Positions 1 to 64,000 of a stretch of DNA of 64,000 nt are shown piece after piece (within the stretch, counting starts at the first letter, position 1; every line of letters starts with the position of its first letter). The position numbers were made by a program, and so were the translations under genes. The stretch is from Melioribacteraceae bacterium (lineage in GTDB: Bacteria > Bacteroidota > Ignavibacteria > Ignavibacteriales > Melioribacteraceae): NCBI GenBank assembly GCA_021739765.1, contig JAIPBD010000003.1:62001-126000 (forward strand). The letters run 5' to 3'. The notes beneath the pieces are model-generated. The model ran no database searches. It was not told where the DNA came from and was given only the letters and a program-made list of their open reading frames with translations.

Positions 1-1769
1 CTCCTTTTTTGATCAGCCCACACTCCAACACTCGTTTGTACATCGCTGCGGAAAGAGTATTCAGAAGTGATGATCGGGGAAACAATTGGCAGGTAATTAG
101 TGACGATTTAACTACAAAAACCGATCGTAATTCTTTCAAAGTTATGGATAAATATTGGAGCATTGACGCGGTTGTAAAGGATGTTTCTACTTCTCAGTTC
201 GGTTTGATTATTTCGTTGGCTGAATCAAAATTAAAGGAAAATTTAATTTATGCCGGTACTGATGATGGTTTGATTCAAAGATCCGAGGATGCAAAAACAT
301 GGACTAAGATCGATAATTTCGGTGATGTTCCGAAGTTTACTCCGGTTCATGATATTCTGCCTTCGAAACATAACGAAAATGTGGTCTATGCTGTATTTAA
401 CAACCACAAAGCCGATGACATGAAACCTTATGTTTTGAAAAGTGAAAACAAAGGGAAATCGTGGAATTCAATTGCCGGCGATTTGCCGGAAAACGGACCG
501 GTCAGCACAATTGTTGAAGATCCGGTAAATCCAAATCTTCTGTTTGTGGGAACCGAATGGGGAGTTTATTTTACTGTTAACGGCGGTAAAAAATGGATTC
601 AACTTAATAGTGGAATGCCAAAAGTGAAAATTCCCGAACTTTCAATTCAAGAGAGAGAAAAAGATTTGGTCGCAGCTTCATTCGGAAGAGGATTTTTCGT
701 TATGGATGATTATTCACCTCTGAGAGAAGTTTCTTCGGATGTGTTCGAAAAAGATGCACATCTATTTGATATAAAAGACGCTAAAATCTTTAGATACAAA
801 TCCGGGAAATATGGACAAGGCGCCAACTATTACCGTGCACCAAATCCTGAGTTCGGAGCAACTTTTACTTATTGGATTAAGGAAGTTCCCAAATCTCTTA
901 AATCAATTCGTAAAGAAAAAGAGAAAGAACTTTTTAAGGATGGAAAACCAATTCCTCAGCCGACTTATGAAGAATTAAAAGCTGAAGAAGACGAAATTTC
1001 TCCTTATTTAGTTTTCTCAATTATAGACGATGCCGGAAATGAAATCAAAAAAATAACAAAATCCGCAAGCAAAGGAATTCAAAGGATGAACTGGGATTTA
1101 ACTTTAAACAGTTATAATCCGGCTAGATTAAAAGACAATAAATTTAATCCGACAGCAAAACAAAGCAGCGGATTGTATGTGTTGCCCGGTTCTTACAAAG
1201 TCTCTCTTTCGATGATTTCAAAGGGTGAAGAAAAGCTGCTTGTTCCTCCTACTGAGTTCAATGTTGATTTACTTGAACATCATTCTTTGCCTCCAAAAAA
1301 TCTCGCTGATAAAACCAAGTTTGAAAAAGACGCTCTTGAACTGGCAAGAAAGGTTGTCGGTGCGAGAGAATTAACATCCGATTTAGTTACAAAAGTTGAG
1401 CTTTTCAAACAGACTGTTCAGCAAACTCCGGATGCCGGATTCGATCTTCTGAAGAAAATCGAATTAACTTCAGAGAAACTTGACAAGATCAATTACAAAT
1501 TTAGAGGGAAACCGGCAAAGGCAAGCACGGAAGAAATTCCGCCGGCAATTGTGCCGTTAAATTGGAGATTAAACGATTTGCTCGGACCTTCATATTATTC
1601 TCATGCGGACATTGTTCAAAGTCAACGAAGCGCTTATGAGGTTTTATCAACCGAACTTCCCGCGATTATTTCAGATTTGAAAACAATAATGTTTGTTGAA
1701 GTTAAAGCTATTGAAGATGAGTTGGAAAAACTCGGGGCTAATTGGACACCGGGAAGAATTATTGAATAA
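1..1769 (+). CDS. Sortilin/VPS10-type BNR-repeat protein, C-terminal part (5'-truncated)
   Basis: The reading frame is open to the first complete codon of the window and the apparent TTG start at 9 is internal, so the N-terminus lies outside. The visible 586 residues contain BNR/sortilin-type beta-propeller repeats in the first third: short blades with S-x-D-x-G-x-x-W style turns such as SDDRGNNWQV, SEDAKTWTKI, SENKGKSWNS and NGGKKWIQL. A less repetitive C-terminal half follows, where a stretch like DDAGNEIKKI leads into a beta-sandwich-like region and then a helical tail. Bacteroidota encode many roughly 1000-residue exported proteins of this build, usually labelled VPS10 or glycosyl hydrolase; no hydrolase activity is shown by the sequence. 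No T9SS tail is visible. A hairpin follows the stop. Family call is firm, function unknown. Confidence 0.8.
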   Translation, partial: PFLISPHSNTRLYIAAERVFRSDDRGNNWQVISDDLTTKTDRNSFKVMDKYWSIDAVVKDVSTSQFGLIISLAESKLKENLIYAGTDDGLIQRSEDAKTWTKIDNFGDVPKFTPVHDILPSKHNENVVYAVFNNHKADDMKPYVLKSENKGKSWNSIAGDLPENGPVSTIVEDPVNPNLLFVGTEWGVYFTVNGGKKWIQLNSGMPKVKIPELSIQEREKDLVAASFGRGFFVMDDYSPLREVSSDVFEKDAHLFDIKDAKIFRYKSGKYGQGANYYRAPNPEFGATFTYWIKEVPKSLKSIRKEKEKELFKDGKPIPQPTYEELKAEEDEISPYLVFSIIDDAGNEIKKITKSASKGIQRMNWDLTLNSYNPARLKDNKFNPTAKQSSGLYVLPGSYKVSLSMISKGEEKLLVPPTEFNVDLLEHHSLPPKNLADKTKFEKDALELARKVVGARELTSDLVTKVELFKQTVQQTPDAGFDLLKKIELTSEKLDKINYKFRGKPAKASTEEIPPAIVPLNWRLNDLLGPSYYSHADIVQSQRSAYEVLSTELPAIISDLKTIMFVEVKAIEDELEKLGANWTPGRIIE

Positions 1770-1779
1770 AGAAAGTCTT

Positions 1780-1809
1780 GTGGTGACGCACAAAAGGGTG
1801 CGTCACCAC
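1780..1809. terminator. Perfect 12-bp stem hairpin after the BNR gene
   Basis: GTGGTGACGCAC and GTGCGTCACCAC form a perfect 12-bp stem with a 6-nt loop, starting 11 nt after the stop codon of the upstream gene. No T-run follows on either strand, so it is either a terminator without a strong U-tract or a dispersed palindromic repeat. Its GACGCA core also occurs in the hairpin at 8698-8725. Confidence 0.45.
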
Positions 1810-2099
1810 TAATCAATCACACTATTTAGCTTCGCGGAAAACAGGTATAATTCTCTACAAAGTAAGTTGATTTTCACCCTACGCTGGATATCCAAAACAG
1901 AACAAAGAGGCAATCTTTTTCTCTTTCAACAAATTTTGGCTAAAAACACACCTTGTTAATCGGTAAAATTGGATGAAAAAAGACCAAAATTTTAGAAAGC
2001 AGCTATTTGATTTTATTATGGAAAAATTAATCTTTGTGTTTACAGCGATTCATGACGATTTTTTGAGACAAGTCACTTCCACTCTACATTAAGTACAAT
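1810..2099. other. Intergenic spacer, nothing firm
   Basis: About 290 bases between the hairpin and the 3' end of the DUF1801 gene on the other strand. It holds one 39-codon ATG frame on the plus strand (1973-2092) with weak ribosome binding context and no recognisable features. I see no RNA gene or repeat here. Confidence 0.4.
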
Positions 2100-2543
2100 T
2101 TATTGTGATATTTTTCGCTTCCCAAGTAAAGGCTGATTTTTTATCAAATGATAACGTAATGCCATTTCGATACATTCTTTCAGCTCCTTTTGTGGCACTT
2201 CCGCATCTAACTCAAATCTTATGGCTCTATTGTTTTCAAATATGAATAATTCTCCATACAATTCTTTAAACGTCGGCACCAACTTACCGGTACATTTAAA
2301 ATACAGTGAATAAAAGTCAGGCGTCTTTTCCTTCCAATCTATTCTTATCGTACTACCTTTTTTAACTAAGTAACTTGGCTCGCCCCATTTCAAAGTCTCT
2401 TCAATTTCATTTATTGTTTCAATTTTTCCAGCAGTTTCAAGAATTAATTCTCTCAGTACATTTAGTTTTATTCTTACTTTTTGCGGATAGTTATTGAACT
2501 TCCGTTCAACTTCCGGATCCTTCTTGATAATTAATTTTTTCAT
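2100..2543 (-). CDS. DUF1801 domain protein
   Basis: About 147 residues from the ATG at 2543 (MKKLIIKKDPEVERKF...). A start 69 nt further upstream is possible, but it adds a stretch unlike the family. The body matches the DUF1801 (YdhG-like) fold: an N-terminal helix pair (VERKFNNYPQKVRIKLNVLRELI), the conserved ETLKWGEPSY motif at about residues 50-60, a beta-meander with KGSTIRIDWK, and the C-terminal helical stretch ELKECIEMALRYH. Members of this family are small soluble proteins related to frataxin-like folds; no reaction is established. It heads a leftward cluster of small accessory genes. Family call is confident, role unknown. Confidence 0.75.
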   Translation of the reverse strand: MKKLIIKKDPEVERKFNNYPQKVRIKLNVLRELILETAGKIETINEIEETLKWGEPSYLVKKGSTIRIDWKEKTPDFYSLYFKCTGKLVPTFKELYGELFIFENNRAIRFELDAEVPQKELKECIEMALRYHLIKNQPLLGKRKISQ

Positions 2544-2792
2544 ATTTTTTATTTCCGCCAGAATAAAATATCCTAATCTACGCACAACCGATTTGAAGAA
2601 AATCGGCGACATAGCTTCGAAGAATTAATACTAAATAATACCTATTCCAAAATATTGTGGGATGAATTTATGGTCAATAATCTGTAATCATAATTATTGC
2701 GACAGATATAGACTTTCGCAAAAAACATAGCACAAATTAATCGAATTTATTCCTTTCCTTTCCTTGATCCCATTAGTCGCTTTTGAATTTTT

Positions 2793-3434
2793 TCAATGAT
2801 TTTCAGGAAATAATTCCGCTTTTCTTTTTTCCATTTCCGAAGCTATAACTTGTTCGCTTTCACCTTTTTGTTTTAGTTTTTCAATGATATTGCAATAACT
2901 TTGAAAATCTCTATCCTGACTTAATTTGAATATATTTTCCATTCCCAGAATCTCGATTTCAATACCCACGATTGCTTTCATTACTCTATGTTTAAAATCA
3001 TCAGGCAGATTCTCGAATGTTGTTGTTGAGTTCTCATTGTAGTTTTCGAAGTGGAGGCTGGTTTTCTTCAAAATTTCTTCAAGATCATTATCCCCCAGAA
3101 AACGGATTTTTCCTTTAACATGAACACTCATGTAATTCCAGGTTGAAGCGGTATGTGGATTACTGTACCAAGTACCGCTTACATAGGTGTGATGACCGGT
3201 GAAAACAACGAGTACATTTTCATTCTCTAAAAATGCTTTGTGGTGATCTGTATTCCTCATTATATGGCTTCGCAGAAACTGTTTCCCGTTTAGGTTATCG
3301 ATAAAAACGGGAACTTGAGTAACGACCGGCATCTTGTCGGCATTGCAGCCGGTCAGGAACGCAAATGGATATTTCTCTATAAAATCCTCAATTACTTTTG
3401 GATTTTTTTCCTTGTGGTAAGGCAAATCATACAT
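2793..3434 (-). CDS. PaiB-like FMN-binding protein
   Basis: 213 residues beginning MYDLPYH, the typical start of the PaiB / FMN-binding negative transcriptional regulator family. Family hallmarks are the split-barrel flavin-binding core: the PFAFLTGCNADKMPVVTQVPVF strand pair near residue 25, the LRSHIMRNTDHHK segment near 55, VVFTGHHTYVSGTWY near 75-90 and a TWNYMSVHVKGK strand near 100. In Bacillus subtilis PaiB is tied to sporulation and protease regulation; most homologues are uncharacterised and DNA binding should not be assumed. It stands alone with about 180-nt and 90-nt spacers to its neighbours. Family firm, function inferred only by name. Confidence 0.82.
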   Translation of the reverse strand: MYDLPYHKEKNPKVIEDFIEKYPFAFLTGCNADKMPVVTQVPVFIDNLNGKQFLRSHIMRNTDHHKAFLENENVLVVFTGHHTYVSGTWYSNPHTASTWNYMSVHVKGKIRFLGDNDLEEILKKTSLHFENYNENSTTTFENLPDDFKHRVMKAIVGIEIEILGMENIFKLSQDRDFQSYCNIIEKLKQKGESEQVIASEMEKRKAELFPENH

Positions 3435-3527
3435 GGTTGTTTTTCCGGATTTGAATGATTAAATAGATTGTAAGAAGCAACTAAATGTCGGCACTTGCAC
3501 GTTTTGTAAATGATTTGAAATTGAAGA

Positions 3528-3878
3528 TTAGTTCCTAAGAATTTTCTCCATCTTTTTGCCTCTTGCTAATTCATCAATCAATTTATCCATATAACGAATT
3601 TTTTGCATCAATTCATCCTTAATTTCTTCAACTCTGTAACCACAGATAAGGCCTGTAATTTTTGAGACATTCGGATTAATTTGCGGTGCCTCGGCGAAGA
3701 ATGTTTCGAAATCGGTTTTGTTTTCTATCTGTTTTTGAAGTGAATCCTGATCATACCCCGTCAGCCAGCAGATAATTGTGTCAACTTCTTCTTTTGTGCG
3801 TCCCTTTTTCTCAGCTTTTGTGATATAGTGTGGATAAACGCCTGCGAAGGACATTTTATATACTCTTTCGTTTGACAT
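3528..3878 (-). CDS. DUF2200 family protein
   Basis: 116 residues starting [18 protein letters not shown], which with the following [23 protein letters not shown] segment is characteristic of DUF2200, a small all-alpha bacterial family. The C-terminus carries [31 protein letters not shown], also conserved. A purine-rich AAAGGGAAAG stretch just upstream of the ATG serves as ribosome binding site. No function is known for the family; it often sits, as here, among other small accessory genes such as DUF1801 and PaiB-like proteins. Confidence 0.8.
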
Positions 3879-4113
3879 GACTTTCCCTTTCTGTTTTGTT
3901 GGAAGTTGGCTCCGTCTGATAAACTTGGCAAAAAATGATTTAAGTTCCTACCGTACTCATTCTGTGGCGCAAAATTTTTAGTAAATAAATTGAGGAAAAA
4001 TGTCCGGATCATTCACTCGAATAAGTATTAGTCGGGAACATCCATCGAAATATATTAGGCCTAAAACCCAACTACAAGTTCGCGGCACTCAGGAGAAGAC
4101 TCAACCAAAAATG

Positions 4114-5154
4114 TTATGAATTTTTATTATTTCTCAAAATTTTCACAATTCGGTTGTATACGATTTCCGATAAAGTCCAGGTGTAACCGTCAAAATTTGT
4201 TGTATTTACAAATTGAATGACAACCGCGTCAATATCCGTATGGTACTTGGCAATGCTTTGATAGCCTGGTATCAAGCCGGTGTGATTATAAACGTAAATT
4301 GAAGTATAGATCTCCTGCTCTCCATCATCAAACAATGAACCCTCGTTTAGTGCCCGAAGGAAAATGCCTACGTCTTCAGCGGAAGCAACCATTGAGCCAT
4401 AATCGGTGGTCTTGATATCTTCCTCGACACCAACATAGTAACCGCTCATCAAATTGTCCATATTTACTTCATGAATCGAACCGAAAGTATTTTTTAGTCC
4501 GAGAGGACTCAATATTTCTTGTTTGATGAATTCGAATTTGCCGTAACCTGTTACTTTTTCAATAAGTTCGGAGATTAACAAATAATTTGTATTTGAATAT
4601 TCATAATCTTCACCCGGTTCAAAGTTTGCCGGCAAATCAAGCACCAAGTCAAGCGCTTCTTTATTGTTTTTCGGCGGATTCATCCAATAATTAGGTGTAT
4701 TTGTCAGATTAGGAATTCCGCTTCGGTGCTGAATCATATTTCTCAATGTTATTGTTTCAGCATTTTCGATTCTTCCCACAAGTTCCGGAAAATAATCAGC
4801 GAGCGTTTTATCCAAAGACAGACGTTCGGAACTAACTAATTTCGTGATAGCCACAGCATCATATAACTTGCTGATACTGGCAATCTTGAATAATGCATGA
4901 GGATCGGCGGGTATTTTATTTTCTCGATTTTTCCATCCTGCTGAATAAAATTCGGGTGGCTTGCCACCTTCATCCACGTAAACAACAATTCCATCAAATC
5001 CGTGGTTTAGTGCATCATCAACTTGTGTTTGGATTGTATCAGGTAACGGGGCAATCCAAGCCCACAATAATGCCCATGGTACGAATATAATTGTGCATGT
5101 AATTGCAACCAGAGGCATTATAATTCCGAGAATTCGTACTGTATTATTTTTCAT
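4114..5154 (-). CDS. Class-C beta-lactamase-like serine hydrolase
   Basis: 346 residues. A long hydrophobic N-terminal segment (IIMPLVAITCTIIFVPWALLWAWIA, about residues 11-35) acts as signal or membrane anchor. The serine beta-lactamase/penicillin-binding fold follows: the S-x-x-K nucleophile motif SISK at about residue 93, a YSN motif (EYSNTNYLLI) at about 185, and HTGLIPGY near 290 in the place of the KTG/HxG motif. The sequence is short for AmpC-like enzymes. Proteins of this group are usually periplasmic D-amino-acid peptidases or esterases rather than true beta-lactamases. The gene is followed upstream by a 446-nt divergent spacer toward the metal locus. Confidence 0.85.
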   Translation of the reverse strand: MKNNTVRILGIIMPLVAITCTIIFVPWALLWAWIAPLPDTIQTQVDDALNHGFDGIVVYVDEGGKPPEFYSAGWKNRENKIPADPHALFKIASISKLYDAVAITKLVSSERLSLDKTLADYFPELVGRIENAETITLRNMIQHRSGIPNLTNTPNYWMNPPKNNKEALDLVLDLPANFEPGEDYEYSNTNYLLISELIEKVTGYGKFEFIKQEILSPLGLKNTFGSIHEVNMDNLMSGYYVGVEEDIKTTDYGSMVASAEDVGIFLRALNEGSLFDDGEQEIYTSIYVYNHTGLIPGYQSIAKYHTDIDAVVIQFVNTTNFDGYTWTLSEIVYNRIVKILRNNKNS

Positions 5155-5600
5155 AATCTTTTCCGTTTCGTGATCTATTTTTATTTTTTTAACGATTTTG
5201 CCTACAGTTCATTGCGTTGTCTGACTCAAGGTCAATAGAAATTCTGCAAGAGCAGATAACGATCCGAAGGAGAAATTCCTCTTTTCATCATCAAAAATAA
5301 TGAAGAATAGAAGTTGTTGTTATACTTTTTTTAATCCGATCCGTTCACTACTTCTCAACACTCATATTGCGTTATAGATAATTGTCCGCCAAACGGAAAA
5401 GCAAAAGTTAAAATTAATTAAAAAAAATTGATTTAAGTATATCCGCACTTTTTATCGAGAAATATTGATTAACTCTTCTTGGCACAGCATAAAGTAGCTG
5501 AGAAGTTATCACCATAATCCTTCCGAAAATTTCCATGTTAAAAGGATGTTATATACGATATTGACTTGAATTTACTAATACTAACAGATAGTTTAGTCCT
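5155..5600. other. Divergent intergenic spacer
   Basis: 446 bases between the divergently transcribed serine hydrolase and HYC_CC_PP genes. It must contain promoters for both. A TTGACT hexamer at 5561 and a TAGTTTAG octamer at 5589 are present, but their spacing does not fit the Bacteroidota consensus, so I do not call a promoter. No RNA gene, repeat or small coding frame is convincing. Confidence 0.4.
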
Positions 5601-5978
5601 ATGAAAAATTTCTCCAAAATATTTTTGATTTCCTGGTACATCTTTTTAACGATGGGATTCTCCATTGCCACACATTTTTGTGGTGGAATTGTTAATGATG
5701 TAAAACTGATATCAGTAGTTGACAGCTCAGAGCCTGAAAATTGCTGCGGAGAAAACAGCACTTGTTGTTTAACGGAAATCGAAACAATTAAGCTGACCGA
5801 TGTTCACCAAACACAGCAAATCAACTTAAAGCAATCCTTGGTTTCTTATACTTTATTGTCTATACTTTCTGATAATACCATTTCAAACAGCAATAAAAAT
5901 CTAATTTTTAAAACCACTTCTGATTTACCTTCTCCACCCGATTCAATATTCAGGCTAAACTGCGCTTATCTAATTTAG
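5601..5978 (+). CDS. HYC_CC_PP-type small exported protein
   Basis: 125 residues with an N-terminal hydrophobic signal segment (IFLISWYIFLTMGFSIATHFC). The three landmarks of the HYC_CC_PP family occur in order: ATHFCGG at about residue 24, the cysteine cluster NCCGENSTCC at about 45-56 and LPSPPDSIF near 112. Members of this family in Bacteroidota are small periplasmic or membrane proteins that lie beside heavy-metal genes; metal binding is likely from the histidine and cysteines but not demonstrated here. It is followed 66 nt later by an HMA-domain protein and a TonB receptor in the same direction, which supports a metal-handling operon. Confidence 0.72.
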   Translation: MKNFSKIFLISWYIFLTMGFSIATHFCGGIVNDVKLISVVDSSEPENCCGENSTCCLTEIETIKLTDVHQTQQINLKQSLVSYTLLSILSDNTISNSNKNLIFKTTSDLPSPPDSIFRLNCAYLI

Positions 5979-6044
5979 ACACGACCTCCTTTTTCAATCT
6001 ATTATATTAATTTTAATTAAGAAACTTCCTTAAGGAGGAAAGTC

Positions 6045-6386
6045 ATGAAAAATTTATTAGTAATTCTATTTTTATTAATTGCATACACGCTTACATCGGC
6101 ACAAGAAGTTGAAGTGACCGAAACAGAAATTGAAGTTTCGGGAGTTTGTGGAATGTGCAAGGAACGAATCGAAAAATCCATTGATATCGACCAAGTTAAA
6201 TACACCAAATGGAACAAAAGAAATAAAATGCTCTTCGTCGCTTTCGAATCAACAGTAACCGCTGATTCTCTTATGAAACGCATCGCTGCGATCGGACATG
6301 ATACCGAACTTTTCAAAGCACCAGACGAAGTTTACAATTCGCTCCCAAAGTGTTGTCGTTATAGAGAAGATGTAAGAACTCACTAA
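6045..6386 (+). CDS. Exported heavy-metal-associated (HMA) domain protein
   Basis: 113 residues with a signal peptide (MKNLLVILFLLIAYTLTSAQ) and a single HMA fold. The metal loop reads GVCGMCKERIEKSI, a CxxC variant (CGMC) at about residues 35-40; the GHDTELF segment near the end of the fold is also typical. A second cysteine pair (KCC) lies near the C-terminus. A perfect ribosome binding site, AAGGAGG, precedes the ATG. By family and position it should be a periplasmic copper or other soft-metal carrier that hands metal to or from the adjacent TonB receptor; that partnership is inference. Confidence 0.83.
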   Translation: MKNLLVILFLLIAYTLTSAQEVEVTETEIEVSGVCGMCKERIEKSIDIDQVKYTKWNKRNKMLFVAFESTVTADSLMKRIAAIGHDTELFKAPDEVYNSLPKCCRYREDVRTH

Positions 6387-6412
6387 TCAACGACTTACTT
6401 TACGGAGAGAAA

Positions 6413-8653
6413 ATGAAAGCAACATTATTTATTCTGCTTTTCCTTCTTTCGTTATCCCTGAATGCCCAGAATACAATTTCCGGCATTGTTTTAGGTGAAA
6501 ACGAAAATGGAGAAGCCACACCTTTAGCCGGAGCAAATATTATTTGGCTCGGCACAGCTTTGGGAACCGGCAGTGACTTAAACGGAAAATTTGAACTGCG
6601 GAGATCACCCGAATCAAATCATTTGGTTGTCAGTTTTATCGGATATGTTACCGATACAATTCTCGTCAAGAATAATTCTGAATTGAGCATTACTTTGTTG
6701 AGCGCACAAAACCAGCTCGATGATATTTCTGTAGTCGGTAAAAAGATGTCATCTTTTCAAAACTTTGCGCGAGTTGACAATACGTTTGTATTAACCCAGG
6801 ACGAACTTCAAAAAGCCGCATGCTGTTCTTTAGCCGAAAGTTTTGAGACCAATGCTTCGGTGGATGTTTCATTCACGGATGCGATAACGGGTGTGCAACA
6901 AATTGAGATGCTCGGGCTAAGCGGCATTTACACACAAACCACAATGGAGGCTCTTCCTTTTATCAGAGGTCTTTATTCTAAAAAAGGTTTTGCTTTTGTG
7001 CCCGGGACCTGGATCAAAGCTATAAATGTTTCAAAAGGAATTGGTTCGGTTTCTAACGGATATGAATCTATAACGGGACAAATTGATATTGATCTTAAAA
7101 AACCGTTCGACAATCTCGCAGCGAACAACGGATTAGTTAACATCTACGCAAATCAAGATCAAAGGTTTGAAGCTAATGTTGATTACAGATTCGATGTTTC
7201 AAAAGATATTCACGCCGTAACTTTGTTGCACGGCAGTTCGATGAATTACGAATTTGACGGCAACGGCGACTCGTTTATGGATATGCCGACTTTCGAAGCG
7301 TTTAATTTAATGCAAAGATTTCAGTATGTGGATACAGATGGATTAGTCGCGCATCTCGATTTACAATTCGTAAATGATGAAAAAAGAGGTGGAATGCTGA
7401 ATGGGGGAAATCCGAATTTAAATCGTTATGGCTTTAATTCGTTATCTCAATTGTTCAAAATTTCAGCAAAGACCGGATATGTTTTTCAGGATGATGTTGG
7501 TAAAAGCATCGGTTTCCAATTGTCATATTCCGGCTATAACAATGAAGCGCTTTACGGATTGAGAAATTATTTGGGCGATCAAATAACTCTTTTTATGAAT
7601 TTACTTTATCAAACCAACCTCTTTAATGAGAACAACTCGATCCGCGCGGGGGCAAGTTTTAACTATGATGAATTTGACGAGAGTTTCACCAATCTTCAAT
7701 TCACACGCACGGAACGTGTACCCGGCGTTTATTTGGAATATACTTACAAGCAGGGAGAAGAATTTTCAAGTGTTATCGGTTTGCGTTATGATTCCCATAA
7801 TTATTACGGAAATTTATTTACACCCAGAATACATTTGAGATACAGCCCCACAATCGATTGGGTTTTTCGGGCCGCGGCGGGGAAAGGCTTCAGAACTTCG
7901 AACATATTTACGGAATATGCTTCAAACTTCGCTTCTTCACGAAATATTGTGATCGAAAGATCAAACAATTTCGGATATGGTTTGAATCAAGAAGAGGCTT
8001 GGAATTTTGGAATCAGCATAACCCATTACTTTATGTATAATTGGAATGACGCGACTCTTTCAATTGATTTTTACAGAACACAATTTGATAATATGACAAT
8101 CGCCGATCTCGATTCAAATCCGCACACGATTCAGTTTTTATCAGTGAATAACGGTTCGTACTCTAATTCATTTCAAGCTGAGTTGAATTTCTTTCCCTTT
8201 GAAAATTTGAGCACGCGTTTAGCATATCGATTTATTGACGCCCGGCAAAAATTTAATGGGGAGTGGAAGGAAAAGCCATTTACCTCAAAGCATAGAACTT
8301 TAATCAATTTCGGTTACAGCACCGAAAAAGAAAACGATCACGATTCCCAAATGTTGTACGATTTGACGATCCAGTGGTTTGGCGATAAACGGATTCCTTC
8401 AACCGAACTAAATCCCGTTGGTTTTAGGGCAAGGGAATATTCACCCGATTTCGCGATTGTAAATGCACAAGTTACACGCACATTTAACGGATATTTTGAT
8501 TTGTATCTCGGTGTGGAAAATTTACTCGGCTTCAAACAAGACAACCCGATTATTGATCCGGCGAATCCATATGGTCAATTTTTTGATGCTTCGCTGATTT
8601 GGGGTCCGATTAAAGGTAGAGTTGTTTACAGCGGATTGCGATGGAAGTTGTAG
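6413..8653 (+). CDS. TonB-dependent receptor, metal-type
   Basis: 746 residues. Signal peptide (LFILLFLLSLSLNAQ), then a carboxypeptidase-regulatory-like beta-sandwich (about 20-105, ISGIVLGENENGEATPLAGANI), a plug domain (about 120-230) and an outer-membrane beta-barrel ending VVYSGLRWKL. The plug contains a vicinal cysteine pair in KAACCSLAESFE, a feature seen in TonB receptors that sit next to HMA and HYC_CC_PP genes. The receptor is 26 nt downstream of the HMA gene and preceded by GGAGA, so the three genes form one operon. Substrate is probably copper or a copper complex, inferred from neighbours. No RND or P-type efflux gene is adjacent. Confidence 0.88.
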   Translation: MKATLFILLFLLSLSLNAQNTISGIVLGENENGEATPLAGANIIWLGTALGTGSDLNGKFELRRSPESNHLVVSFIGYVTDTILVKNNSELSITLLSAQNQLDDISVVGKKMSSFQNFARVDNTFVLTQDELQKAACCSLAESFETNASVDVSFTDAITGVQQIEMLGLSGIYTQTTMEALPFIRGLYSKKGFAFVPGTWIKAINVSKGIGSVSNGYESITGQIDIDLKKPFDNLAANNGLVNIYANQDQRFEANVDYRFDVSKDIHAVTLLHGSSMNYEFDGNGDSFMDMPTFEAFNLMQRFQYVDTDGLVAHLDLQFVNDEKRGGMLNGGNPNLNRYGFNSLSQLFKISAKTGYVFQDDVGKSIGFQLSYSGYNNEALYGLRNYLGDQITLFMNLLYQTNLFNENNSIRAGASFNYDEFDESFTNLQFTRTERVPGVYLEYTYKQGEEFSSVIGLRYDSHNYYGNLFTPRIHLRYSPTIDWVFRAAAGKGFRTSNIFTEYASNFASSRNIVIERSNNFGYGLNQEEAWNFGISITHYFMYNWNDATLSIDFYRTQFDNMTIADLDSNPHTIQFLSVNNGSYSNSFQAELNFFPFENLSTRLAYRFIDARQKFNGEWKEKPFTSKHRTLINFGYSTEKENDHDSQMLYDLTIQWFGDKRIPSTELNPVGFRAREYSPDFAIVNAQVTRTFNGYFDLYLGVENLLGFKQDNPIIDPANPYGQFFDASLIWGPIKGRVVYSGLRWKL

Positions 8654-8697
8654 AAATTTTATAATTGAATTCGGAATTGAGATAAAAAAATAAAAAA

Positions 8698-8725
8698 GTA
8701 GAGACGCATCGAGCTGCGTCTCTAC
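8698..8725 (-). terminator. Rho-independent terminator of hslU
   Basis: GTAGAGACGCA pairs with TGCGTCTCTAC (11-bp perfect stem, 6-nt loop). On the minus strand the stem is followed directly by TTTTTTATTTTTTTAT, an excellent U-tract, so it terminates the leftward hslVU transcript. It also lies 44 nt past the stop of the rightward TonB receptor gene and may act on both. Confidence 0.8.
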
Positions 8726-8733
8726 AGATAAGT

Positions 8734-10113
8734 TTATAAAATATACTTGCTCAAATCTCTATTTTTTACAATTGATTCGAGTTTATCGTTAACCATTTTT
8801 CCTGTTATTTTGATTTTATCATCCGGCATTTTATCGGGGACTTCGAATAAAATGTCCTCCAATAAAGTGGTGAGGATTGTGTGTAATCTTCGCGCTCCAA
8901 TATTTTCAACTTCATCATTTACATGCGCTGCGATTCGTGATATTTCTTTTATCGCGTCTTTTGCGAAAGCAATCTCCACTCCTTCGGTTTCCAACAACGC
9001 GGTGTATTGTTTCAACAAAGCGTTTTGTGGAATGGTTAAAATTTTAACGAAATCTTTTTCCGTCAAACTTTGTAGTTCAACACGAATGGGGAATCTTCCT
9101 TGAAGTTCGGGAATTAAATCGGAAGGTTTCGAAACATGAAACGCGCCTGACGCGATAAACAAAATATGATCGGTTTTTACGACGCCGTATTTTGTCGTTA
9201 CCGAAGAACCTTCAACAATCGGTAAAAGATCGCGCTGAACTCCTTCACGGGATACATCGGGACCTTGTCCTTTACTCGTTCCGGCAATTTTATCGATCTC
9301 ATCAATAAACACAATCCCGGAATCTTGCACTCGTTTAATGGCTTCACCCTGAACAGAATCCATATCGATCAGTTTTGCGGCTTCTTCCTGTGTTAAAAGT
9401 TTCCGCGCTTCTTTAACTGTTGTTTTTCGTTTCTTTTTCTTTTTGGGAATCATGCTGCTCATAATTTCTTGCATGTTAATTCCCATGTCATCCATTCCAA
9501 CCGGACCGAGAACTTGCATCCCGATTCCACCGGTAGTAATGTCAAACTCAATCATTTTGTCATCAAGATCGCCTTTTAAGAGTTTTTTCCGCATCCACTC
9601 GCGAGTTTTTTCATTTTGCAGCGCGGCCTCTTTTTCTTGTTCGGGAGCTGAAATCCCAGGCCTTTTAACAGCCGGAATTAAAATGTCGAGAATTCTTTCA
9701 TCAACCATTTTTTCAGCTTTTTCCTGAACTTCTTCGGTTTTTTCTGCACGAACCATACTTACGGCAAGATCAGTTAAATCTCTAATCATCGATTCAACAT
9801 CGCGGCCGACGTAGCCGACTTCGGTAAATTTTGAAGCTTCAACTTTAACGAACGGAGCGCCGGAAAGTCTGGCTAATCGACGCGCGATTTCAGTTTTACC
9901 AACTCCGGTCGGACCGATCAAAATAATGTTGTTCGGCATAATTTCATCTTTCATGTTAACGGCAACTTGTTGGCGTCTCCATCTATTTCTTAATGCAATT
10001 GCCACCGCCCGTTTTGCATCGTCTTGACCGATAATAAAATCATCAAGCTCTTTTACGATCTGGGTTGGTGTAAGGTTTTTAATATCATCTTTAGTTACCA
10101 ATTTCTGTTTCAC
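8734..10113 (-). CDS. hslU: ATP-dependent protease ATPase subunit HslU (ClpY)
   Basis: 459 residues, the usual length. AAA+ unfoldase that feeds unfolded substrates to HslV in the cytoplasm. Visible motifs: Walker A GPTGVGKT at 67-74, the pore loop GYVGRD at 100-105, a charged intermediate (I) domain about 110-245, Walker B VFIDEID at 268-274 and a C-terminal LSKYIL tail matching the hydrophobic tail that docks into HslV. The ATG overlaps the hslV stop by 4 nt (ATGA), so the two are translationally coupled. A strong terminator follows. Confidence 0.97.
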
Positions 10114-10655
10114 TCCCCTAATTCTTCTACTCGAATATTTTGATTAGTATAAATACAAATTTCGCCTGCTGTGTTTAGTGCTTCCTTTACAATATCAGTG
10201 GCCGAAAGTGATGTATGCTTTTTTAACATTTTGGCAGCGGCCAAAGCGTACATTCCACCGGAGCCAATTGCTACAATTCCATCCTCGGGTTCAATTACAT
10301 CGCCGGTTCCGGAAACTATAAAAGCTGAATCCTCTGAAATTACAGCCAACATTGCTTCCAATTTTCTCAGATATTTATCCGTACGCCAATCCGCCGCAAG
10401 CTCAACACAACTTCGGCTAACGTTCCCTCTGTACTGCTCAAGCTTTTCTTCAAAACGATTTAACAATGTAAAAGCATCTGCTGCTGAGCCGGCAAATCCG
10501 CAAAGAACTTTGCCGTTATATAATTTTCTAATTTTCATTGAGTTTGCTTTTACGACGGTGTTACCAAGGGTAACTTGTCCGTCGCCGCCAATTGCGGCCT
10601 TACCGTTTTGCAATACTCCGAGAATCGTTGTTGAACGAATTCTTTTTCTTTTCAA
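10110..10655 (-). CDS. hslV: ATP-dependent protease peptidase subunit HslV (ClpQ)
   Basis: Threonine peptidase of the HslUV complex. The TTG at 10655 is preferred because GAGG lies 6 nt upstream; the frame also contains a TTG 12 nt earlier. This start leaves a short basic leader (MKRKRIRS) before the catalytic threonine pair of STTILG; removal of such a leader to expose Thr1 is known for HslV. Other family landmarks are [28 protein letters not shown] and the conserved ALAAAKML helix. It sits at the end of the rpoN operon, 18 nt after the methyltransferase gene, and overlaps hslU by 4 nt. Confidence 0.95.
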
Positions 10656-10673
10656 TTTTAACCTCAATTTCTA

Positions 10674-11297
10674 TTATTTAAAAATTTTGAATGGAATAAA
10701 ACGGGGGACATTCCTCTGGTAGGAAATATATTCGTCTCCAAACATAATCACCATTTTCCGTTCCTCGTAAATACTTCCGACAATAAAATATATAACTATA
10801 CAAATGTAGGCAGTTAAGTAAAACAAATCCATTGTGGGCCGAAATCCCAGAAAAAGTATCGAAAAGAAATAGATCGGATGTCTGGAATATTTGAATGCAC
10901 CCTTTACCGTGAACTTTGAAATTTCATCGAGCTCATTTGGATTGTAATTATTCTTCATAAATCTCTTAATCTGGTTCACACCTAAAAATTCGTAAAGATC
11001 AATTTGTGAGCCTGCCCAAAGAAAACCGCCCAGAGAAACAATTTGAAGACCGTAAATAATCAGATCAAAAGGATATTGGAGATCATAAATAATTACGGAA
11101 GGTTTCGGCGCGATAATCCAAATAAGAATAAAAATTATGATCGATGAAACATTGTAAAACAATCTAAAGAACGCGATTCGGTCACCGGATGTATCGGCAA
11201 TTTTTTGTTTTACAATTCTTGAGGCCAGAACGGTGTGAGAAAGTCCGAATAAAAAGAATAGCCCGACAATGATTACAACATCGAGAAAAAGAATCAT
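10674..11297 (-). CDS. Integral-membrane methyltransferase-like protein (ICMT/NnrU type)
   Basis: 207 residues with about five hydrophobic helices (around 3-20, 40-62, 75-95, 140-155 and 160-178). The C-terminal half carries the isoprenylcysteine carboxyl methyltransferase/PEMT signature: YSRHPIYFF at about 138 and EERKMVIMFGDEYISYQRNVPRFIPF near the end, where the E-E-R and Y-x-x-Y-x-x-x-V-P-R-F pattern is diagnostic of the SAM-binding region. The substrate in bacteria of this group is unknown. The start overlaps the rpoN stop by 4 nt (ATGA), so it is co-translated with the sigma factor. Confidence 0.75.
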   Translation of the reverse strand: MILFLDVVIIVGLFFLFGLSHTVLASRIVKQKIADTSGDRIAFFRLFYNVSSIIIFILIWIIAPKPSVIIYDLQYPFDLIIYGLQIVSLGGFLWAGSQIDLYEFLGVNQIKRFMKNNYNPNELDEISKFTVKGAFKYSRHPIYFFSILFLGFRPTMDLFYLTAYICIVIYFIVGSIYEERKMVIMFGDEYISYQRNVPRFIPFKIFK

Positions 11298-12751
11298 AAT
11301 TCCTTTCGCAACCTCGCGACAGGAATGTTTAATTGCTCGCGATATTTTGCGACAGTTCTGCGCGCGATATGAATTCCTTTTTCAACCAAAATTTTTGCAA
11401 TTTTATCGTCACTAAACGGAGACTTTTTACTTTCCTTTTCGCAGATCTCTTTGATTAATTCTTTAATATGTTTATTTGAAATATCTTCGCCCGAATCTGT
11501 CGACAATCCTTCACTGAAAAAATATTTCAGTTCATGTATTCCTTGCGGACTTTGGACATACTTTCCGTTTACAACTCTGCTTATAGTTGAAATATCCATG
11601 TTTATAATTTCAGCAATATCTTTGTAGATCATCGGTCGTAAAAATCTAGGACCGTTCTCGAAAAACTCAAACTGTTTTTCTAAAATCGCCCGCATAATTT
11701 TTAGTAATGTTTCTCTGCGCTGCTGAATTGAGAATATAAACCATTTTGCGGATTCAAATTTTTCTCGTAAAAACTTATGCGCCTCTTTATCCCGTTTCGA
11801 TATTTTTCTCTTCCGTTTGTTTGTGTTAATCATTTCAAGATAAGTTTGACTGACGGTAACAGAAGGCATCGAACGATCGTTAAGTGTGATAATAAAGTTT
11901 TCTTCAACTTTTTCGATCAGAAAATCCGGGCTTATTTGATTTGTTTCGGTTATATCAATTGTGCCTTCACCCGGCTTAGGATCTAGTCTATAAATTATTT
12001 CCAAAGTTGATTTTAAGGTTTCACGAGTTAAATTTAATTCTTTTTGAATTAGATCGAATTTTTTATTTACAAAATGTTTGTAATGGTCCTCAAGAATTTT
12101 TTCCGCGAGAAAAGAGTAATATGGATCGTAGGAAGAATTTCGAAGTTGAATTAATAAACATTCTCGTAAATCCCGGGCTGCAACTCCAAGGGGATCGAAG
12201 AGCTGAATTTCTTTAAGAATTTTTTCCGCTTCTTCGAATGTTACATCAATATGTTCGAAGTTTATCAGTTCAGAAACAATCTTGGCAAGATCCGCTTTCA
12301 AGTAACCGTCGCTCTGCAAATTTTGGATAATCACTTCTCCGACTATCATTTCTTCGTCAGCTAAATCAAGCAAATGAAGCTGTTCGATCAGATGATCGGT
12401 GAGTGTTAATCTATCGGGAGCAACCGGTTGGGTATCGTCTTCATCGGCACTATAATTAATTCTATTACTTTCGATATCATCTTGATTCATATAATCTTCA
12501 ATATCAAATTCATCCTCAGAAGATTCATACTCTTCGTCTGAGTCGGAATCAGTTTCCGTTTCTTTCTCCTTTTGAAGTTCCTCGAGGCTGATTTCCTCTT
12601 CCATCACTTCTTCAAGAACCGGATTCAATTCAAGTTCCGTTTTGATTCTTTGCTCCAGCGCGAGCGTATTTAACTGAAGCAGTTTTTGATACTGGATCTG
12701 CTGTGGAGATAATTTCTGTGATTGAGAAAGTTTTTGAGTTAATGACAACAT
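11294..12751 (-). CDS. rpoN: RNA polymerase sigma-54 factor
   Basis: 485 residues with the full sigma-54 layout: a glutamine-rich region I (KLSQSQKLSPQQIQYQKLLQLNTLALEQRI, residues 6-36) that contacts activators, a very acidic region II (about 50-125), the core-binding and HTH domains (DISTISRVVNGKYVQSPQGI near 395), and the RpoN box ARRTVAKYRE at about 463-472, which reads the -24 element. It lies 4 nt downstream of a DUF3109 gene and overlaps the next gene. A cognate activator with AAA+ and Fis domains is encoded about 4 kb away at 16726. Confidence 0.96.
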   Translation of the reverse strand: MLSLTQKLSQSQKLSPQQIQYQKLLQLNTLALEQRIKTELELNPVLEEVMEEEISLEELQKEKETETDSDSDEEYESSEDEFDIEDYMNQDDIESNRINYSADEDDTQPVAPDRLTLTDHLIEQLHLLDLADEEMIVGEVIIQNLQSDGYLKADLAKIVSELINFEHIDVTFEEAEKILKEIQLFDPLGVAARDLRECLLIQLRNSSYDPYYSFLAEKILEDHYKHFVNKKFDLIQKELNLTRETLKSTLEIIYRLDPKPGEGTIDITETNQISPDFLIEKVEENFIITLNDRSMPSVTVSQTYLEMINTNKRKRKISKRDKEAHKFLREKFESAKWFIFSIQQRRETLLKIMRAILEKQFEFFENGPRFLRPMIYKDIAEIINMDISTISRVVNGKYVQSPQGIHELKYFFSEGLSTDSGEDISNKHIKELIKEICEKESKKSPFSDDKIAKILVEKGIHIARRTVAKYREQLNIPVARLRKEL

Positions 12752-12755
12752 AGAA

Positions 12756-13304
12756 CTAACTTGCCTTTGCCTTCATTTTATTATACCATTTTTCACCAAA
12801 AGCTCTGATTAAAGCATCTTTGCAAAATTCAAAAACCGATAATTTGGTTTGTTTACCGAGTTTCACCGCCGGTTTGCAATCTTCGTATTTTTCATATTTA
12901 AGTACCGCACCACCAAAATCATTTACCCGAATTGGAAATAAATGGCAAGAAAGCGGTTTTCTAAATTTCACTTTGCCGTCAAAATAAGCTTTTTCGATTC
13001 CGCACTTTGCGATATCGCCTTCGTAAAACACAAATACACAATCGCGGTTGTTTATACTGCGAGTCATAAATATATCTTCTTTTCGTTCCCAAAATCCGTT
13101 TTCAGCAATGCTTTTAACAGAAACTTCCGGGAGATATTCTAAAATTGTATCCAGATCGTTTTCAAGAATATCAATTTCCGGTTCCGCCAAAGGTGCGCCA
13201 TAATCACTTTCCATTGTACAACACGCTCCTTTGCACTTTTCCAGATCGCATGTGAAACGTGAAGTAAAAATCTCAGGATTAACAAAAATATCTTTATTAC
13301 TCAT
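12756..13304 (-). CDS. DUF3109 cysteine-rich protein
   Basis: 182 residues. Conserved cysteines occur in CDLEKCKGACCTMESDYGAPL (about 19-40), in NNRDCVFVF and KCGIEKAY, and in LSCHLFPIRV. These are the marks of DUF3109, a Bacteroidota family related to the YkgJ-type zinc/iron cluster proteins that bind metal through such cysteines. Function is unknown. It is the first gene of the leftward operon that runs through rpoN, the methyltransferase, hslV and hslU, with only 4 nt to rpoN; a good promoter lies about 30 nt upstream of its ATG. Confidence 0.82.
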   Translation of the reverse strand: MSNKDIFVNPEIFTSRFTCDLEKCKGACCTMESDYGAPLAEPEIDILENDLDTILEYLPEVSVKSIAENGFWERKEDIFMTRSINNRDCVFVFYEGDIAKCGIEKAYFDGKVKFRKPLSCHLFPIRVNDFGGAVLKYEKYEDCKPAVKLGKQTKLSVFEFCKDALIRAFGEKWYNKMKAKAS

Positions 13305-13333
13305 AATCTCAAAAATTTTGGAATAATTTTTGC

Positions 13334-13364
13334 TAAACCTACAAAAATGGTTTTGTTTAACAAA
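13334..13364 (-). promoter_or_regulatory. Bacteroidota-type promoter of the DUF3109-rpoN-hslVU operon
   Basis: On the minus strand TTTG is followed after 19 nt by TAGGTTTA, a 7/8 match to the -7 element TAnnTTTG of the Bacteroidota primary sigma factor. The -7 box ends 29 nt before the ATG of the DUF3109 gene. Read directly from sequence; activity is inferred. Confidence 0.5.
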
Positions 13365-13491
13365 GAAATATCGATTTTTGGTTCGTTCAAATGAAACTTT
13401 TATGTGACCGCCGCGGTTTGATACAACGCACTCAAAATCAATTTTGTGCGGTCTCTCATTTGTAGCGTCGATACATATTATAATATTGGCG

Positions 13492-13523
13492 TTGTTAATT
13501 TGATAAGATAATACCTAAATTTG
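13492..13523 (+). promoter_or_regulatory. Bacteroidota-type promoter before the small ORF and miaB
   Basis: TTG at 13492 and an exact TAAATTTG (TAnnTTTG) at 13516-13523 are 21 nt apart. The -7 box ends 28 nt before the ATG of the 54-codon ORF, which overlaps miaB. Inferred to drive the long rightward gene block, at least its first genes. Confidence 0.5.
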
Positions 13524-13551
13524 TAGTCGATCTAAATATGATGTTAAGAAA

Positions 13552-13716
13552 ATGAAAAAGTTAAGAGAAGATATTCGGTCATTTTTTGATGAACCGGCAG
13601 ATTTACGTCAGGATCAGAAGAGGAAAAAAGTCTGGATTACGATTGTATTTTCTGTGTTTGCGATTGTTATATTTAATTTGATAATGTATCTCCTTACAAA
13701 TGGAAATTCTTACTAA
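13552..13716 (+). CDS. 54-residue single-pass membrane protein
   Basis: Small frame MKKLREDIRSFFDEPADL... with a charged N-terminal half (about residues 1-26, many K/R/D/E), one clear transmembrane helix (about 28-48, ITIVFSVFAIVIFNLIMYLL) and a 5-residue tail. Its stop overlaps the miaB start in a TAATG arrangement, so translation is probably coupled. A well-formed promoter lies directly upstream. I do not recognise a named family; the build (soluble acidic/basic tail plus one helix) is common for unnamed Bacteroidota proteins next to miaB. Real gene likely, function unknown. Confidence 0.65.
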   Translation: MKKLREDIRSFFDEPADLRQDQKRKKVWITIVFSVFAIVIFNLIMYLLTNGNSY

Positions 13717-15065
13717 TGCCAAAAAATAAAGTATATATAGAGACTTACGGATGCCAAATGAATGTGGCAGATACCGAAATTGTGCTTGGAATCCTTAAAA
13801 ACAAAGGTTACGAAGTAACTAATTCTGCTGATAACGCCAACGTAATATTTCTTAATACGTGCAGTATCAGAGAAAATGCAGAACAAAGAATTTATGGGCG
13901 ACTTGGCAATCTGAAAAAAATTAAGGACAATAAACCCGAAACCGTAATCGGAATTTTGGGCTGCATGGCAGAACGACTTCGGACCGACCTCATTGATCAG
14001 AAAAAAATGGTTGATATTGTTGTTGGTCCCGATGAATACAAAAGAATTCCCGAATTTATCGATAATGCATTTATCGGTGAAAAAGGAATCGGCGTTAAGT
14101 TATCTCGAACAGAAACTTATGATGATATTATCCCTTATCGCGAGGATGGTCTTTCGGCATGGATTTCGGTTATGCGCGGGTGTGACAAGTTTTGCACATT
14201 CTGCGTTGTTCCATTCACAAGAGGGAGAGAAAGAAGCCGCTCGCTTGAATCGATTGTTGATGAAGTGGCACAATTATCTCAAAGGGGGTTTCGCGAGGTT
14301 TCGCTCCTCGGCCAAAATGTAAATTCATATATTGATAACGGACGAGATTTTGCCGATTTACTCGCATCCTGCGCGGTAGTCGATAGATCGTTAAGAATTC
14401 GTTTTACAACTTCGCATCCACAAGATTTGTCTGATAAATTATTACATACAATCGCTGAACACAGCAATCTTTGTAATTATATCCACCTTCCGGTTCAATC
14501 AGGTTCAAACAGAATATTGGAAGCTATGAACCGAACTTATACCGTAGAGCATTATTTGGAATTGATCGAAAAGGCGCGTAGAATTATTCCCGGCGTCAGT
14601 TTTTCGACCGATATAATTGCCGGATTTCCGGGTGAAACATACGAAGATCACCTTCAAACAATCGATGTTATGCAAAAGGTTCGTTATGACGGTGCTTATA
14701 TGTTTAAATATTCTCCACGCGAAGGAACAAAAGCTTTCAGAATGCCGGATAGCGTTGATGAGGCCACAAAGACAAAAAGACTAAACGAAATTATCGATTT
14801 GCAGCAATCGATTTCATATGAAGTCAATCAATCCATAATCGGCCAAGAAGAAGTAGTTTTAGTTGAAGGCTTCAGTAAAAAATCGAATGAATTTTTTGCG
14901 GGAAGAACCGACTCAAATAAAGTAGTGATTTTTCCATACTCAGAAGAATTCAAACCCGGCGATTACATTAAAGTTAAACTGAATAAAGCGACTTCCGCTA
15001 CATTATTCGGCGATGTTGTTGAAATGTTGATTCCTTCGGGCTCAAAAGTGCCCAAAACCGCATAA
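13716..15065 (+). CDS. miaB: tRNA-2-methylthio-N6-dimethylallyladenosine synthase MiaB
   Basis: 449 residues, standard length. Radical-SAM methylthiotransferase that adds the 2-methylthio group to i6A37 of tRNA. N-terminal UPF0004 domain with ETYGCQMNVADTE (first cluster cysteine), NTCSIRENAEQR and LGCMAER (second and third). The radical-SAM CxxxCxxC motif is in MRGCDKFCTFCVVPFTRGRE at about residues 150-170. A C-terminal TRAM domain (EVVLVEGFSKK to ATLFGDVVEM) follows. Distinguished from the RimO paralogue at 24927 by the FCVVPFTRGRERSR segment and lack of RimO features. Confidence 0.96.
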   Translation: MPKNKVYIETYGCQMNVADTEIVLGILKNKGYEVTNSADNANVIFLNTCSIRENAEQRIYGRLGNLKKIKDNKPETVIGILGCMAERLRTDLIDQKKMVDIVVGPDEYKRIPEFIDNAFIGEKGIGVKLSRTETYDDIIPYREDGLSAWISVMRGCDKFCTFCVVPFTRGRERSRSLESIVDEVAQLSQRGFREVSLLGQNVNSYIDNGRDFADLLASCAVVDRSLRIRFTTSHPQDLSDKLLHTIAEHSNLCNYIHLPVQSGSNRILEAMNRTYTVEHYLELIEKARRIIPGVSFSTDIIAGFPGETYEDHLQTIDVMQKVRYDGAYMFKYSPREGTKAFRMPDSVDEATKTKRLNEIIDLQQSISYEVNQSIIGQEEVVLVEGFSKKSNEFFAGRTDSNKVVIFPYSEEFKPGDYIKVKLNKATSATLFGDVVEMLIPSGSKVPKTA

Positions 15066-15136
15066 AATGTTGAGGGAAATCGAGTAATAATTTAATATCC
15101 GATTTCCCGATATTATTCCAATTTAACACAATCCGG

Positions 15137-15168
15137 TTTGCTTACTTATTTTTCCAGATGTAAATTTG
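15137..15168 (+). promoter_or_regulatory. Bacteroidota-type promoter before the SPOR gene
   Basis: TTTG at 15137-15140 and an exact TAAATTTG at 15161-15168 are separated by 20 nt, the preferred arrangement for the primary sigma factor of this phylum. The -7 box is 20 nt before the ATG at 15189, which argues for that start over the longer frame. Confidence 0.55.
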
Positions 15169-15188
15169 TTTTAAAACAATCGGTTAAA

Positions 15189-15908
15189 ATGAAACGCATT
15201 TTGCTTCTTTTTACTTCAATTCTGCTTCTTAATTCAGCGTATTTAATTGCTCAAGATGTTGATATTGTTCCTTATTTAAAAATGGTGGAATCGGGCAGAA
15301 TTGCCGAAGTGAATGAAAAACTTCCGGAATTAAAAGCTACTTATCCAGATGACCCTTCCATACTATTTTTGGACGCCGTATTAACTGAATCCGGTGAAGA
15401 AGCGCTATTGAAATATGAAAAAGTGGTGAAAGAATTTCCAACCAACCGGTTCGCGGATGCCGCGCGATACAGAATGTTTTCCTACTACTTTGCGCTTGGT
15501 TTATACAAACAAGCCGAAAATAATTTGCGCGAATTAAAGCAAACTCATCCGAATTCACCTTATATAAAATTTGCAGAGAAAAATTTAGATTTTAACGAAC
15601 CTTCAACTGCTACAAACCAAACTCCGGCTGCTCCAAAGTCTGAAACAAAAAAAGAAAAAGTTGAATCCACCGCGGGAATTTATACGGTTCAGGCCGGCGC
15701 GTTTTTAAACTTAGATAATGCCCGGAAATTGAAGTCGCGCTTAAACGAAGCGGGATTTGAAGCTGAGATTAAGCCTAAATCGGTGGGCGCGTCAATATTA
15801 AATGCTGTAGTGGTAGGTAATTTTGCAAACGCAGACGATGCCAAAATTACTCTCGACAAAATTTTCGACACATTTAAAATTAAAGGAAGGATTGTAAATT
15901 TAGATTGA
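15189..15908 (+). CDS. TPR-like exported protein with C-terminal SPOR domain
   Basis: About 239 residues from ATG 15189 (MKRILLLFTSILLLNSAYLIAQ signal peptide). A frame extending 51 nt upstream exists but would cover the promoter and place the signal peptide internally. The middle (about 30-125) looks like tetratricopeptide/outer-membrane lipoprotein YbgF-type helices (FADAARYRMFSYYFALGLYKQAENNL). After a K/E/A-rich linker a SPOR domain occupies about 158-235 (IYTVQAGAFLNLDNARKL to FKIKGRIVNL). SPOR domains bind denuded septal peptidoglycan, so a cell-division or wall role is likely. Confidence 0.85.
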   Translation: MKRILLLFTSILLLNSAYLIAQDVDIVPYLKMVESGRIAEVNEKLPELKATYPDDPSILFLDAVLTESGEEALLKYEKVVKEFPTNRFADAARYRMFSYYFALGLYKQAENNLRELKQTHPNSPYIKFAEKNLDFNEPSTATNQTPAAPKSETKKEKVESTAGIYTVQAGAFLNLDNARKLKSRLNEAGFEAEIKPKSVGASILNAVVVGNFANADDAKITLDKIFDTFKIKGRIVNLD

Positions 15909-16666
15909 GAACTCAGATTAAATTTATAGGAACCGGTTCAGGAAAAACGTCTCTAAAAAGATTTCATTCTTCAATCTTAATTAAAACCGAAAATAATAAT
16001 CTGCTTATCGATTGTGGTGATTCAACCTCAAAAGCACTTAAAAGCGCGGGTGTGCAATTTCAGGAAATTAATACTATCCTTTTTTCTCACTTTCATGCCG
16101 ATCATTTTGCGGGAATCGCTTCATTAATTACACAGATGAAACTGGAAGAAAGGTTTAATCCTTTAACAATTTATACTCCGCCCGGATTAAAACCGAAACT
16201 TACCTCGTTTTTAAATTCTACTTATATGTTCCGGGAAATTTTAGATTTTGAGTTGACAATATTAGAATTCCAATTTGAAAATAGATTTGACATCACGGAT
16301 GCTTTTGGAGTGTTGCCGCACAGAAATTCACACATCGAGAATAAACACAAACTTAAAGGATATGGTGATGTTTTTAACTCCGCGAGTTTTTTATTTAATC
16401 TTAGCGGAAAGAATATTTTTTATACGGCCGATATCGGATCAACTGCCGATTTAGATCTTATTCCCGATCAAACTGACATATTGATAATTGAAACCACACA
16501 CATCCCTTTACAGAAAATTCAAGAGCTCACCACCCAAAAACAAAATGTGAAAATAATTCTAACTCACATCTCCGACGAGGATGAGGATTCAATAGAGAAT
16601 CTTTGCGAGGAAGATCAATCCGGGAATCTGATAATTGCTTATGATGAACTGACCATTCCTATTTAG
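15905..16666 (+). CDS. Metallo-beta-lactamase fold hydrolase (RNase Z-like)
   Basis: 253 residues. The TTG start at 15905 overlaps the upstream TGA, giving a coupled start. Beta-lactamase-fold zinc motif SHFHADHFAGI (HxHxDH) at about residue 60, GTGSG near the N-terminus, LPHRNSHIEN, YTADIGSTADL (aspartate ligand) near 175 and a late LTHISD histidine complete the metal site. The layout resembles tRNase Z/arylsulfatase-like ElaC relatives, but the flexible arm of RNase Z is not evident, so tRNA processing is only a possibility. Lies between the SPOR gene and a sigma-54 activator. Confidence 0.82.
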   Translation: MRTQIKFIGTGSGKTSLKRFHSSILIKTENNNLLIDCGDSTSKALKSAGVQFQEINTILFSHFHADHFAGIASLITQMKLEERFNPLTIYTPPGLKPKLTSFLNSTYMFREILDFELTILEFQFENRFDITDAFGVLPHRNSHIENKHKLKGYGDVFNSASFLFNLSGKNIFYTADIGSTADLDLIPDQTDILIIETTHIPLQKIQELTTQKQNVKIILTHISDEDEDSIENLCEEDQSGNLIIAYDELTIPI

Positions 16667-16725
16667 AACAAATTATTCCTAAAATTCACAAAAATGATTA
16701 TCTTAAGTGTTCCATTTTTACAAAT

Positions 16726-17838
16726 ATGTCCGCCAAAATGACAAAGAAAGAATTACAAGAGAAATTCGGAATCATCGGCAGATCGAAAGCACTTTCGGAT
16801 CTATGCGATATTGTGCTTCAAGTTGCGCAATCCGATATTTCTGTTTTGATTAATGGTGAAAGTGGAGTTGGAAAGGAAGTTATAGCGAAAGCTTTGCACG
16901 GAGCAAGCAACAGAGCCGATAAAAAATTGGTAAGTGTTAACTGCGGCGCAATCCCCGAAGGGATTTTAGAAAGCGAATTATTTGGTCATAAAAAAGGTTC
17001 TTTTACCGGTTCAACCGAGGACCGAAAGGGATATTTTGAAATCGCCGATGGAGGAACACTTTTTCTTGACGAAATAGCGGAAATGCCACTCACGACGCAA
17101 GTTAAATTGTTAAGAGTGCTCGAAACTCAAGAATTTATGCGAATCGGGAGTGAGACGGTAACAAAAGTTGACGTAAGAATTATCGCGGCGACGAACAAAA
17201 ATTTGCAGCAAGAGGTAAATTCCAAATCATTTCGAAACGATCTTTATTTTCGCTTAAAAGCGGTAACACTTTATATTCCGCCGCTTCGCGAAAGAAAAGA
17301 AGATATTCTGCCCCTGGCAAATTTTTTCCTTCTGGAATATTCGGTCAAAAATAAAACTGAATTTAGGTTTTCAAGCGAGGCTTTGGATTTAATAACATCT
17401 TATTTCTGGCCCGGAAATGTTCGCGAATTAAAAAATACAGTTGAAACCGCAGCGGCACTTACACCGAACGAAGTTATTCCCGCTGATACATTATTGAATC
17501 TTATTAATGTCGGAATGACCGATGAAGAAAAGCATAATTTACCGGTTCATTTAAACAAATCTCCTGAATCACTTGATCGCGAGATGATTTACAGGGCACT
17601 GATCGAAATTAAAAAGGATCTAAATGAATTAAAAAGTTTTGCAACAAGCGTTCAAAACGGGTCGGTTGATTTTGAGGATAAGATGGAAATGGATGAAATT
17701 GTTCCACTCGATTCACTTGAACGAAAAGCAATCTCAAATGCTTTGGATTATACGAGAGGAAATAAAAGAAAGGCTGCAAAGTTGTTAAATATAAGCGAAA
17801 GAACGCTTTACCGTAAATTAAAAGAGTACAGCATTTAG
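16726..17838 (+). CDS. Sigma-54-dependent activator (AAA+ plus Fis HTH, no receiver)
   Basis: 370 residues. No receiver, GAF or PAS domain: the AAA+ domain starts at about residue 13. Walker A GESGVGKE at 44-51, the sigma-54-contacting loop reads GSFTGS at 91-96 (consensus GAFTGA), Walker B LFLDEI at 112-117, R-finger region [26 protein letters not shown] near 180-200. A Fis-type HTH ends the protein ([23 protein letters not shown]). The stop codon is immediately followed by the lptE ATG. The miaB / activator / lptE order is a recurrent Bacteroidota neighbourhood. Signal input is unknown. Confidence 0.93.
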
Positions 17839-18339
17839 ATGAGAATCAAGTTATTTATATTATTGTTAATTGCTATTTTTATCCAAGGATGCAGCTATTC
17901 TTTTACAGGAGCTTCCGTTCCTCCGCATCTTAAAACAATTGCCATACTGCCGTTTAATGATAGAAGCAGTTCCGGCGAGCCAAATTTACAAACTGATTTA
18001 ATGAATGAACTTATACAAAAGTTTATTGATGATAATTCATTACAGTTGACAGATAAAAAAAATGCCGATGCTTTGTTGGAAGGAACCATTAAATCTTTAA
18101 GATCATCGCCAATTGCAGTAACTGCCGGGGAATCGGTAAACACTGTTCGAGTAAAAATAATCGTCGATGTAACGTACCGTGATCTTGTCAAAAAAGAAAA
18201 AATTTTCGAAAAATCATTCAATAATTATGGAGATTATGAAAATTCGGGTGACATAACCACAGCAAGAAGTGATGCAATTGTTAGCGCGATTGATAATATC
18301 ACCGAAGATATTCTTCTTGCCGTTGTTGCGAACTGGTAG
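17839..18339 (+). CDS. lptE: LptE-family LPS-assembly lipoprotein
   Basis: 166 residues. Lipoprotein signal with lipobox FIQGC (cysteine about residue 18) followed by SYSFTGASVPPHLKTIAILPF, the standard start of the Bacteroidota LptE family. The rest is an alpha/beta fold with NRVKIIVDVTYRDL-like strands and a C-terminal helix ending VVANW. LptE plugs the LptD barrel and helps insert lipopolysaccharide into the outer membrane. The gene starts directly after the stop of the sigma-54 activator gene (no spacer), so the two are co-transcribed. Confidence 0.87.
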   Translation: MRIKLFILLLIAIFIQGCSYSFTGASVPPHLKTIAILPFNDRSSSGEPNLQTDLMNELIQKFIDDNSLQLTDKKNADALLEGTIKSLRSSPIAVTAGESVNTVRVKIIVDVTYRDLVKKEKIFEKSFNNYGDYENSGDITTARSDAIVSAIDNITEDILLAVVANW

Positions 18340-18353
18340 TCATAATTTAAATT

Positions 18354-19808
18354 ATGTTTTTAGACGAATTAGTATTAGTTATTTACATTTTCTCCCTTTC
18401 TGTGCTCCTCCTTTTTGGATGTCATGGATTCGTGATGCTATATTACCGAAACAAATATGCCCAAAATTTACCGACCGAAAGTGATGTAATTGAAGATTAT
18501 AAGAAAGTGACAATCCAATTACCTCTTTATAACGAATTATATGTTGCCGACAGATTAGTAAACGCTGTTTGCGAAATTGATTATCCAAAAGAAAATTTGG
18601 AAATTCAAGTTTTGGATGATTCCACCGATGAAACAGTTGATATTGTTGCCAGAATTGTAGCTGAAAAACAAAAAGAGGGATTTGACATTAAGCATGTGCG
18701 AAGAACAAATCGGAAGGGTTATAAAGCCGGAGCATTAAAGGAAGGTCTTGAGTATGCAACCGGAGATTATATCGCAATATTTGATGCCGATTTTATCCCG
18801 AAAACGGATTTTCTTAAAAAAACGCTGCGATACTTTAAAGACGACCAGGTTGGTATGGTTCAGACTCGCTGGGAACATTTAAATGAAGATTTTTCAATTC
18901 TCACTAAAATTCAAGCCCTCGCGCTTGATGGTCATTTCGTTATTGAGCAAACCGTTAGAAACCGAGCCGGGTTTTTCATCAACTTTAACGGTACGGGCGG
19001 TGTTTGGAAAAAAAGCGCGATTGAGGATGCCGGGAATTGGCACGATGATACAATTACAGAAGATCTTGATTTGAGTTATCGCGCTCAGTTAAAAGGCTGG
19101 AAGTTTATTTTTCTCCGCGATTTTACTACTCCCGCTGAATTGCCGTCAGAAATAAACGCCTTAAAAGCGCAGCAGTTTCGGTGGACTAAAGGCGCAATTG
19201 AAACAGCAAAGAAACTTCTTCCTATGGTTTGGAGTTCGAAAATCTCTTTGAGAATTAAAATGCAATCGACTTTCCACTTAACAAATAACATCGTATTTCC
19301 GTTTATTCTGTTGGCCGGAATTCTAAATGTGCCGTTAATATTTATTAAAAATGCCGGACCATACGACAACTTTTTTAATTTTATGTCAATTTTCGTTCTA
19401 GCGTTTATCAGTAGTTTTCTGTTTTATCTTTATGGTCAAAAAGAGATTTATCCGAACTGGCGCAAAAAAATTGTATTATTCCCTGTTTTTATGGCCGGGA
19501 GTATGGGGTTAGCCGTAAATAATTCTCGTGCGGTAGTTGAAGGTTTGATGAACAAAAAAAGTGAATTTGTTCGAACACCAAAATATAAGGTTGTTAATAA
19601 AAACGATTCTTTTTCGGACAACAAATACATAGCAAAAAAGGTTGAGAAATCAGCTTTCGTTGAATTGTTGCTTGCAATCTATTGCTCAATTGGAGTAATT
19701 GCTTCAATTTATTTTGGCGAAATTTCAGCATTACCGTTTAACTTAATGTTTTTCTTTGGATTCGCGAGTATTTCATTTATGTCATTTAAACAATCTTCAA
19801 TTAAATAG
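18354..19808 (+). CDS. Processive family-2 glycosyltransferase (cellulose-synthase-like)
   Basis: 484 residues. N-terminal helix (about 5-30), a GT-A catalytic domain and three or four C-terminal membrane helices (about 310-335, 345-365, 380-400, 430-475). Catalytic markers: VTIQLPLYNE, LDDSTDET, FDADFIPK (DxD), ITEDLDLSYR (TED base) and QQFRWTKGA (QxxRW, mark of processive enzymes). Resembles the glucosyl/glucomannan synthase-like enzymes of Bacteroidota rather than BcsA; there is no PilZ domain. Product is a membrane-exported beta-glycan by family; actual sugar not decidable. Confidence 0.9.
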   Translation: MFLDELVLVIYIFSLSVLLLFGCHGFVMLYYRNKYAQNLPTESDVIEDYKKVTIQLPLYNELYVADRLVNAVCEIDYPKENLEIQVLDDSTDETVDIVARIVAEKQKEGFDIKHVRRTNRKGYKAGALKEGLEYATGDYIAIFDADFIPKTDFLKKTLRYFKDDQVGMVQTRWEHLNEDFSILTKIQALALDGHFVIEQTVRNRAGFFINFNGTGGVWKKSAIEDAGNWHDDTITEDLDLSYRAQLKGWKFIFLRDFTTPAELPSEINALKAQQFRWTKGAIETAKKLLPMVWSSKISLRIKMQSTFHLTNNIVFPFILLAGILNVPLIFIKNAGPYDNFFNFMSIFVLAFISSFLFYLYGQKEIYPNWRKKIVLFPVFMAGSMGLAVNNSRAVVEGLMNKKSEFVRTPKYKVVNKNDSFSDNKYIAKKVEKSAFVELLLAIYCSIGVIASIYFGEISALPFNLMFFFGFASISFMSFKQSSIK

Positions 19809-19819
19809 CAGGTTTTTAA

Positions 19820-20554
19820 TTGGTTGATAGCACAAAAGATAGCTCAACAGATAAGTTCGCTCTAATTTATGAATTCAATAATAACTCGCCGCTTTTCGCG
19901 AGAGTTGCATTTTCCGAAATGCAAAAAGGTCAATTTGAATCCGCGCTAAAAATCTTAGAATCGGGTCTCGAAAATTATCCCGATTACCCAACCGCGCTTA
20001 TTATATACGCGATCTTAAACGCTGAAATCGGGAAATTGAGTAAAGCAAAACAAGTGTTGAGTAAAGCTGCAGAACTTTACAATGATGATGAAAGTTTTGA
20101 CTTCTACGTAAAACATGTTGAAGAAATTGTTTCGAACAACGCAAGATTTTCGGAAATACGCGGCTCATCTTTCGTATCCGAAAGTCTGCAAAACCATGAA
20201 GATTTGATGGAGGATGAGAACGAATCTTATCGGTCGGTGGAAACTCAAATTCCTTCACAAACTCATGTATCCAATAAGATCGATGATAATCTGGAAGAAC
20301 TTGCCGAAGTTATCAGTAAAGTCAAAATTAAAAGTGACCCAACTTTGTTTTCGGAAAATAAAGATATTTCCGATGATGAAAATCATGAAGATGAAATTGT
20401 TTCCGAAACTATGGCAAGCATTTATCGAGCGCAAGAAAAATACAAAGAAGCGATTGGAATATATAGAAAGCTGATTTCCCGAAATCCCTCAAAAAAAGAA
20501 CACTACGAAACAAAAATTGCCGAAATAGAAAAATTAATCGCCGAAAACGATTAA
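19820..20554 (+). CDS. Tetratricopeptide-repeat protein
   Basis: 244 residues from a TTG start, 11 nt after the glycosyltransferase. N-terminal TPR pair (about 20-95, ARVAFSEMQKGQFESALKILESGLENYPDYPTAL in helix-turn-helix spacing), an acidic low-complexity middle (about 115-195) and one more TPR at the C-terminus (ETMASIYRAQEKYKEAIGIYRKLISRNPSKKEHYETKI). No signal peptide, so probably cytoplasmic and a protein-interaction scaffold. No specific partner can be named; its position suggests a link with the upstream envelope genes. Confidence 0.8.
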   Translation: MVDSTKDSSTDKFALIYEFNNNSPLFARVAFSEMQKGQFESALKILESGLENYPDYPTALIIYAILNAEIGKLSKAKQVLSKAAELYNDDESFDFYVKHVEEIVSNNARFSEIRGSSFVSESLQNHEDLMEDENESYRSVETQIPSQTHVSNKIDDNLEELAEVISKVKIKSDPTLFSENKDISDDENHEDEIVSETMASIYRAQEKYKEAIGIYRKLISRNPSKKEHYETKIAEIEKLIAEND

Positions 20555-20565
20555 TCTTATTTTCT

Positions 20566-21162
20566 ATGATTGATGATCAAAATCTTAATAAACTACCTCA
20601 AAGTTTTTATGCAAGAGATTTACTGGAAATCGCTCCAGAAATTCTAGGCAAAATATTTGTAAAAAAATCCGGCTCAAAAATATTCTCCGGATCAATAGTT
20701 GAAGTTGAAGCCTACCATGGCGCCTTTGATGAAGCCGCACACACTTTTCGGGGCAAAACCAAAGCCAATGAGATTATGTTTGATGAAGGTGGAAAACTGT
20801 ACGTTTATTTTATTTACGGGATGTATTTTTGCTGTAATATTGTTACAGGCAAAAAGGATGAAGGCTCCGCGATTTTAATCAGAGGAATTGAACCCATTTC
20901 CGGAACAAAATGTATGATGGTAAATCGTTCAAAAAGTGAATTAAAAAACCTGACCAACGGACCCGGAAAAATATGTCAGGCATTTGGAATTACCAAGTCG
21001 GACAATGGCACGGATCTGCTCGGAGACGATATGTATTTACTGGATACTCCGACTGTTTCGTCAGATAATATTGTTCAAACAACCAGAATTGGAATTTCTA
21101 AATCAAAAGACCTCCCGTGGAGATTTTATATCAAAAACAATCCGTTTGTTTCTAAACCATGA
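20566..21162 (+). CDS. DNA-3-methyladenine glycosylase (AAG/MPG family)
   Basis: 198 residues, the normal bacterial length. Base-excision repair enzyme for alkylated purines. Family marks: ARDLLEIAPEILGK near 18, IVEVEAYHGAFDEAAHTFRGKT near 45-65 (E and Y of the active site, with the conserved aspartate/histidine), the LYVYFIYGMYFCCNIVTG segment near 85-100, AILIRGIEP and LTNGPGKICQAFGI. The stop overlaps the next start by 4 nt (ATGA). Confidence 0.93.
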   Translation: MIDDQNLNKLPQSFYARDLLEIAPEILGKIFVKKSGSKIFSGSIVEVEAYHGAFDEAAHTFRGKTKANEIMFDEGGKLYVYFIYGMYFCCNIVTGKKDEGSAILIRGIEPISGTKCMMVNRSKSELKNLTNGPGKICQAFGITKSDNGTDLLGDDMYLLDTPTVSSDNIVQTTRIGISKSKDLPWRFYIKNNPFVSKP

Positions 21163-22193
21163 AAAAAAGCAAAAACATACTGATAATTCGAACCGACCGG
21201 ATTGGAGATGTCGTTTTAACTTTACCGATGGCCGAAATTCTAAAGAAAAAATACCGCGACTCAAAAATCACATTTTTATTAAGGGAATACACCGAACCAC
21301 TTGCACGCAATAATAAATTTATCGATCAGATTATAACTCTAAAATCCGATCCGAGGGAATTATCATTTTCTGAGATAAACGAAATTTTCAAAAACCAAAA
21401 CTTCAACATGGTTTTTGTTGTAAGTCCCGAACCTAAATTAGCTCTTGCAGCTTTAATTAATCGAGTTAATGTTAGAATCGGTTCAGGATATAGATGGTAT
21501 TCCTTCCTTTTTAACCGGAAAATTTATGAACATCGCAAGTATGGCAGAAAACACGAGCTTGAGCACAATATCGAAATGCTGAAGTCAATTGGTATTAATC
21601 ATCAGATTACAACTAAAAATGTACATTTTAATATACACTCGGATATTAAATCTGGACAAATTGTCCAAAATTGGCTAAAGAGCAAAAATTTAGGAAATGG
21701 CTTAAAAACGGTAATCGTACACCCCGGAAGCGGTGGAAGCGCCGTAGATTTACCAATTAACTCGATGAAAGAATTGGTTTTCAAGTTGGCATCAGAATTG
21801 AACATTAATCTGATAATCAGCGGATCGAAAGCTGAAATTGATCTTTGTAATGATGTTAAGGGAAAAAGCAACGCGATTGTAGTTGCCGGCGAATTTAATC
21901 TTGAAGAGTTTATTGCTCTAATCGCGAATTCTGATATGCTGATCGCGAATTCTACCGGACCGATTCATATCGCTGCTGCTCTCGGTAAATGGGTTGTCGG
22001 ATTTTATCCCAAAGTTGCCTCATGTTCTGAAACGAGATGGGGTCCTTATTCCAAAAAAAAGATAATTTTTGAACCGGAAACCGATTGTAGAAATTGCACA
22101 GTGAAACAATGCGCCGAAACAAAATGTATGAACTCAATTAACATCAACAAAGTATTTGAACAGATTAAATCAATTATTGAGAAGAAAAAATGA
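21159..22193 (+). CDS. Glycosyltransferase family 9 (heptosyltransferase-like)
   Basis: 344 residues of GT-B fold. Starts with the typical ILIIRTDRIGDVVLTLPM motif, has VIVHPGSGGSAVDLP at the domain interface near 188, and LIANSDMLIANSTGPIHIAAALG near 260-285, the ADP-heptose/nucleotide site. A cysteine-rich stretch (TDCRNCTVKQCAETKC) before the C-terminus is also seen in this family. Transfers a heptose-like sugar to lipid A-core in the inner leaflet by family; substrate here inferred. Overlaps neighbours by 4 nt on both sides. Confidence 0.9.
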   Translation: MKKSKNILIIRTDRIGDVVLTLPMAEILKKKYRDSKITFLLREYTEPLARNNKFIDQIITLKSDPRELSFSEINEIFKNQNFNMVFVVSPEPKLALAALINRVNVRIGSGYRWYSFLFNRKIYEHRKYGRKHELEHNIEMLKSIGINHQITTKNVHFNIHSDIKSGQIVQNWLKSKNLGNGLKTVIVHPGSGGSAVDLPINSMKELVFKLASELNINLIISGSKAEIDLCNDVKGKSNAIVVAGEFNLEEFIALIANSDMLIANSTGPIHIAAALGKWVVGFYPKVASCSETRWGPYSKKKIIFEPETDCRNCTVKQCAETKCMNSININKVFEQIKSIIEKKK

Positions 22194-22966
22194 AAAATTC
22201 AGCCATTATTATTGTTGTCTTTTTATTGATTGGCTCCAGTTATATAAACGGACAAGATTTTCGTAAGATCGAAAACAAAGCTTTTACCGTTGGCGAAAAA
22301 CTTACTTTCGATGTAAAATATGGGTTTGTAACCGCCGGAATCGCCGAAATGGCAATTCCTAAAATTAAAAAAATCTCCGGTCGTGAAGCTTACAATATCA
22401 CTTTCCGCGTAAATACTATACCCGGATTCGATCCATTTTTTAAGGTTCGTGACAGATACGAAACTTATGTTGATGTTGAAGGAATTTTCCCGTGGAGATT
22501 CGAGCAGCATGTTCGCGAAGGAAATTATAAAAAAGATTTCGCGGCGTTTTTTGATCAGCGAAGAGGAACCGCCAAAACTTCGCAAGGATCTTATGAAATC
22601 CCTTTGTATGTCAACGATATTATGTCGGCATTTTATTTTACACGGATTTTGGATTTTTCTAAATCCAAAAAGGGCGATCGTTTTCATTTGGAAAATTTCT
22701 ACAACGATAAAGTTTATCCGCTGGATGTGCTTTATCACGGTAAAGAAACAATTGAAGTTGAAGCCGGAAAGTTCGATTGTATTATTGTGGAACCATTAGT
22801 CGTAGAAGGCGGATTGTTTAAAAGCGAAGGCAATATTCTTATTTGGTTAAGTGATGATGAAAACAAAATTCCGGTTAAAGTAAAAACTAAAGTTCTGATC
22901 GGCTCTATTGATGCTGAATTAACCGCTTATGAAGGATTAGCGGGTGAATTAAAATCTAAGAAATAA
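22190..22966 (+). CDS. DUF3108 exported protein
   Basis: 258 residues with signal peptide (AIIIVVFLLIGSSYINGQ). The mature part matches DUF3108: FTVGEKLTFDVKYGFVTAGIAEM at about 32-55, a beta-rich body with FFKVRDRYETYVDVEGIFPWRFEQ, and a C-terminal VKVKTKVLIGSIDAELTAYEG. It is a predicted periplasmic beta-sandwich related to the LolA/LolB-like lipid-carrier folds; role unproven. Last gene of the tight run starting at the SPOR gene, followed by a 220-nt spacer with an imperfect hairpin. Confidence 0.83.
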   Translation: MKNSAIIIVVFLLIGSSYINGQDFRKIENKAFTVGEKLTFDVKYGFVTAGIAEMAIPKIKKISGREAYNITFRVNTIPGFDPFFKVRDRYETYVDVEGIFPWRFEQHVREGNYKKDFAAFFDQRRGTAKTSQGSYEIPLYVNDIMSAFYFTRILDFSKSKKGDRFHLENFYNDKVYPLDVLYHGKETIEVEAGKFDCIIVEPLVVEGGLFKSEGNILIWLSDDENKIPVKVKTKVLIGSIDAELTAYEGLAGELKSKK

Positions 22967-22967
22967 A

Positions 22968-23030
22968 AGATTTCCGCTTCCAATCTCTGAAGGTACTGAA
23001 TTCTATTTTCACGGATTTGAAGCGGAATCT
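22968..23030. other. Long-loop inverted repeat after the DUF3108 gene
   Basis: AGATTTCCGCTTC pairs with GAAGCGGAATCT (12-bp stem with one bulge) across a loop of about 38 nt, immediately after the stop codon. No strong T-run follows. Could be a weak terminator or an mRNA 3' structure. Confidence 0.3.
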
Positions 23031-23186
23031 GGTATTTTCTGATTGGCTTTAACTTTTCAGGAAAATTGCCATCATACTAAATCGATTTTTATTTCGTAAA
23101 TCGACTCTTAAAATTTCATTTCGATAAAAACAATAACATCATAATTCTAAGAATTTTTACTCTCCATTGATTATCTTTCGGGACTT

Positions 23187-24095
23187 ATGACAGAAGATTT
23201 CAGACCATCCGGGAATAATCACATACCACCATTTTCACCAATTGCGGCAGCGTTTTTAGGTCTTATCGGTGTTTTTATTTTATATCAATTTGTCGGAGCA
23301 ATTCTAACTCTTGCAATTTTTGGGCTCGATATCGAAAACGCGGATATTAATTTGATGCGTTTGATGACTGTCGCCGGGCAAATTTTATTTATACTGCTTC
23401 CCGGTTTGTGGTTGACAAGATATGTTTATGGGGATGTTACCAAAGTGCTTAGGGTAAAACTCCCCAATATTAAAGAAGTTGCCGCCTTTTCAGTGGGATT
23501 AATTCTCATTACTCCTTTGCTTCAAAGTTATGTTTATCTTCAAACAGAACTGATTAACTATCTGGCGCAAAATTCAGATTTTGTGATGTCGATAAAATCA
23601 GCGCTGGATTCTCTGGATGAAATTCTTGAATCTACGTTTTCTAACTTGCTCGCGGCAGATAATTTTTTCGAAGGCTCATTTATCATTCTAGTTATCGCTG
23701 TTACTCCTGCAATCTGTGAGGAAGTATTTTTTCGGGGATATGTTCAAAACAGCTTTGAACAAAAATGGTCTCCTTTAAAAAGTATTTTGGTTACATCTCT
23801 CTTTTTTGGTCTTTACCATTTTAATCCTTATGGATTATTAGCTTTGATCGCGTTGGGATTTTACTTCGGATATTCTGTGTATAAAAGTGATTCAATTGTG
23901 GTTCCGATCGTTCTGCACTTTTTGAATAATTTTATAGCCGTTGTTGCTTATTTTATTATTGGGGATGAAGAAATTCTCTCTTCTGTCGAATCTGAACCTT
24001 TGTCCGATCAGTTTTTCTCATTCCTTGTTTTATTGTTTATTTTCCTTGTGTTTGTTTACTTCTTACGAAAATATTACCACAAATTAAGAGATTGA
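23187..24095 (+). CDS. CPBP-family intramembrane glutamic protease
   Basis: 302 residues with about seven hydrophobic helices. The ABI/CPBP (Rce1-like) signature is clear: AICEEVFFRGYV with E178-E179 and R183, FFGLYHFNP with H211, and VPIVLHFLNNFIA near 243 for the third motif. Long relative to minimal CPBP proteins because of an N-terminal two-helix extension. In bacteria these enzymes serve in bacteriocin immunity or protein processing, target unknown. Starts a new sub-run that continues into cdsA 4 nt later. Confidence 0.9.
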   Translation: MTEDFRPSGNNHIPPFSPIAAAFLGLIGVFILYQFVGAILTLAIFGLDIENADINLMRLMTVAGQILFILLPGLWLTRYVYGDVTKVLRVKLPNIKEVAAFSVGLILITPLLQSYVYLQTELINYLAQNSDFVMSIKSALDSLDEILESTFSNLLAADNFFEGSFIILVIAVTPAICEEVFFRGYVQNSFEQKWSPLKSILVTSLFFGLYHFNPYGLLALIALGFYFGYSVYKSDSIVVPIVLHFLNNFIAVVAYFIIGDEEILSSVESEPLSDQFFSFLVLLFIFLVFVYFLRKYYHKLRD

Positions 24096-24099
24096 TTTA

Positions 24100-24915
24100 A
24101 TGGCATTAAGTAACAGAACAACAAGAATATTTTTCGCATTAATTGCGGCACCGATCGCAATCGGAATTACGCTCTACGGAGGAATTCCATTTCTGGTTTT
24201 TGGGGTTTTAATTGGAATTCTTGCCTATAGTGAATTCGATAATTTTTTAATTGCAAAGGAAATTGCCACTAACAAAATTTTCCCTTTTACCGCTGTTTTA
24301 TTATTAATTACAAATACTTATTTCGATTTTATCGATTTGGGGAACTTAATTCTTGTAATAATCATTTTGCTTACCATAGTTGAACTATTCAGAAAAGAAA
24401 ATGGATATTTATCCAGAGTCGGTGGTCAACTTTTAGGGATTCTGTACATTGGATTATTTAGCGGAGCCTTGATTGAGCTCAGAGAATTTTTCTCCTTCAC
24501 TGAATATTTTTATTACCAAGGCGCATACTTGTTAATTGGAATAATGAGTACAATATGGATTTGTGATTCTGCCGCTTATTTCCTTGGATTAGCGTTCGGC
24601 AAGCATAAAATTTTTCCGCGTGTTAGTCCGAAAAAAAGTTGGGAAGGTTCAATTGCCGGATTAGTTTTTTCAATTATTGCGATGCTTTCCGCTAAAGCGT
24701 TAATTCTTGATTTTATCGGTTGGGACCAAGCTTTAATAATATCACTGATTATCGGAATTATGGGGCAAGTTGGAGATTTTGTAGAGAGTATAATGAAACG
24801 TGACGCTGAAGTTAAAGACTCTTCAGCACTTTTACCCGGTCACGGCGGTGTTTTAGACAGATTGGATTCCCTCCTTTTTACTGCTCCAATTATTTACCTG
24901 TATTTAAGTTTATAG
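24100..24915 (+). CDS. cdsA: Phosphatidate cytidylyltransferase
   Basis: 271 residues, about eight transmembrane helices. Makes CDP-diacylglycerol from CTP and phosphatidate, the branch point of phospholipid synthesis. The family signature near the C-terminus is intact: SIMKRDAEVKDSSALLPGHGG followed by VLDRLDSL, preceded by SPKKSWEGSIAGL and a GQVGDFVES helix. Lies 4 nt after the CPBP protease and 11 nt before rimO. Confidence 0.95.
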   Translation: MALSNRTTRIFFALIAAPIAIGITLYGGIPFLVFGVLIGILAYSEFDNFLIAKEIATNKIFPFTAVLLLITNTYFDFIDLGNLILVIIILLTIVELFRKENGYLSRVGGQLLGILYIGLFSGALIELREFFSFTEYFYYQGAYLLIGIMSTIWICDSAAYFLGLAFGKHKIFPRVSPKKSWEGSIAGLVFSIIAMLSAKALILDFIGWDQALIISLIIGIMGQVGDFVESIMKRDAEVKDSSALLPGHGGVLDRLDSLLFTAPIIYLYLSL

Positions 24916-24926
24916 AAAGAAAATTT

Positions 24927-26228
24927 ATGATTGACAAAAAAGAGAAAGTAAGTGTTATTACACTTGGCTGTTCCAAAAATACTGTGGATTCGGAAAGAAT
25001 AATATCTCAGTTAAGATTAAACGATAAGGATATAATTGATGATCCCGAAAAGGCGGATTCGGTTATTATAAATACCTGCGGATTTATTGAAGCTGCGAAG
25101 GAAGAATCAATCAACACAATTCTATCCGCAGTTGAGCTGAAAAAATCTGGACAGTTAAAAAAGGTCTATGTCGCCGGCTGTCTCTCCGAAAGATATATGA
25201 ATGACCTCAAAATCGAACTTCCGGAAGTTGATCGTTTTTTCGGAACCGAGGATTATAAAAACATTGTTGAAGAATACGGCGGCGATTTAAAGTATGAACT
25301 TCTTGGTGAACGGGAACTCTTAACACCAAAACACTATGCCTATTTAAAAATTAGTGAAGGCTGCGATAATCCTTGTTCATTCTGCGCTATTCCGATAATG
25401 CGTGGCGGTCATATCTCCAAACCGATTGAGAAACTGGAGCAAGAGGTGAACCTGCTCGCTGCTAAGGGTGTAAAGGAGCTTATTGTAATTGGTCAGGATA
25501 CAACAGATTACGGTAAAGATATTTACGGTAAACGAGTGCTCGGTGATCTTCTTAACAAAATTTCGGAAAACGAAGATATTAAATGGATCAAATTGCTTTA
25601 TGCATATCCGTCACATTTTCCGGATGAAGCTATTGATATCATCGCCTCGAATCCCAAATTGTGCAAATATATCGATATGCCGCTTCAACATATTTCGGAT
25701 AATGTTCTAAAATCAATGCGCAGGGGGATTACAAAGCGAAGAACAATTGAATTGATCGACAAATTGAAAAATCGAATCCCGGATTTAACACTTCGTACAA
25801 CTTTTATTTCCGGTTACCCCGCTGAAAGTGAAAAGGATTTTAAGGAGCTTGTTCAATTTGTGAAGGATGTTGAATTTGACAGAATGGGCGTATTTGATTA
25901 TTCACCCGAAGACAATACAGTAAGTTTTGATATGGGCGATCCGATCTCCGAAGAGGTAAAAGAAGAAAGGAGATCAATTTTGATGGAGATTCAAAAAGAC
26001 ATTTCTTTCCAGAAAAATAATTCTTTAATTGGCAAGCAAATGGAAGTCGTTATTGACGATATTTCGGAAGACAGATACATTGCAAGAAGCAGAAGAGATG
26101 CACCGGAAGTAGACGGCGAAGTTATAATTGAATCGCCCGAGGTTTATCTTGAACCGGGAAGTTTTAATACCGTTGAAATTTATGATTGCAATGATTATGA
26201 TTTATTTGCTAAATTAAATTCAAAGTAG
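24927..26228 (+). CDS. rimO: Ribosomal protein S12 methylthiotransferase RimO
   Basis: 433 residues. Radical-SAM enzyme that methylthiolates the conserved aspartate of S12. UPF0004 domain: SVITLGCSKNTVDSE, INTCGFIEAAKEESI and AGCLSERY supply one Fe-S cluster; the radical-SAM motif is ISEGCDNPCSFCAIPIMRGG at about 143-162, and the family-typical IPIMRGGHISKPIE and MPLQHISDNVLKSMRRG distinguish it from MiaB (found at 13716). C-terminal TRAM domain about 365-430. Confidence 0.95.
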   Translation: MIDKKEKVSVITLGCSKNTVDSERIISQLRLNDKDIIDDPEKADSVIINTCGFIEAAKEESINTILSAVELKKSGQLKKVYVAGCLSERYMNDLKIELPEVDRFFGTEDYKNIVEEYGGDLKYELLGERELLTPKHYAYLKISEGCDNPCSFCAIPIMRGGHISKPIEKLEQEVNLLAAKGVKELIVIGQDTTDYGKDIYGKRVLGDLLNKISENEDIKWIKLLYAYPSHFPDEAIDIIASNPKLCKYIDMPLQHISDNVLKSMRRGITKRRTIELIDKLKNRIPDLTLRTTFISGYPAESEKDFKELVQFVKDVEFDRMGVFDYSPEDNTVSFDMGDPISEEVKEERRSILMEIQKDISFQKNNSLIGKQMEVVIDDISEDRYIARSRRDAPEVDGEVIIESPEVYLEPGSFNTVEIYDCNDYDLFAKLNSK

Positions 26229-26240
26229 GTTTTGTAACCA

Positions 26241-27515
26241 ATGAAAAAATATTTGTTCATTCTCCTTTTGATTTCCGGGTTTGGAATTGCTCAGGTGGAA
26301 ACATCTAACAACTTGTTCCTCACTTCTTCTTATCCTGCTTTTTATGTTGATATGGCCAATTACAGAAGTGATTCGGTTAATAAAACCCGAGTTGATCTTT
26401 TCGTACAAGTACCTTATTCCAATATCCAGTTTATTCGAACGCCAAAAGGATTCACAGCCAAATACGGAATTCATTTAACATTTTTTGATGAAGATAACGA
26501 AGGTATCATTCTTGAAAAAATGTGGAATGAAACAGTCGAAGCTTCTAATTTTGAGCAAGCGGCTTCACAGCTTAATTACAATTACAGCTACAGAACATTC
26601 GACCTTAAACCGGCAAAGTATAATATTCGTTGCACGATAACCGACAAAGATTCCAAAAAAACTTATGAAGTTACTGCAGTAATCAATGTGGTTGAGTTTG
26701 ATGATTCAATAAATTTGAGTGATATTCTTTTTATATCCGGAACCGTAAAGGATAAAGATGGCGAACGAATAATTCCAAATATTTCAAATCAAGTTTTTGA
26801 TTCAGATTCGAGTATTGCGTTTTACTACGATATTTATTCCAGTCAAAACAAGAATGTGAAGGTAAATTACACAATCACAAATCGTGAAGATGAAGTTATC
26901 TTGCAGCAAAAAAAGGATTTTGAACTTACATCAGGTGTCAATTCGATCATTAATTCTTTCGCGAATCAAAATTTTGCCCTCGGCAAGTTTAAACTTTCTA
27001 TATCAATCGAAGACGAATCCAACGGAACGCTGGCCACATCATCTAAATACTTTTACTCAACGATTCTTGGTTTTCCTAAATCCATTACGGATATCGAAGA
27101 CGCGATAGAACAAATGGAATATATCGCATCAAAAGATGAAATTGAAATCATCAATGAAGTAGAAGACAGGCAGGTAAAATTAAAACGATTTAAAAGTTTT
27201 TGGTCAAAAAAAGATCCTACAAAAGGAACGATAATAAACGAACATTTTGTGGAGTATTACAGAAGAGTCGAATATGCCAATTCTAACTTCGAAAGTTATT
27301 ATAAAGGATGGAGAACCGATATGGGAATGGTTTATGTTATGCTCGGCGCTCCCGATGCCGTTGAAAGACATCCTTTTGAAATTAATTCGAAACCTTACGA
27401 AGTCTGGGACTATTACGATTTAAACAAACGTTTCGTTTTTGTGGATCAAACCGGATTCGGCGATTACCGTCTGTTGAACCAGGACTATGGTGATTGGTAC
27501 CGCTATCGTTACTAA
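26241..27515 (+). CDS. GWxTD domain-containing exported protein
   Basis: 424 residues with a signal peptide (YLFILLLISGFGIAQ). Beta-rich N-terminal two thirds and a C-terminal GWxTD domain: YKGWRTDMGMVYVMLGAPDAVERHP at about 354-378, followed by EVWDYYDLNKRFVFVDQTGFGDYRL. GWxTD proteins are frequent in Bacteroidota and Acidobacteria and are envelope-associated with unknown activity. 12 nt after rimO and 17 nt before the PfkB kinase. Confidence 0.88.
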   Translation: MKKYLFILLLISGFGIAQVETSNNLFLTSSYPAFYVDMANYRSDSVNKTRVDLFVQVPYSNIQFIRTPKGFTAKYGIHLTFFDEDNEGIILEKMWNETVEASNFEQAASQLNYNYSYRTFDLKPAKYNIRCTITDKDSKKTYEVTAVINVVEFDDSINLSDILFISGTVKDKDGERIIPNISNQVFDSDSSIAFYYDIYSSQNKNVKVNYTITNREDEVILQQKKDFELTSGVNSIINSFANQNFALGKFKLSISIEDESNGTLATSSKYFYSTILGFPKSITDIEDAIEQMEYIASKDEIEIINEVEDRQVKLKRFKSFWSKKDPTKGTIINEHFVEYYRRVEYANSNFESYYKGWRTDMGMVYVMLGAPDAVERHPFEINSKPYEVWDYYDLNKRFVFVDQTGFGDYRLLNQDYGDWYRYRY

Positions 27516-27532
27516 TAAAATCTTGAATAATA

Positions 27533-28501
27533 ATGATACTTACAGTTACTCTTAATCCCCTCCTGGAACGAAGATTAAATTTCAACTCAATTAAAACCGG
27601 TGAAATAAACCGAGCGAACAATAAAAGATTTTCTGCCGGCGGAAAGGGAATAAATGTTTCCAGGCAGTTGAATAAGTTGGGAATTGCAAATATTGCTTTA
27701 ACATTTCTTGGTGGGAATAACGGTAAAATTCTGCGCAGAATTCTTAATGAGGAAGAGATTCAATTTAAAGCCGTAAATCAGAAAAGTGAAACTCGTGCGG
27801 CATCTATACATTTTGATGAATCGAATAGCACCTTAACTACTTTTATGGATATCAACAGCGAGATCACCTCATCGGAAGCAGATGATTTTCTTGATCAATT
27901 AAAAAAGATGATACCGAACTCATCAATGATTATCTTCTCGGGTAGTTCGCCTTCCGAAAAAATAAACCATATTTTTGCCGAAGGAATCAAGCTCGCGAAT
28001 GAGTATGATAAAATTTCAATTCTGGATAGTTACGGAGATCATTTTGAGAAATGTTTAAGTGCAAAACCAATGATTATTCACACGAACAAAGATGAAGCGG
28101 AACAATTTTCCGGACGAATTTTAACTTCCGATCAAGATTTCTGCGATTATCTGGAATACATTTACGGAAAAGGAATCAAAATTTCTACGGTTACCAACGG
28201 GTCAAAATCGTTTTTCGCATCAAAGTTTGGATTTAAACTAAAAATCACACCGCCGAAAATTGAAACCAAAGACCCAATTGGAAGTGGTGATTCCTTTGTC
28301 GCGGGATTAATTTACGGTTTTGATAATTCATTGGTTTTCGAAGAGACGATTCGAATCGCCGCCGCCGCCGGAGCCGCAAATGCTTCCACTTGGCAAACCG
28401 CCGCAAGTGAAAAAGATGTTATATTGGAATTAGCAAAAAAAGTAGATGTGGAATCTGTCGGCAAGAAAATGAAAACATTAGATGACCGCCCAAATTATTA
28501 A
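27533..28501 (+). CDS. PfkB-family sugar kinase (1-phosphofructokinase type)
   Basis: 322 residues. Ribokinase fold with an N-terminal ILTVTLNPLLERRLNF strand typical of the fruK/pfkB/lacC group, the GGKGINVSRQLNKLG substrate motif at about 36-50 and the ATP/anion-hole signature DPIGSGDSFVAGLIYGFD near 250-265 with the catalytic aspartate. Probable substrates are fructose 1-phosphate, fructose 6-phosphate or tagatose 6-phosphate; the sequence alone does not separate them. No PTS genes are nearby. Overlaps the next gene by 20 nt. Confidence 0.85.
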   Translation: MILTVTLNPLLERRLNFNSIKTGEINRANNKRFSAGGKGINVSRQLNKLGIANIALTFLGGNNGKILRRILNEEEIQFKAVNQKSETRAASIHFDESNSTLTTFMDINSEITSSEADDFLDQLKKMIPNSSMIIFSGSSPSEKINHIFAEGIKLANEYDKISILDSYGDHFEKCLSAKPMIIHTNKDEAEQFSGRILTSDQDFCDYLEYIYGKGIKISTVTNGSKSFFASKFGFKLKITPPKIETKDPIGSGDSFVAGLIYGFDNSLVFEETIRIAAAAGAANASTWQTAASEKDVILELAKKVDVESVGKKMKTLDDRPNY

Positions 28502-30236
28502 ATATCTTCCTCTATTATTTATTGTTTCCAATCTTAACTGCTTTAGTCAATCTTATTCAAATTATATCATTAATGGCAATAATTCGATAATTGACGATAT
28601 TTACTCAACATGGCTTGATGATTATTTTGATAAAGACGATTCATCAACCTCAATCGAAAAATTTGTTTTTCAAAAAATTTCCGCCCAAGGATTTCTCACT
28701 CCTAAAATTGTTATCGCTGATTCAGTAATTAGTGACACCGAGCGATCGTTAATCCTAACTATAAATGAAGGAAGCCCTTTTACTATCCAAGGAATTACTT
28801 TCCCGTTAAAAACAGAAAATGACTCTTTAATTTTCAAATCAGCAAATGATGAATACACCGGGAAAATACTCTCAAAAATTAATATTGAGGAAAGTATTTT
28901 GTTCGTTCTTGATCAATATGAATCAATCGGTTTTCCATTCGCTATAATCACAATTCAAAACATTATTTCAGAATTCAATCCGGAGGAGGACATCTATTCT
29001 TCGGAAATTATTTTAACTGTTGAAAAAAACATCAAAGGCAAAATTGATTCAATTAAAATTGCAGGAAATAAAAAAACTTCCCGGAATGTTATTCTCAGAA
29101 CAATCGATATAAAACAAGGCGATCTTTACAACGAATCGAAAGTTAATTCGGTGTCTCAAAAATTAAACAAATTGCGTTTTTTTGAGCCGCTGCGGACTCC
29201 CGAATATTTCATAACTCAGAGAAATAAAGGAATACTTGAAATTACGGTTGAGGAGATAAGTACAAATAATTTCGATGGTATTGTTGGTTATGTGCCTTCT
29301 ACAAATGAAAAGATCGATGGTTATTTTACCGGATATCTGGATTTTGGATTCCGGAATATTTTCGGAACCGGAAGAAATTTTGCATTTAAATGGGAAAAAG
29401 AAGATCGTTCTTCACAATTACTCGAGCTAAAATATTTGGAACCTTGGATATTTTCTCTTCCCATAAATGTAAATGTCGATTTCTTCCAACGGCAGCAAGA
29501 TTCGACTTACGTAAAACGGAGGATCAAAACCGGTTTTGAATTTCTCGCGACAGACGAAATCACAGCGTCGATTTTATTTTCCAGCGAGTCGGTAATTCCG
29601 ACCTTTAATGAAAATTTTCAATCAAATTTGTATAATTCCGAAATTCTCTCGGCTGGAATAAACTTCACAATCGATTCACGTGATGATTTTTACTCTCCGC
29701 AGAAAGGATTATTTTTTACCAATACATACTTTTATAGTTCAAAGAAAATCTCGAGCAGCGGAGACCGTCTGGAAAGAATAAATCAACCGAATTCAAACCT
29801 GCAGAGAGTAGAAGTAGATTTAATGTTTTTTCAAAAAGTGTTTGCCAAACAAATTGCAAAAATTGGTTTATCCTGGAGAGAAACTACCGGCAGTTTTTTA
29901 GAATTAAGCGATATGTACCAACTCGGCGGAACAAACTCATTACGGGGATATAGAGAAAATCAATTTCTCGGCAATCGAATTATTTGGTCTAATCTGGAAT
30001 ACCGATTGTTATTATCACAAAGAACATTTTTCTCGGTATTTTACGACTACGGTTATTATCTTCTCGAAAAAAAAGTGATCAATATATCAGAAAATGATTC
30101 TCAGTTTTTATATGGTTACGGAATTGGTATCAATGTAGAAACGGGATTAGGTGTTTTGAGGGTAAATTACGCGATTGGTGAAAATGACCAGATTAACGAA
30201 GGAAAAATTCATTTTGGATTAATAAATGAATTCTAA
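28482..30236 (+). CDS. BamA/TamA-like outer-membrane protein (POTRA plus D15 barrel)
   Basis: 584 residues. N-terminal hydrophobic signal (IIKYLPLLFIVSNLNCFSQ) encoded in the overlap with the upstream kinase gene. POTRA-like modules cover about 60-265; the clearest is KIDSIKIAGNKKTSRNVILRTIDIKQGDLYNESKV near 183-218. The C-terminal half is a 16-strand D15/surface-antigen barrel with the typical late motif LGGTNSLRGYRENQF near 485. Smaller than BamA, so it more likely belongs to the TamA-type or patatin-lacking accessory group. Probably assists insertion of outer-membrane proteins. Confidence 0.85.
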   Translation: MTAQIIKYLPLLFIVSNLNCFSQSYSNYIINGNNSIIDDIYSTWLDDYFDKDDSSTSIEKFVFQKISAQGFLTPKIVIADSVISDTERSLILTINEGSPFTIQGITFPLKTENDSLIFKSANDEYTGKILSKINIEESILFVLDQYESIGFPFAIITIQNIISEFNPEEDIYSSEIILTVEKNIKGKIDSIKIAGNKKTSRNVILRTIDIKQGDLYNESKVNSVSQKLNKLRFFEPLRTPEYFITQRNKGILEITVEEISTNNFDGIVGYVPSTNEKIDGYFTGYLDFGFRNIFGTGRNFAFKWEKEDRSSQLLELKYLEPWIFSLPINVNVDFFQRQQDSTYVKRRIKTGFEFLATDEITASILFSSESVIPTFNENFQSNLYNSEILSAGINFTIDSRDDFYSPQKGLFFTNTYFYSSKKISSSGDRLERINQPNSNLQRVEVDLMFFQKVFAKQIAKIGLSWRETTGSFLELSDMYQLGGTNSLRGYRENQFLGNRIIWSNLEYRLLLSQRTFFSVFYDYGYYLLEKKVINISENDSQFLYGYGIGINVETGLGVLRVNYAIGENDQINEGKIHFGLINEF

Positions 30237-30238
30237 AA

Positions 30239-31075
30239 ATGATTAGAATATATGGAATATTCCAAATTGTCCGCCCGCTAAATTTATTAATAACATTCCT
30301 CGCGGTATTTATTGCCGGATACTTTGCCACCGGTAATTTTGATATTATAAAAATCCTTATCACGTCAACATCTGCAGCATTAATTGCAGCTTCCGGAAAT
30401 ATAATCAACGATATTTTTGATATCGAAGTCGATAAAATAAACAGACCGGATCGGGCTCTAATTTCCGGAAAACTTTCCATCAAGCTCACAAAAATTTTAT
30501 TTGTACTTTTTAATTTGCTTGGGTTGTCATTAGCTCTTTTTGTATCAATTGAAAATTTCCTCATTGCTTTTACGGCTGCGACTTTGATTTTTTTCTACTC
30601 ATACAAATGGAAAAAAATCCTGCTTGTTGGCAATATTGTTGTGTCTCTGGTGACCGGATTTGCCTTCATATACGGAGCAACTGCTTCGGGAAATTATGAA
30701 TGGGGTATTATCCCTTTTGTATACGCGTTTCTGATCAATCTAATCCGCGAAATAGTAAAGGATGTAGAAGATTTGGAGGGGGACAAAATTTCCGGGGTTC
30801 TTACTTTTTCGGCTGTTTATGGATTACGCACAACGAAAACTTTCATTTTATGTCTCACCTTATTTCTAATACTTTCTTCCAACATTCCATATTTACTGGA
30901 CATATACTCTGTTATTTATTTTATAATTATTGTAATTTTAGTTATTCCAGTTTTGCTATATTTTATATTTTTGATTTACGACGGAGCCTTGGAAAAAAGA
31001 CCTGAATATTTAAGTAGTCTCTTAAAATTGGGAATGGTTTTTGGATTGGCCGCCATCATCTTCGGAAGTTTATGA
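30239..31075 (+). CDS. UbiA-family prenyltransferase
   Basis: 278 residues, about nine membrane helices. Conserved prenyl-diphosphate motif NIINDIFDIEVDKINRPDRAL (NDxxDxxxD) at about 58-78 and the second aspartate motif LIREIVKDVEDLEGDKISG near 165-185. Similar to the geranylgeranylglycerol-phosphate/digeranylgeranyl transferase branch that Bacteroidota carry, but a menaquinone or heme role cannot be excluded. The stop overlaps rnhB by 4 nt. Confidence 0.85.
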   Translation: MIRIYGIFQIVRPLNLLITFLAVFIAGYFATGNFDIIKILITSTSAALIAASGNIINDIFDIEVDKINRPDRALISGKLSIKLTKILFVLFNLLGLSLALFVSIENFLIAFTAATLIFFYSYKWKKILLVGNIVVSLVTGFAFIYGATASGNYEWGIIPFVYAFLINLIREIVKDVEDLEGDKISGVLTFSAVYGLRTTKTFILCLTLFLILSSNIPYLLDIYSVIYFIIIVILVIPVLLYFIFLIYDGALEKRPEYLSSLLKLGMVFGLAAIIFGSL

Positions 31076-31713
31076 ATTTATTAAAAGAATTTGACCTTGG
31101 TTACCATACAACAAAGAATTTTATGTTAGCTGGAATTGATGAAGCCGGAAGGGGTCCGCTGGCCGGGCCGGTTGTAGCCGCTTGCGTTGTCTTCGATAAA
31201 AACACATCTGTTTCATTAATTAATGATTCGAAAAAACTGCCGGAAAAACTCCGCGAAGAATTATTCCCGCAAATTACGGAAAAAACGATTTCATACGGAA
31301 TTGGTGTTGTTGATAATTTTGAGATTGACAAAATCAACATTCTGCAAGCGACATTTGAAGCGATGAAAATCGCTTTAAATCAAATAGATTTCGTACCAGA
31401 TAAAATTTTGATTGATGGAAATCAATTATTCGATAAATCAAAAAGATTTCAATCTGTCGTAAAAGGAGATAGCAAGTCCTTTTCAATTGCCGCAGCTTCG
31501 ATTCTTGCAAAGGTAACAAGAGATAGGATAATGATTGAAGCCTCGGAAGAATTTCCCAATTACAATTGGAACAAAAACAAGGGTTACGCGACAAAAGAAC
31601 ATATAAATTCCATCAGAAAGTATGGCGCATGCCGATTGCACCGTCTCTCATTTTTGAAACGAATATTACCCTCCGAAGAAATTAGAGAATTGGAGTTAGA
31701 TTTTAATGAATAA
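31072..31713 (+). CDS. rnhB: Ribonuclease HII
   Basis: 213 residues. Removes ribonucleotides and RNA primers from DNA. Catalytic motif AGIDEAGRGPLAGPVVAA near residues 20-37 (D and E), DSKKLPEKLRE near 56, DGN near 115, and SFSIAAASILAKVTRDR with the following aspartate. An N-terminal extension of about 15 residues before MLAGIDEAG could mean translation starts at the later ATG, but the 4-nt overlap with the upstream gene favours the longer form. Overlaps yraN by 8 nt. Confidence 0.95.
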   Translation: MNLLKEFDLGYHTTKNFMLAGIDEAGRGPLAGPVVAACVVFDKNTSVSLINDSKKLPEKLREELFPQITEKTISYGIGVVDNFEIDKINILQATFEAMKIALNQIDFVPDKILIDGNQLFDKSKRFQSVVKGDSKSFSIAAASILAKVTRDRIMIEASEEFPNYNWNKNKGYATKEHINSIRKYGACRLHRLSFLKRILPSEEIRELELDFNE

Positions 31714-32056
31714 CCAAGAAGCGGGATTATTAGGTGAAAATCTCGCCGCAAAACTAATCGAAGAAAAAGGTTACAAAATTCTTGAAAGGAATTATCGTTT
31801 TGGAAAAGGTGAGATCGATATCATCGCAAAAACAGAAAACGTTTTGGTTTTTATTGAAGTAAAAACCCGAACAAATCTGGAATACGGACCACCGGAATTA
31901 GCGGTAACGAAATCGAAACAATCTCAAATTAGACGAATCGCGCAAGCATACTTAAATGAAAATAATACGGATTGCGAATCAAGATTAGATGTAATAGCAA
32001 TTTTGTTAAAAAAAGATCAGCCGGAATATATCAACCATATTGAAAATGCTTTTTAA
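31706..32056 (+). CDS. YraN/UPF0102 family protein
   Basis: 116 residues. Predicted endonuclease-like fold of the PD-(D/E)XK superfamily: GLLGENLAAKLIEEKGYKIL helix, YRFGKGEIDIIAKTENVLVFIEVKTRT with E-x-D and E-V-K positions, and the SKQSQIRRIAQAYL helix. Usually found, as here, immediately after rnhB. Function is not established. Confidence 0.9.
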   Translation: MNNQEAGLLGENLAAKLIEEKGYKILERNYRFGKGEIDIIAKTENVLVFIEVKTRTNLEYGPPELAVTKSKQSQIRRIAQAYLNENNTDCESRLDVIAILLKKDQPEYINHIENAF

Positions 32057-32117
32057 TAATCATATTATGATTTGCCTATATTGAATCTTTTATTTGTTCT
32101 CTCAATGAATTGCATAA

Positions 32118-32927
32118 ATGGAATTACCAAAACTTATAACTAAAAGAAAACCTACCGCCGGAGAGAAAGTTTATAACTTTTTCACTGATATCTCACGCCT
32201 TTCGCTTTTTACATTTCGTGCGCTGAAATATGTTTTTATCCCGCCGTATGAGATTGCCCAGATAAGAAAGCACATGGATGAGCTGGGAGTTAAAACCTTT
32301 CCGATAGTTAGTATTACGGGATTTGTAATCGGTCTTGTTCTCGCTTTACAAAGCCAGCCTGTATTGCAGCGTTTCGGGGCAACCGATTTTCTTCCGGCAA
32401 CTGTCGCTCTTTCGGTTATTCGTGAATTAGGTCCTGTTATTACGGCATTAATTTTTGCGGGAAGGGTTAGTTCGGGTATCGGTGCTGAGCTCGGTTCAAT
32501 GCGTGTTACGGAACAAATAGACGCGCTGGAAGTTTCTGCAATCAATCCTTTTAATTATCTTGTTGTAACCAGAGTTATCGCTACAACAATGATATTACCC
32601 GTACTCACGATTTACGTAAACTTCATCGCTTTGATCGGAGGCTATTTTGCCGTTATTATTACGGACAATATGAGTTTCCAATATTACCAAAATGCGATTA
32701 TTTCATCACTCGAATTTGCGGATTTAGTTCCTGGAATCGCGAAAACATTCTTTTTTGGATTTATTGTCGGAATTGTTGGTTGCTACAAAGGTTATACGGC
32801 CGAAGGCGGCACCGAGGGCGTCGGAAAAGCATCTACAACCTCTGTGGTAATGGCCTCTCTTTTAATTTTATTATTTGATACTCTCGCAGTAAAAATTTCG
32901 TTATGGTTATGGCCGACTTTAGGTTAG
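32118..32927 (+). CDS. mlaE: MlaE-type ABC transporter permease
   Basis: 269 residues. Member of the MlaE/YrbE permease family with about five or six membrane helices. Typical segments: GFVIGLVLALQSQPVLQRFG near 70-90, SVIRELGPVITALIFAGRVSSGIGAELGSM near 97-125 (contains the conserved coupling EQIDALEVSAINPF), and GCYKGYTAEGGTEGVGKATT-like C-terminal motif. With the next two genes it forms an inner-membrane phospholipid transporter to or from the outer membrane. Overlaps the ATPase gene by 25 nt. No MlaA, MlaB or MlaC gene is visible nearby. Confidence 0.94.
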   Translation: MELPKLITKRKPTAGEKVYNFFTDISRLSLFTFRALKYVFIPPYEIAQIRKHMDELGVKTFPIVSITGFVIGLVLALQSQPVLQRFGATDFLPATVALSVIRELGPVITALIFAGRVSSGIGAELGSMRVTEQIDALEVSAINPFNYLVVTRVIATTMILPVLTIYVNFIALIGGYFAVIITDNMSFQYYQNAIISSLEFADLVPGIAKTFFFGFIVGIVGCYKGYTAEGGTEGVGKASTTSVVMASLLILLFDTLAVKISLWLWPTLG

Positions 32928-33658
32928 TTGAAATAAATAATTTGTCAAAAGCATTCGACGGAAATGTTATTTTAGATAATATTTCTCTCGATGTGAAAAA
33001 AGGCGAAAATCTCGTTGTATTTGGTCAAAGCGGAACAGGGAAAAGTGTTCTTCTGAAATGCATAATCGGGCTGATAACTCCGGATCAAGGAGACGTTTCC
33101 ATTAACGGGCAGTTGACAAAAGGCCTCAATATTGACGAGCTCAATACGATACGGAAAAAAATGGGGTTTTTATTTCAAAGTGCGGCTTTGTACGATTCAA
33201 TGAGCGTGCGTGAAAATTTGGAGTTTCCGCTCAGCCGCCACACGAACCTTAGTTCTAAGCAGCGTGAAGAAAAAGTTAGGGAAACTTTGAGAATGGTTTC
33301 ACTTGAAAAATCAATCGATAAAATGCCGTCAGAATTGTCCGGTGGAATGCGGAAAAGGATAGGTCTTGCAAGATCAATAATCACTGATCCGGAATTGATG
33401 CTTTACGATGAACCGACAACCGGGCTCGATCCGATTACAACTAAAGAAATAAGTGAATTAATTCTTAATTTACAGCGCAAGTTGAATATGACTTCGATAA
33501 TAGTTACTCATGATATTGTTTGCGCAAAAATTATAGCTGACCGGGCGATTTTCCTTAAAGAAGGAAAAATTGCTTACGAAGGTTCAATAGAAGAATTAAC
33601 AAATACAACTGATATCTTTCTCGAGAAATTTTTCTCCACAGAAATTATCAAGGATTAG
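32903..33658 (+). CDS. mlaF: MlaF-type ABC transporter ATP-binding protein
   Basis: 251 residues (ATG at 32909 is an equally good start). ABC ATPase: Walker A GQSGTGKSVL at about 38-47, Q-loop LFQSAALYDSMSVRENLEFPL, signature LSGGMRKRIGLARSI near 146, Walker B LMLYDEPTTGLDPITT near 166 and switch histidine VTHD near 204. The LYDSMSVxENxxFPL wording is characteristic of MlaF. Energises the lipid transporter with the upstream permease and downstream MCE protein. Confidence 0.94.
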   Translation: MVMADFRLVEINNLSKAFDGNVILDNISLDVKKGENLVVFGQSGTGKSVLLKCIIGLITPDQGDVSINGQLTKGLNIDELNTIRKKMGFLFQSAALYDSMSVRENLEFPLSRHTNLSSKQREEKVRETLRMVSLEKSIDKMPSELSGGMRKRIGLARSIITDPELMLYDEPTTGLDPITTKEISELILNLQRKLNMTSIIVTHDIVCAKIIADRAIFLKEGKIAYEGSIEELTNTTDIFLEKFFSTEIIKD

Positions 33659-33666
33659 GGGGCAAG

Positions 33667-34719
33667 ATGTTTAAGCAGTTTGAAGGTGCACGGCTTGGAA
33701 TATTTATCTTTCTCAGCACGGCTATTTTAATTTCATTCGTTTTTCTGATCGGGAATAAAGACTCTTTGTTTGTCACTACGATTTCTGTAAAAAGTTACTT
33801 CCCAAAAATTGAAGGATTAAAATCGGGCGCGCCTGTTCGAATGAATGGTTATGATATCGGATCGGTCTCAAGTATTGTATTATCAAATGATACGTTAGGT
33901 AAAGTTGAAGTTTCGATGAATATCGAAGAAGAAGTTAGAAGGTTTATCAGGTTGGATAGTAAAGCATCGATTGAAACAGAAGGACTCGTTGGCAAAAAAG
34001 TTGTTGCCATTACTCCCGGTTCCCCATCTTTCGCCGAAATTGAGACCGGTGGAATAATTGAAGCCCAAGCTCCGGTTAATATCGCGGAAATTTTTGAAGA
34101 ATCGCAGCAGGTAATAAAAAATCTAAATGTTATAACGGAAGATTTTGCGGATATTTTCGCGAAAATTAATTCCGGCGAAGGTACAATCGGTCGTTTAGTA
34201 AATGATGATGAATTGTATGCATCCACCGTTTCAATTACAAAATCAGCTGATAAAAGTTTAAATGCGATCACAATACGAATGGAGGAAGTAACCGGAATTA
34301 TTGTTGATATCTCAGCAAGATTGAATGGGATTATAAGCGGTGTGGATTCTGTAATAAATGAAGCCGGTATTCTATTTTCAAACATCAACAATGGCAAAGG
34401 GGTTATCGGTGCTCTTGTTGCGGATGACAAAATGTACGATTCAATCAAAACCGTTGTAAACAATCTTGTTTATACCACAGATGAAACTCTCGCCGGCGCT
34501 CAAGGGTTTGCGGAAAATATGGAGGCGCTAAAACATAACTGGCTCTTCAAAACATATTTTGAAGAAAGAGGTTATTGGGATATAAACGAGCATGAGTCTG
34601 AAATCCAATCCAAAATTAATGAACTTGATCGGAAATCGAAACAGCTCGATGAAAAGTTGAAACAGTTTGAGGAGTACGAAGCCAAGTACGGTCAATTGAA
34701 ACAAAGCGAACAGAATTAG
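33667..34719 (+). CDS. mlaD: MlaD/MCE-domain substrate-binding protein
   Basis: 350 residues. N-terminal membrane anchor (ARLGIFIFLSTAILISFVFLIG), one MCE domain (about 38-125, YFPKIEGLKSGAPVRMNGYDIGSV to GKKVVAITPGS) and a long helical C-terminal part with a repeated GEGTIGRLVNDDELY / GKGVIGALVADDKMYD segment, ending in a coiled coil (KINELDRKSKQLDEKLKQFEEYE). Such tails build hydrophobic tunnels in MCE hexamers. 8 nt after mlaF. Confidence 0.92.
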   Translation: MFKQFEGARLGIFIFLSTAILISFVFLIGNKDSLFVTTISVKSYFPKIEGLKSGAPVRMNGYDIGSVSSIVLSNDTLGKVEVSMNIEEEVRRFIRLDSKASIETEGLVGKKVVAITPGSPSFAEIETGGIIEAQAPVNIAEIFEESQQVIKNLNVITEDFADIFAKINSGEGTIGRLVNDDELYASTVSITKSADKSLNAITIRMEEVTGIIVDISARLNGIISGVDSVINEAGILFSNINNGKGVIGALVADDKMYDSIKTVVNNLVYTTDETLAGAQGFAENMEALKHNWLFKTYFEERGYWDINEHESEIQSKINELDRKSKQLDEKLKQFEEYEAKYGQLKQSEQN

Positions 34720-34799
34720 CCGGTTTTTATTTTTACCTCAAAAACCGTTCTAGCCTCAGATTTAATTCGTTATCTTACACGTTCGAAAAATTGGAAAAT

Positions 34800-37601
34800 A
34801 TGTCTAAAAAAACGACGCCTTTTATAAAGGATAAAATAATTGTACAGGGTGCGAGAGAACATAACCTTAAAAATGTGAGTCTCGAAATTCCGCGAAACAA
34901 ATTAAGCGTGTTTACGGGTGTCAGCGGAAGTGGTAAATCATCCCTCGTTTTTAATACTGTTTACGCCGAAGGGCAGCGTAGATATGTTGAAAGTTTATCT
35001 TCCTACGCCAGACAATTTCTGGAAAGAATTAACAAACCACAAGTTGATCATATATACGGAATTAGCCCCGCCGTTGCGATCGAACAGAAAAACGGGACAA
35101 AAAATCCACGTTCGACGGTCGGTACTTCAACTGAAATTTACGATTATCTGCGGTTACTCTTTGCGAGAATTGGTAAAACATACTGTTTCGATTGCGGAAA
35201 AGTAGTTCAAAAAGATTCTGTTCGAACGGTTTCGGAGTGGTTGGAAGATCAACCGGAAGATCAGCGGATGTATCTTGGTTTTCCAATCCATTCGCATGAA
35301 GGAAGAACTGTTGAGGAAGAATTAAATCTGCTCAAAAAGAAAGGTTTTTTCCGGGTGATTATTTCCAAGAAATTTTACGATCTGAATGACGATGAGTATC
35401 CGATTCCCAAAGAAAAAAAGCAAATATTTGTCGTTGTTGATCGATTCAAAATCAAAAAGGGAAATATTCGAGAAAAATTCGCTGATTCAATCGAAACCAC
35501 TTTCTCCGAAGGTGATGGCAAACTGGCAGTGATAAACGCCGATACCGGAATAGCGAAACAGTTTAATAAATTTTATGAATGCTGCGGAATTCGTTACGAA
35601 GAACCGGAGCCAAGATTTTTTTCTTTTAATAATCCTTTCGGAGCGTGCCCGGTTTGCCAGGGCTTCGGGAGAGTAATGGGTTTCGATATGGATTTGATAA
35701 TTCCGAATCCCAACCTCTCAATTTCCGAGGGAGCGATTGCGCCCTGGCGTACGGTAAAATTTAATAAACATTTAGTTGACCTCCTCCGGGTAGCCGAAGC
35801 TAAAAAAATTCCTACCAACATCCCTTTCAGAGAATTGAGCGAAGATCACGTTCAAGCCATCCGAAAAGGGTTTAGCGGTTTTATCGGGATCGATAAGTTT
35901 TTCTCAAAACTTGAAGAAAAAACTTACAAAATGTACATAAGGATTTTACTCAGCAAATACCGGGGATATTCAAAATGTTCGGCATGTAAAGGCTCACGAC
36001 TCAGAAGAGAATCGCTTCAAGTAAAAATCGGTGATTTTTCTATTTACGATATTGTTCAGATGTCAATCAAAAAAGCGTCTGATTACTTCGAACAACTTAC
36101 TCTTTCAGAATATGAGATGGCTATCGCCGAGAAGATTTTGGACGAAATAAAAAAACGGTTAAAGTATCTCAACAATGTCGGATTAGGATATTTAACACTC
36201 GATCGTTTGAGCAGGACACTCTCCGGAGGTGAAACTCAGCGAATAAATCTCGCAACTTCACTCGGTTCTGGATTGCGCGGTACTCTTTACGTTCTGGATG
36301 AACCGAGCATTGGGCTCCATCCCAGAGACAATACAAAATTGATTAATATTCTAAAATCCTTGCGCGATCTTGGGAACACAGTTTTGGTCGTTGAACACGA
36401 TACCGAAATGATGGAAGCGGCTGATTTAATTTATGATATGGGACCAAAAGCCGGAATTCAGGGCGGCGAAATAGTTGAGCAAGGAACTTACGAGCAAATA
36501 TTAAAGTCTGAAAAATCTCTGACAGGGAAGTATCTTTCAGGCAGATTGGAAATCCCATCACCCGAAATACGAAATACTGCCGAGTCCAAAGCAATACAAA
36601 TTAGAGGCGCGAGAGAAAACAACTTAAAATCTGTTGATGTAGATTTTCCCCTCAATAAATTTGTTGTGGTATCCGGCGTTAGCGGATCGGGTAAAAGCAC
36701 ACTCGTTCACGATATTCTCTACGGAGGAATAGCAAAAGAATTTGGCATGAATCCGCCGAAAGTTGGAAGGTATGATTCAATTACCGGATTAAAACATATC
36801 GACGAAATCGAAATTGTTGATCAATCCCCGATCGGAAGATCACCACGTTCCAATCCGATTAGTTATGTGAAAGGATTCGAAATAATCCGGGAGTTATTTT
36901 CTAAAACTCCTCAGGCCCGTTCTCACGGTTACAAACCCGGTTACTTCTCTTTTAACGTTCCGGGCGGAAGGTGCGAAACTTGCCAGGGCGAAGGATTCGT
37001 AAAAATTGAAATGCAATTTCTCGCCGATCTTTATGTTGAATGCCAGGATTGTAAAGGCACCAGATTCAAAAAAGACGTTAGAGATATCACTTATCGTGGA
37101 AAAAATATTGTTGATGTTTTAAATATGACCGTAGATGAAGCGTTCGAATATTTCAATAACAATCCGAAATTGGAGAAATATTTGAAAGTTTTATCGGATG
37201 TCGGATTGGGATACATAAAATTAGGACAGCCGTCTAACACTCTTTCCGGTGGTGAAGCACAAAGAATTAAACTCGCATTACACTTAAACGCTCAAAAAGC
37301 TAACAGACATACATTGTTTATTTTTGATGAACCGACAACAGGCCTACATTTTGATGACATCCAAAAACTACTCAATTGTTTTAACATGCTGCTTCAAAAC
37401 AACAATTCGGTTGTTATAATTGAGCACAATTTGGATATAATTAAAAACGCCGATTTTGTAATCGATTTGGGCCCCGAAGCGGGAGACGAAGGCGGATATA
37501 TAGTTGGAACCGGAACACCCGAAGATATTGTTAAGATTGAAGAATCACATACGGGAAGATATTTAAAACCTTATCTCAACAGAAGGACCGCGAACATTTG
37601 A
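34800..37601 (+). CDS. uvrA: Excinuclease ABC subunit A
   Basis: 933 residues. DNA-damage sensor of nucleotide excision repair. Two ABC modules: Walker A GVSGSGKSSL near 38 and GVSGSGKSTLVHDIL near 632, signatures LSGGETQRINLA and LSGGEAQRIKLALHL, and Walker B regions LYVLDEPSIGLHPRD and LFIFDEPTTGLHFDD. Zinc-finger cysteines: CFDCGKVV, CPVCQGFGRV / CSACKGSRL and CETCQGEGF / CQDCKGTRF. ATG 34800 is preferred over TTG 34791 because GGAA sits just before it. Stop overlaps the DUF454 start (TGATG). Confidence 0.97.
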   Translation: MSKKTTPFIKDKIIVQGAREHNLKNVSLEIPRNKLSVFTGVSGSGKSSLVFNTVYAEGQRRYVESLSSYARQFLERINKPQVDHIYGISPAVAIEQKNGTKNPRSTVGTSTEIYDYLRLLFARIGKTYCFDCGKVVQKDSVRTVSEWLEDQPEDQRMYLGFPIHSHEGRTVEEELNLLKKKGFFRVIISKKFYDLNDDEYPIPKEKKQIFVVVDRFKIKKGNIREKFADSIETTFSEGDGKLAVINADTGIAKQFNKFYECCGIRYEEPEPRFFSFNNPFGACPVCQGFGRVMGFDMDLIIPNPNLSISEGAIAPWRTVKFNKHLVDLLRVAEAKKIPTNIPFRELSEDHVQAIRKGFSGFIGIDKFFSKLEEKTYKMYIRILLSKYRGYSKCSACKGSRLRRESLQVKIGDFSIYDIVQMSIKKASDYFEQLTLSEYEMAIAEKILDEIKKRLKYLNNVGLGYLTLDRLSRTLSGGETQRINLATSLGSGLRGTLYVLDEPSIGLHPRDNTKLINILKSLRDLGNTVLVVEHDTEMMEAADLIYDMGPKAGIQGGEIVEQGTYEQILKSEKSLTGKYLSGRLEIPSPEIRNTAESKAIQIRGARENNLKSVDVDFPLNKFVVVSGVSGSGKSTLVHDILYGGIAKEFGMNPPKVGRYDSITGLKHIDEIEIVDQSPIGRSPRSNPISYVKGFEIIRELFSKTPQARSHGYKPGYFSFNVPGGRCETCQGEGFVKIEMQFLADLYVECQDCKGTRFKKDVRDITYRGKNIVDVLNMTVDEAFEYFNNNPKLEKYLKVLSDVGLGYIKLGQPSNTLSGGEAQRIKLALHLNAQKANRHTLFIFDEPTTGLHFDDIQKLLNCFNMLLQNNNSVVIIEHNLDIIKNADFVIDLGPEAGDEGGYIVGTGTPEDIVKIEESHTGRYLKPYLNRRTANI

Positions 37602-37972
37602 TGAAATATTTACTGATCTTTTTGGGAACCCTCTCTCTCGGAATTGGGATAATCGGAATCATTGTTCCCGGGCTCCCGACAACTGTTTTTCTCTTAATTA
37701 CAGCAGCTTGCTATTTCAGAAGCTCCGAAAGACTTTACAACTGGTTAATACATCACAAAGTTTATGGAAAGTTTATTCGCGATTATCGCGAACATAAAGC
37801 AATGCCGAGAAAAGCAAAAATTTCCGCTTTAATAATGATGTGGGCGATGATCTCACTATCAACAATATTTTTTATTAAAATAATGTGGGTGCAAATTGTG
37901 GTTGTAGTTTGCGGCCTTATCGGAACTATTGTTATTCTTAGTGTAAAAACCCTTAAATATGAAATGGAGTGA
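37601..37972 (+). CDS. DUF454 (YbaN-like) inner-membrane protein
   Basis: About 123 residues. Three helices; opening MKYLLIFLGTLSLGIGIIGI with VPGLPTTVFLLITAACYFRSS is the signature of DUF454/YbaN. RDYREHKAMPRKAKISALIM links to the last two helices. Begins at the ATG within the uvrA TGATG overlap. Function unknown. Confidence 0.88.
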   Translation: MKYLLIFLGTLSLGIGIIGIIVPGLPTTVFLLITAACYFRSSERLYNWLIHHKVYGKFIRDYREHKAMPRKAKISALIMMWAMISLSTIFFIKIMWVQIVVVVCGLIGTIVILSVKTLKYEME

Positions 37973-37974
37973 AA

Positions 37975-38331
37975 ATGAAAAAAATTGTTTTATCTCTTTT
38001 CGTTCTGCTTTATGCCTTTACTTTTGCTTCCGCGCAAGAAATACAAAGTGGAAATTTCACATTCAACAGCAAATCAGCGGGATTTAATCTTAACGGCGGA
38101 AGCGGTGAAAGATTTTTTACTTTTGATATCAAATTCGAAGAAGAATTTGGGGATATTCCGAAAGTGATTGTGGGTGTGACCGAAATCGATGCCGACAAAA
38201 ACACAAATCTTCGTTATAAATTGGAACCGATTTCAATCACTTCTGAAGGTTTCACTCTAAAAGTTAAAACCTGGGCTGATACAAAAATATTCTTGCTCGG
38301 CGGTTTTTGGCTGGCACACGAGATTGATTAA
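37975..38331 (+). CDS. Exported H-type lectin domain protein
   Basis: 118 residues from ATG 37975 (MKKIVLSLFVLLYAFTFASAQ signal peptide). A GTG two codons earlier overlaps the upstream stop, but GGAG is better placed for the ATG. The mature part fits an H-type lectin (discoidin-like agglutinin) fold: RFFTFDIKFEEEFGDIPKVIVGVTEIDADKNTNLRYKLE with the F-x-P-x-V strand, then ISITSEGFTLKVKTWADTKIF and a final W-LAHEID. Such domains bind GalNAc-type sugars in eukaryotes; carbohydrate binding here is inferred. Confidence 0.7.
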   Translation: MKKIVLSLFVLLYAFTFASAQEIQSGNFTFNSKSAGFNLNGGSGERFFTFDIKFEEEFGDIPKVIVGVTEIDADKNTNLRYKLEPISITSEGFTLKVKTWADTKIFLLGGFWLAHEID

Positions 38332-38347
38332 GTATGGTTTTCCCGGT

Positions 38348-38500
38348 ATGAAAAATCAAAAATATAATGATGCGCTTATAGTTCTTGGAGCCATTTGGTT
38401 ATTTACCGGATTGGTTATCTTTGAAAATGCTGCGCTTTGGCCAATGGGACTTGTATTTTTTATCGCCGGTTGGATTGGGAAATACGGACGCAAGAAATAA
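38348..38500 (+). CDS. 50-residue two-helix membrane protein
   Basis: MKNQKYNDALIVLGAIWLFTGLVIFENAALWPMGLVFF..., two hydrophobic helices (about 9-25 and 29-45) with a short polar turn and a basic tail YGRKK. It starts 16 nt after the lectin gene in the same direction. No recognised family; small two-helix proteins like this are common at operon ends. Likely real because of codon pattern and membrane topology. Confidence 0.5.
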   Translation: MKNQKYNDALIVLGAIWLFTGLVIFENAALWPMGLVFFIAGWIGKYGRKK

Positions 38501-38573
38501 GCAGTTACATTTTATATAAATACATTTAACAAGGTAATTGCAACAATATAAATGATTTATATTTTCTCCGAAT

Positions 38574-39005
38574 TTATTCCGATCCATAGATACTCATAAA
38601 CTTCTCATATTCATCAGCAAAGGTGAGTTTTTTATGATGTTCTTTCTGATTCCGGATATAGGTTGCCACCTTCTCAACTTGCGATTCACTAATCGAAAAA
38701 GCACCATATCCGGTTTGCCAAGCAAATTTGACATTTAGAAAATCGGTCTGATTTATTCAATGTGAAGTATTTCCTTTTATTTTTTGCATAATCCCCGTTA
38801 AGGAATACTTTTGATTTTGCAAAAACAGTATGTGAATATGATCCGATGTACCGTTTATAATTTTTACATACGATTCAAGATCACCCTCTAATAATTCTTT
38901 GATGTGCTCAAATATTCGGTTCTCAAATTCCGGTTTTATCAGTGGTTGTCGGTTATAGGTTCCACAAATTGCATGTATCCAAATTTTAGTTAATGAGTGT
39001 GACAT
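38574..39005 (-). pseudogene. IS200/RAYT-type Y1 transposase, broken by one in-frame TGA
   Basis: 82 codons (MSHSLTKIWIHAICGTYN...), then TGA at 38757-38759, then 60 more in-frame codons to a TAA. Read through the TGA the product is about 143 residues and complete. It has the HUH metal motif DHIHILF (H56, H58) before the stop; after it come FAWQTGYGAFSISESQ, the catalytic-tyrosine helix VATYIRNQKEHH (Y116, Q120) and the family ending FADEYEKF. In relatives the residue at the stop is usually part of a K/S-W/F-I-N motif, so a TGG to TGA change is likely. The truncated product lacks the nucleophile and should be inactive. REP-like palindromes begin 15 nt upstream of its start. Confidence 0.85.
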
Positions 39006-39019
39006 TTTATAACCTCTGT

Positions 39020-39253
39020 AAACCGTTGAAACGGTTTCAGTTATTTTGTATTTACGTTATAACCCATGACTGAAGTCATGGGTTTTCCTTCCTATAATCA
39101 ATGTTTTTTATTTATACAGGACTTAAACCAAGGATTAAACATTTGATCATTTTTATCTCATGGTAATCAAATAATCATTACAATAAAATTAACCAATGGC
39201 TTTGGCCATTGGTTAATTGCCAATCTTTTGCATTTAAACCGTTTTATCGGTTT
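39020..39253. repeat. REP-like palindrome cluster A
   Basis: Four palindromes in 234 bp: AAACCGTTGAAACGGTTT (39020-39037), a 24-nt one centred on GACTGAAGTC (39061-39084), a 29-nt one centred on GGCTTTGGCC with AATTAACC arms (39189-39217) and AAACCGTTTTATCGGTTT (39236-39253). The same cores recur in clusters B and C. The cluster begins just upstream of the broken transposase gene, and its last palindrome touches the stop codon of the 151-residue gene. REP-associated Y1 transposases (RAYTs) are known to sit beside the palindromes they mobilise. Confidence 0.75.
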
Positions 39254-39707
39254 ACTTTCTTCCGGGGAATCTTTGTTTTAGATCATCGCAGATTGGTTTG
39301 GCGCCGGGCACATCCATCTTTGAAGCAAGTTTGACACTGTTGTAATAAGCTAATGAACCAATATATGCTTCACTTCCACTTAACATAATTGAATCATCCA
39401 AGTTCGAAACTAGTTGATTTAACGGATTAAATATTGTTTTTAAAGTTTGAACAGCGTCAAAATCGATTTTCATTTCATCTGCTTTCATATAGGGTGGTGC
39501 GAATTGTGGATTGCTTTCCGTGTATGAAATAGTTTTTTCCACGAAAGGAGTTGTTTTATCACTCATTTTGGGTATTTGATGCCTTTCCTCCGGTGATAAT
39601 GCAATTAGATATGGAGCTAATTTGGTTTGGATGTTTGTTACTGCTGTTTGAATTTCTTGCAATACTTCCGGTGGTATTTGAATTGATACTTGATTGCTTT
39701 CAGGCAT
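39252..39707 (-). CDS. Conserved hypothetical protein, all-helical
   Basis: 151 residues, MPESNQVSIQIPPEVLQEIQ..., without signal peptide or membrane helix. Predicted mainly helical; recognisable blocks are LSPEERHQIPKMSDKTTPFVEK near 40-60, an ESNPQFAPPYMKADEMKID segment, SNLDDSIMLSGSEAYIGSLAYYNSVK near 105-130 and a C-terminal VPGAKPICDDLKQRFPG. I recall homologous proteins in other Bacteroidota and related genomes, always without a function. A strong AAGGAG lies before the ATG. It lies between REP cluster A and the NACHT gene. Confidence 0.7.
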   Translation of the reverse strand: MPESNQVSIQIPPEVLQEIQTAVTNIQTKLAPYLIALSPEERHQIPKMSDKTTPFVEKTISYTESNPQFAPPYMKADEMKIDFDAVQTLKTIFNPLNQLVSNLDDSIMLSGSEAYIGSLAYYNSVKLASKMDVPGAKPICDDLKQRFPGRK

Positions 39708-39920
39708 ATCGTACTCCTTGAGATTAGTTTGAGTTAGTTGATTAAGTGGGGAATTCCCATATATAAAAACCGATTAATTATATCAGTAAATTTAAAACTA
39801 ACTAAATACTTTATCTTGACGGTTCAAATTTAAGGAAGTGGGGGTTTAAAAGAAAGGATTGCTTCGTATTTTTAGTGTTAGGTAAATTTTACCAAGTTTT
39901 CTATAAGTAAGTTTGATTGA

Positions 39921-42900
39921 TTATCTGTTATATCTGCAGTCCAAAACAAATGATTTAATTGCGCAATTTTTGTCCGATAAGCTCTGGGCTTGCCTCTCCA
40001 TTTCCTCTATTACGACTTCTATTGTTTTCTTTTTATTTTGTCTGAATCTATTATCATTTTCCTTAAATCTTTGCCATTCATCGCATAAATACCATCCGAC
40101 CAGATACAAACCAAAACGATAGGGGCGTTCCTTTAAGTAGCGTTCTTTTAGTTGTGTTTTCATTGATTCATGCAATTTTGGATTCCAGGAGCCTTTGACT
40201 TCAACAATCACAGAAATTTGTTCGTATTTATCTGATGTAGCATCTACAATTAAATCGACTTGCTTTCCTTTTTTCGTTCTATTAAACCTATCAATTACTA
40301 CTTCTGCGTTTACTACTATTGATTTCAAATCTTCTTTCAAATGGAATTGAAGCATGTCTGATAATGTAGATTCGTCTTTGGGAATATTAATCTTTTTTTC
40401 ACTCCAAAGCTGACGCACTTGCGGCGGTGTACCATGCATCTTTGCTTCAAGTCTTTTTAGTGAAGCTATGATTTCAGACAGCAATTCATCTTCATTTGAT
40501 ACAAGACGCTTTTTGTCATTTTTCAAGAATTCTTTTAATTCGGGAATATCATTTGGTTTCCATGCGTTGTATCTAACCAGCACCTTTGTGTCATAAAGGA
40601 TCTCTTTGAACATTGACTCCGCCGGATAATTCTTGACTAACAATTCAAGAGCACCAATGGATTCGGCTGTCTTTCTTTCTCGAATTGTCATTAGCAAGTT
40701 CGTTTTGAAGTCATTCAATTTATCATACGGCGAAACATAAGAAGCAAAATCATTCTCAGTTCGTTCAAGTTCTTCTTTGGTAAATAATTCTGCTATAATT
40801 AAGTATAATTCGACAAAAACTTGGATCGACGCATTGTTAAAAAAATCTGAATTGTAATCATCACGCTGCGCAATTCGTATTAAAATTTTTCTTGTGAGTT
40901 CACGATTTATGTTTTTATTATGTCCTAAATATTCAATAACCTCCTCAGATTTTATTTTAGCATTTAGAGAAATTCCCGAAATAAAATTTTCCAATTGATC
41001 GGATTCGGACGGAATGTTTTTTTTGGTTAATTCTGAGAAATATTTGATCAAATAATTTGGTGCTTGCTTACCTAAAAACCCGATGATCGAATTAAAGGAA
41101 CTTGGTTTCAAAGTGATACTAAGTTTTTTGAGTAATAACTCACTGTATTTATCATTCCAACATTGCTCATAAAATTTAAGACAAGTCAAAGATTCGTTTC
41201 TGTCTAATTCTGAATCAAGAATTTTTTCAAATAATTCTTCGAATATTTTGGGAATTTTCTGATGAATCTCTACAATTAATTTTTTTTGTGAATCTATTGC
41301 ATTGTCATCACTACCTTGGAGTGGGAAAGTAATTAGTACTGGGATCCATTTTTTGAGAACATTTATTTGTAGTTGGTTGAAGTAATCGTTTTCAAATCTG
41401 TGGAAATACAAGAGCAGCTTGTAAGCAGCATAATCTACCCGATTATATTGATTTTTTCCAAACCATTTCTTTGAATTACTTTCTTGCTCTAATAAGTAGG
41501 TTTTTCCTTTTCGTAATAATAAATCTATTTCTTCGTGATTTAGGTTTTTCCAACCCGGATGATTTTCAAGAATTGGATTAAGCTCACCAAAAAGTTCGTC
41601 GTTTACATGATCATAGGAAATAAAATAAATTAGACGCCAAACAGCACTTTTTGAATCGCTTTTTAGAAGATCGATATGGTATAGTAAACGTTCTTTGTGG
41701 CTTAAATATGAGAGACGGCTTTTACCATAGTAGGAAAAGGAGTGACTTTCTTTATATATTTTTTTTGCGTCATTCGCATCTTTGCCATTGAGTTCTATGG
41801 GTTGTAATAAACTCTTGAATACGACTTTTAATAGTTCATCCTCCTCAGCAAGGGCTAACATAATTTCTCGTTGTTCTGAATTCTCTTCATCAAATAATCT
41901 ATGGCAGAGGTTATAAAATGCTTCTTTATATTCTAATCGACACTCATTAGTACCTTTTTCTAAAAGCCATAAAAAATCGGATTTGTTTACAAGTCTTGTG
42001 CGATGTGAAGTTAAAGACCAAATGTTAACTTGAGGGTTAATCATTTTATTAATCAATAACTCAATCAATCTTTTTCTGGAATTTGTTTCGGATAACTTTT
42101 TAATAAAACGATCTTTGTTCTTCTGCTCAACAATATTTGAGTGATTATTTACTAAAGCTACCACAGCATCTGCATAAGAATTCAAAATGCTTTCATCGTC
42201 AAGAAATTCTAAAGCCTCTATCATTATCCCATCAACTATATCATCTAAATGATAGTTTGATACTATATTTTTCGCTCCTAATTTTTGGACCCACTTTAGT
42301 CCTATCAGAATTTCTCCCATATTTAAGTCTGCTTTGCCAAGATTTATCCCTCCAAGAAATACCACATAACTTCCAATGTACCTAGTATTTTTTCGAGGTC
42401 TTAATAGATGTATAATTTCCCCAAAATTAAGATGTTGGGGGTACAATAAAGAAAGACAATCACCTTTTAACTGATCATTATCATCGTCTGATAAATAGTT
42501 ATAAAGAGTGTTTTTTACTGCTTCAATGAAATCTCGATCATTATGCAAGTAATGTGCATCAAGAATCACTGTGCGCAAAATCGCCGGCATTGAAAATGTA
42601 TTTAATTGATTACAATAAAAGTCCTTTAACTCAACTAGCCCGCATTGATTTCCAATACAAATTGCCTCAATCTTCGTTTGGATACTTTTTGTTGAATCTT
42701 CGACAAATTCGATTATTAGTTTTGAAATGTCGGGAAAACTCAGCTTATGATATTGTTTAATAAGCCTATGCCTCGGGTAAAATATTTCACTACTATTTAC
42801 GCCATTCAATAGGCTAAAAAACAGAGTCCTTTTCAAATCGTTTTGTTGAAATAGTATATCGCACTTAAACATCAGAGTTAGATTCTCATTGAAGACTTTT

Positions 42901-44129
42901 GCAATTAAATCCGGTTTGATAGATAAAAGCCATCCTATGCTTTCTTCTAACTGAGGTATTGCGATTTGCTTATCGCCATCAAATTGAAAAAAAAGATTGA
43001 GTATTTGTTCATCCTGTAAACCCTTCTCATAAACGTAACTTGCACATAAATACTCCGCAAATGTTTGATGCGCCCAACTGTATTTATCACTTCCGTTCAA
43101 CACAAATAAACCGGTATCAATTGTAGCTAAAATCAATTTTCTATCAACTTCAACCGGCGGATCAAAATTGTTTTCCGCACCTATTAATTCATTGATAAAG
43201 ATTGAGTTGTTCGATTCTGTTTGCGTTGTTCGAGTTAAAGCCAAAGTAGATTTATTTGAAAGCAGCATTAAAAAGGCGATTCTCTTCGCAGCTATCAGTT
43301 TTTGATCAGATGCGTAAATGATTTTGTTGGATTCAGTACGAAGAGTATTGTGTTCATCCGAGACTAAATAGTAGAGCCCTTGTTCAAAAATTTCTTTTCT
43401 GGTCTTTGGTAATTCTCCTTTTTCATCAAAAACTCTGGTAATAAAATTTAGGGTAACCGGTCTACTTGCTAAAGCTCCAATTTCTTTTTTATAAATTTCA
43501 TCAAATAATTTGTCGGCATCCAATCCATTTTCTTCAAAAGTAGTTTTCGCGTCTTTACGTGTTAATGGTTGAAGTTCATAAACTTCACAATCGTTTTGAT
43601 ACAAGGATTTTAATCTTTCTTCAAGCGTTGAATGCCATTCTGCTGTTCTGCAGGTAATACGGATTTTCAACCCATCCCAATGCATCCTTTCAATCTCACG
43701 GGCGATTATACCAGCTATATTATCGATTTGTATTTTGCATTCATCCAGGCTATCAAGGAAAAGGTAAAATATTCTACCTTCCCTTTTAGCTTTTGAGAGA
43801 TTCTCATTTCTAAAAGAATCTTCCAAGAAAACTTTTTCATCTGAGTATTCTCCCAATTTGATATAAATAAAGTCATCATTGGTTAGTGCAAGATTTTCTT
43901 TTGTTGATTCAAATGCTTTTTTTAACTCTTCGGTTTTCCCTATTCCTGGTTCACCTAATAATGCAAGACACGGTATATGTGCAATTTCTTCAAATGATTT
44001 GATATCTTGAACGTAACTTGAGTAGTGGTTTTCAGGATCAAGTAAGAATCCTCCTTCGGTGTTTATATCAATTCTTCCGTTAGGTTTACACCAATATCGT
44101 TTCCAGTTATAATTTTTTTTTGTAGTCAT
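39921..44129 (-). CDS. NACHT NTPase with helical repeats and C-terminal PD-(D/E)XK-like nuclease
   Basis: 1402 residues. After a 45-residue leader comes a STAND/NACHT NTPase: Walker A GEPGIGKT (59-66), Walker B YLFLDSLDE (122-130), sensor RITCRTAEW (157-165), YELQPLT (184-190) and the winged-helix-end motif SWAHQTFAEYLCA (351-362). Residues about 380-1220 are a long helical-repeat region without named motifs, the place expected for target sensing. The C-terminus has a nuclease-like core: D1292 in QVDLIV and E1310-x-K1312 in VIVEVKGSW, followed by YLVGWYLCDEW. No membrane helix. Single gene with a TAAATTTG box 37 nt upstream (-33 poorly matched). NACHT proteins of this size are known anti-phage sensors; the effector being C-terminal is unlike Avs proteins. 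Defence function is inference. Confidence 0.85.
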   Translation of the reverse strand: MTTKKNYNWKRYWCKPNGRIDINTEGGFLLDPENHYSSYVQDIKSFEEIAHIPCLALLGEPGIGKTEELKKAFESTKENLALTNDDFIYIKLGEYSDEKVFLEDSFRNENLSKAKREGRIFYLFLDSLDECKIQIDNIAGIIAREIERMHWDGLKIRITCRTAEWHSTLEERLKSLYQNDCEVYELQPLTRKDAKTTFEENGLDADKLFDEIYKKEIGALASRPVTLNFITRVFDEKGELPKTRKEIFEQGLYYLVSDEHNTLRTESNKIIYASDQKLIAAKRIAFLMLLSNKSTLALTRTTQTESNNSIFINELIGAENNFDPPVEVDRKLILATIDTGLFVLNGSDKYSWAHQTFAEYLCASYVYEKGLQDEQILNLFFQFDGDKQIAIPQLEESIGWLLSIKPDLIAKVFNENLTLMFKCDILFQQNDLKRTLFFSLLNGVNSSEIFYPRHRLIKQYHKLSFPDISKLIIEFVEDSTKSIQTKIEAICIGNQCGLVELKDFYCNQLNTFSMPAILRTVILDAHYLHNDRDFIEAVKNTLYNYLSDDDNDQLKGDCLSLLYPQHLNFGEIIHLLRPRKNTRYIGSYVVFLGGINLGKADLNMGEILIGLKWVQKLGAKNIVSNYHLDDIVDGIMIEALEFLDDESILNSYADAVVALVNNHSNIVEQKNKDRFIKKLSETNSRKRLIELLINKMINPQVNIWSLTSHRTRLVNKSDFLWLLEKGTNECRLEYKEAFYNLCHRLFDEENSEQREIMLALAEEDELLKVVFKSLLQPIELNGKDANDAKKIYKESHSFSYYGKSRLSYLSHKERLLYHIDLLKSDSKSAVWRLIYFISYDHVNDELFGELNPILENHPGWKNLNHEEIDLLLRKGKTYLLEQESNSKKWFGKNQYNRVDYAAYKLLLYFHRFENDYFNQLQINVLKKWIPVLITFPLQGSDDNAIDSQKKLIVEIHQKIPKIFEELFEKILDSELDRNESLTCLKFYEQCWNDKYSELLLKKLSITLKPSSFNSIIGFLGKQAPNYLIKYFSELTKKNIPSESDQLENFISGISLNAKIKSEEVIEYLGHNKNINRELTRKILIRIAQRDDYNSDFFNNASIQVFVELYLIIAELFTKEELERTENDFASYVSPYDKLNDFKTNLLMTIRERKTAESIGALELLVKNYPAESMFKEILYDTKVLVRYNAWKPNDIPELKEFLKNDKKRLVSNEDELLSEIIASLKRLEAKMHGTPPQVRQLWSEKKINIPKDESTLSDMLQFHLKEDLKSIVVNAEVVIDRFNRTKKGKQVDLIVDATSDKYEQISVIVEVKGSWNPKLHESMKTQLKERYLKERPYRFGLYLVGWYLCDEWQRFKENDNRFRQNKKKTIEVVIEEMERQAQSLSDKNCAIKSFVLDCRYNR

Positions 44130-44165
44130 ATTTGTGCAAAATAAATTAATTACAACATCTTATTA

Positions 44166-44173
44166 CAAATTTA
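44166..44173 (-). promoter_or_regulatory. Possible -7 promoter box of the NACHT gene
   Basis: Exact TAAATTTG (TAnnTTTG) on the minus strand, 36 nt before the ATG. No TTG stands 19-21 nt further upstream, so it is a half-match only. Confidence 0.3.
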
Positions 44174-44248
44174 ACTTTTTTTAATCCTATTTCAGAGAAT
44201 CAAAGTCAATTCTCATAGAATAATAATTCCCTCTCCCGGAGTAAAAAA

Positions 44249-44373
44249 GGTCTCTTTTAGAGCCGTGCGAGATTCTATTTGAATCAATTTATATTCAAAA
44301 AATCTCGAATTTGGGTCTTGGAGAGTCAAACGACCTTCTTTTGAACCAAATTTAGGTCTCGCAGACCCAAATT
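44249..44373. repeat. Three hairpins upstream of the NACHT gene
   Basis: Three separate inverted repeats in 125 bp: GGTCTCTTTTAGAGCC (44249-44264, imperfect); CGAGATT with AATCTCG enclosing TTGAAT/ATTCAA (44268-44307); and AATTTAGGTCT with AGACCCAAATT around a 3-nt loop (44349-44373, 11-bp stem with one G-T pair). They are not the REP cores of clusters A-C. They could be regulatory or remnants of another palindromic repeat family. Confidence 0.5.
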
Positions 44374-44385
44374 ACATTCTCAGAG

Positions 44386-44583
44386 AAATTAATACGCCAG
44401 CTTCACATTGATAATTAACCCCCGGTTTCAACCGTGGGTTAATTGATAGGGAAAGAAATTTCGCAACCGATTTATCGGTTTCCAAGCAAACATTTTTAAA
44501 CCGTTGAAACGGTTTCTAATTTTGGTGTTCGGGATATTACCCACGACTGAAGTCGTGGGATAATCAAATTAATTACTTCAATA
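44386..44583. repeat. REP unit B
   Basis: About 200 bp with four palindromes: an AATTAACC-armed one centred on GGTTTCAACC (44413-44444), AACCGATTTATCGGTT (44465-44480), AAACCGTTGAAACGGTTT (44498-44515) and CCCACGACTGAAGTCGTGGG (44540-44559). Nearly identical along its whole length to unit C at 45014. Its right edge, read on the minus strand, still encodes ILLK-stop, the end of a T9SS tail, so it derives from the 3' flank of such a gene. Confidence 0.8.
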
Positions 44584-44720
44584 AAATCCTGACTTCTGCC
44601 AATTTGTATGACAAAAGCCATTTATTTCTTCAATAATTTGGTAAGAATTTGGATTTATTGTTGCTCTTAGAGTAATTGGTTGATTTTACATGACTAAAAA
44701 TGGCGCTTTTATTATTTACG

Positions 44721-44788
44721 AGGTGGGAAATAAAGTGGTTCCAAAGTGAGGAATAATCTGAACCCAACAGTGGGGAATAAACTGCCCC
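44721..44788. repeat. Three tandem 22-23-bp repeats, IS21-end type
   Basis: Three consecutive variants of an AGTGRGGAATAAWSTG-like unit: at 44721 (GGTGGGAAATAAAGTGG), 44743 (AGTGAGGAATAATCTGAACC) and 44766 (AGTGGGGAATAAACTGCCCC). Multiple subterminal repeats with this GGGGAATAAT-CTGAACC wording are known from the ends of IS21-family elements in Bacteroidota. No istA or istB remains. Confidence 0.5.
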
Positions 44789-44789
44789 C

Positions 44790-44919
44790 CGACAGTTTTT
44801 CCATTACCTGTTTGTTTTAAGACTTTTACTCGTCTTTTTTTATAATAAACGATTTGTACAGCACTTGATGACTTTGTCTTTACTTTGCGTATGGATAGCA
44901 CAAACAATATTCCTTGCAC
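44790..44919 (-). pseudogene. N-terminal remnant of an IS4/IS1634-type transposase
   Basis: From a GTG at 44919 the frame encodes about 43 residues with IRKVKTKSSSAVQIVYY and KVLKQTGNGKT, the pattern seen at the start of IS4/IS1634-like transposases (x-K-x-K-x-x-x-AVQI-x12-VLKHIGSGKT). The frame then runs into the IS21-like repeats and ends. No catalytic domain remains. Confidence 0.45.
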
Positions 44920-45013
44920 ACTTATTTAGTATGACAATTTAAGAATATTATTGCCTTTTTAATCCATTTTCCAACTTTTTATATGACGTGGCTTTTTTTG
45001 GCAGAAGTCAGGA

Positions 45014-45198
45014 AATTAATACGCCGGCTTCGCATTGATAATTAACCCCCGGTTTCAACCGGGGGTAATTGATAAGGAAAGAAATTTCACAACCGATTTA
45101 TCGGTTTCCAAGCAAACATTTTTAAACCGTTGAAACGGTTTCTAATTTTGGTGTTCGGGATATTACGCACGACTGAAGCCGTGGGATAATCAAATTAA
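45014..45198. repeat. REP unit C
   Basis: Near-identical copy of unit B. Palindromes: an AATTACCCCC-armed one centred on GGTTTCAACC (45040-45070, perfect here where B has one mismatch), AACCGATTTATCGGTT (45091-45106), AAACCGTTGAAACGGTTT (45124-45141) and a decayed GCACGACTGAAGCCGTGGG (45167-45185). It abuts the stop codon of the VCBS T9SS gene. Similarity to B continues into the last codons of that gene. Confidence 0.8.
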
Positions 45199-47022
45199 TT
45201 ATTTCAACAAAATCATTTTCCGGCTTTGATGGAATTCTCCGGCTGAGAGTGAGTAGAAATAAATTCCGCTTGGCAAATGATCAGCTTTAAATTCTATTTC
45301 GTGGGGACCGGGTTTCAATTCACGGTTTATGAGTGTTTCGACTTGTTCTCCGAGTACGTTGTAGATTCGTAATGTTGTTTGCGTGAATTGATTCTCCAGC
45401 GCTGCGGAGATTGCAAATTTAATTTTCGTTGTCGGATTGAATGGGTTGGGGTAATTCTGCATTAACTCAAATTTATCCGGTCCCGTAACATCAATCTCAA
45501 CGGTCTCCGAATATTCGTATTTACCGTCAAAGTCGATTTGTTTTAGTCTGTATTTAACTTTCCCCGCTGTTGGAGAAGCATCCACAAACGAATAAGATTG
45601 CGGTGAGTTCGTGGTTCCATATCCCACAACAAAACCAACCTTCTCCCAGTCAATTTGTTTTTCTACTGAATTCTGACTACTGATTTCTGACTTCTGTACC
45701 TCAAATCCATAGTTGTTCATTTCAGTAACAGTTTGCCATTTTAACAAAACAGATTTGAGTTCAACCGAAGCCGAGAACGACTTTAATTCGACAGGCAAAG
45801 GTGTAGTACCATTGAAATAGAGATTCAAATCTCCGTCGGGAGTTCCCATAACTAAGTCAAGATCACCATCGGCATCGAGATCGGCGAGGGTCGGAAAATA
45901 ACCAATCTCCGATTTAACTGAATCTAAAAGATTGGGAATTGTTTTCTTTGTGAATTTATGTCCATCTGATGATGATTCGTTTTTTAGAAATTGAATTTCA
46001 CCGTACTCATTTATTCTAATAATGTCATCTAGATCGTTTCCGTTTAAGTCACCTTTCGCAACTGCGCTTGTTGAATCAAAAATATTTGTAAAAGTTAGAT
46101 TAAGGGGATTAGCAATTGTACCGTTTATATTGTCCGCTTGAAATGAGATGCGGTGATTTAAAGGATAAGCGGAATTTGCGGAATGATCAAAAAGATAAAA
46201 GTTAATGCTATTCCCGGTAAAATCTGAGTCATGTATTAGACCAAAAAAGTATTTTTTTTCGTTAAGTTCTTGAGGAACAGAAATTGCCCTCATACTTCCT
46301 TCAATCACTGAAACAAGACGGTCGGACGATTCGATATTCTCATCATTAATTATAGCTGTTAGTGTGGAGTTAAATTTTAGATTTGTTGGGGCGTTAAAAC
46401 CGGTAATATCTGATGTGTCCAACTCCAAGAAAACTGGTGAGGCAGACGAACTGAAATTTTCATAGACTGCTGTTTTGTTTGAATTGTAAACCAATAAATC
46501 CTTGTCTGAATCGGAATCAATGTGGACAAAAGAAAATTGACTTGATTGGAATTTTTGAAAGAACGAGTTACTCTTTGGTTCTGTGGAAAATAGTGGTGAA
46601 TCTGCCGTCCCGATATTTTCGTAAAAGGCACCACCAACTTGATTTTGAGAATCTCTTTCTCCAACTATTAAGTCATAATCAGAATCACCATCAAAATCGA
46701 AAAACGATATTGAAGGTAAATTAAATTTGGAGAGCGATTGTATTTCATCAAATGGATTTTTGAGAGAATCCAACTCATATTTCGGAAATTGAGCAGTCCC
46801 CGTATTTAGGAAATAGATGATTTTGGGCATGTTTTGGGTTACTGAAACAATTAGATCTAAGTCGGAGTCGTTATCTAGATCAGCAAAAGCGGGGGCAGAA
46901 TTATTTAGATCTCCCGGAAACAGACCCGCAAATAAATCCAATTCTTTATCTGCGGGAATAAACTTTTGAGGTAAGATAGCTCCAGAAAGGAAAGTTAAGA
47001 ATGTTAACAATCGCAATAACAT
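45199..47022 (-). CDS. VCBS/FG-GAP repeat protein with T9SS type A sorting tail
   Basis: About 607 residues from ATG 47022 (a TTG 9 nt upstream is possible). Signal peptide MLLRLLTFLTFLSGAILPQ. Several FG-GAP/VCBS calcium-type repeats: AFADLDNDSDLDLIVSV near 45, SFFDFDGDSDYDLIVGE near 105, HIDSDSDKDLLVYN and TLADLDADGDLDLVMGTPDG near 375. A fibronectin-like module (VELKSVLLKWQTVTEMNNYGFEVQ) follows, then a roughly 80-residue T9SS tail with NYPNPFNPTTKIKF and LPSGIYFYSLSAGEF. Surface-anchored or secreted; likely adhesion. Starts 12 nt after the stop of the giant LamG gene. Confidence 0.88.
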   Translation of the reverse strand: MLLRLLTFLTFLSGAILPQKFIPADKELDLFAGLFPGDLNNSAPAFADLDNDSDLDLIVSVTQNMPKIIYFLNTGTAQFPKYELDSLKNPFDEIQSLSKFNLPSISFFDFDGDSDYDLIVGERDSQNQVGGAFYENIGTADSPLFSTEPKSNSFFQKFQSSQFSFVHIDSDSDKDLLVYNSNKTAVYENFSSSASPVFLELDTSDITGFNAPTNLKFNSTLTAIINDENIESSDRLVSVIEGSMRAISVPQELNEKKYFFGLIHDSDFTGNSINFYLFDHSANSAYPLNHRISFQADNINGTIANPLNLTFTNIFDSTSAVAKGDLNGNDLDDIIRINEYGEIQFLKNESSSDGHKFTKKTIPNLLDSVKSEIGYFPTLADLDADGDLDLVMGTPDGDLNLYFNGTTPLPVELKSFSASVELKSVLLKWQTVTEMNNYGFEVQKSEISSQNSVEKQIDWEKVGFVVGYGTTNSPQSYSFVDASPTAGKVKYRLKQIDFDGKYEYSETVEIDVTGPDKFELMQNYPNPFNPTTKIKFAISAALENQFTQTTLRIYNVLGEQVETLINRELKPGPHEIEFKADHLPSGIYFYSLSAGEFHQSRKMILLK

Positions 47023-47034
47023 GGTTATCAAAAT

Positions 47035-50000
47035 TTATTTAAGTAAAATCATTTTCTTAACATCGGTAAAGTTATTTCCACCGGAATTGTTATTTACATT
47101 TATCCGGTAAAAATAAATTCCCGAAGGTATTGAATAACCAAATCTATCTTTGCTGTCCCAATTAGTTTTATAGTAACCTGGATTCATTTCATGTTTGAGT
47201 ATATCAATTATCTTTTCACCGAGAATGTTGAAAACAGAGATCTCAACTAACCCACTTTCCGGCAAACCAAATTCGATTGTTGTTTCAGGATTAAATGGAT
47301 TTGGATAGTTCTGACTCAAACTAAATTCTTCTGGAATAAAGCCTTCATCCCATATTCCGAGAACGATATCTGTGAACACAAATGGGTTGCTAATATTTCC
47401 GAGAATAATATCAGATTCAAAGTTTACTTGTTCGGCTAGTTTTTTAAGTTCTTCAGTTCGCACATCAATAAACTTGAACTCAACACTACTTCCCGCTTGA
47501 ACCGAATCATATATCATAATAAAGAAATATGGTGAGTTATTTAAGATTACCGGTTCAGCTACACCCCTAATCTCATCATTAATAAATGCTCCCACGACAT
47601 AATTTGAGCTCACATCCAAACTATCCCCAATATTTATCTGTGCGGTAACCGTCATGTTATATTGGAATTTAGAAGGTTCAACCTTCCACGAAACAGAATC
47701 CGCAATGTTTGTTTTCTCAACCAATTCCGGGGAATTTGATTTTGAGTCTGATTTCTGAATTTCAGATGGATAAGTTAATGTGCCTGAATTGGTTGTATTC
47801 ATGAAATAAGCATGGCTCTTTTTCATGTGCGTTAAAGAACCCAACCATCCATATCCTTCAACGTAAAAAGCGAATTCGGTTTGACTTTTGATAAAATCAT
47901 CATCAACAAAACCACCGGTGAAAGAAGAAAGCGCTGAATTAATCTCATAATTCAACTGTGGAATATAACCGATGAAGGTCCAGCCCGAATTTAAATTAAC
48001 CGGAAATTTTGCGGGTGATGCAGGGGTTCCGAAAGTCTCCATTAAATTCGAATTTTCAAGATATATCATGTATCCGCTGGTGAGATCAATATCTGAAAGT
48101 GTTCCAGCCCATCCGGTTGATTGTCCGTATTGAATGAATCCGGTTTGACTTTTGATCAGATCACCTTCGGCTAAAGTAAGATGAGGACTTAAATAATCCT
48201 TTAGTAAACTGCTTTCTCGTTCCACATCGAAGGAAATCCAAGTCCACCCGGCATTTACATCTCTTCTCTGGAATATTTCATTTGTAGCGTGGAGATCAAC
48301 GGGATTTTTGATAGTTCCCTGAGTTGTATTATTCTGGAATGTAAAAGATTCAACTGTGCGGGCATATTCAACACCATCAAGTGCATCCCAAACCCTTAGT
48401 TGAATATCATCTCCCGAAATACTCTTTGAATAAATCGTGAGTAAAACTAAGTATTCATTGGTTTCATCATCAAACTCAATTTCCTGAACGTTAGCTAAAC
48501 CACGGCAATCCTGCCCCACAAACGCACCAACCATGTCGAATTTGTCAGTACTTTGCAAATTATCTATAAATAATTTTGCAGTAATATTCATTGTGTACTG
48601 ATAGTTTTCTGCAACCAAATTCCAAGATGGTGGGTCGGACATAACGCGTACATCAATCCTTAACTGCTCAGTTCCATTAAGTGTTTCGGCATCTAGCAGG
48701 GCTGTGTAGTCACCGTAATTTAGGTTTCTGTCGATGGTAAATGTTACTTCTTTTGATCCCGCTGAAACCACATTGTTTTCTTCGGGAAAAACGGTTAACC
48801 AAGAAGGTATGTTTGTAATCGTAAAATCATAAGATTCACTTCCTCGATTTATTAATCGTGTGGTCAACTTATTTGAAGAACTGCTGTACAAAGTATAATC
48901 AAGATTTGAAACTTCCCAAAGAAGGGGATTTCGATCTACATAAAATTGAAACACAACCGGATTATCGATTGAGTTATTTGCCAGATCTTGAATGCTGTTC
49001 AGAGAAACTTCCACTTGATTATTTTCAATAAACCGATTATCAACCTCAAGCCTGATGTAAATTTTATTCTCTTCAACCCTCCATGTGAAGGCAATTGGTT
49101 GTTCTGTATCCATATTCTTGATTTTGATACTGTCGTTATATGCGTTAATAGCTTTTATCGGTTCAGTAAATGAGATAATTATTTGGTCAGAAGGATCAAG
49201 AATTCCGTCCACGGGCTCTGGTTCATTCAATAATTGAGGAGCCTGTCTGTCGATTATTCCTGTAAATTCTTGTGAATATCCAATCTGATCAAGACGGCAA
49301 ACACTTTTGGCGCGGAATTTATATGTCCCATCGGGAAGATTTGTTACATCCCAATATGCGCGTTGAACCGGCCGATTTAGCAAAGTATCAACTGAGATTT
49401 CTACCGACTCGAACCAAGTTTCTTGAACTTTGTCATTATTTGATTTACTGATAAAGTTAACTGATTTCTGTGAACTAGAAGATTTGTCAGTTAAATCAAG
49501 TAACGCATATTCAACATTTCCCCTAGTAATAGAATTTTTTATTTGTATCTCTTCATTCTTATCGCTCGCTAATGAACCGGAATTTGCTGACACAGAGGTT
49601 CTCTCAATTACTAATCTTTGCAGATTGGGATCATCCAAATTGTATCCGCCAAGTAAAATTTCCATTCGATTATTAGAGTTTTCGTTGATTATCCAATTAT
49701 CGTGTTTGGATAAAACAGCAATATCCGAACATGGCGGAATGTAATGAACGTTGAATGATTTTATGTCGAAAAATAAAGTGCCTTCAGGTCCATCAGAGAA
49801 ATCATCACATAATGAAGCTAGCTTAATTTTTAATCCTTCATGATCATATGCTTCAGGTCCACGGCTTACAGTCATAGTAACGTTTACCGAGTTGTTGTTC
49901 AATTCACCGGGGATTTCAACAACGATCCCATCCTCTATTGGAATCCCATTAATCTTAACCAAAGCACCAAATGGATTGCTTTCCTGCAGAACAGACAGTT

Positions 50001-53000
50001 TATAATGCTGAGTTTCTTTTGTGGGGCTGGTGTTACCTAATGTCAAATTAAAAACAGCATCTTTAGTTGGAGGAACATCGACAATGGAAGTTGGATTTAA
50101 TTGAAGACTGACTCCTTCACGCGGGACAGTTCCTTCTTCCCAAGGGCACATGGATTGACCACCAACGGTTTTAAAGATTGGTGTTCCGTGCACGGGGTCG
50201 GTAAATATATCAACCGAGAATTGATCAGCACGCCCGCTTATTGCATCTCCACTCGCGTCATCATCACCAAGGATAAAGCCGATTGTTGTTACGGTTTCTT
50301 CAGTTTCAGAGTTAGATCTTCCGATATGAAAATTTACGTGTGATCTATTTGTAACAAACCCCCCTGCATTCTGAACAAGCAAACCAAGATTTGTTTCTCT
50401 CCAAATTGAAGAATTAAATTCCCCCCCCCAAGATTTTGTATATGATCTGGCGGATGAAACAGAAGTTTCGTACGAAGAACCGGCAGAGAATGTTATGTTA
50501 TTTGATTCTTGTGATATTTTATATGGTTCTAAATCGGTTCTAGCCTTTGTAGCAATGTTATCATCTACAATTGATTGCCATGTAATAGCATCTAAAGAAT
50601 CTTTCCGCGTACCTGCGGAAAGTAAATCCGGAATTATATTATTGATTATCGCATCTTCAGTATACATGAATGTTGTACTAAAACCGTTTGGAGAAGAAGT
50701 AACAACTTCACTTATTTTGAGCGAATCTCCATTTTGATCCCAATCTAATCTTCTTGCGACACCAAGAGCAAAATTGAAGGCTCCGCCTATATACAGATCG
50801 GAGTTAGAATCAGTACTAAATCGTTCATTAGTAGTAATAGTTGTAATCCACTCCTCGCCATTTTCTTGACTACCTTCCATAGATACATTTAATGTATTAT
50901 TTAGTACTTGTTCTACTGTAACAAATCCAAAAGTTGCGGTTTGTCCGATTCCTAAATAGACTTCTGTCTCGACACCAAAAGAAGTGCCAAAATCGAATGA
51001 TATCGCAAACGAATTCGTAGTGCTTTTCTCATAATACGCGCTGCTATTATCGCCAGGTGGAGTGTGAAGAATCAAATAAGGAATACTGGGTGAAGTTATC
51101 GTAATTGAGCTGCTTTCCGATAGACTATTCCCAATAATTACTGCCCACAAATCAGTTGTAACATTTTGCCCTGTTGAGTGGTTCTCAACTAGAAAGCTTA
51201 CTTTCTTCTGAAATGGATGAGAGGGATCAGCAATAAAACTTGGCAAATGAGGCTTTAAAACATGCTGAATCTTACCATCTGAAATGGGTTTTTCTATTGG
51301 ATCGTTTGTTCCGGTTATTTCATCAGTGATTTTTACCGTTCCTGAATCAATAAATGAAATATTATTATTTCCATAGTCTTCAAAAGCAGAAACTCCAATT
51401 TCATATTCATCTAATTGATTGAGAATTATTAAGCTGTCACCTTTATACGTCTCTTTTATAAATCCATTCAATCCGGTGATTTGCAACTCTGTTGGAGCGT
51501 ACCAGATAAATTTTGTTGATTTGTCCCCATCAAGCAAGGAGATAGATTTTCCCGAGTCAAAGCTATAAATATCCGGTCTATCTATGTGGTTTACCTCAAG
51601 AGTATATTCTAAAGGAGGTAAGTTCTGAATTGACAAATTGCCCGATGCATCTGTTGTATCGATAAACCACTCAACATTTTCGGGATAGGAACATGCTGAG
51701 GAACTACCTTTGTATTTAACTTCAAACGCGCCGATGGGGAAACTGTCGTTGCCACCGACCACGTCAACTGTAAGATTTTGCTTCTGGTAATCTATAAATT
51801 TAAGATCAGCAATCGGCGTACTTAAATTATCAAATTGGAAAAATGAAATCGGTTGTGATCCATTAGGATGAAATTTTATTAAATGATCATTATATCTCAC
51901 AAAAAGTCTTGCGCTGGTTTCAGGTAAGAATGTGGTGAAGAATTCACCATTTTGATTAGTTTTGACCTTTTGGGGGAAGAATGAGAGCGTATCTCCGGCA
52001 TTACCGTTATCATCAATAATCGAATACAATAACTCCGCACCATCCACTCCGCAGTTTGTTCCTTCAAAAAGAACGAAACCACTGACCGTTATTTCGGATT
52101 TATCAATAAAATTAATCTGATTTTGATTATTGAGAAGTCTAAACAGTACGGATTCTTCCTGAGGGACAAAATTTGGGTGATTTTCTTTGAAAGGTTTGAC
52201 AGTGTACTGAGTTCCGTTTTGGTAGTCATAAGAAATTCCTTCAAGCAAATATTTACCTTCGTTATCTGTGAAGGCACTAAGGTAAACCGGAGCTGAAGCT
52301 GAGCTCCAAATACTATTTTCGAGCGTTAAATTATTCCTGTTTTTTGTCCAATCGAAAACAAAATTTCCAGTCCCTTCATTGAATTTCCAGTATGCGACCA
52401 TATTTTCGGTATCCGAATCGGGTGTGTTTTGTTTATATTTTTCCAATTCCTCAACTGATCTTGCAGAGCTCCAAACTCGCATTTCATCGAGATTACCGGT
52501 AAAAAAGTTATCCCATCTATCCTTTCCAATTAATACCGGTGCTTCCGGGTTTGATATTGCCTGAATGCCAGCGGACTCAGTCAAATTTCCGTCAACATAT
52601 AATTTCATTACAGACAAATCATAAGTTACAGCAACATGATGCCACGTTCCAGATGTCAAACTTCCATTAACGGGATAAACTACCGTAGAACCATATTGAA
52701 ATTTGAGAATTTTTCCTTCCGTGAAAAGTTTGAATGCATTATTTCCATCGAATGATTTATCAAAAATTGTCTGGGATCCGGAAATACTATTGAGATAAAT
52801 CCAAGTTTCAATAGTGAAAGCAGAATCGGATAGAATGAAATTATTTTTTGCAGCAGACAAATAATCGTTTTGTCCGTCTAGTTCTACTGATGTGCCTACA
52901 AAATCTGATGAACCGTTTGCCGGAGTGACCCTAATTTGTACGTTTGGCACAGGCTTGCCAACTTGTTCATTAAAATCGGGAGTTTTAACTGAACCGAAAA

Positions 53001-53559
53001 TTGTCCCGCTTGCATTCGCAAATCCAATTGAATTCCCTTTATTGCTGCTCCCAAATCTATTTGAACTTATTACATCATATAAATAGAATGTACCGGGTTG
53101 AACTTGTTGATCAATAAATTCACGAGTTTGAGATGGGTCTGAAGTAGTGAAGATTTCCGATTCGTTTTTCGAAAGCGAAAAAATATTTTGAACTTGAGTA
53201 TTATCTTGTGCAACGGGTGGACTCAGTAGATCATTCTCCCAAGAAACAACAATTTTATCATTATACGTCCCTTGGCTAGCTTCAACAATGGGTGCTTCTG
53301 GTGCGCCCAATAATTTGCTCCACAAACCGTATGTTGCACGGTTTTCATTTATTTCATAATCGTTCGGATTTGAGGCAAAAGCTTGTCCTGCAACCAGAGT
53401 GATTTTAAAATTTCCATCGATTGTTTTAGAATTTAATCCCCCAATAGAGATTAAAGGTTTGCTGCTTTTATATTTCTTTTGGGGATAAACAATACTGCTC
53501 AATAGAAATAAGCAAATAAGCAAACTCGACCAATGCTTTCCAAATGAGATTCGATACAT
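47035..53559 (-). CDS. Giant LamG-domain secreted protein with T9SS tail
   Basis: 2174 residues. Signal peptide (WSSLLICLFLLSSIVYPQ). Fibronectin-like region about 85-180, a LamG/concanavalin domain about 220-415 (VELDGQNDYLSAAKNNFILS, WIYLNSISGSQTIFDK, WHHVAVTYDLSVMKLYVDG), CNA/carboxypeptidase-regulatory modules about 430-700, then a long region of Ig-like beta modules including SbsA-type PSDQIIISFTEPIKAINAYND near 1420. Two copies of a VGAF-(x)-RG-A module lie near 1640-1720 and 1955-2045, with a repeated WxWISFDV / SGWTFIGY unit between. T9SS tail NYPNPFNPETTIEFGLP near 2095. A surface adhesin is likely. AGGAGAAGAG precedes the ATG. Confidence 0.85.
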   Translation of the reverse strand: MYRISFGKHWSSLLICLFLLSSIVYPQKKYKSSKPLISIGGLNSKTIDGNFKITLVAGQAFASNPNDYEINENRATYGLWSKLLGAPEAPIVEASQGTYNDKIVVSWENDLLSPPVAQDNTQVQNIFSLSKNESEIFTTSDPSQTREFIDQQVQPGTFYLYDVISSNRFGSSNKGNSIGFANASGTIFGSVKTPDFNEQVGKPVPNVQIRVTPANGSSDFVGTSVELDGQNDYLSAAKNNFILSDSAFTIETWIYLNSISGSQTIFDKSFDGNNAFKLFTEGKILKFQYGSTVVYPVNGSLTSGTWHHVAVTYDLSVMKLYVDGNLTESAGIQAISNPEAPVLIGKDRWDNFFTGNLDEMRVWSSARSVEELEKYKQNTPDSDTENMVAYWKFNEGTGNFVFDWTKNRNNLTLENSIWSSASAPVYLSAFTDNEGKYLLEGISYDYQNGTQYTVKPFKENHPNFVPQEESVLFRLLNNQNQINFIDKSEITVSGFVLFEGTNCGVDGAELLYSIIDDNGNAGDTLSFFPQKVKTNQNGEFFTTFLPETSARLFVRYNDHLIKFHPNGSQPISFFQFDNLSTPIADLKFIDYQKQNLTVDVVGGNDSFPIGAFEVKYKGSSSACSYPENVEWFIDTTDASGNLSIQNLPPLEYTLEVNHIDRPDIYSFDSGKSISLLDGDKSTKFIWYAPTELQITGLNGFIKETYKGDSLIILNQLDEYEIGVSAFEDYGNNNISFIDSGTVKITDEITGTNDPIEKPISDGKIQHVLKPHLPSFIADPSHPFQKKVSFLVENHSTGQNVTTDLWAVIIGNSLSESSSITITSPSIPYLILHTPPGDNSSAYYEKSTTNSFAISFDFGTSFGVETEVYLGIGQTATFGFVTVEQVLNNTLNVSMEGSQENGEEWITTITTNERFSTDSNSDLYIGGAFNFALGVARRLDWDQNGDSLKISEVVTSSPNGFSTTFMYTEDAIINNIIPDLLSAGTRKDSLDAITWQSIVDDNIATKARTDLEPYKISQESNNITFSAGSSYETSVSSARSYTKSWGGEFNSSIWRETNLGLLVQNAGGFVTNRSHVNFHIGRSNSETEETVTTIGFILGDDDASGDAISGRADQFSVDIFTDPVHGTPIFKTVGGQSMCPWEEGTVPREGVSLQLNPTSIVDVPPTKDAVFNLTLGNTSPTKETQHYKLSVLQESNPFGALVKINGIPIEDGIVVEIPGELNNNSVNVTMTVSRGPEAYDHEGLKIKLASLCDDFSDGPEGTLFFDIKSFNVHYIPPCSDIAVLSKHDNWIINENSNNRMEILLGGYNLDDPNLQRLVIERTSVSANSGSLASDKNEEIQIKNSITRGNVEYALLDLTDKSSSSQKSVNFISKSNNDKVQETWFESVEISVDTLLNRPVQRAYWDVTNLPDGTYKFRAKSVCRLDQIGYSQEFTGIIDRQAPQLLNEPEPVDGILDPSDQIIISFTEPIKAINAYNDSIKIKNMDTEQPIAFTWRVEENKIYIRLEVDNRFIENNQVEVSLNSIQDLANNSIDNPVVFQFYVDRNPLLWEVSNLDYTLYSSSSNKLTTRLINRGSESYDFTITNIPSWLTVFPEENNVVSAGSKEVTFTIDRNLNYGDYTALLDAETLNGTEQLRIDVRVMSDPPSWNLVAENYQYTMNITAKLFIDNLQSTDKFDMVGAFVGQDCRGLANVQEIEFDDETNEYLVLLTIYSKSISGDDIQLRVWDALDGVEYARTVESFTFQNNTTQGTIKNPVDLHATNEIFQRRDVNAGWTWISFDVERESSLLKDYLSPHLTLAEGDLIKSQTGFIQYGQSTGWAGTLSDIDLTSGYMIYLENSNLMETFGTPASPAKFPVNLNSGWTFIGYIPQLNYEINSALSSFTGGFVDDDFIKSQTEFAFYVEGYGWLGSLTHMKKSHAYFMNTTNSGTLTYPSEIQKSDSKSNSPELVEKTNIADSVSWKVEPSKFQYNMTVTAQINIGDSLDVSSNYVVGAFINDEIRGVAEPVILNNSPYFFIMIYDSVQAGSSVEFKFIDVRTEELKKLAEQVNFESDIILGNISNPFVFTDIVLGIWDEGFIPEEFSLSQNYPNPFNPETTIEFGLPESGLVEISVFNILGEKIIDILKHEMNPGYYKTNWDSKDRFGYSIPSGIYFYRINVNNNSGGNNFTDVKKMILLK

Positions 53560-53588
53560 AATCTCTTCTCCTAAATTTTGCTCTTTGA

Positions 53589-54935
53589 TTATCTTCCCAT
53601 TTTAAAGTAATATACACTTAAGGATGTAGGCTGTTCAAAGAAGTCGAATTGATATGTTTCTCCTCCAATGACCGGAATTGTTCCTGTGAGCTGCCCATAT
53701 TCTGTTTCGAACCCTCCCAACTTTACCCAGCTTCCGCTATCTTCTCTTAAAAAGAAAGCGAAGTTAAACGGTCCGCCTCTATCAGCAGTAATAACGACGA
53801 AACCATCACTTTCAAAAACCATATCGGCATCAAGTGTATTTATATCATCTTTCGTCCATCGTGTATTCTTAGAAATCATTCTTACTATACCCCTGACGTC
53901 AAGATTCCCTTCAGGGTCATCGGTTCCGATTCCAATTCTTCCATCTGCTCGAATTGTAAGGTTATATCTAAAATCATCAACAAAATGCTGGTTGCCTGAG
54001 GGATCGGCGCTTTCACTGTATTTGATCCCCTTAAAGAATAATTCGCCACCTGTATTATACATCATAGCTCCGGTGCGATTTGGATCATCGGCTTTCATCC
54101 AAAAATTATTGTTGTCTTCAGCTGATAGAATGGCATTAAAACCAAATACTACTCCCGGCCAGTTGTAATCAGAAGAGGAAATTTCGAATTGATCTGAAAA
54201 CCTTACACCGAAACCAACCCCTCTTGAATAAATATCTAGAACACCTCTTGGTTCATGTCCCAATCCATATCGGAGGCTCAGTTGGGAAGATGGGTTTAAA
54301 TGCAATAATTGTGTTCCCATTAAAGCCGTTGCCGATTCACGCATTAGATAAAATCCTTTATCTGAAACCATGGAGGATAGATCCTGACCGGAACCTTTCC
54401 CTGCGCTAAGATAAGTGAAGGTGCCGAAAGTTGAGGAAGTCGCATGCTCAAGTGTGTACCTGTTATTTGCATTTTGGATTCCCCAGCTATTTGGGATATT
54501 CATAAATTCGTCATTCAACTTTAGTGATCCCCCCAGAATTACATCTCCTGCAGAAGGGTATTGATTTGTAGCACTCTCGGGGCTGAATAAATAGGGCGAC
54601 ATTGAAAGTCGTGAGCGCTCAGAAACTTCCAATCCATCAATTTCAACACCAAGCCAATAGGGTTTGCTAAAATCTAATGAACGGAATTCAATTTCATTTA
54701 TACTCCCCAAATCAAGAGAGTAAACCCCATTTACAATTGAAGGCGTATGATTTTCACTAAAAACTTCCGTCCCGGCAGTTTCGGATTCGTATAATTTAAG
54801 GAGCATCTGGTAATTGCCATCGCTCACCGTTCTGTTCTCTGAATCACGCAAGACTCCCTGCACATTTAAGGTCTGTGCATTCAAACTTGCAAAAACAAGA
54901 AATAGAATACATAGTTGAAAATAGAATCTTTTCAT
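53589..54935 (-). CDS. Exported tail-fibre-like protein
   Basis: 448 residues, signal peptide MKRFYFQLCILFLVFASLNAQ. The first 120 residues (TLNVQGVLRDSENRTVSDGNY ... SRLSMSPYLFSPESA) are an Ig-like domain frequent at the start of Bacteroidota fibre proteins; the middle is glycine/asparagine-rich beta structure; near 330 stands LTIRADGRIGIGTDDPEGNLDV, the repeat found in trimeric tail-fibre and surface proteins. There is no T9SS tail and no intramolecular chaperone domain. First gene of a leftward trio with the LamG and VCBS proteins (29-nt and about 12-nt gaps). Confidence 0.75.
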   Translation of the reverse strand: MKRFYFQLCILFLVFASLNAQTLNVQGVLRDSENRTVSDGNYQMLLKLYESETAGTEVFSENHTPSIVNGVYSLDLGSINEIEFRSLDFSKPYWLGVEIDGLEVSERSRLSMSPYLFSPESATNQYPSAGDVILGGSLKLNDEFMNIPNSWGIQNANNRYTLEHATSSTFGTFTYLSAGKGSGQDLSSMVSDKGFYLMRESATALMGTQLLHLNPSSQLSLRYGLGHEPRGVLDIYSRGVGFGVRFSDQFEISSSDYNWPGVVFGFNAILSAEDNNNFWMKADDPNRTGAMMYNTGGELFFKGIKYSESADPSGNQHFVDDFRYNLTIRADGRIGIGTDDPEGNLDVRGIVRMISKNTRWTKDDINTLDADMVFESDGFVVITADRGGPFNFAFFLREDSGSWVKLGGFETEYGQLTGTIPVIGGETYQFDFFEQPTSLSVYYFKMGR

Positions 54936-55182
54936 ATCTACCTCGAAGTATTAAACTATAATATGTTTTTTAAACGGCTGCCAGAAGGAGTACTGGAGTT
55001 TTTGAGGTGGAAAAATAATTTAGATTAATTAGCATTGAGCTCCCTCATCAATATCAATTAAATCAGATAATCCGACAGTCTATCTAAAAAAATATAAGAA
55101 TACCGTATTAATATGTCAAGGCGATATCAAAACTTAATCTATCTTGATTTAAATATGGGAGAATTCGATCAAGTGCAAATTA

Positions 55183-58100
55183 TCATTTCAACAAAATCAT
55201 TTTCCTACTTTGATGGAATTCTCCGGCTGAGAGTGAGTAGAAATAAATTCCGCTTGGCAAATGATCAGCTTTAAATTCTACTTCGTGGATACCGGGTTTT
55301 AATTCACGGTTTATGAGTGTTTCGACATGTTCTCCGAGTACGTTGTAGATTCGTAATGTTGTTTGCGCAGATTGATTGTTCAGCGCTGCGGGAATCGCGA
55401 ATTTTATTTTTGTTGTCGGGTTAAACGGGTTTGGATAGTTTTGATACAACACAAAATCTGTTGGCATAAATTCCGACTCAATAACGGATGTTACAGAATC
55501 ACGAATAAAAACCGTAGGATCGGGGAAGCCGTCGTTATCTAAATCCGGTGTGATTTTAACCAGATTTGTTAAACTATCGGGACCGGAATCACCGTTTACA
55601 TCATCGTTATCGGGCGCCGAATCGGTTGCACCGTAATTTAATCCTCCAGCGATAGCGGTTATCATTTTTAGTTCAACTCCCGGTTTAATTTTGCCTTCGC
55701 CCAAGCCGTAAATTTCATTCCAGGCAATAGCAATTTCCAGATCATTTGCGTCAGTACCTCTTACGCCATGAATGTTTTCCGTTATGTTATATGTATTGTT
55801 GGAATCGATTCGGAAAAAGCTTGGATCATCCAGATAGTATGCCGCGAGCAGAAAATTTATTGCGTCATCGGATTTAAATTGGAAATTTTTAGCGTATTCA
55901 CCCTTGAAAGTATTGGTCGAATTAAAATCGGTTACACCGGAATCAAGTCCGGCATCAAGATAAAAAACGAGAGTATTGTAATTATCGTTAAGATAATAAT
56001 CGATTCCGACATACAAAGAATCAGCATCCCAGGTGGAATACAACCCGTAGATTTCGTTTTTAGCTCCCCAGAAGCCGTCTGCGCTGTCATCTTCAACCAA
56101 GAGCCATTCGGAGTACCAATCTTCAGTTCCAACGGTTACATTGCCGTCGATAATCGGTTTATCAAAAGTGGCGATCACCGAGTCTACATTTTCAACAACA
56201 TCTATTTTGAAAAAAGTTGAATCAAACGCACCTTTTCCATCGCCGACGCGTAATGTAATATCATACTTTCCGGTATCTTCAACAGCCGGAGTTCCGCTTA
56301 TTTCGCCGCTATATTCTCCAAGTTTTAACCATGAAGGAGAGGCAAGGAATTCAAACCTCAATGTGTCGTTTTCGATATCGGAAGCCTCGGCTTGCAATTG
56401 AATTCGTTTTGTAGCTTTAATCTGCTGTTTTGAGATTTGCTCCAAAATCGGCGGAGTGTTAAAGAGTACTTTTACATCAAAAGTATCCGCGACAGATTCA
56501 TTTTTCTCATCCATAATTGATAGAATCACGGTTGAAACCAGTGTGTCGTTAGAGGATGGTTTTCCATAAAGATTTCCGGATTGATCAATATTTAACCATG
56601 CCGGATTGCCGGAAAGCGAAAATGTAAGTTTATCCTTATTTGCGTCGCTAAAATTTGTTTTGAAATTAAAATCTGAATTAGTGTACGCGATCAGATTCGG
56701 CAATTCTTCCAGAACAGGCGGATTATTAATATCTTTTGTCGGATTCGCGACGTAAACAGTATAACTTCTCGGCGGAACCCATAATTTCACTCTGTTTTTT
56801 CCACCCATATTCGCGGGACCGACCACCTCTTTATCACTGTCATGACCAATAAAATCGCGATAAATTGTTCCAACCGGCATTTCCGTATCTACCCAAACAT
56901 CAATCCAAAAATTCGGGTTATCATTAATCAATAAATAACCCCCCGATTGATTTTCATGGCCATTTCGTCGAGCAATATAAATATCATCCGAAAGTTCGCC
57001 TTGGTTTTGGTTCCCGTCTTCACGGATATAATAAACATCCAATCCGTTTCGTTTCGTAGTTCCTCCGCCAAGATAATTTTGGCGAATCCACATCAGAGTA
57101 TCAATTTTTCCACGAAGCCCATATTCGAAATAATCTTTAAAAAATACGCAGGGTCTGCCTTCCGAAAAAATTGTGTAGGCATAAGCCAAATCTTTTCCAT
57201 TAACTATCGGTTGATGAGAGGGACTGTCGGCTCCTTCACCATCGAAACCAATTCGGTCAAAATCATGATTTTCGACAAAGGTTGTAACGTTAAATCCGGA
57301 AATTCCGGCATTTACCAATCCGGCATTATCAAGATTATTCATATTAAAAGTGCCGCTGGTATTTTCCGCCATATCTTTTAAAGTATAACGGAGGGGAAAA
57401 TCGAACATTGTTGTATTTCCGCCGTTGTTTTGGACTTCACCCAACCACCACTTAATAAAATCTTGCCCGTCAAATGCTTCCGAAACAGAGAACCCGCCAC
57501 TATTTGTCGCGGCTAACCACTGACCCATAAAAACCGGATCGATGTGTTTGGCAGCATCGAGGCGGAATCCGTCAAATTTCATTACTTCTTTAAGATATTT
57601 TCCCCATGCAATTAAACTGTCTTTAACAAAATCACGATCGTGGGCAAACCATTCTCCCCATTCAAGTGGTCCGTGATATGGCGCGTCAACATTACAAGTT
57701 TGTGAATTTGGATAAAAATAAGAAGCATCTTTTGGGAATCTGCCGGAACCATTAGGATAATTAAAAACCAGCCATGAGGAATCGGAATGGCCGGCCGGAG
57801 CGCATTCATAAGGGACTTTTTCTTCACCACCGCCCATGTGGTTTAGAACAACATCGGAAAAAACTTGCACTCCGACATTGTGAAATACATCGATCATTTT
57901 AACTAATTCTTTTCTGCTTCCGAATCGAGTTTCAACTGTTCCTTTCTGGTTAAAATTTCCGAAATCGTAATGGTCGTAAGGAACGAAACCCATATCTAAT
58001 CCTCCGCCGCTTCCTTTTACCGGAGAAGGAGTCCAAATTGCGCTAAACCCGGCTGAAGCAATTTCGGGAGCAAGAGCCGCGAGGGAATCCCACCAAATTC

Positions 58101-58251
58101 CACCTGTGGGAGAGTTCCAATAGTATGCCTGCAAAAAAACATCGGATTTAGGATTGTTTGAAGTAAGTGGATTGTTGTTGTTTTTGGTTTTGTCTCCCTC
58201 AGTAAAACCAAACATCAGAATGGATAACAGGATTAAACTAAGCTTCCTCAT
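55183..58251 (-). CDS. Alpha-amylase (GH13) with Ig-like modules and T9SS tail
   Basis: 1022 residues with signal peptide. GH13 barrel about 35-500: DVVLNH (133-138), nucleophile D232 in GFRLDAAKH, acid/base E258 in SVSEAFDG and D330 in FVENHD, so all three catalytic residues are present. Two Ig-like (He_PIG) modules follow (about 520-605 and 610-690), then a carbohydrate-binding-like beta domain (about 700-915) and a T9SS tail with NYPNPFNPTTKIKFAIP near 940. Secreted starch or maltooligosaccharide hydrolase. The tail is almost identical at DNA level to that of the VCBS gene 10 kb away. Confidence 0.93.
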   Translation of the reverse strand: MRKLSLILLSILMFGFTEGDKTKNNNNPLTSNNPKSDVFLQAYYWNSPTGGIWWDSLAALAPEIASAGFSAIWTPSPVKGSGGGLDMGFVPYDHYDFGNFNQKGTVETRFGSRKELVKMIDVFHNVGVQVFSDVVLNHMGGGEEKVPYECAPAGHSDSSWLVFNYPNGSGRFPKDASYFYPNSQTCNVDAPYHGPLEWGEWFAHDRDFVKDSLIAWGKYLKEVMKFDGFRLDAAKHIDPVFMGQWLAATNSGGFSVSEAFDGQDFIKWWLGEVQNNGGNTTMFDFPLRYTLKDMAENTSGTFNMNNLDNAGLVNAGISGFNVTTFVENHDFDRIGFDGEGADSPSHQPIVNGKDLAYAYTIFSEGRPCVFFKDYFEYGLRGKIDTLMWIRQNYLGGGTTKRNGLDVYYIREDGNQNQGELSDDIYIARRNGHENQSGGYLLINDNPNFWIDVWVDTEMPVGTIYRDFIGHDSDKEVVGPANMGGKNRVKLWVPPRSYTVYVANPTKDINNPPVLEELPNLIAYTNSDFNFKTNFSDANKDKLTFSLSGNPAWLNIDQSGNLYGKPSSNDTLVSTVILSIMDEKNESVADTFDVKVLFNTPPILEQISKQQIKATKRIQLQAEASDIENDTLRFEFLASPSWLKLGEYSGEISGTPAVEDTGKYDITLRVGDGKGAFDSTFFKIDVVENVDSVIATFDKPIIDGNVTVGTEDWYSEWLLVEDDSADGFWGAKNEIYGLYSTWDADSLYVGIDYYLNDNYNTLVFYLDAGLDSGVTDFNSTNTFKGEYAKNFQFKSDDAINFLLAAYYLDDPSFFRIDSNNTYNITENIHGVRGTDANDLEIAIAWNEIYGLGEGKIKPGVELKMITAIAGGLNYGATDSAPDNDDVNGDSGPDSLTNLVKITPDLDNDGFPDPTVFIRDSVTSVIESEFMPTDFVLYQNYPNPFNPTTKIKFAIPAALNNQSAQTTLRIYNVLGEHVETLINRELKPGIHEVEFKADHLPSGIYFYSLSAGEFHQSRKMILLK

Positions 58252-58261
58252 CTTTTTCCTA

Positions 58262-59980
58262 TCAGTTAATTTTTAGCGTTTTCTTTTTACCCGAATTTGC
58301 ATAATCAATTGTAATTGATTCAAAATCATTTGGTTCAATTTCGATAATATTATAACCTTTTCCAACGTTCATCAATCCAAGTTGGGAGGAGATAAAATCG
58401 CCGACACCCAAAATTGATATTTGATCTTCTCTGTTTTCAAATAATATAATATGCAGGGAATTATCAGTGTTTTTGAATAAAACCGGATCAGATTTATGAC
58501 GGTTGAGTTCCGATAATTCGCTAAGTTCATCAATTTTCACATGAACGATATTTGAAGATTCTTCACTTTCATTCCACAATTTGTCAATTGATTTAAGTCC
58601 GAAATAGTAGTTTACATATCTCGGTCTGGTAATTGCCATCGAGAGTTTAGGACTTTTGGCTTGAATTACTTCGAATAGATTTTCAGAATTAAAAGCGAAA
58701 TTTTTTGTCGGGAAATTGTACAAAGCAAAATATACGGGTTTTGTGAAAGTTTTATCAATCTCAGGCATTTCCCAAGAAAGGGAAATTCTATAAAAATTAT
58801 TTTTATTTAAAGTAACCAAAAGATTAATTGGAGCCGGCGGTAAATTTTTATCGATCCATGGCATTGGCGAAGGATAACTTTTTTCTCTAAACAAACTGAA
58901 ATCGTAGTTTTTAATATTTCCGTAACGGAAGAATGCGATTCCGCTCGCATTAACTTCTCGAGAAAAACTAATTACTCTTTTAAGTTGAGAATACACTTCG
59001 GGTTTATAAGGAGCGATTCCAAGAATAATATTTTTCCCTTTACCATTTTCGACCCAATCTTTAGCGAGTTCGCCGAAATCCGGATTTGAATCGAATGGCC
59101 AATAAATTTGCGGGGCGATGTAATCTACAATTTCTCTTCTTAACCATTCATCACGGTCTTGATAAACATCCGAAAAGCCTTGAGTTCCGACCGCGCCTTT
59201 AATGTTTTTATAGATTCCGAATGGTGCGATTCCAACTTTTACCCAGGGTTTTATAGCTTTAGTCCTATAAAAAATTTCCTGTAAAATTGATGTAATATTT
59301 TCCCGCCGCCAATCATCACGATCTTTTCCGTTTCCATACATTTTAAAGGAAGTGTCATCTTTAAAATCCTTGTCCGGATAACGCAGAAAATCCAAATGAA
59401 TACCATCGATGTCATAATTGATAACAACTTCTTCCAAGAGGGAAGCGAGATAATTTTTTACTTCGGGCAAACCTGGATCGAGCCAGTAAGCCGGGCTTCC
59501 ATTCCCGTTAACTCTAACAATCCATTCCGGTTTCTTTTTGGAAATATGATTTGTATCGTTAAATATTTCCGTTTCCGAACCGGAGAAACAACGCGCCATA
59601 TTCGCCCAGGCGTGGATTTCCATACCCCGTTTGTGTGATTCTTCGATAATGAAGGTCAACGGGTCGTAACCCGGATCACCGTTTATAATTCCGGTTAAAT
59701 GGGGAGATAATGGTTCGTGGCTTGAATTAAAAAGCACAACTCCATTGCTGCGAATTTGGAAATAAATCGTATTAAAATTGTTTCGTTTAAGATTGTTCAG
59801 AATTTCAAGAATGGCGGATTTTTGTTCATCAGCATTAAATGTTGGCGGCGGCCAATCGAGGCGAAAGTTTGTTGCAATCCACACGGCACGGGTTTCTCTA
59901 TTTACTTGAGCATCGTTTTCGGCTGTAAAAACGAAAATGATAATCAGAACGGAAATTTTTAATACGTTTTTAATGCTCAA
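58262..59980 (-). CDS. GHL10/DUF187-type glycoside hydrolase
   Basis: 572 residues with signal peptide (VLIIIFVFTAENDAQ). The N-terminal 370 residues are a TIM barrel of the GHL10 (YngK-like) family: RETRAVWIATNFRLDWP, NTIYFQIRSNGVVLFNSS, ESHKRGMEIHAWANMARC, YDIDGIHLDFLRYPDKDF near 190-208 and IVDYIAPQIYWPFDSNP near 285. A C-terminal beta-sandwich (about 385-570) has fibronectin-like character. No T9SS tail. The exact glycan is unknown. Its stop is 10 nt before the amylase start. Confidence 0.85.
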   Translation of the reverse strand: MSIKNVLKISVLIIIFVFTAENDAQVNRETRAVWIATNFRLDWPPPTFNADEQKSAILEILNNLKRNNFNTIYFQIRSNGVVLFNSSHEPLSPHLTGIINGDPGYDPLTFIIEESHKRGMEIHAWANMARCFSGSETEIFNDTNHISKKKPEWIVRVNGNGSPAYWLDPGLPEVKNYLASLLEEVVINYDIDGIHLDFLRYPDKDFKDDTSFKMYGNGKDRDDWRRENITSILQEIFYRTKAIKPWVKVGIAPFGIYKNIKGAVGTQGFSDVYQDRDEWLRREIVDYIAPQIYWPFDSNPDFGELAKDWVENGKGKNIILGIAPYKPEVYSQLKRVISFSREVNASGIAFFRYGNIKNYDFSLFREKSYPSPMPWIDKNLPPAPINLLVTLNKNNFYRISLSWEMPEIDKTFTKPVYFALYNFPTKNFAFNSENLFEVIQAKSPKLSMAITRPRYVNYYFGLKSIDKLWNESEESSNIVHVKIDELSELSELNRHKSDPVLFKNTDNSLHIILFENREDQISILGVGDFISSQLGLMNVGKGYNIIEIEPNDFESITIDYANSGKKKTLKIN

Positions 59981-59990
59981 AAATTCCTCA

Positions 59991-61082
59991 TTAGTTAAAT
60001 GGTTTTGTGCCGTTAATAATAGCTTTCCTCACAATTCTATTTTCCGCGGGAACATCCAAAAGTATTTCGCCAACGGAAACGGGAAGAACGAAATTGATAA
60101 TTCCTTTTCTATTCTTCTTGTCATTCTTCATGATTTTAATAATTCGGGAAACATCCATATTTATAAGTTTGATTTTTCCTGCATAATAAAGAATCAAATT
60201 ATTCATCTTATTGTAAATTTCACTTTGTATAATGTTAAGTGATTTTGAAAGCTCTAAAGCGCAAGAAATTCCAACAATAACCGCCTCACCATGTTTAATT
60301 TTGTGGTTTTGTTCAACTTCGAACGCGTGCGCAAATGTATGCCCCAGATTTAATACTTTCCTGAGCTGCTGCTCTTTCTCATCAGCGATTACAACACTCG
60401 CTTTATACTCAACCGATTTCTGAATAAGGTTTGAAATTACCGTTGTCTCAAGTTCATAAATTTTGCTGAGATTTTTCTCCAAATAGTTAAAATAACTCTC
60501 ATCCGAAATCATCGCGTATTTTATCATTTCACCTATGCCGCAAGTTATTTCTCGTTCATACAACGTCCTTAAAAAATTTGTATCGATTATAACTTTGTCG
60601 GGCTGATGAAAAGCCCCGATTATGTTTTTCGTTTGTCCAAAATTAATTCCGGTTTTCCCGCCAACCGAACTATCCACACAAGAAAGAAGCGTTGTAGGAA
60701 GAAGTACAAATGGAATTCCCCTTGTATAAGAAGCCGCAGCGAAACCCGTTACGTCACCAATTATTCCTCCTCCAATCCCAACCAGAAGACTGTCGCGCCC
60801 AAAATTATTCGAAATTAATTTTGAGTATATTTTTTCAAGGGCGGATATCGACTTTCCTTTTTCGTTGGAAGTTAAAATGATTTTAATAATCGGAGTGTTG
60901 ATTTGGGCTAAAAGCTTATCCAGCATTTCTTTATAAATACGATTTATTTTCGAGTCGATGATAAATGCCACCTTTTGGGGCATAATTTCTTTATCGACCA
61001 CAGCCTTTATCTTTTCAGCGGACCCGCTTCCAATTATAATATCGTATGGATTATTCAGTAGCTCAACTCTAACTTTTTTCAT
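59991..61082 (-). CDS. aroB: 3-Dehydroquinate synthase
   Basis: 363 residues, standard length. Second step of the shikimate pathway, NAD- and zinc-dependent cyclase. Motifs: VGIGGGIIGDVTGFAAASYTRG and IPFVLLPTTLLSCVDSSVGGKTGIN at about 105-150, with GAFHQPDKVIID, and zinc ligands in GIGEMIKYAMI, LNLGHTFAHAFE and KHGEAVIVG. Overlaps the 3' end of aroK by 14 nt. Confidence 0.96.
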   Translation of the reverse strand: MKKVRVELLNNPYDIIIGSGSAEKIKAVVDKEIMPQKVAFIIDSKINRIYKEMLDKLLAQINTPIIKIILTSNEKGKSISALEKIYSKLISNNFGRDSLLVGIGGGIIGDVTGFAAASYTRGIPFVLLPTTLLSCVDSSVGGKTGINFGQTKNIIGAFHQPDKVIIDTNFLRTLYEREITCGIGEMIKYAMISDESYFNYLEKNLSKIYELETTVISNLIQKSVEYKASVVIADEKEQQLRKVLNLGHTFAHAFEVEQNHKIKHGEAVIVGISCALELSKSLNIIQSEIYNKMNNLILYYAGKIKLINMDVSRIIKIMKNDKKNRKGIINFVLPVSVGEILLDVPAENRIVRKAIINGTKPFN

Positions 61083-61614
61083 CTAGATTCCTATTTATCG
61101 TCCTCGCAATTTTATCAACCGTATCTCCGATATGAGCGTTTGTGGTATCGAAAATATAATCCGATGCTTCGTAATATTGTTCTCTTTCTTTAAGCCGCTC
61201 ACGAATCCTTTCAATAAAATCGGCTTTGTTTGCCTCGCCTAAAACAAGGTCGCGGAACAAGGGTCTATCAATCTTACTTTTTAGCCTGTTGTAAAGAGCT
61301 TCGGGAGTTGCTTTAAGGTAAATCAGACTCCCCGAATTTTTGATTATTTCGAAATTATTACTGTTTGCGATAGTTCCACCACCGAGGGAAATTATGGCAT
61401 TATCGAGAATGGAGAGTTCGGTTAGCCGTTCATTTTCAATTTTTCTAAAATATTCTTCACCTTTTATTTGAAAAATATCTACAATTTCCATCCCGGTTTG
61501 TTTTACGAGTTCGTCGTCGAGATCATAAAACTCCCATCCGAGTACGTTTGCCAAAATTGGCCCGATTGTACTTTTTCCGCTGGTCATAAAACCGGTTAGA
61601 TAAATTAGATTCAA
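61069..61614 (-). CDS. aroK: Shikimate kinase
   Basis: 181 residues. Phosphorylates shikimate with ATP. Walker A GFMTSGKSTIGP at about 8-19, YDLDDELVKQTGMEI shikimate-binding segment near 31-45, YFRKIENERL, LGGGTIANSNNFE near 80 and the lid RPLFRD near 115. Upstream of and overlapping aroB, as a typical aroKB pair. Confidence 0.95.
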   Translation of the reverse strand: MNLIYLTGFMTSGKSTIGPILANVLGWEFYDLDDELVKQTGMEIVDIFQIKGEEYFRKIENERLTELSILDNAIISLGGGTIANSNNFEIIKNSGSLIYLKATPEALYNRLKSKIDRPLFRDLVLGEANKADFIERIRERLKEREQYYEASDYIFDTTNAHIGDTVDKIARTINRNLDEKS

Positions 61615-61656
61615 TTCGAATTTATTTCCGAATGTTAAAAATGAAGCGGAAAGATA

Positions 61657-62370
61657 TTAAAATTGGTAGGAAATTCCGATTGAGAATGCAACTCCGTTTA
61701 CATTTACTTTGGAATCAAATGTTTCTTTTGGAATTCGATAAACCGCGTTATTTGCCCGAATAATATCACCGGAATACTTGCTTGTAAGTTCATATTGAGG
61801 ATCACGGAAAAACATTTCAAATTTTGCCGAAAGGAAATCAAAGATGAGATATTCGGTTCCAACTCCAACTTGTATTCCGAAATCAATTTCACTCTTTTCG
61901 TTTGAAGCTGTAACTCCCCTTATTTCTCGAACGTGTTCACCAAAATAGAATCCTAATCCACCGGACATAAAAAACTTAAAATTATCCGTAGAAAAAGGCA
62001 AAACATAGTAAGCCGATATTTCAACAGGAATTAGCACAAATCCATCAGTAGTTTTTACGGGAATTACCCCAATCGGAGAACCGAGATAGACGCTTTCGAA
62101 TTCGGAAGTTTTTTTCATGTACCCGGATCTTACTCCAACAAAAAGCGGATCCAGCAATTTATATCTGAATTCAAAAACATAACTGAACATATCTTCGAGT
62201 GGAGAGAATTGGTTTCGAAGAATCTGATCACTTGAGTTTGGATATAGGAAAAGTTTTGCTGTGGTTGTATAACTGTAGCTTGCAGAAATGCTGTAATTTT
62301 TTCCGTTAAATTGTCCGTAAGCGATATTAACCGAAAAAAGAAAAACGAATATTAAAAAATTTCTTTTCAT
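61657..62370 (-). CDS. Outer-membrane beta-barrel protein
   Basis: 237 residues with signal peptide (LIFVFLFSVNIAYGQ). Alternating beta pattern throughout with glycine-aromatic girdles (YVFEFRYKLLDPLFVGVRSGYM, FFMSGGLGFYFGEHV, IQVGVGTEYLI) and a C-terminal aromatic residue (GISYQF), as expected for a small eight- to ten-strand porin-like barrel (OmpA/OmpX group). No specific function. Preceded by the spacer containing the ppiD terminator. Confidence 0.8.
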   Translation of the reverse strand: MKRNFLIFVFLFSVNIAYGQFNGKNYSISASYSYTTTAKLFLYPNSSDQILRNQFSPLEDMFSYVFEFRYKLLDPLFVGVRSGYMKKTSEFESVYLGSPIGVIPVKTTDGFVLIPVEISAYYVLPFSTDNFKFFMSGGLGFYFGEHVREIRGVTASNEKSEIDFGIQVGVGTEYLIFDFLSAKFEMFFRDPQYELTSKYSGDIIRANNAVYRIPKETFDSKVNVNGVAFSIGISYQF

Positions 62371-62420
62371 GTGGAAAAGATAGAAATAAGATAAAACCTA
62401 AGAAGTGTAAAAATATTTAT

Positions 62421-62450
62421 ATAAAAAAGGCTGCCTTAATAAGGCAGCCT
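62421..62450 (-). terminator. Rho-independent terminator of the ppiD-like gene
   Basis: On the minus strand the stop codon at 62458 is followed by a stem AGGCTGCCTT / AAGGCAGCCT (10 bp, 3-nt loop) and then TTTTTTAT. Classic intrinsic terminator. Confidence 0.88.
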
Positions 62451-62457
62451 GTTAAAA

Positions 62458-64000
62458 TCATCTGAAGAACTTGTGTCGATTATCAACAACATCAGCATCT
62501 TCACGAATTGCTGTAAGCCAATCTCTAAAAGCTGTGGATTTTTTCTGTGCCAATAAAGTTTCTTTTAATGACTCTTTACGCAAGTTGTAATTATTCTCAT
62601 CAAATTCAGTGCGTCTTGTAACTTTTATCAAATAACTTCCTCTGGTTCCTTTAATAGGTGGTGATACTTTATTCAATTCACCTTTAACCGAATATTGATT
62701 AAAAGCATAGTCACGACCGATTCCCGTCACATTTCCGTTTGGTGTGTAATCGGAAGCAGCGGATACTTTCGCTTTAGAATAAATTTCCCGGGCTTTGCCA
62801 AAATCATCGTCTGCGCCTAAACTTTCACTAATTTGTTGAGCGATAGCAAAAGTTTTATCAAGTTTCTTCTCATTCCGAACATTTATTTCAATTTGATTTT
62901 TTACTTCTTCGAGTGGTTTGTAACCTTCTTCGGTAATATCAGATACCATCACAACGGCGTAACCGGCCGCAACGCGAAAAACTTCACTTATACTGCCAAC
63001 TGAGTTATCAAACGCGAATCTGATTGCTCCTTTGTTTGATCCGAGTCCGGGAATAGATTGTGCGTTCTCAGAAAATGAAGGAGTTTCGCTAATTTGAAAT
63101 TTCATCAGCTCCGCTTCTTTGGTAAAATCATTCTCCCCGGCTAAATACGCGAAGTCGGAAGCACGATTGTAAATCTTATCAACCGTTGTAGGCGAAGCGT
63201 TAATATTGTTAACAATTTTTTCCACAACAAATTTTTGATTGGATTTTCCGGTGACTTTAATAATGTGATAACCAAACCGTGTTTTAATTGGTTTTTGAAC
63301 TTCATCAATTTTACCATTAAAACTGGCATCTTCAAATTCTTTAACCATCGCGCCTTTTCCGAACCAGCCCAAATCTCCACCCTTGGGAGCGTTTGAAGGA
63401 TCTTCGGAATATTCTTTCGCGAGAGCGGCAAATGGTTCACCGGCAATTAATCGATCGTACAATCCATCAACAACTGTTTTCACCGAGTCATCATTTGTAC
63501 CAAGTCTGATTAATATATGCGAGGCACGGACAAATTCTTCATCACTTTTTATTTTATCAACCAATTTATAGAGCGTATAACTTTGGCCTGTAAGTAACGG
63601 TCCGATTAGATCATTTCGATTTGCGGCCATTAATTTGCTTACCGCATTTGCCGGCAAGCTGGAAATTGCTGTTGTATCTAAAGAATATGGTTCGTCGGAA
63701 TAAATTTCGACATAGGTTTTGAAAGTGCTTGTATCACCATCCAACTTTGTAACAATTGAATTGAGGTTGTTAACAATTCCAGTCGAATCGGAATTAGAAG
63801 GTTTCTTATTAAAAAGCACATACTTCAATTTTCTTTGCTCTTTAACTTCATAATCACTTTTGTGTTCGTTGTAATAATCTTCGATCTCAGATTCGGTAAC
63901 TTCGATAGTTGAGTCTTCAATCGAGCTGGATTCAACGGCGACAAACACTGAACTCATCTTAATATTCTTATCAATATAATCTTGTTTTACCTCGCTTTCG
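62458..64000 (-). CDS. PpiD/SurA-type peptidyl-prolyl isomerase, C-terminal part (truncated by window)
   Basis: About 514 visible residues. The frame continues in phase past the apparent start at 63957 to the window edge, so the N-terminal membrane anchor lies outside. A rotamase (parvulin) domain at about residues 155-250 of the visible part is clear: [44 protein letters not shown] second, degenerate one is suggested around 290-350. The C-terminal region is helical. Periplasmic foldase for outer-membrane or secreted proteins by family. A terminator follows. Confidence 0.85.

Follow-up and report, generated by a model that had tools for sequence, protein, structure and literature searches.

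The gene at positions 39921..44129 (reverse strand) of the Melioribacteraceae DNA analysed here, a stretch of 64,000 nucleotides referred to as the window, probably encodes a sensor for phage defence whose type has been little described; its relatives carry other domains in the place of its nuclease. We put at about 0.72 the probability that this protein is a single-gene, NLR-like phage-defence protein in which the usual order of the parts is reversed (viz. a NACHT switch, then a HEAT-like sensor arm and a C-terminal nuclease effector). Judging from structural models, its layout resembles that of NLRC4, an inflammasome protein of animals, with a predicted DNA-cutting domain added at its tail end. 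The reading frame runs leftward, as the original prediction had it, starts with ATG, encodes 1402 aa and has 0 internal stops, and no second match of this kind turned up in the host genome. The gene had also been described as solitary, and it is neither overlapped nor abutted by other genes, the nearest same-strand ORF (151 aa) lying 213 bp downstream.

Domain architecture and conserved residues

The sequence and its modelling show the architecture of this protein, the folds of both of its ends and the invariance of its catalytic and nucleotide-binding residues. Its features are as follows.

39921..44129, reverse strand: complete gene (ATG-started open frame) for the NACHT - HEAT-like repeat - PD-(D/E)XK protein, 1402 aa
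44091..44111, reverse strand: YxWxRxW N-terminal signature of the subfamily, residues 7-13, from alignments
43530..43964, reverse strand: NACHT NTPase domain, residues 56-200, from a sub-threshold PF05729 match and a model resembling NLRC4
43932..43955, reverse strand: Walker A, GEPGIGKT, residues 59-66, from 65 cores
43740..43760, reverse strand: Walker B, residues 124-130 (D126, D129, E130), in 65/65 cores
43050..43076, reverse strand: winged-helix histidine motif WAHQTFAEY, residues 352-360 (H354, E359), from 65 cores
40563..42881, reverse strand: helical HEAT-like repeat region, proposed sensor arm, residues 417-1189, from an AlphaFold2 model, Foldseek and alphaRep profiles
40530..40574, reverse strand: module junction, residues 1186-1200 (RYNAWKPNDIPELKE), from the identity drop in pairs of relatives
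39924..40493, reverse strand: predicted PD-(D/E)XK nuclease domain, residues 1213-1402, from a model and invariant residues
40302..40304, reverse strand: E1276, directly ahead of the first strand of the nuclease core, 43/43
40254..40256, reverse strand: D1292, proposed metal ligand, start of strand 2, 43/43
40194..40202, reverse strand: E1310-x-K1312, strand 3, both 43/43
40152..40154, reverse strand: Q1326 (with Y1331) of a QxxxxY motif in the following helix, both 43/43

The Pfam NACHT profile PF05729 matches residues 56-200 with an E value of 7e-5 and a score of 23.1 bits, slightly below the curated cut-off of 26.7, and the NACHT module claimed near the N-terminus is further backed by the structure model of the core, whose best matches are NLR inflammasomes, NLRC4 among them. 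As in other NACHT or NLR-like STAND proteins, the ATPase is followed by helical and winged-helix domains, and both nucleotide-binding motifs are intact: G59, G64 and K65 of Walker A are found in 65/65 cores, with T or S at position 66 in every one, and Walker B with its DxxDE pattern is likewise invariant. H354 is also present in 65/65 cores, where E359 is found in 62 and replaced by D in the remaining 3; the role of this histidine is presumably that of the winged-helix histidine of NLRs. In the N-terminal signature, Y7, W9, R11 and W13 are unchanged across an alignment of 4 sequences, and in the alignment of 65 sequences R11 is invariant and W9 and W13 are conserved in at least 90%.

The AlphaFold2 model of residues 1-1195 (mean pLDDT 87.2) is nearly all helix beyond residue 390, which bears out the helical repeats proposed earlier. 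Karyopherins and CAND1 are among the Foldseek rows for this model, and designed alphaRep (HEAT-like) profiles match weakly near residues 513-543 (best E value 5e-4, no single stretch passing alone).

For the C-terminal region, structure prediction had been named as a check, and it returned a PD-(D/E)XK fold (pLDDT 88.3, pTM 0.84). The model has an alpha-beta-beta-beta-alpha-beta core, on which the D...(D/E)xK residues, the upstream E and the Q of the next helix are placed as in this superfamily. D1292, E1310 and K1312 were correctly located in the original prediction, and all three are conserved in 43/43 C-terminal domains (42 distinct, as L099 and L100 are the same) of an alignment consisting of the window protein and the 42 loci with a match reaching the C-terminus, which were not selected on catalytic residues. 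E1276, Q1326 and Y1331, which had not been pointed out, are equally invariant. With Foldseek alone, no PDB entry matched this domain at E <= 1e-3, and besides MspJI and BamHI the top ten rows contain RNA polymerase subunits, Rab3B and HopZ1a.

If the NACHT module served as a regulator or motor for the nuclease, as McrB does for McrC, then only foreign or modified DNA would be cut and the cell would survive. The protein is indeed one large ATPase-nuclease, and the folds closest to its nuclease domain include those of McrC and restriction enzymes. However, we consider a restriction-like enzyme of this kind unlikely, as the core best matches NLR inflammasomes, and the CHAT, hydrolase-like and other domains that replace the nuclease in relatives are ill-suited to a DNA-discriminating motor.

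Relationship to EruA and other NACHT or STAND proteins

The nearest named family is EruA (NF058535, 'NACHT domain-containing antiphage protein EruA'), which has the same order of NACHT, helical middle and same-type C-terminal domain. The homology to it is full-length and collinear, residues 42-1353 matching positions 14-1278 of the 1318 in the model (E 1e-57), and a profile-profile comparison agrees; however, the score of 196.1 bits is far below the equivalog cut-off of 1000 bits. Thus the claim of a reversed order holds in that the effector is C-terminal, but the arrangement is not unique to this protein. The subfamily to which it belongs differs from EruA in having the N-terminal YxWxRxW signature and an exchangeable C-terminus. 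Further, strict EruA proteins lack the Asp equivalent to D1292, and because of this, nuclease activity may be dispensable in some members of the wider family.

Another difference concerns an adjacent gene. In 9/9 of the EruA-type loci examined, of which 7 are full and 2 partial, the EruA-type gene adjoins a gene for an AAA_14-DUF4143 ATPase; this count leaves another 5 EruA-type genes aside, and the pairing describes these loci and is not known as a requirement of EruA. By contrast, tblastn found no such partner in the 80 loci L035-L114 (73 of them with at least 1.5 kb upstream) or in the 64-kb window. It is therefore improbable, to a somewhat greater degree than for the restriction-like enzyme, that we are dealing merely with a diverged EruA whose ATPase is supplied from elsewhere in the genome, even though the full-length homology and the shared C-terminal domain favour it. 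The related model HyoA (NF058534) gave no match to the protein at E <= 1, the PADLOC models of 2023 include none for the protein, and among the literature matches listed there was no paper treating EruA or HyoA in an antiphage role.

The inflammasome proteins NAIP-NLRC4 and NLRP3 are animal proteins that have a death-fold domain at the N-terminus and leucine-rich repeats at the C-terminus, and unlike the protein described here they have no nuclease. Avs / AVAST proteins (Avs5 structures 9nc9 and 9jap) belong to a clade other than NACHT. In characterised antiviral STAND proteins the effector is usually N-terminal (PMC10907252); in the papers cited here, the defence proteins of bacteria that are of the NACHT or another STAND type have the effector first and the sensor last, usually or always. 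In the present protein, the ATPase begins at about residue 50 and the effector domain occupies residues 1213-1402, in contrast to the N-terminal effectors of bNACHT and Avs proteins. bNACHT25 and bNACHT32 are NACHT antiphage proteins with a PD-(D/E)XK DNase effector, but their nuclease is N-terminal and their sensor C-terminal (PMC12169576). C-terminal effectors are often predicted in STAND proteins with GT4, on NACHT or other STAND ATPases (PMC8195603); there, however, the effector is a glycosyltransferase and not a predicted nuclease.

Exchange of C-terminal modules and genomic setting

Six pairs of relatives share 68-81% identity over the core but 12-16% beyond it, the drop coming at a matching RxxTWxP-like motif or no more than about 15 residues past it; in the hydrolase pair L048/L077 a sharp junction was looked for and not seen. 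Other effector-like domains (CHAT, hydrolase-like and others) are found on the same chassis at the same C-terminal place. The CHAT tails were recognised by Pfam scan in L063, by clustering with L063 in L068, L085 and L110, and by eye in L114. As the 80 relatives are the best 80 of 99, each matching one of two degenerate N-terminal patterns, counts of C-terminal types hold for this sample. The relatives are patchily distributed and some are on conjugative plasmids; L034, a relative on a Streptomyces plasmid, gives a match split into two pieces and was excluded from alignments. The exact place of the 1402-aa protein in the tree is unsure because its branch is long; L086 is unlabelled there because its contig ends, and twelve partial loci were left out.

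At E <= 1e-10, the genes neighbouring 29 relatives gave matches to 113 PADLOC families, as compared with 8 for control genes taken from these contigs at a distance of about 25 kb or more, these figures counting families and not proteins, with several families being variant models of one system. The test used our own ORF picks, five per locus, and 143 test and 139 control proteins, after proteins above 1500 aa (2/145 and 4/143, respectively) were dropped; the first 25 of the 113 families were examined by name. The defence-rich setting is a property of the homologues, and the window itself shows no defence island around the gene. The gene is flanked as follows.

38646..38990, reverse strand: IS200-type (Y1) transposase remnant, PF01797 78.7 bits, one internal TGA stop
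39020..39037: REP-like palindrome AAACCGTTGAAACGGTTT, left flank
39252..39707, reverse strand: the 151-aa ORF, no family found, unassigned to the system
44420..45214: right flank, with a pair of direct repeats of 169 nt (44420-44588 and 45046-45214, 92%), each containing the palindrome of the left flank

The repeat-bounded accessory island proposed earlier is half borne out: the palindromes and the broken transposase do flank the gene, but no second defence system was recognised among the 47 window ORFs chosen for scanning, a set that includes neither the ORFs at 9-1769 and 47035-53559 nor overlapping ones. These 47 ORFs match 8 PADLOC families, no lower than the 8 for 139 control proteins, and we read them as generic ATPases, regulators and an amylase. 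Relatives of the 151-aa ORF occur in 18/197 genomes of the class, host included, and a fixed pair was rejected since only the host, of these 18, is among the listed whole-length matches to the 1402-aa protein. No copy of the gene lies within 15 kb downstream of uvrA in 12/12 relatives of the host. Nine downstream window ORFs that were tested were also not found within 15 kb of uvrA in these relatives, save for secretion-tail matches in one, and because of this no empty site could be defined.

Homologues in conserved housekeeping operons had been named, together with an unrelated C-terminal fold, as evidence that would count against defence, and neither was encountered; this and the antiphage label of EruA support the single-gene defence reading. 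Many bacterial STAND ATPases are regulators, and the window has no other recognised defence system. That this STAND protein instead serves regulation or development and plays no part against phages is nevertheless the least probable reading and a very unlikely one, considering the invariant nuclease residues, the effector exchange, the patchy distribution, the neighbourhoods of the relatives and the name of the nearest family.

Proposed mode of action and significance

If the protein acts as an NLR-like defence sensor, then sensing by the repeats, oligomerisation and degradation of DNA are steps that we infer as follows. At rest, the NACHT module would be ADP-bound, and the winged-helix histidine would help to hold it closed, as in NLRs. 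The helical arm may bind a phage product or sense a disturbance caused by the phage, after which ATP exchange and oligomerisation, suggested by the NLRC4-like fold and the intact Walker motifs, would bring the C-terminal nuclease domains together. These would then cut phage and probably also host DNA, so that infection stops and the cell is lost. However, as the effector would be situated at the rim of an NLR-like wheel, oligomerisation need not work as in proteins with N-terminal effectors.

The chances are about even that these proteins constitute an unnamed single-gene immune family, with records from at least 14 phyla, archaeal ones among them. In such a family the NACHT-HEAT chassis would be conserved and the weapon would be plugged into a slot at its C-terminus, a single junction serving for the exchange of nuclease, CHAT, membrane, hydrolase-like and adaptor modules, with one archaeal member having the weapon at the opposite end. 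If this is correct, then activation of the effector would take place where the sensor arm ends and not at the wheel's hub, and the geometry would differ from that of inflammasomes, resistosomes and Avs. An NLRC4-like switch with exchangeable effectors behind its sensor arm raises the question of how activation reaches the far end, and the natural domain swaps, in which closely similar cores bear unrelated tails, provide material for testing this signal transfer. In addition, the sequence following the junction motif offers a way of finding new effector domains.

The protein and its relationship to EruA

The gene at 39921-44129 on the minus strand is intact and encodes a protein of 1402 residues, in which a NACHT domain is found at residues 56-200 with a Pfam score slightly under the cut-off, and the presence of a PD-(D/E)XK nuclease fold is very likely. 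Searches of PADLOC, PDB sequences and phage records with this protein gave no useful match. The NCBIfam profile for the antiphage protein EruA (NF058535) aligns with residues 42-1353 (E 1e-57), although the score of 196 bits is well short of its 1000-bit cut-off.

The comparison with EruA covered nine loci, viz. two passing this cut-off (the strict EruA loci L158 and L159, with 1338 of 1340 letters the same) and seven approaching it at 545-755 bits; the EruA-type alignment holds proteins from five of these loci, and five further EruA-type genes lie outside the nine-locus set. Both the core (the NACHT and HEAT-like repeat part) and the C-terminal domain of the EruA type are the same as those of the window protein (hhalign 100%, E 7.6e-44, and 99.4%, E 7.5e-22, respectively). 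However, an AAA_14-DUF4143 ATPase gene is present directly upstream in all nine EruA-type loci (seven full and two partial, one of the latter at a contig start and the other beside a masked stretch), whereas by tblastn this ATPase is absent from the window and from all 80 loci of relatives (L035-L114; 73 with at least 1.5 kb upstream). Further, the strict EruA pair reads KRAAIR where the four other aligned proteins all read RADIR, and therefore the acidic residue matching D1292, the proposed metal ligand of the window protein, is absent in strict EruA. Based on this comparison (homologous core and C-terminal domain, the ATPase neighbour and the difference at the D1292 site), the window protein is a sister of EruA and not an EruA. 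At the site of the Asp matching D1292 in other aligned members, L158 and L159 carry Ala; in L158 a DarG-like macrodomain ORF (192 of 250 bits) adjoins the EruA gene.

Distribution and genomic setting

The relatives are patchily distributed. Of 295 genomes in the host's class, 2 have a whole-length match and 7 more a weaker, partial-only one, and among 39 near relatives of the host any match is limited to the host itself. In the tree, the protein from a Stygiobacter genome (Melioribacteraceae) stands closest to the window protein, with a core identity of 28%. A genome-contig search started from an alignment of four relatives gave 99 relatives, the best 80 of which were retained; 14 phyla including archaea are named in the tree output, many of the records being metagenome bins whose names are possibly wrong. 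In 30 of 30 genomes reached via the loci there is one long match per genome, the remaining matches being short. The plasmid search with the window protein gave 52 records (5 at 80% coverage or more), and the plasmids with relatives include conjugative plasmids of Dolichospermum and Bradyrhizobium. Two relatives of 792 aa (L099 and L100), from contigs labelled Desulfobacteraceae Eth-SRB1 and Argoarchaeum Eth-Arch1, are identical and lack profile positions ~158-782; they are probably a single sequence binned twice.

The features surrounding the gene in the window are as follows.

38646-38990: broken IS200-type transposase, beside REP-like palindromes
39020-39037, 44498-44515 and 45124-45141: REP-like palindromes AAACCGTTGAAACGGTTT, flanking the NACHT gene
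39252-39707 (-): protein of 151 aa, not assignable to a known family
45199-58251 (-): three consecutive large secreted-type proteins (610, 2174 and 1022 aa) with Por_Secre_tail sorting domains, adjoining the NACHT gene

Three of the four exact copies of the palindrome in the genome flank the NACHT gene, and allowing up to one mismatch there are 8 copies versus 0 for the reversed control; together with the broken transposase this looks like a REP/RAYT-type arrangement. Relatives of the 151-aa protein occur in 18 of 197 class genomes (at most 4 copies), and in genome G020 one of them has a NACHT protein of 655 aa at a distance of ~5 kb. A 448-aa ORF between the secreted-type proteins has no Pfam match.

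The neighbourhood test took five genes from around each of 29 relatives; with two dropped, the remaining set of 143 proteins matched 113 PADLOC families at E <= 1e-10, whereas 139 control genes from the same contigs matched 8 (IetA, TIR and TRIP13 models). Among 25 of the 113 are pAgo, LmuA/LmuB, type III restriction enzyme, PD-T4-6, AriAB and PDC families. In an uncontrolled count, Pfam found phage integrases and PIN domains each in 4 of the 143 neighbours. By contrast, the 47 other window ORFs scanned matched 8 PADLOC families, all generic-looking, and the window copy therefore stands alone.

The exchangeable C-terminal slot

Within the sample of 80 loci, the match extends into the nuclease in 42, and the place behind the core is otherwise occupied by an unrelated tail of 132-139 aa (10 loci), a CHAT domain (5; Pfam E 4e-12 in L063, the one scanned), a different tail of 102-173 aa (5, of which 4 were judged by eye to contain a hydrophobic stretch), a hydrolase-like domain (1; E 4e-5, under the cut-off) or a short end (3). 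One Methanothrix relative (L074:6240-10952) carries an N-terminal HD-CE domain (E 4.7e-26) and nothing behind its core, so that its effector seems to be at the opposite end; of the remaining loci, 1 is cut off by a contig end and 12 are partial. On a tree of 65 cores (a quick search, with SH-aLRT as the only support) these labels require at least 15 changes. Nuclease versus the rest requires 7 without an unlabelled row and 8 when it is counted as other, and all 8 are forced by the starred branches. In 6 of 7 pairs checked, core identity falls from 68-81% to 12-16% at or within ~15 residues past a common RxxTWxP-like motif; the more diverged hydrolase pair shows no such step.

The 135-aa tail, for which no Pfam name was found, recurs in 3 of 5 cyanobacterial genomes searched (loci L187, L188, L189 and L190), both alone and on propeller-like, HEAT-repeat and pentapeptide-like proteins (domain names by eye). 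Such recurrence would be expected of an adaptor resembling the effector-associated domains described in PMC7159879 and PMC8195603, and the tail is a probable adaptor domain.

Antiviral STAND proteins 'usually' have an N-terminal effector (PMC10907252) and effector-first order is 'typically' seen (PMC13092281), whereas GT4 effectors on STAND proteins are often C-terminal (PMC8195603); a C-terminal effector is therefore unusual yet has precedent. Unlike effectors swapped at one junction of a NACHT-HEAT chassis were not found in the titles and abstract openings among the matches listed, nor in the available parts of the cited papers. The full model of the original prediction, in which the protein senses, oligomerises and cuts, is reasonably likely, and an antiphage role is favoured more strongly, with a probability of roughly 0.8. 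The C-terminus would be the effector position of this family, and the exchange at this slot is the strongest new evidence for that reading.
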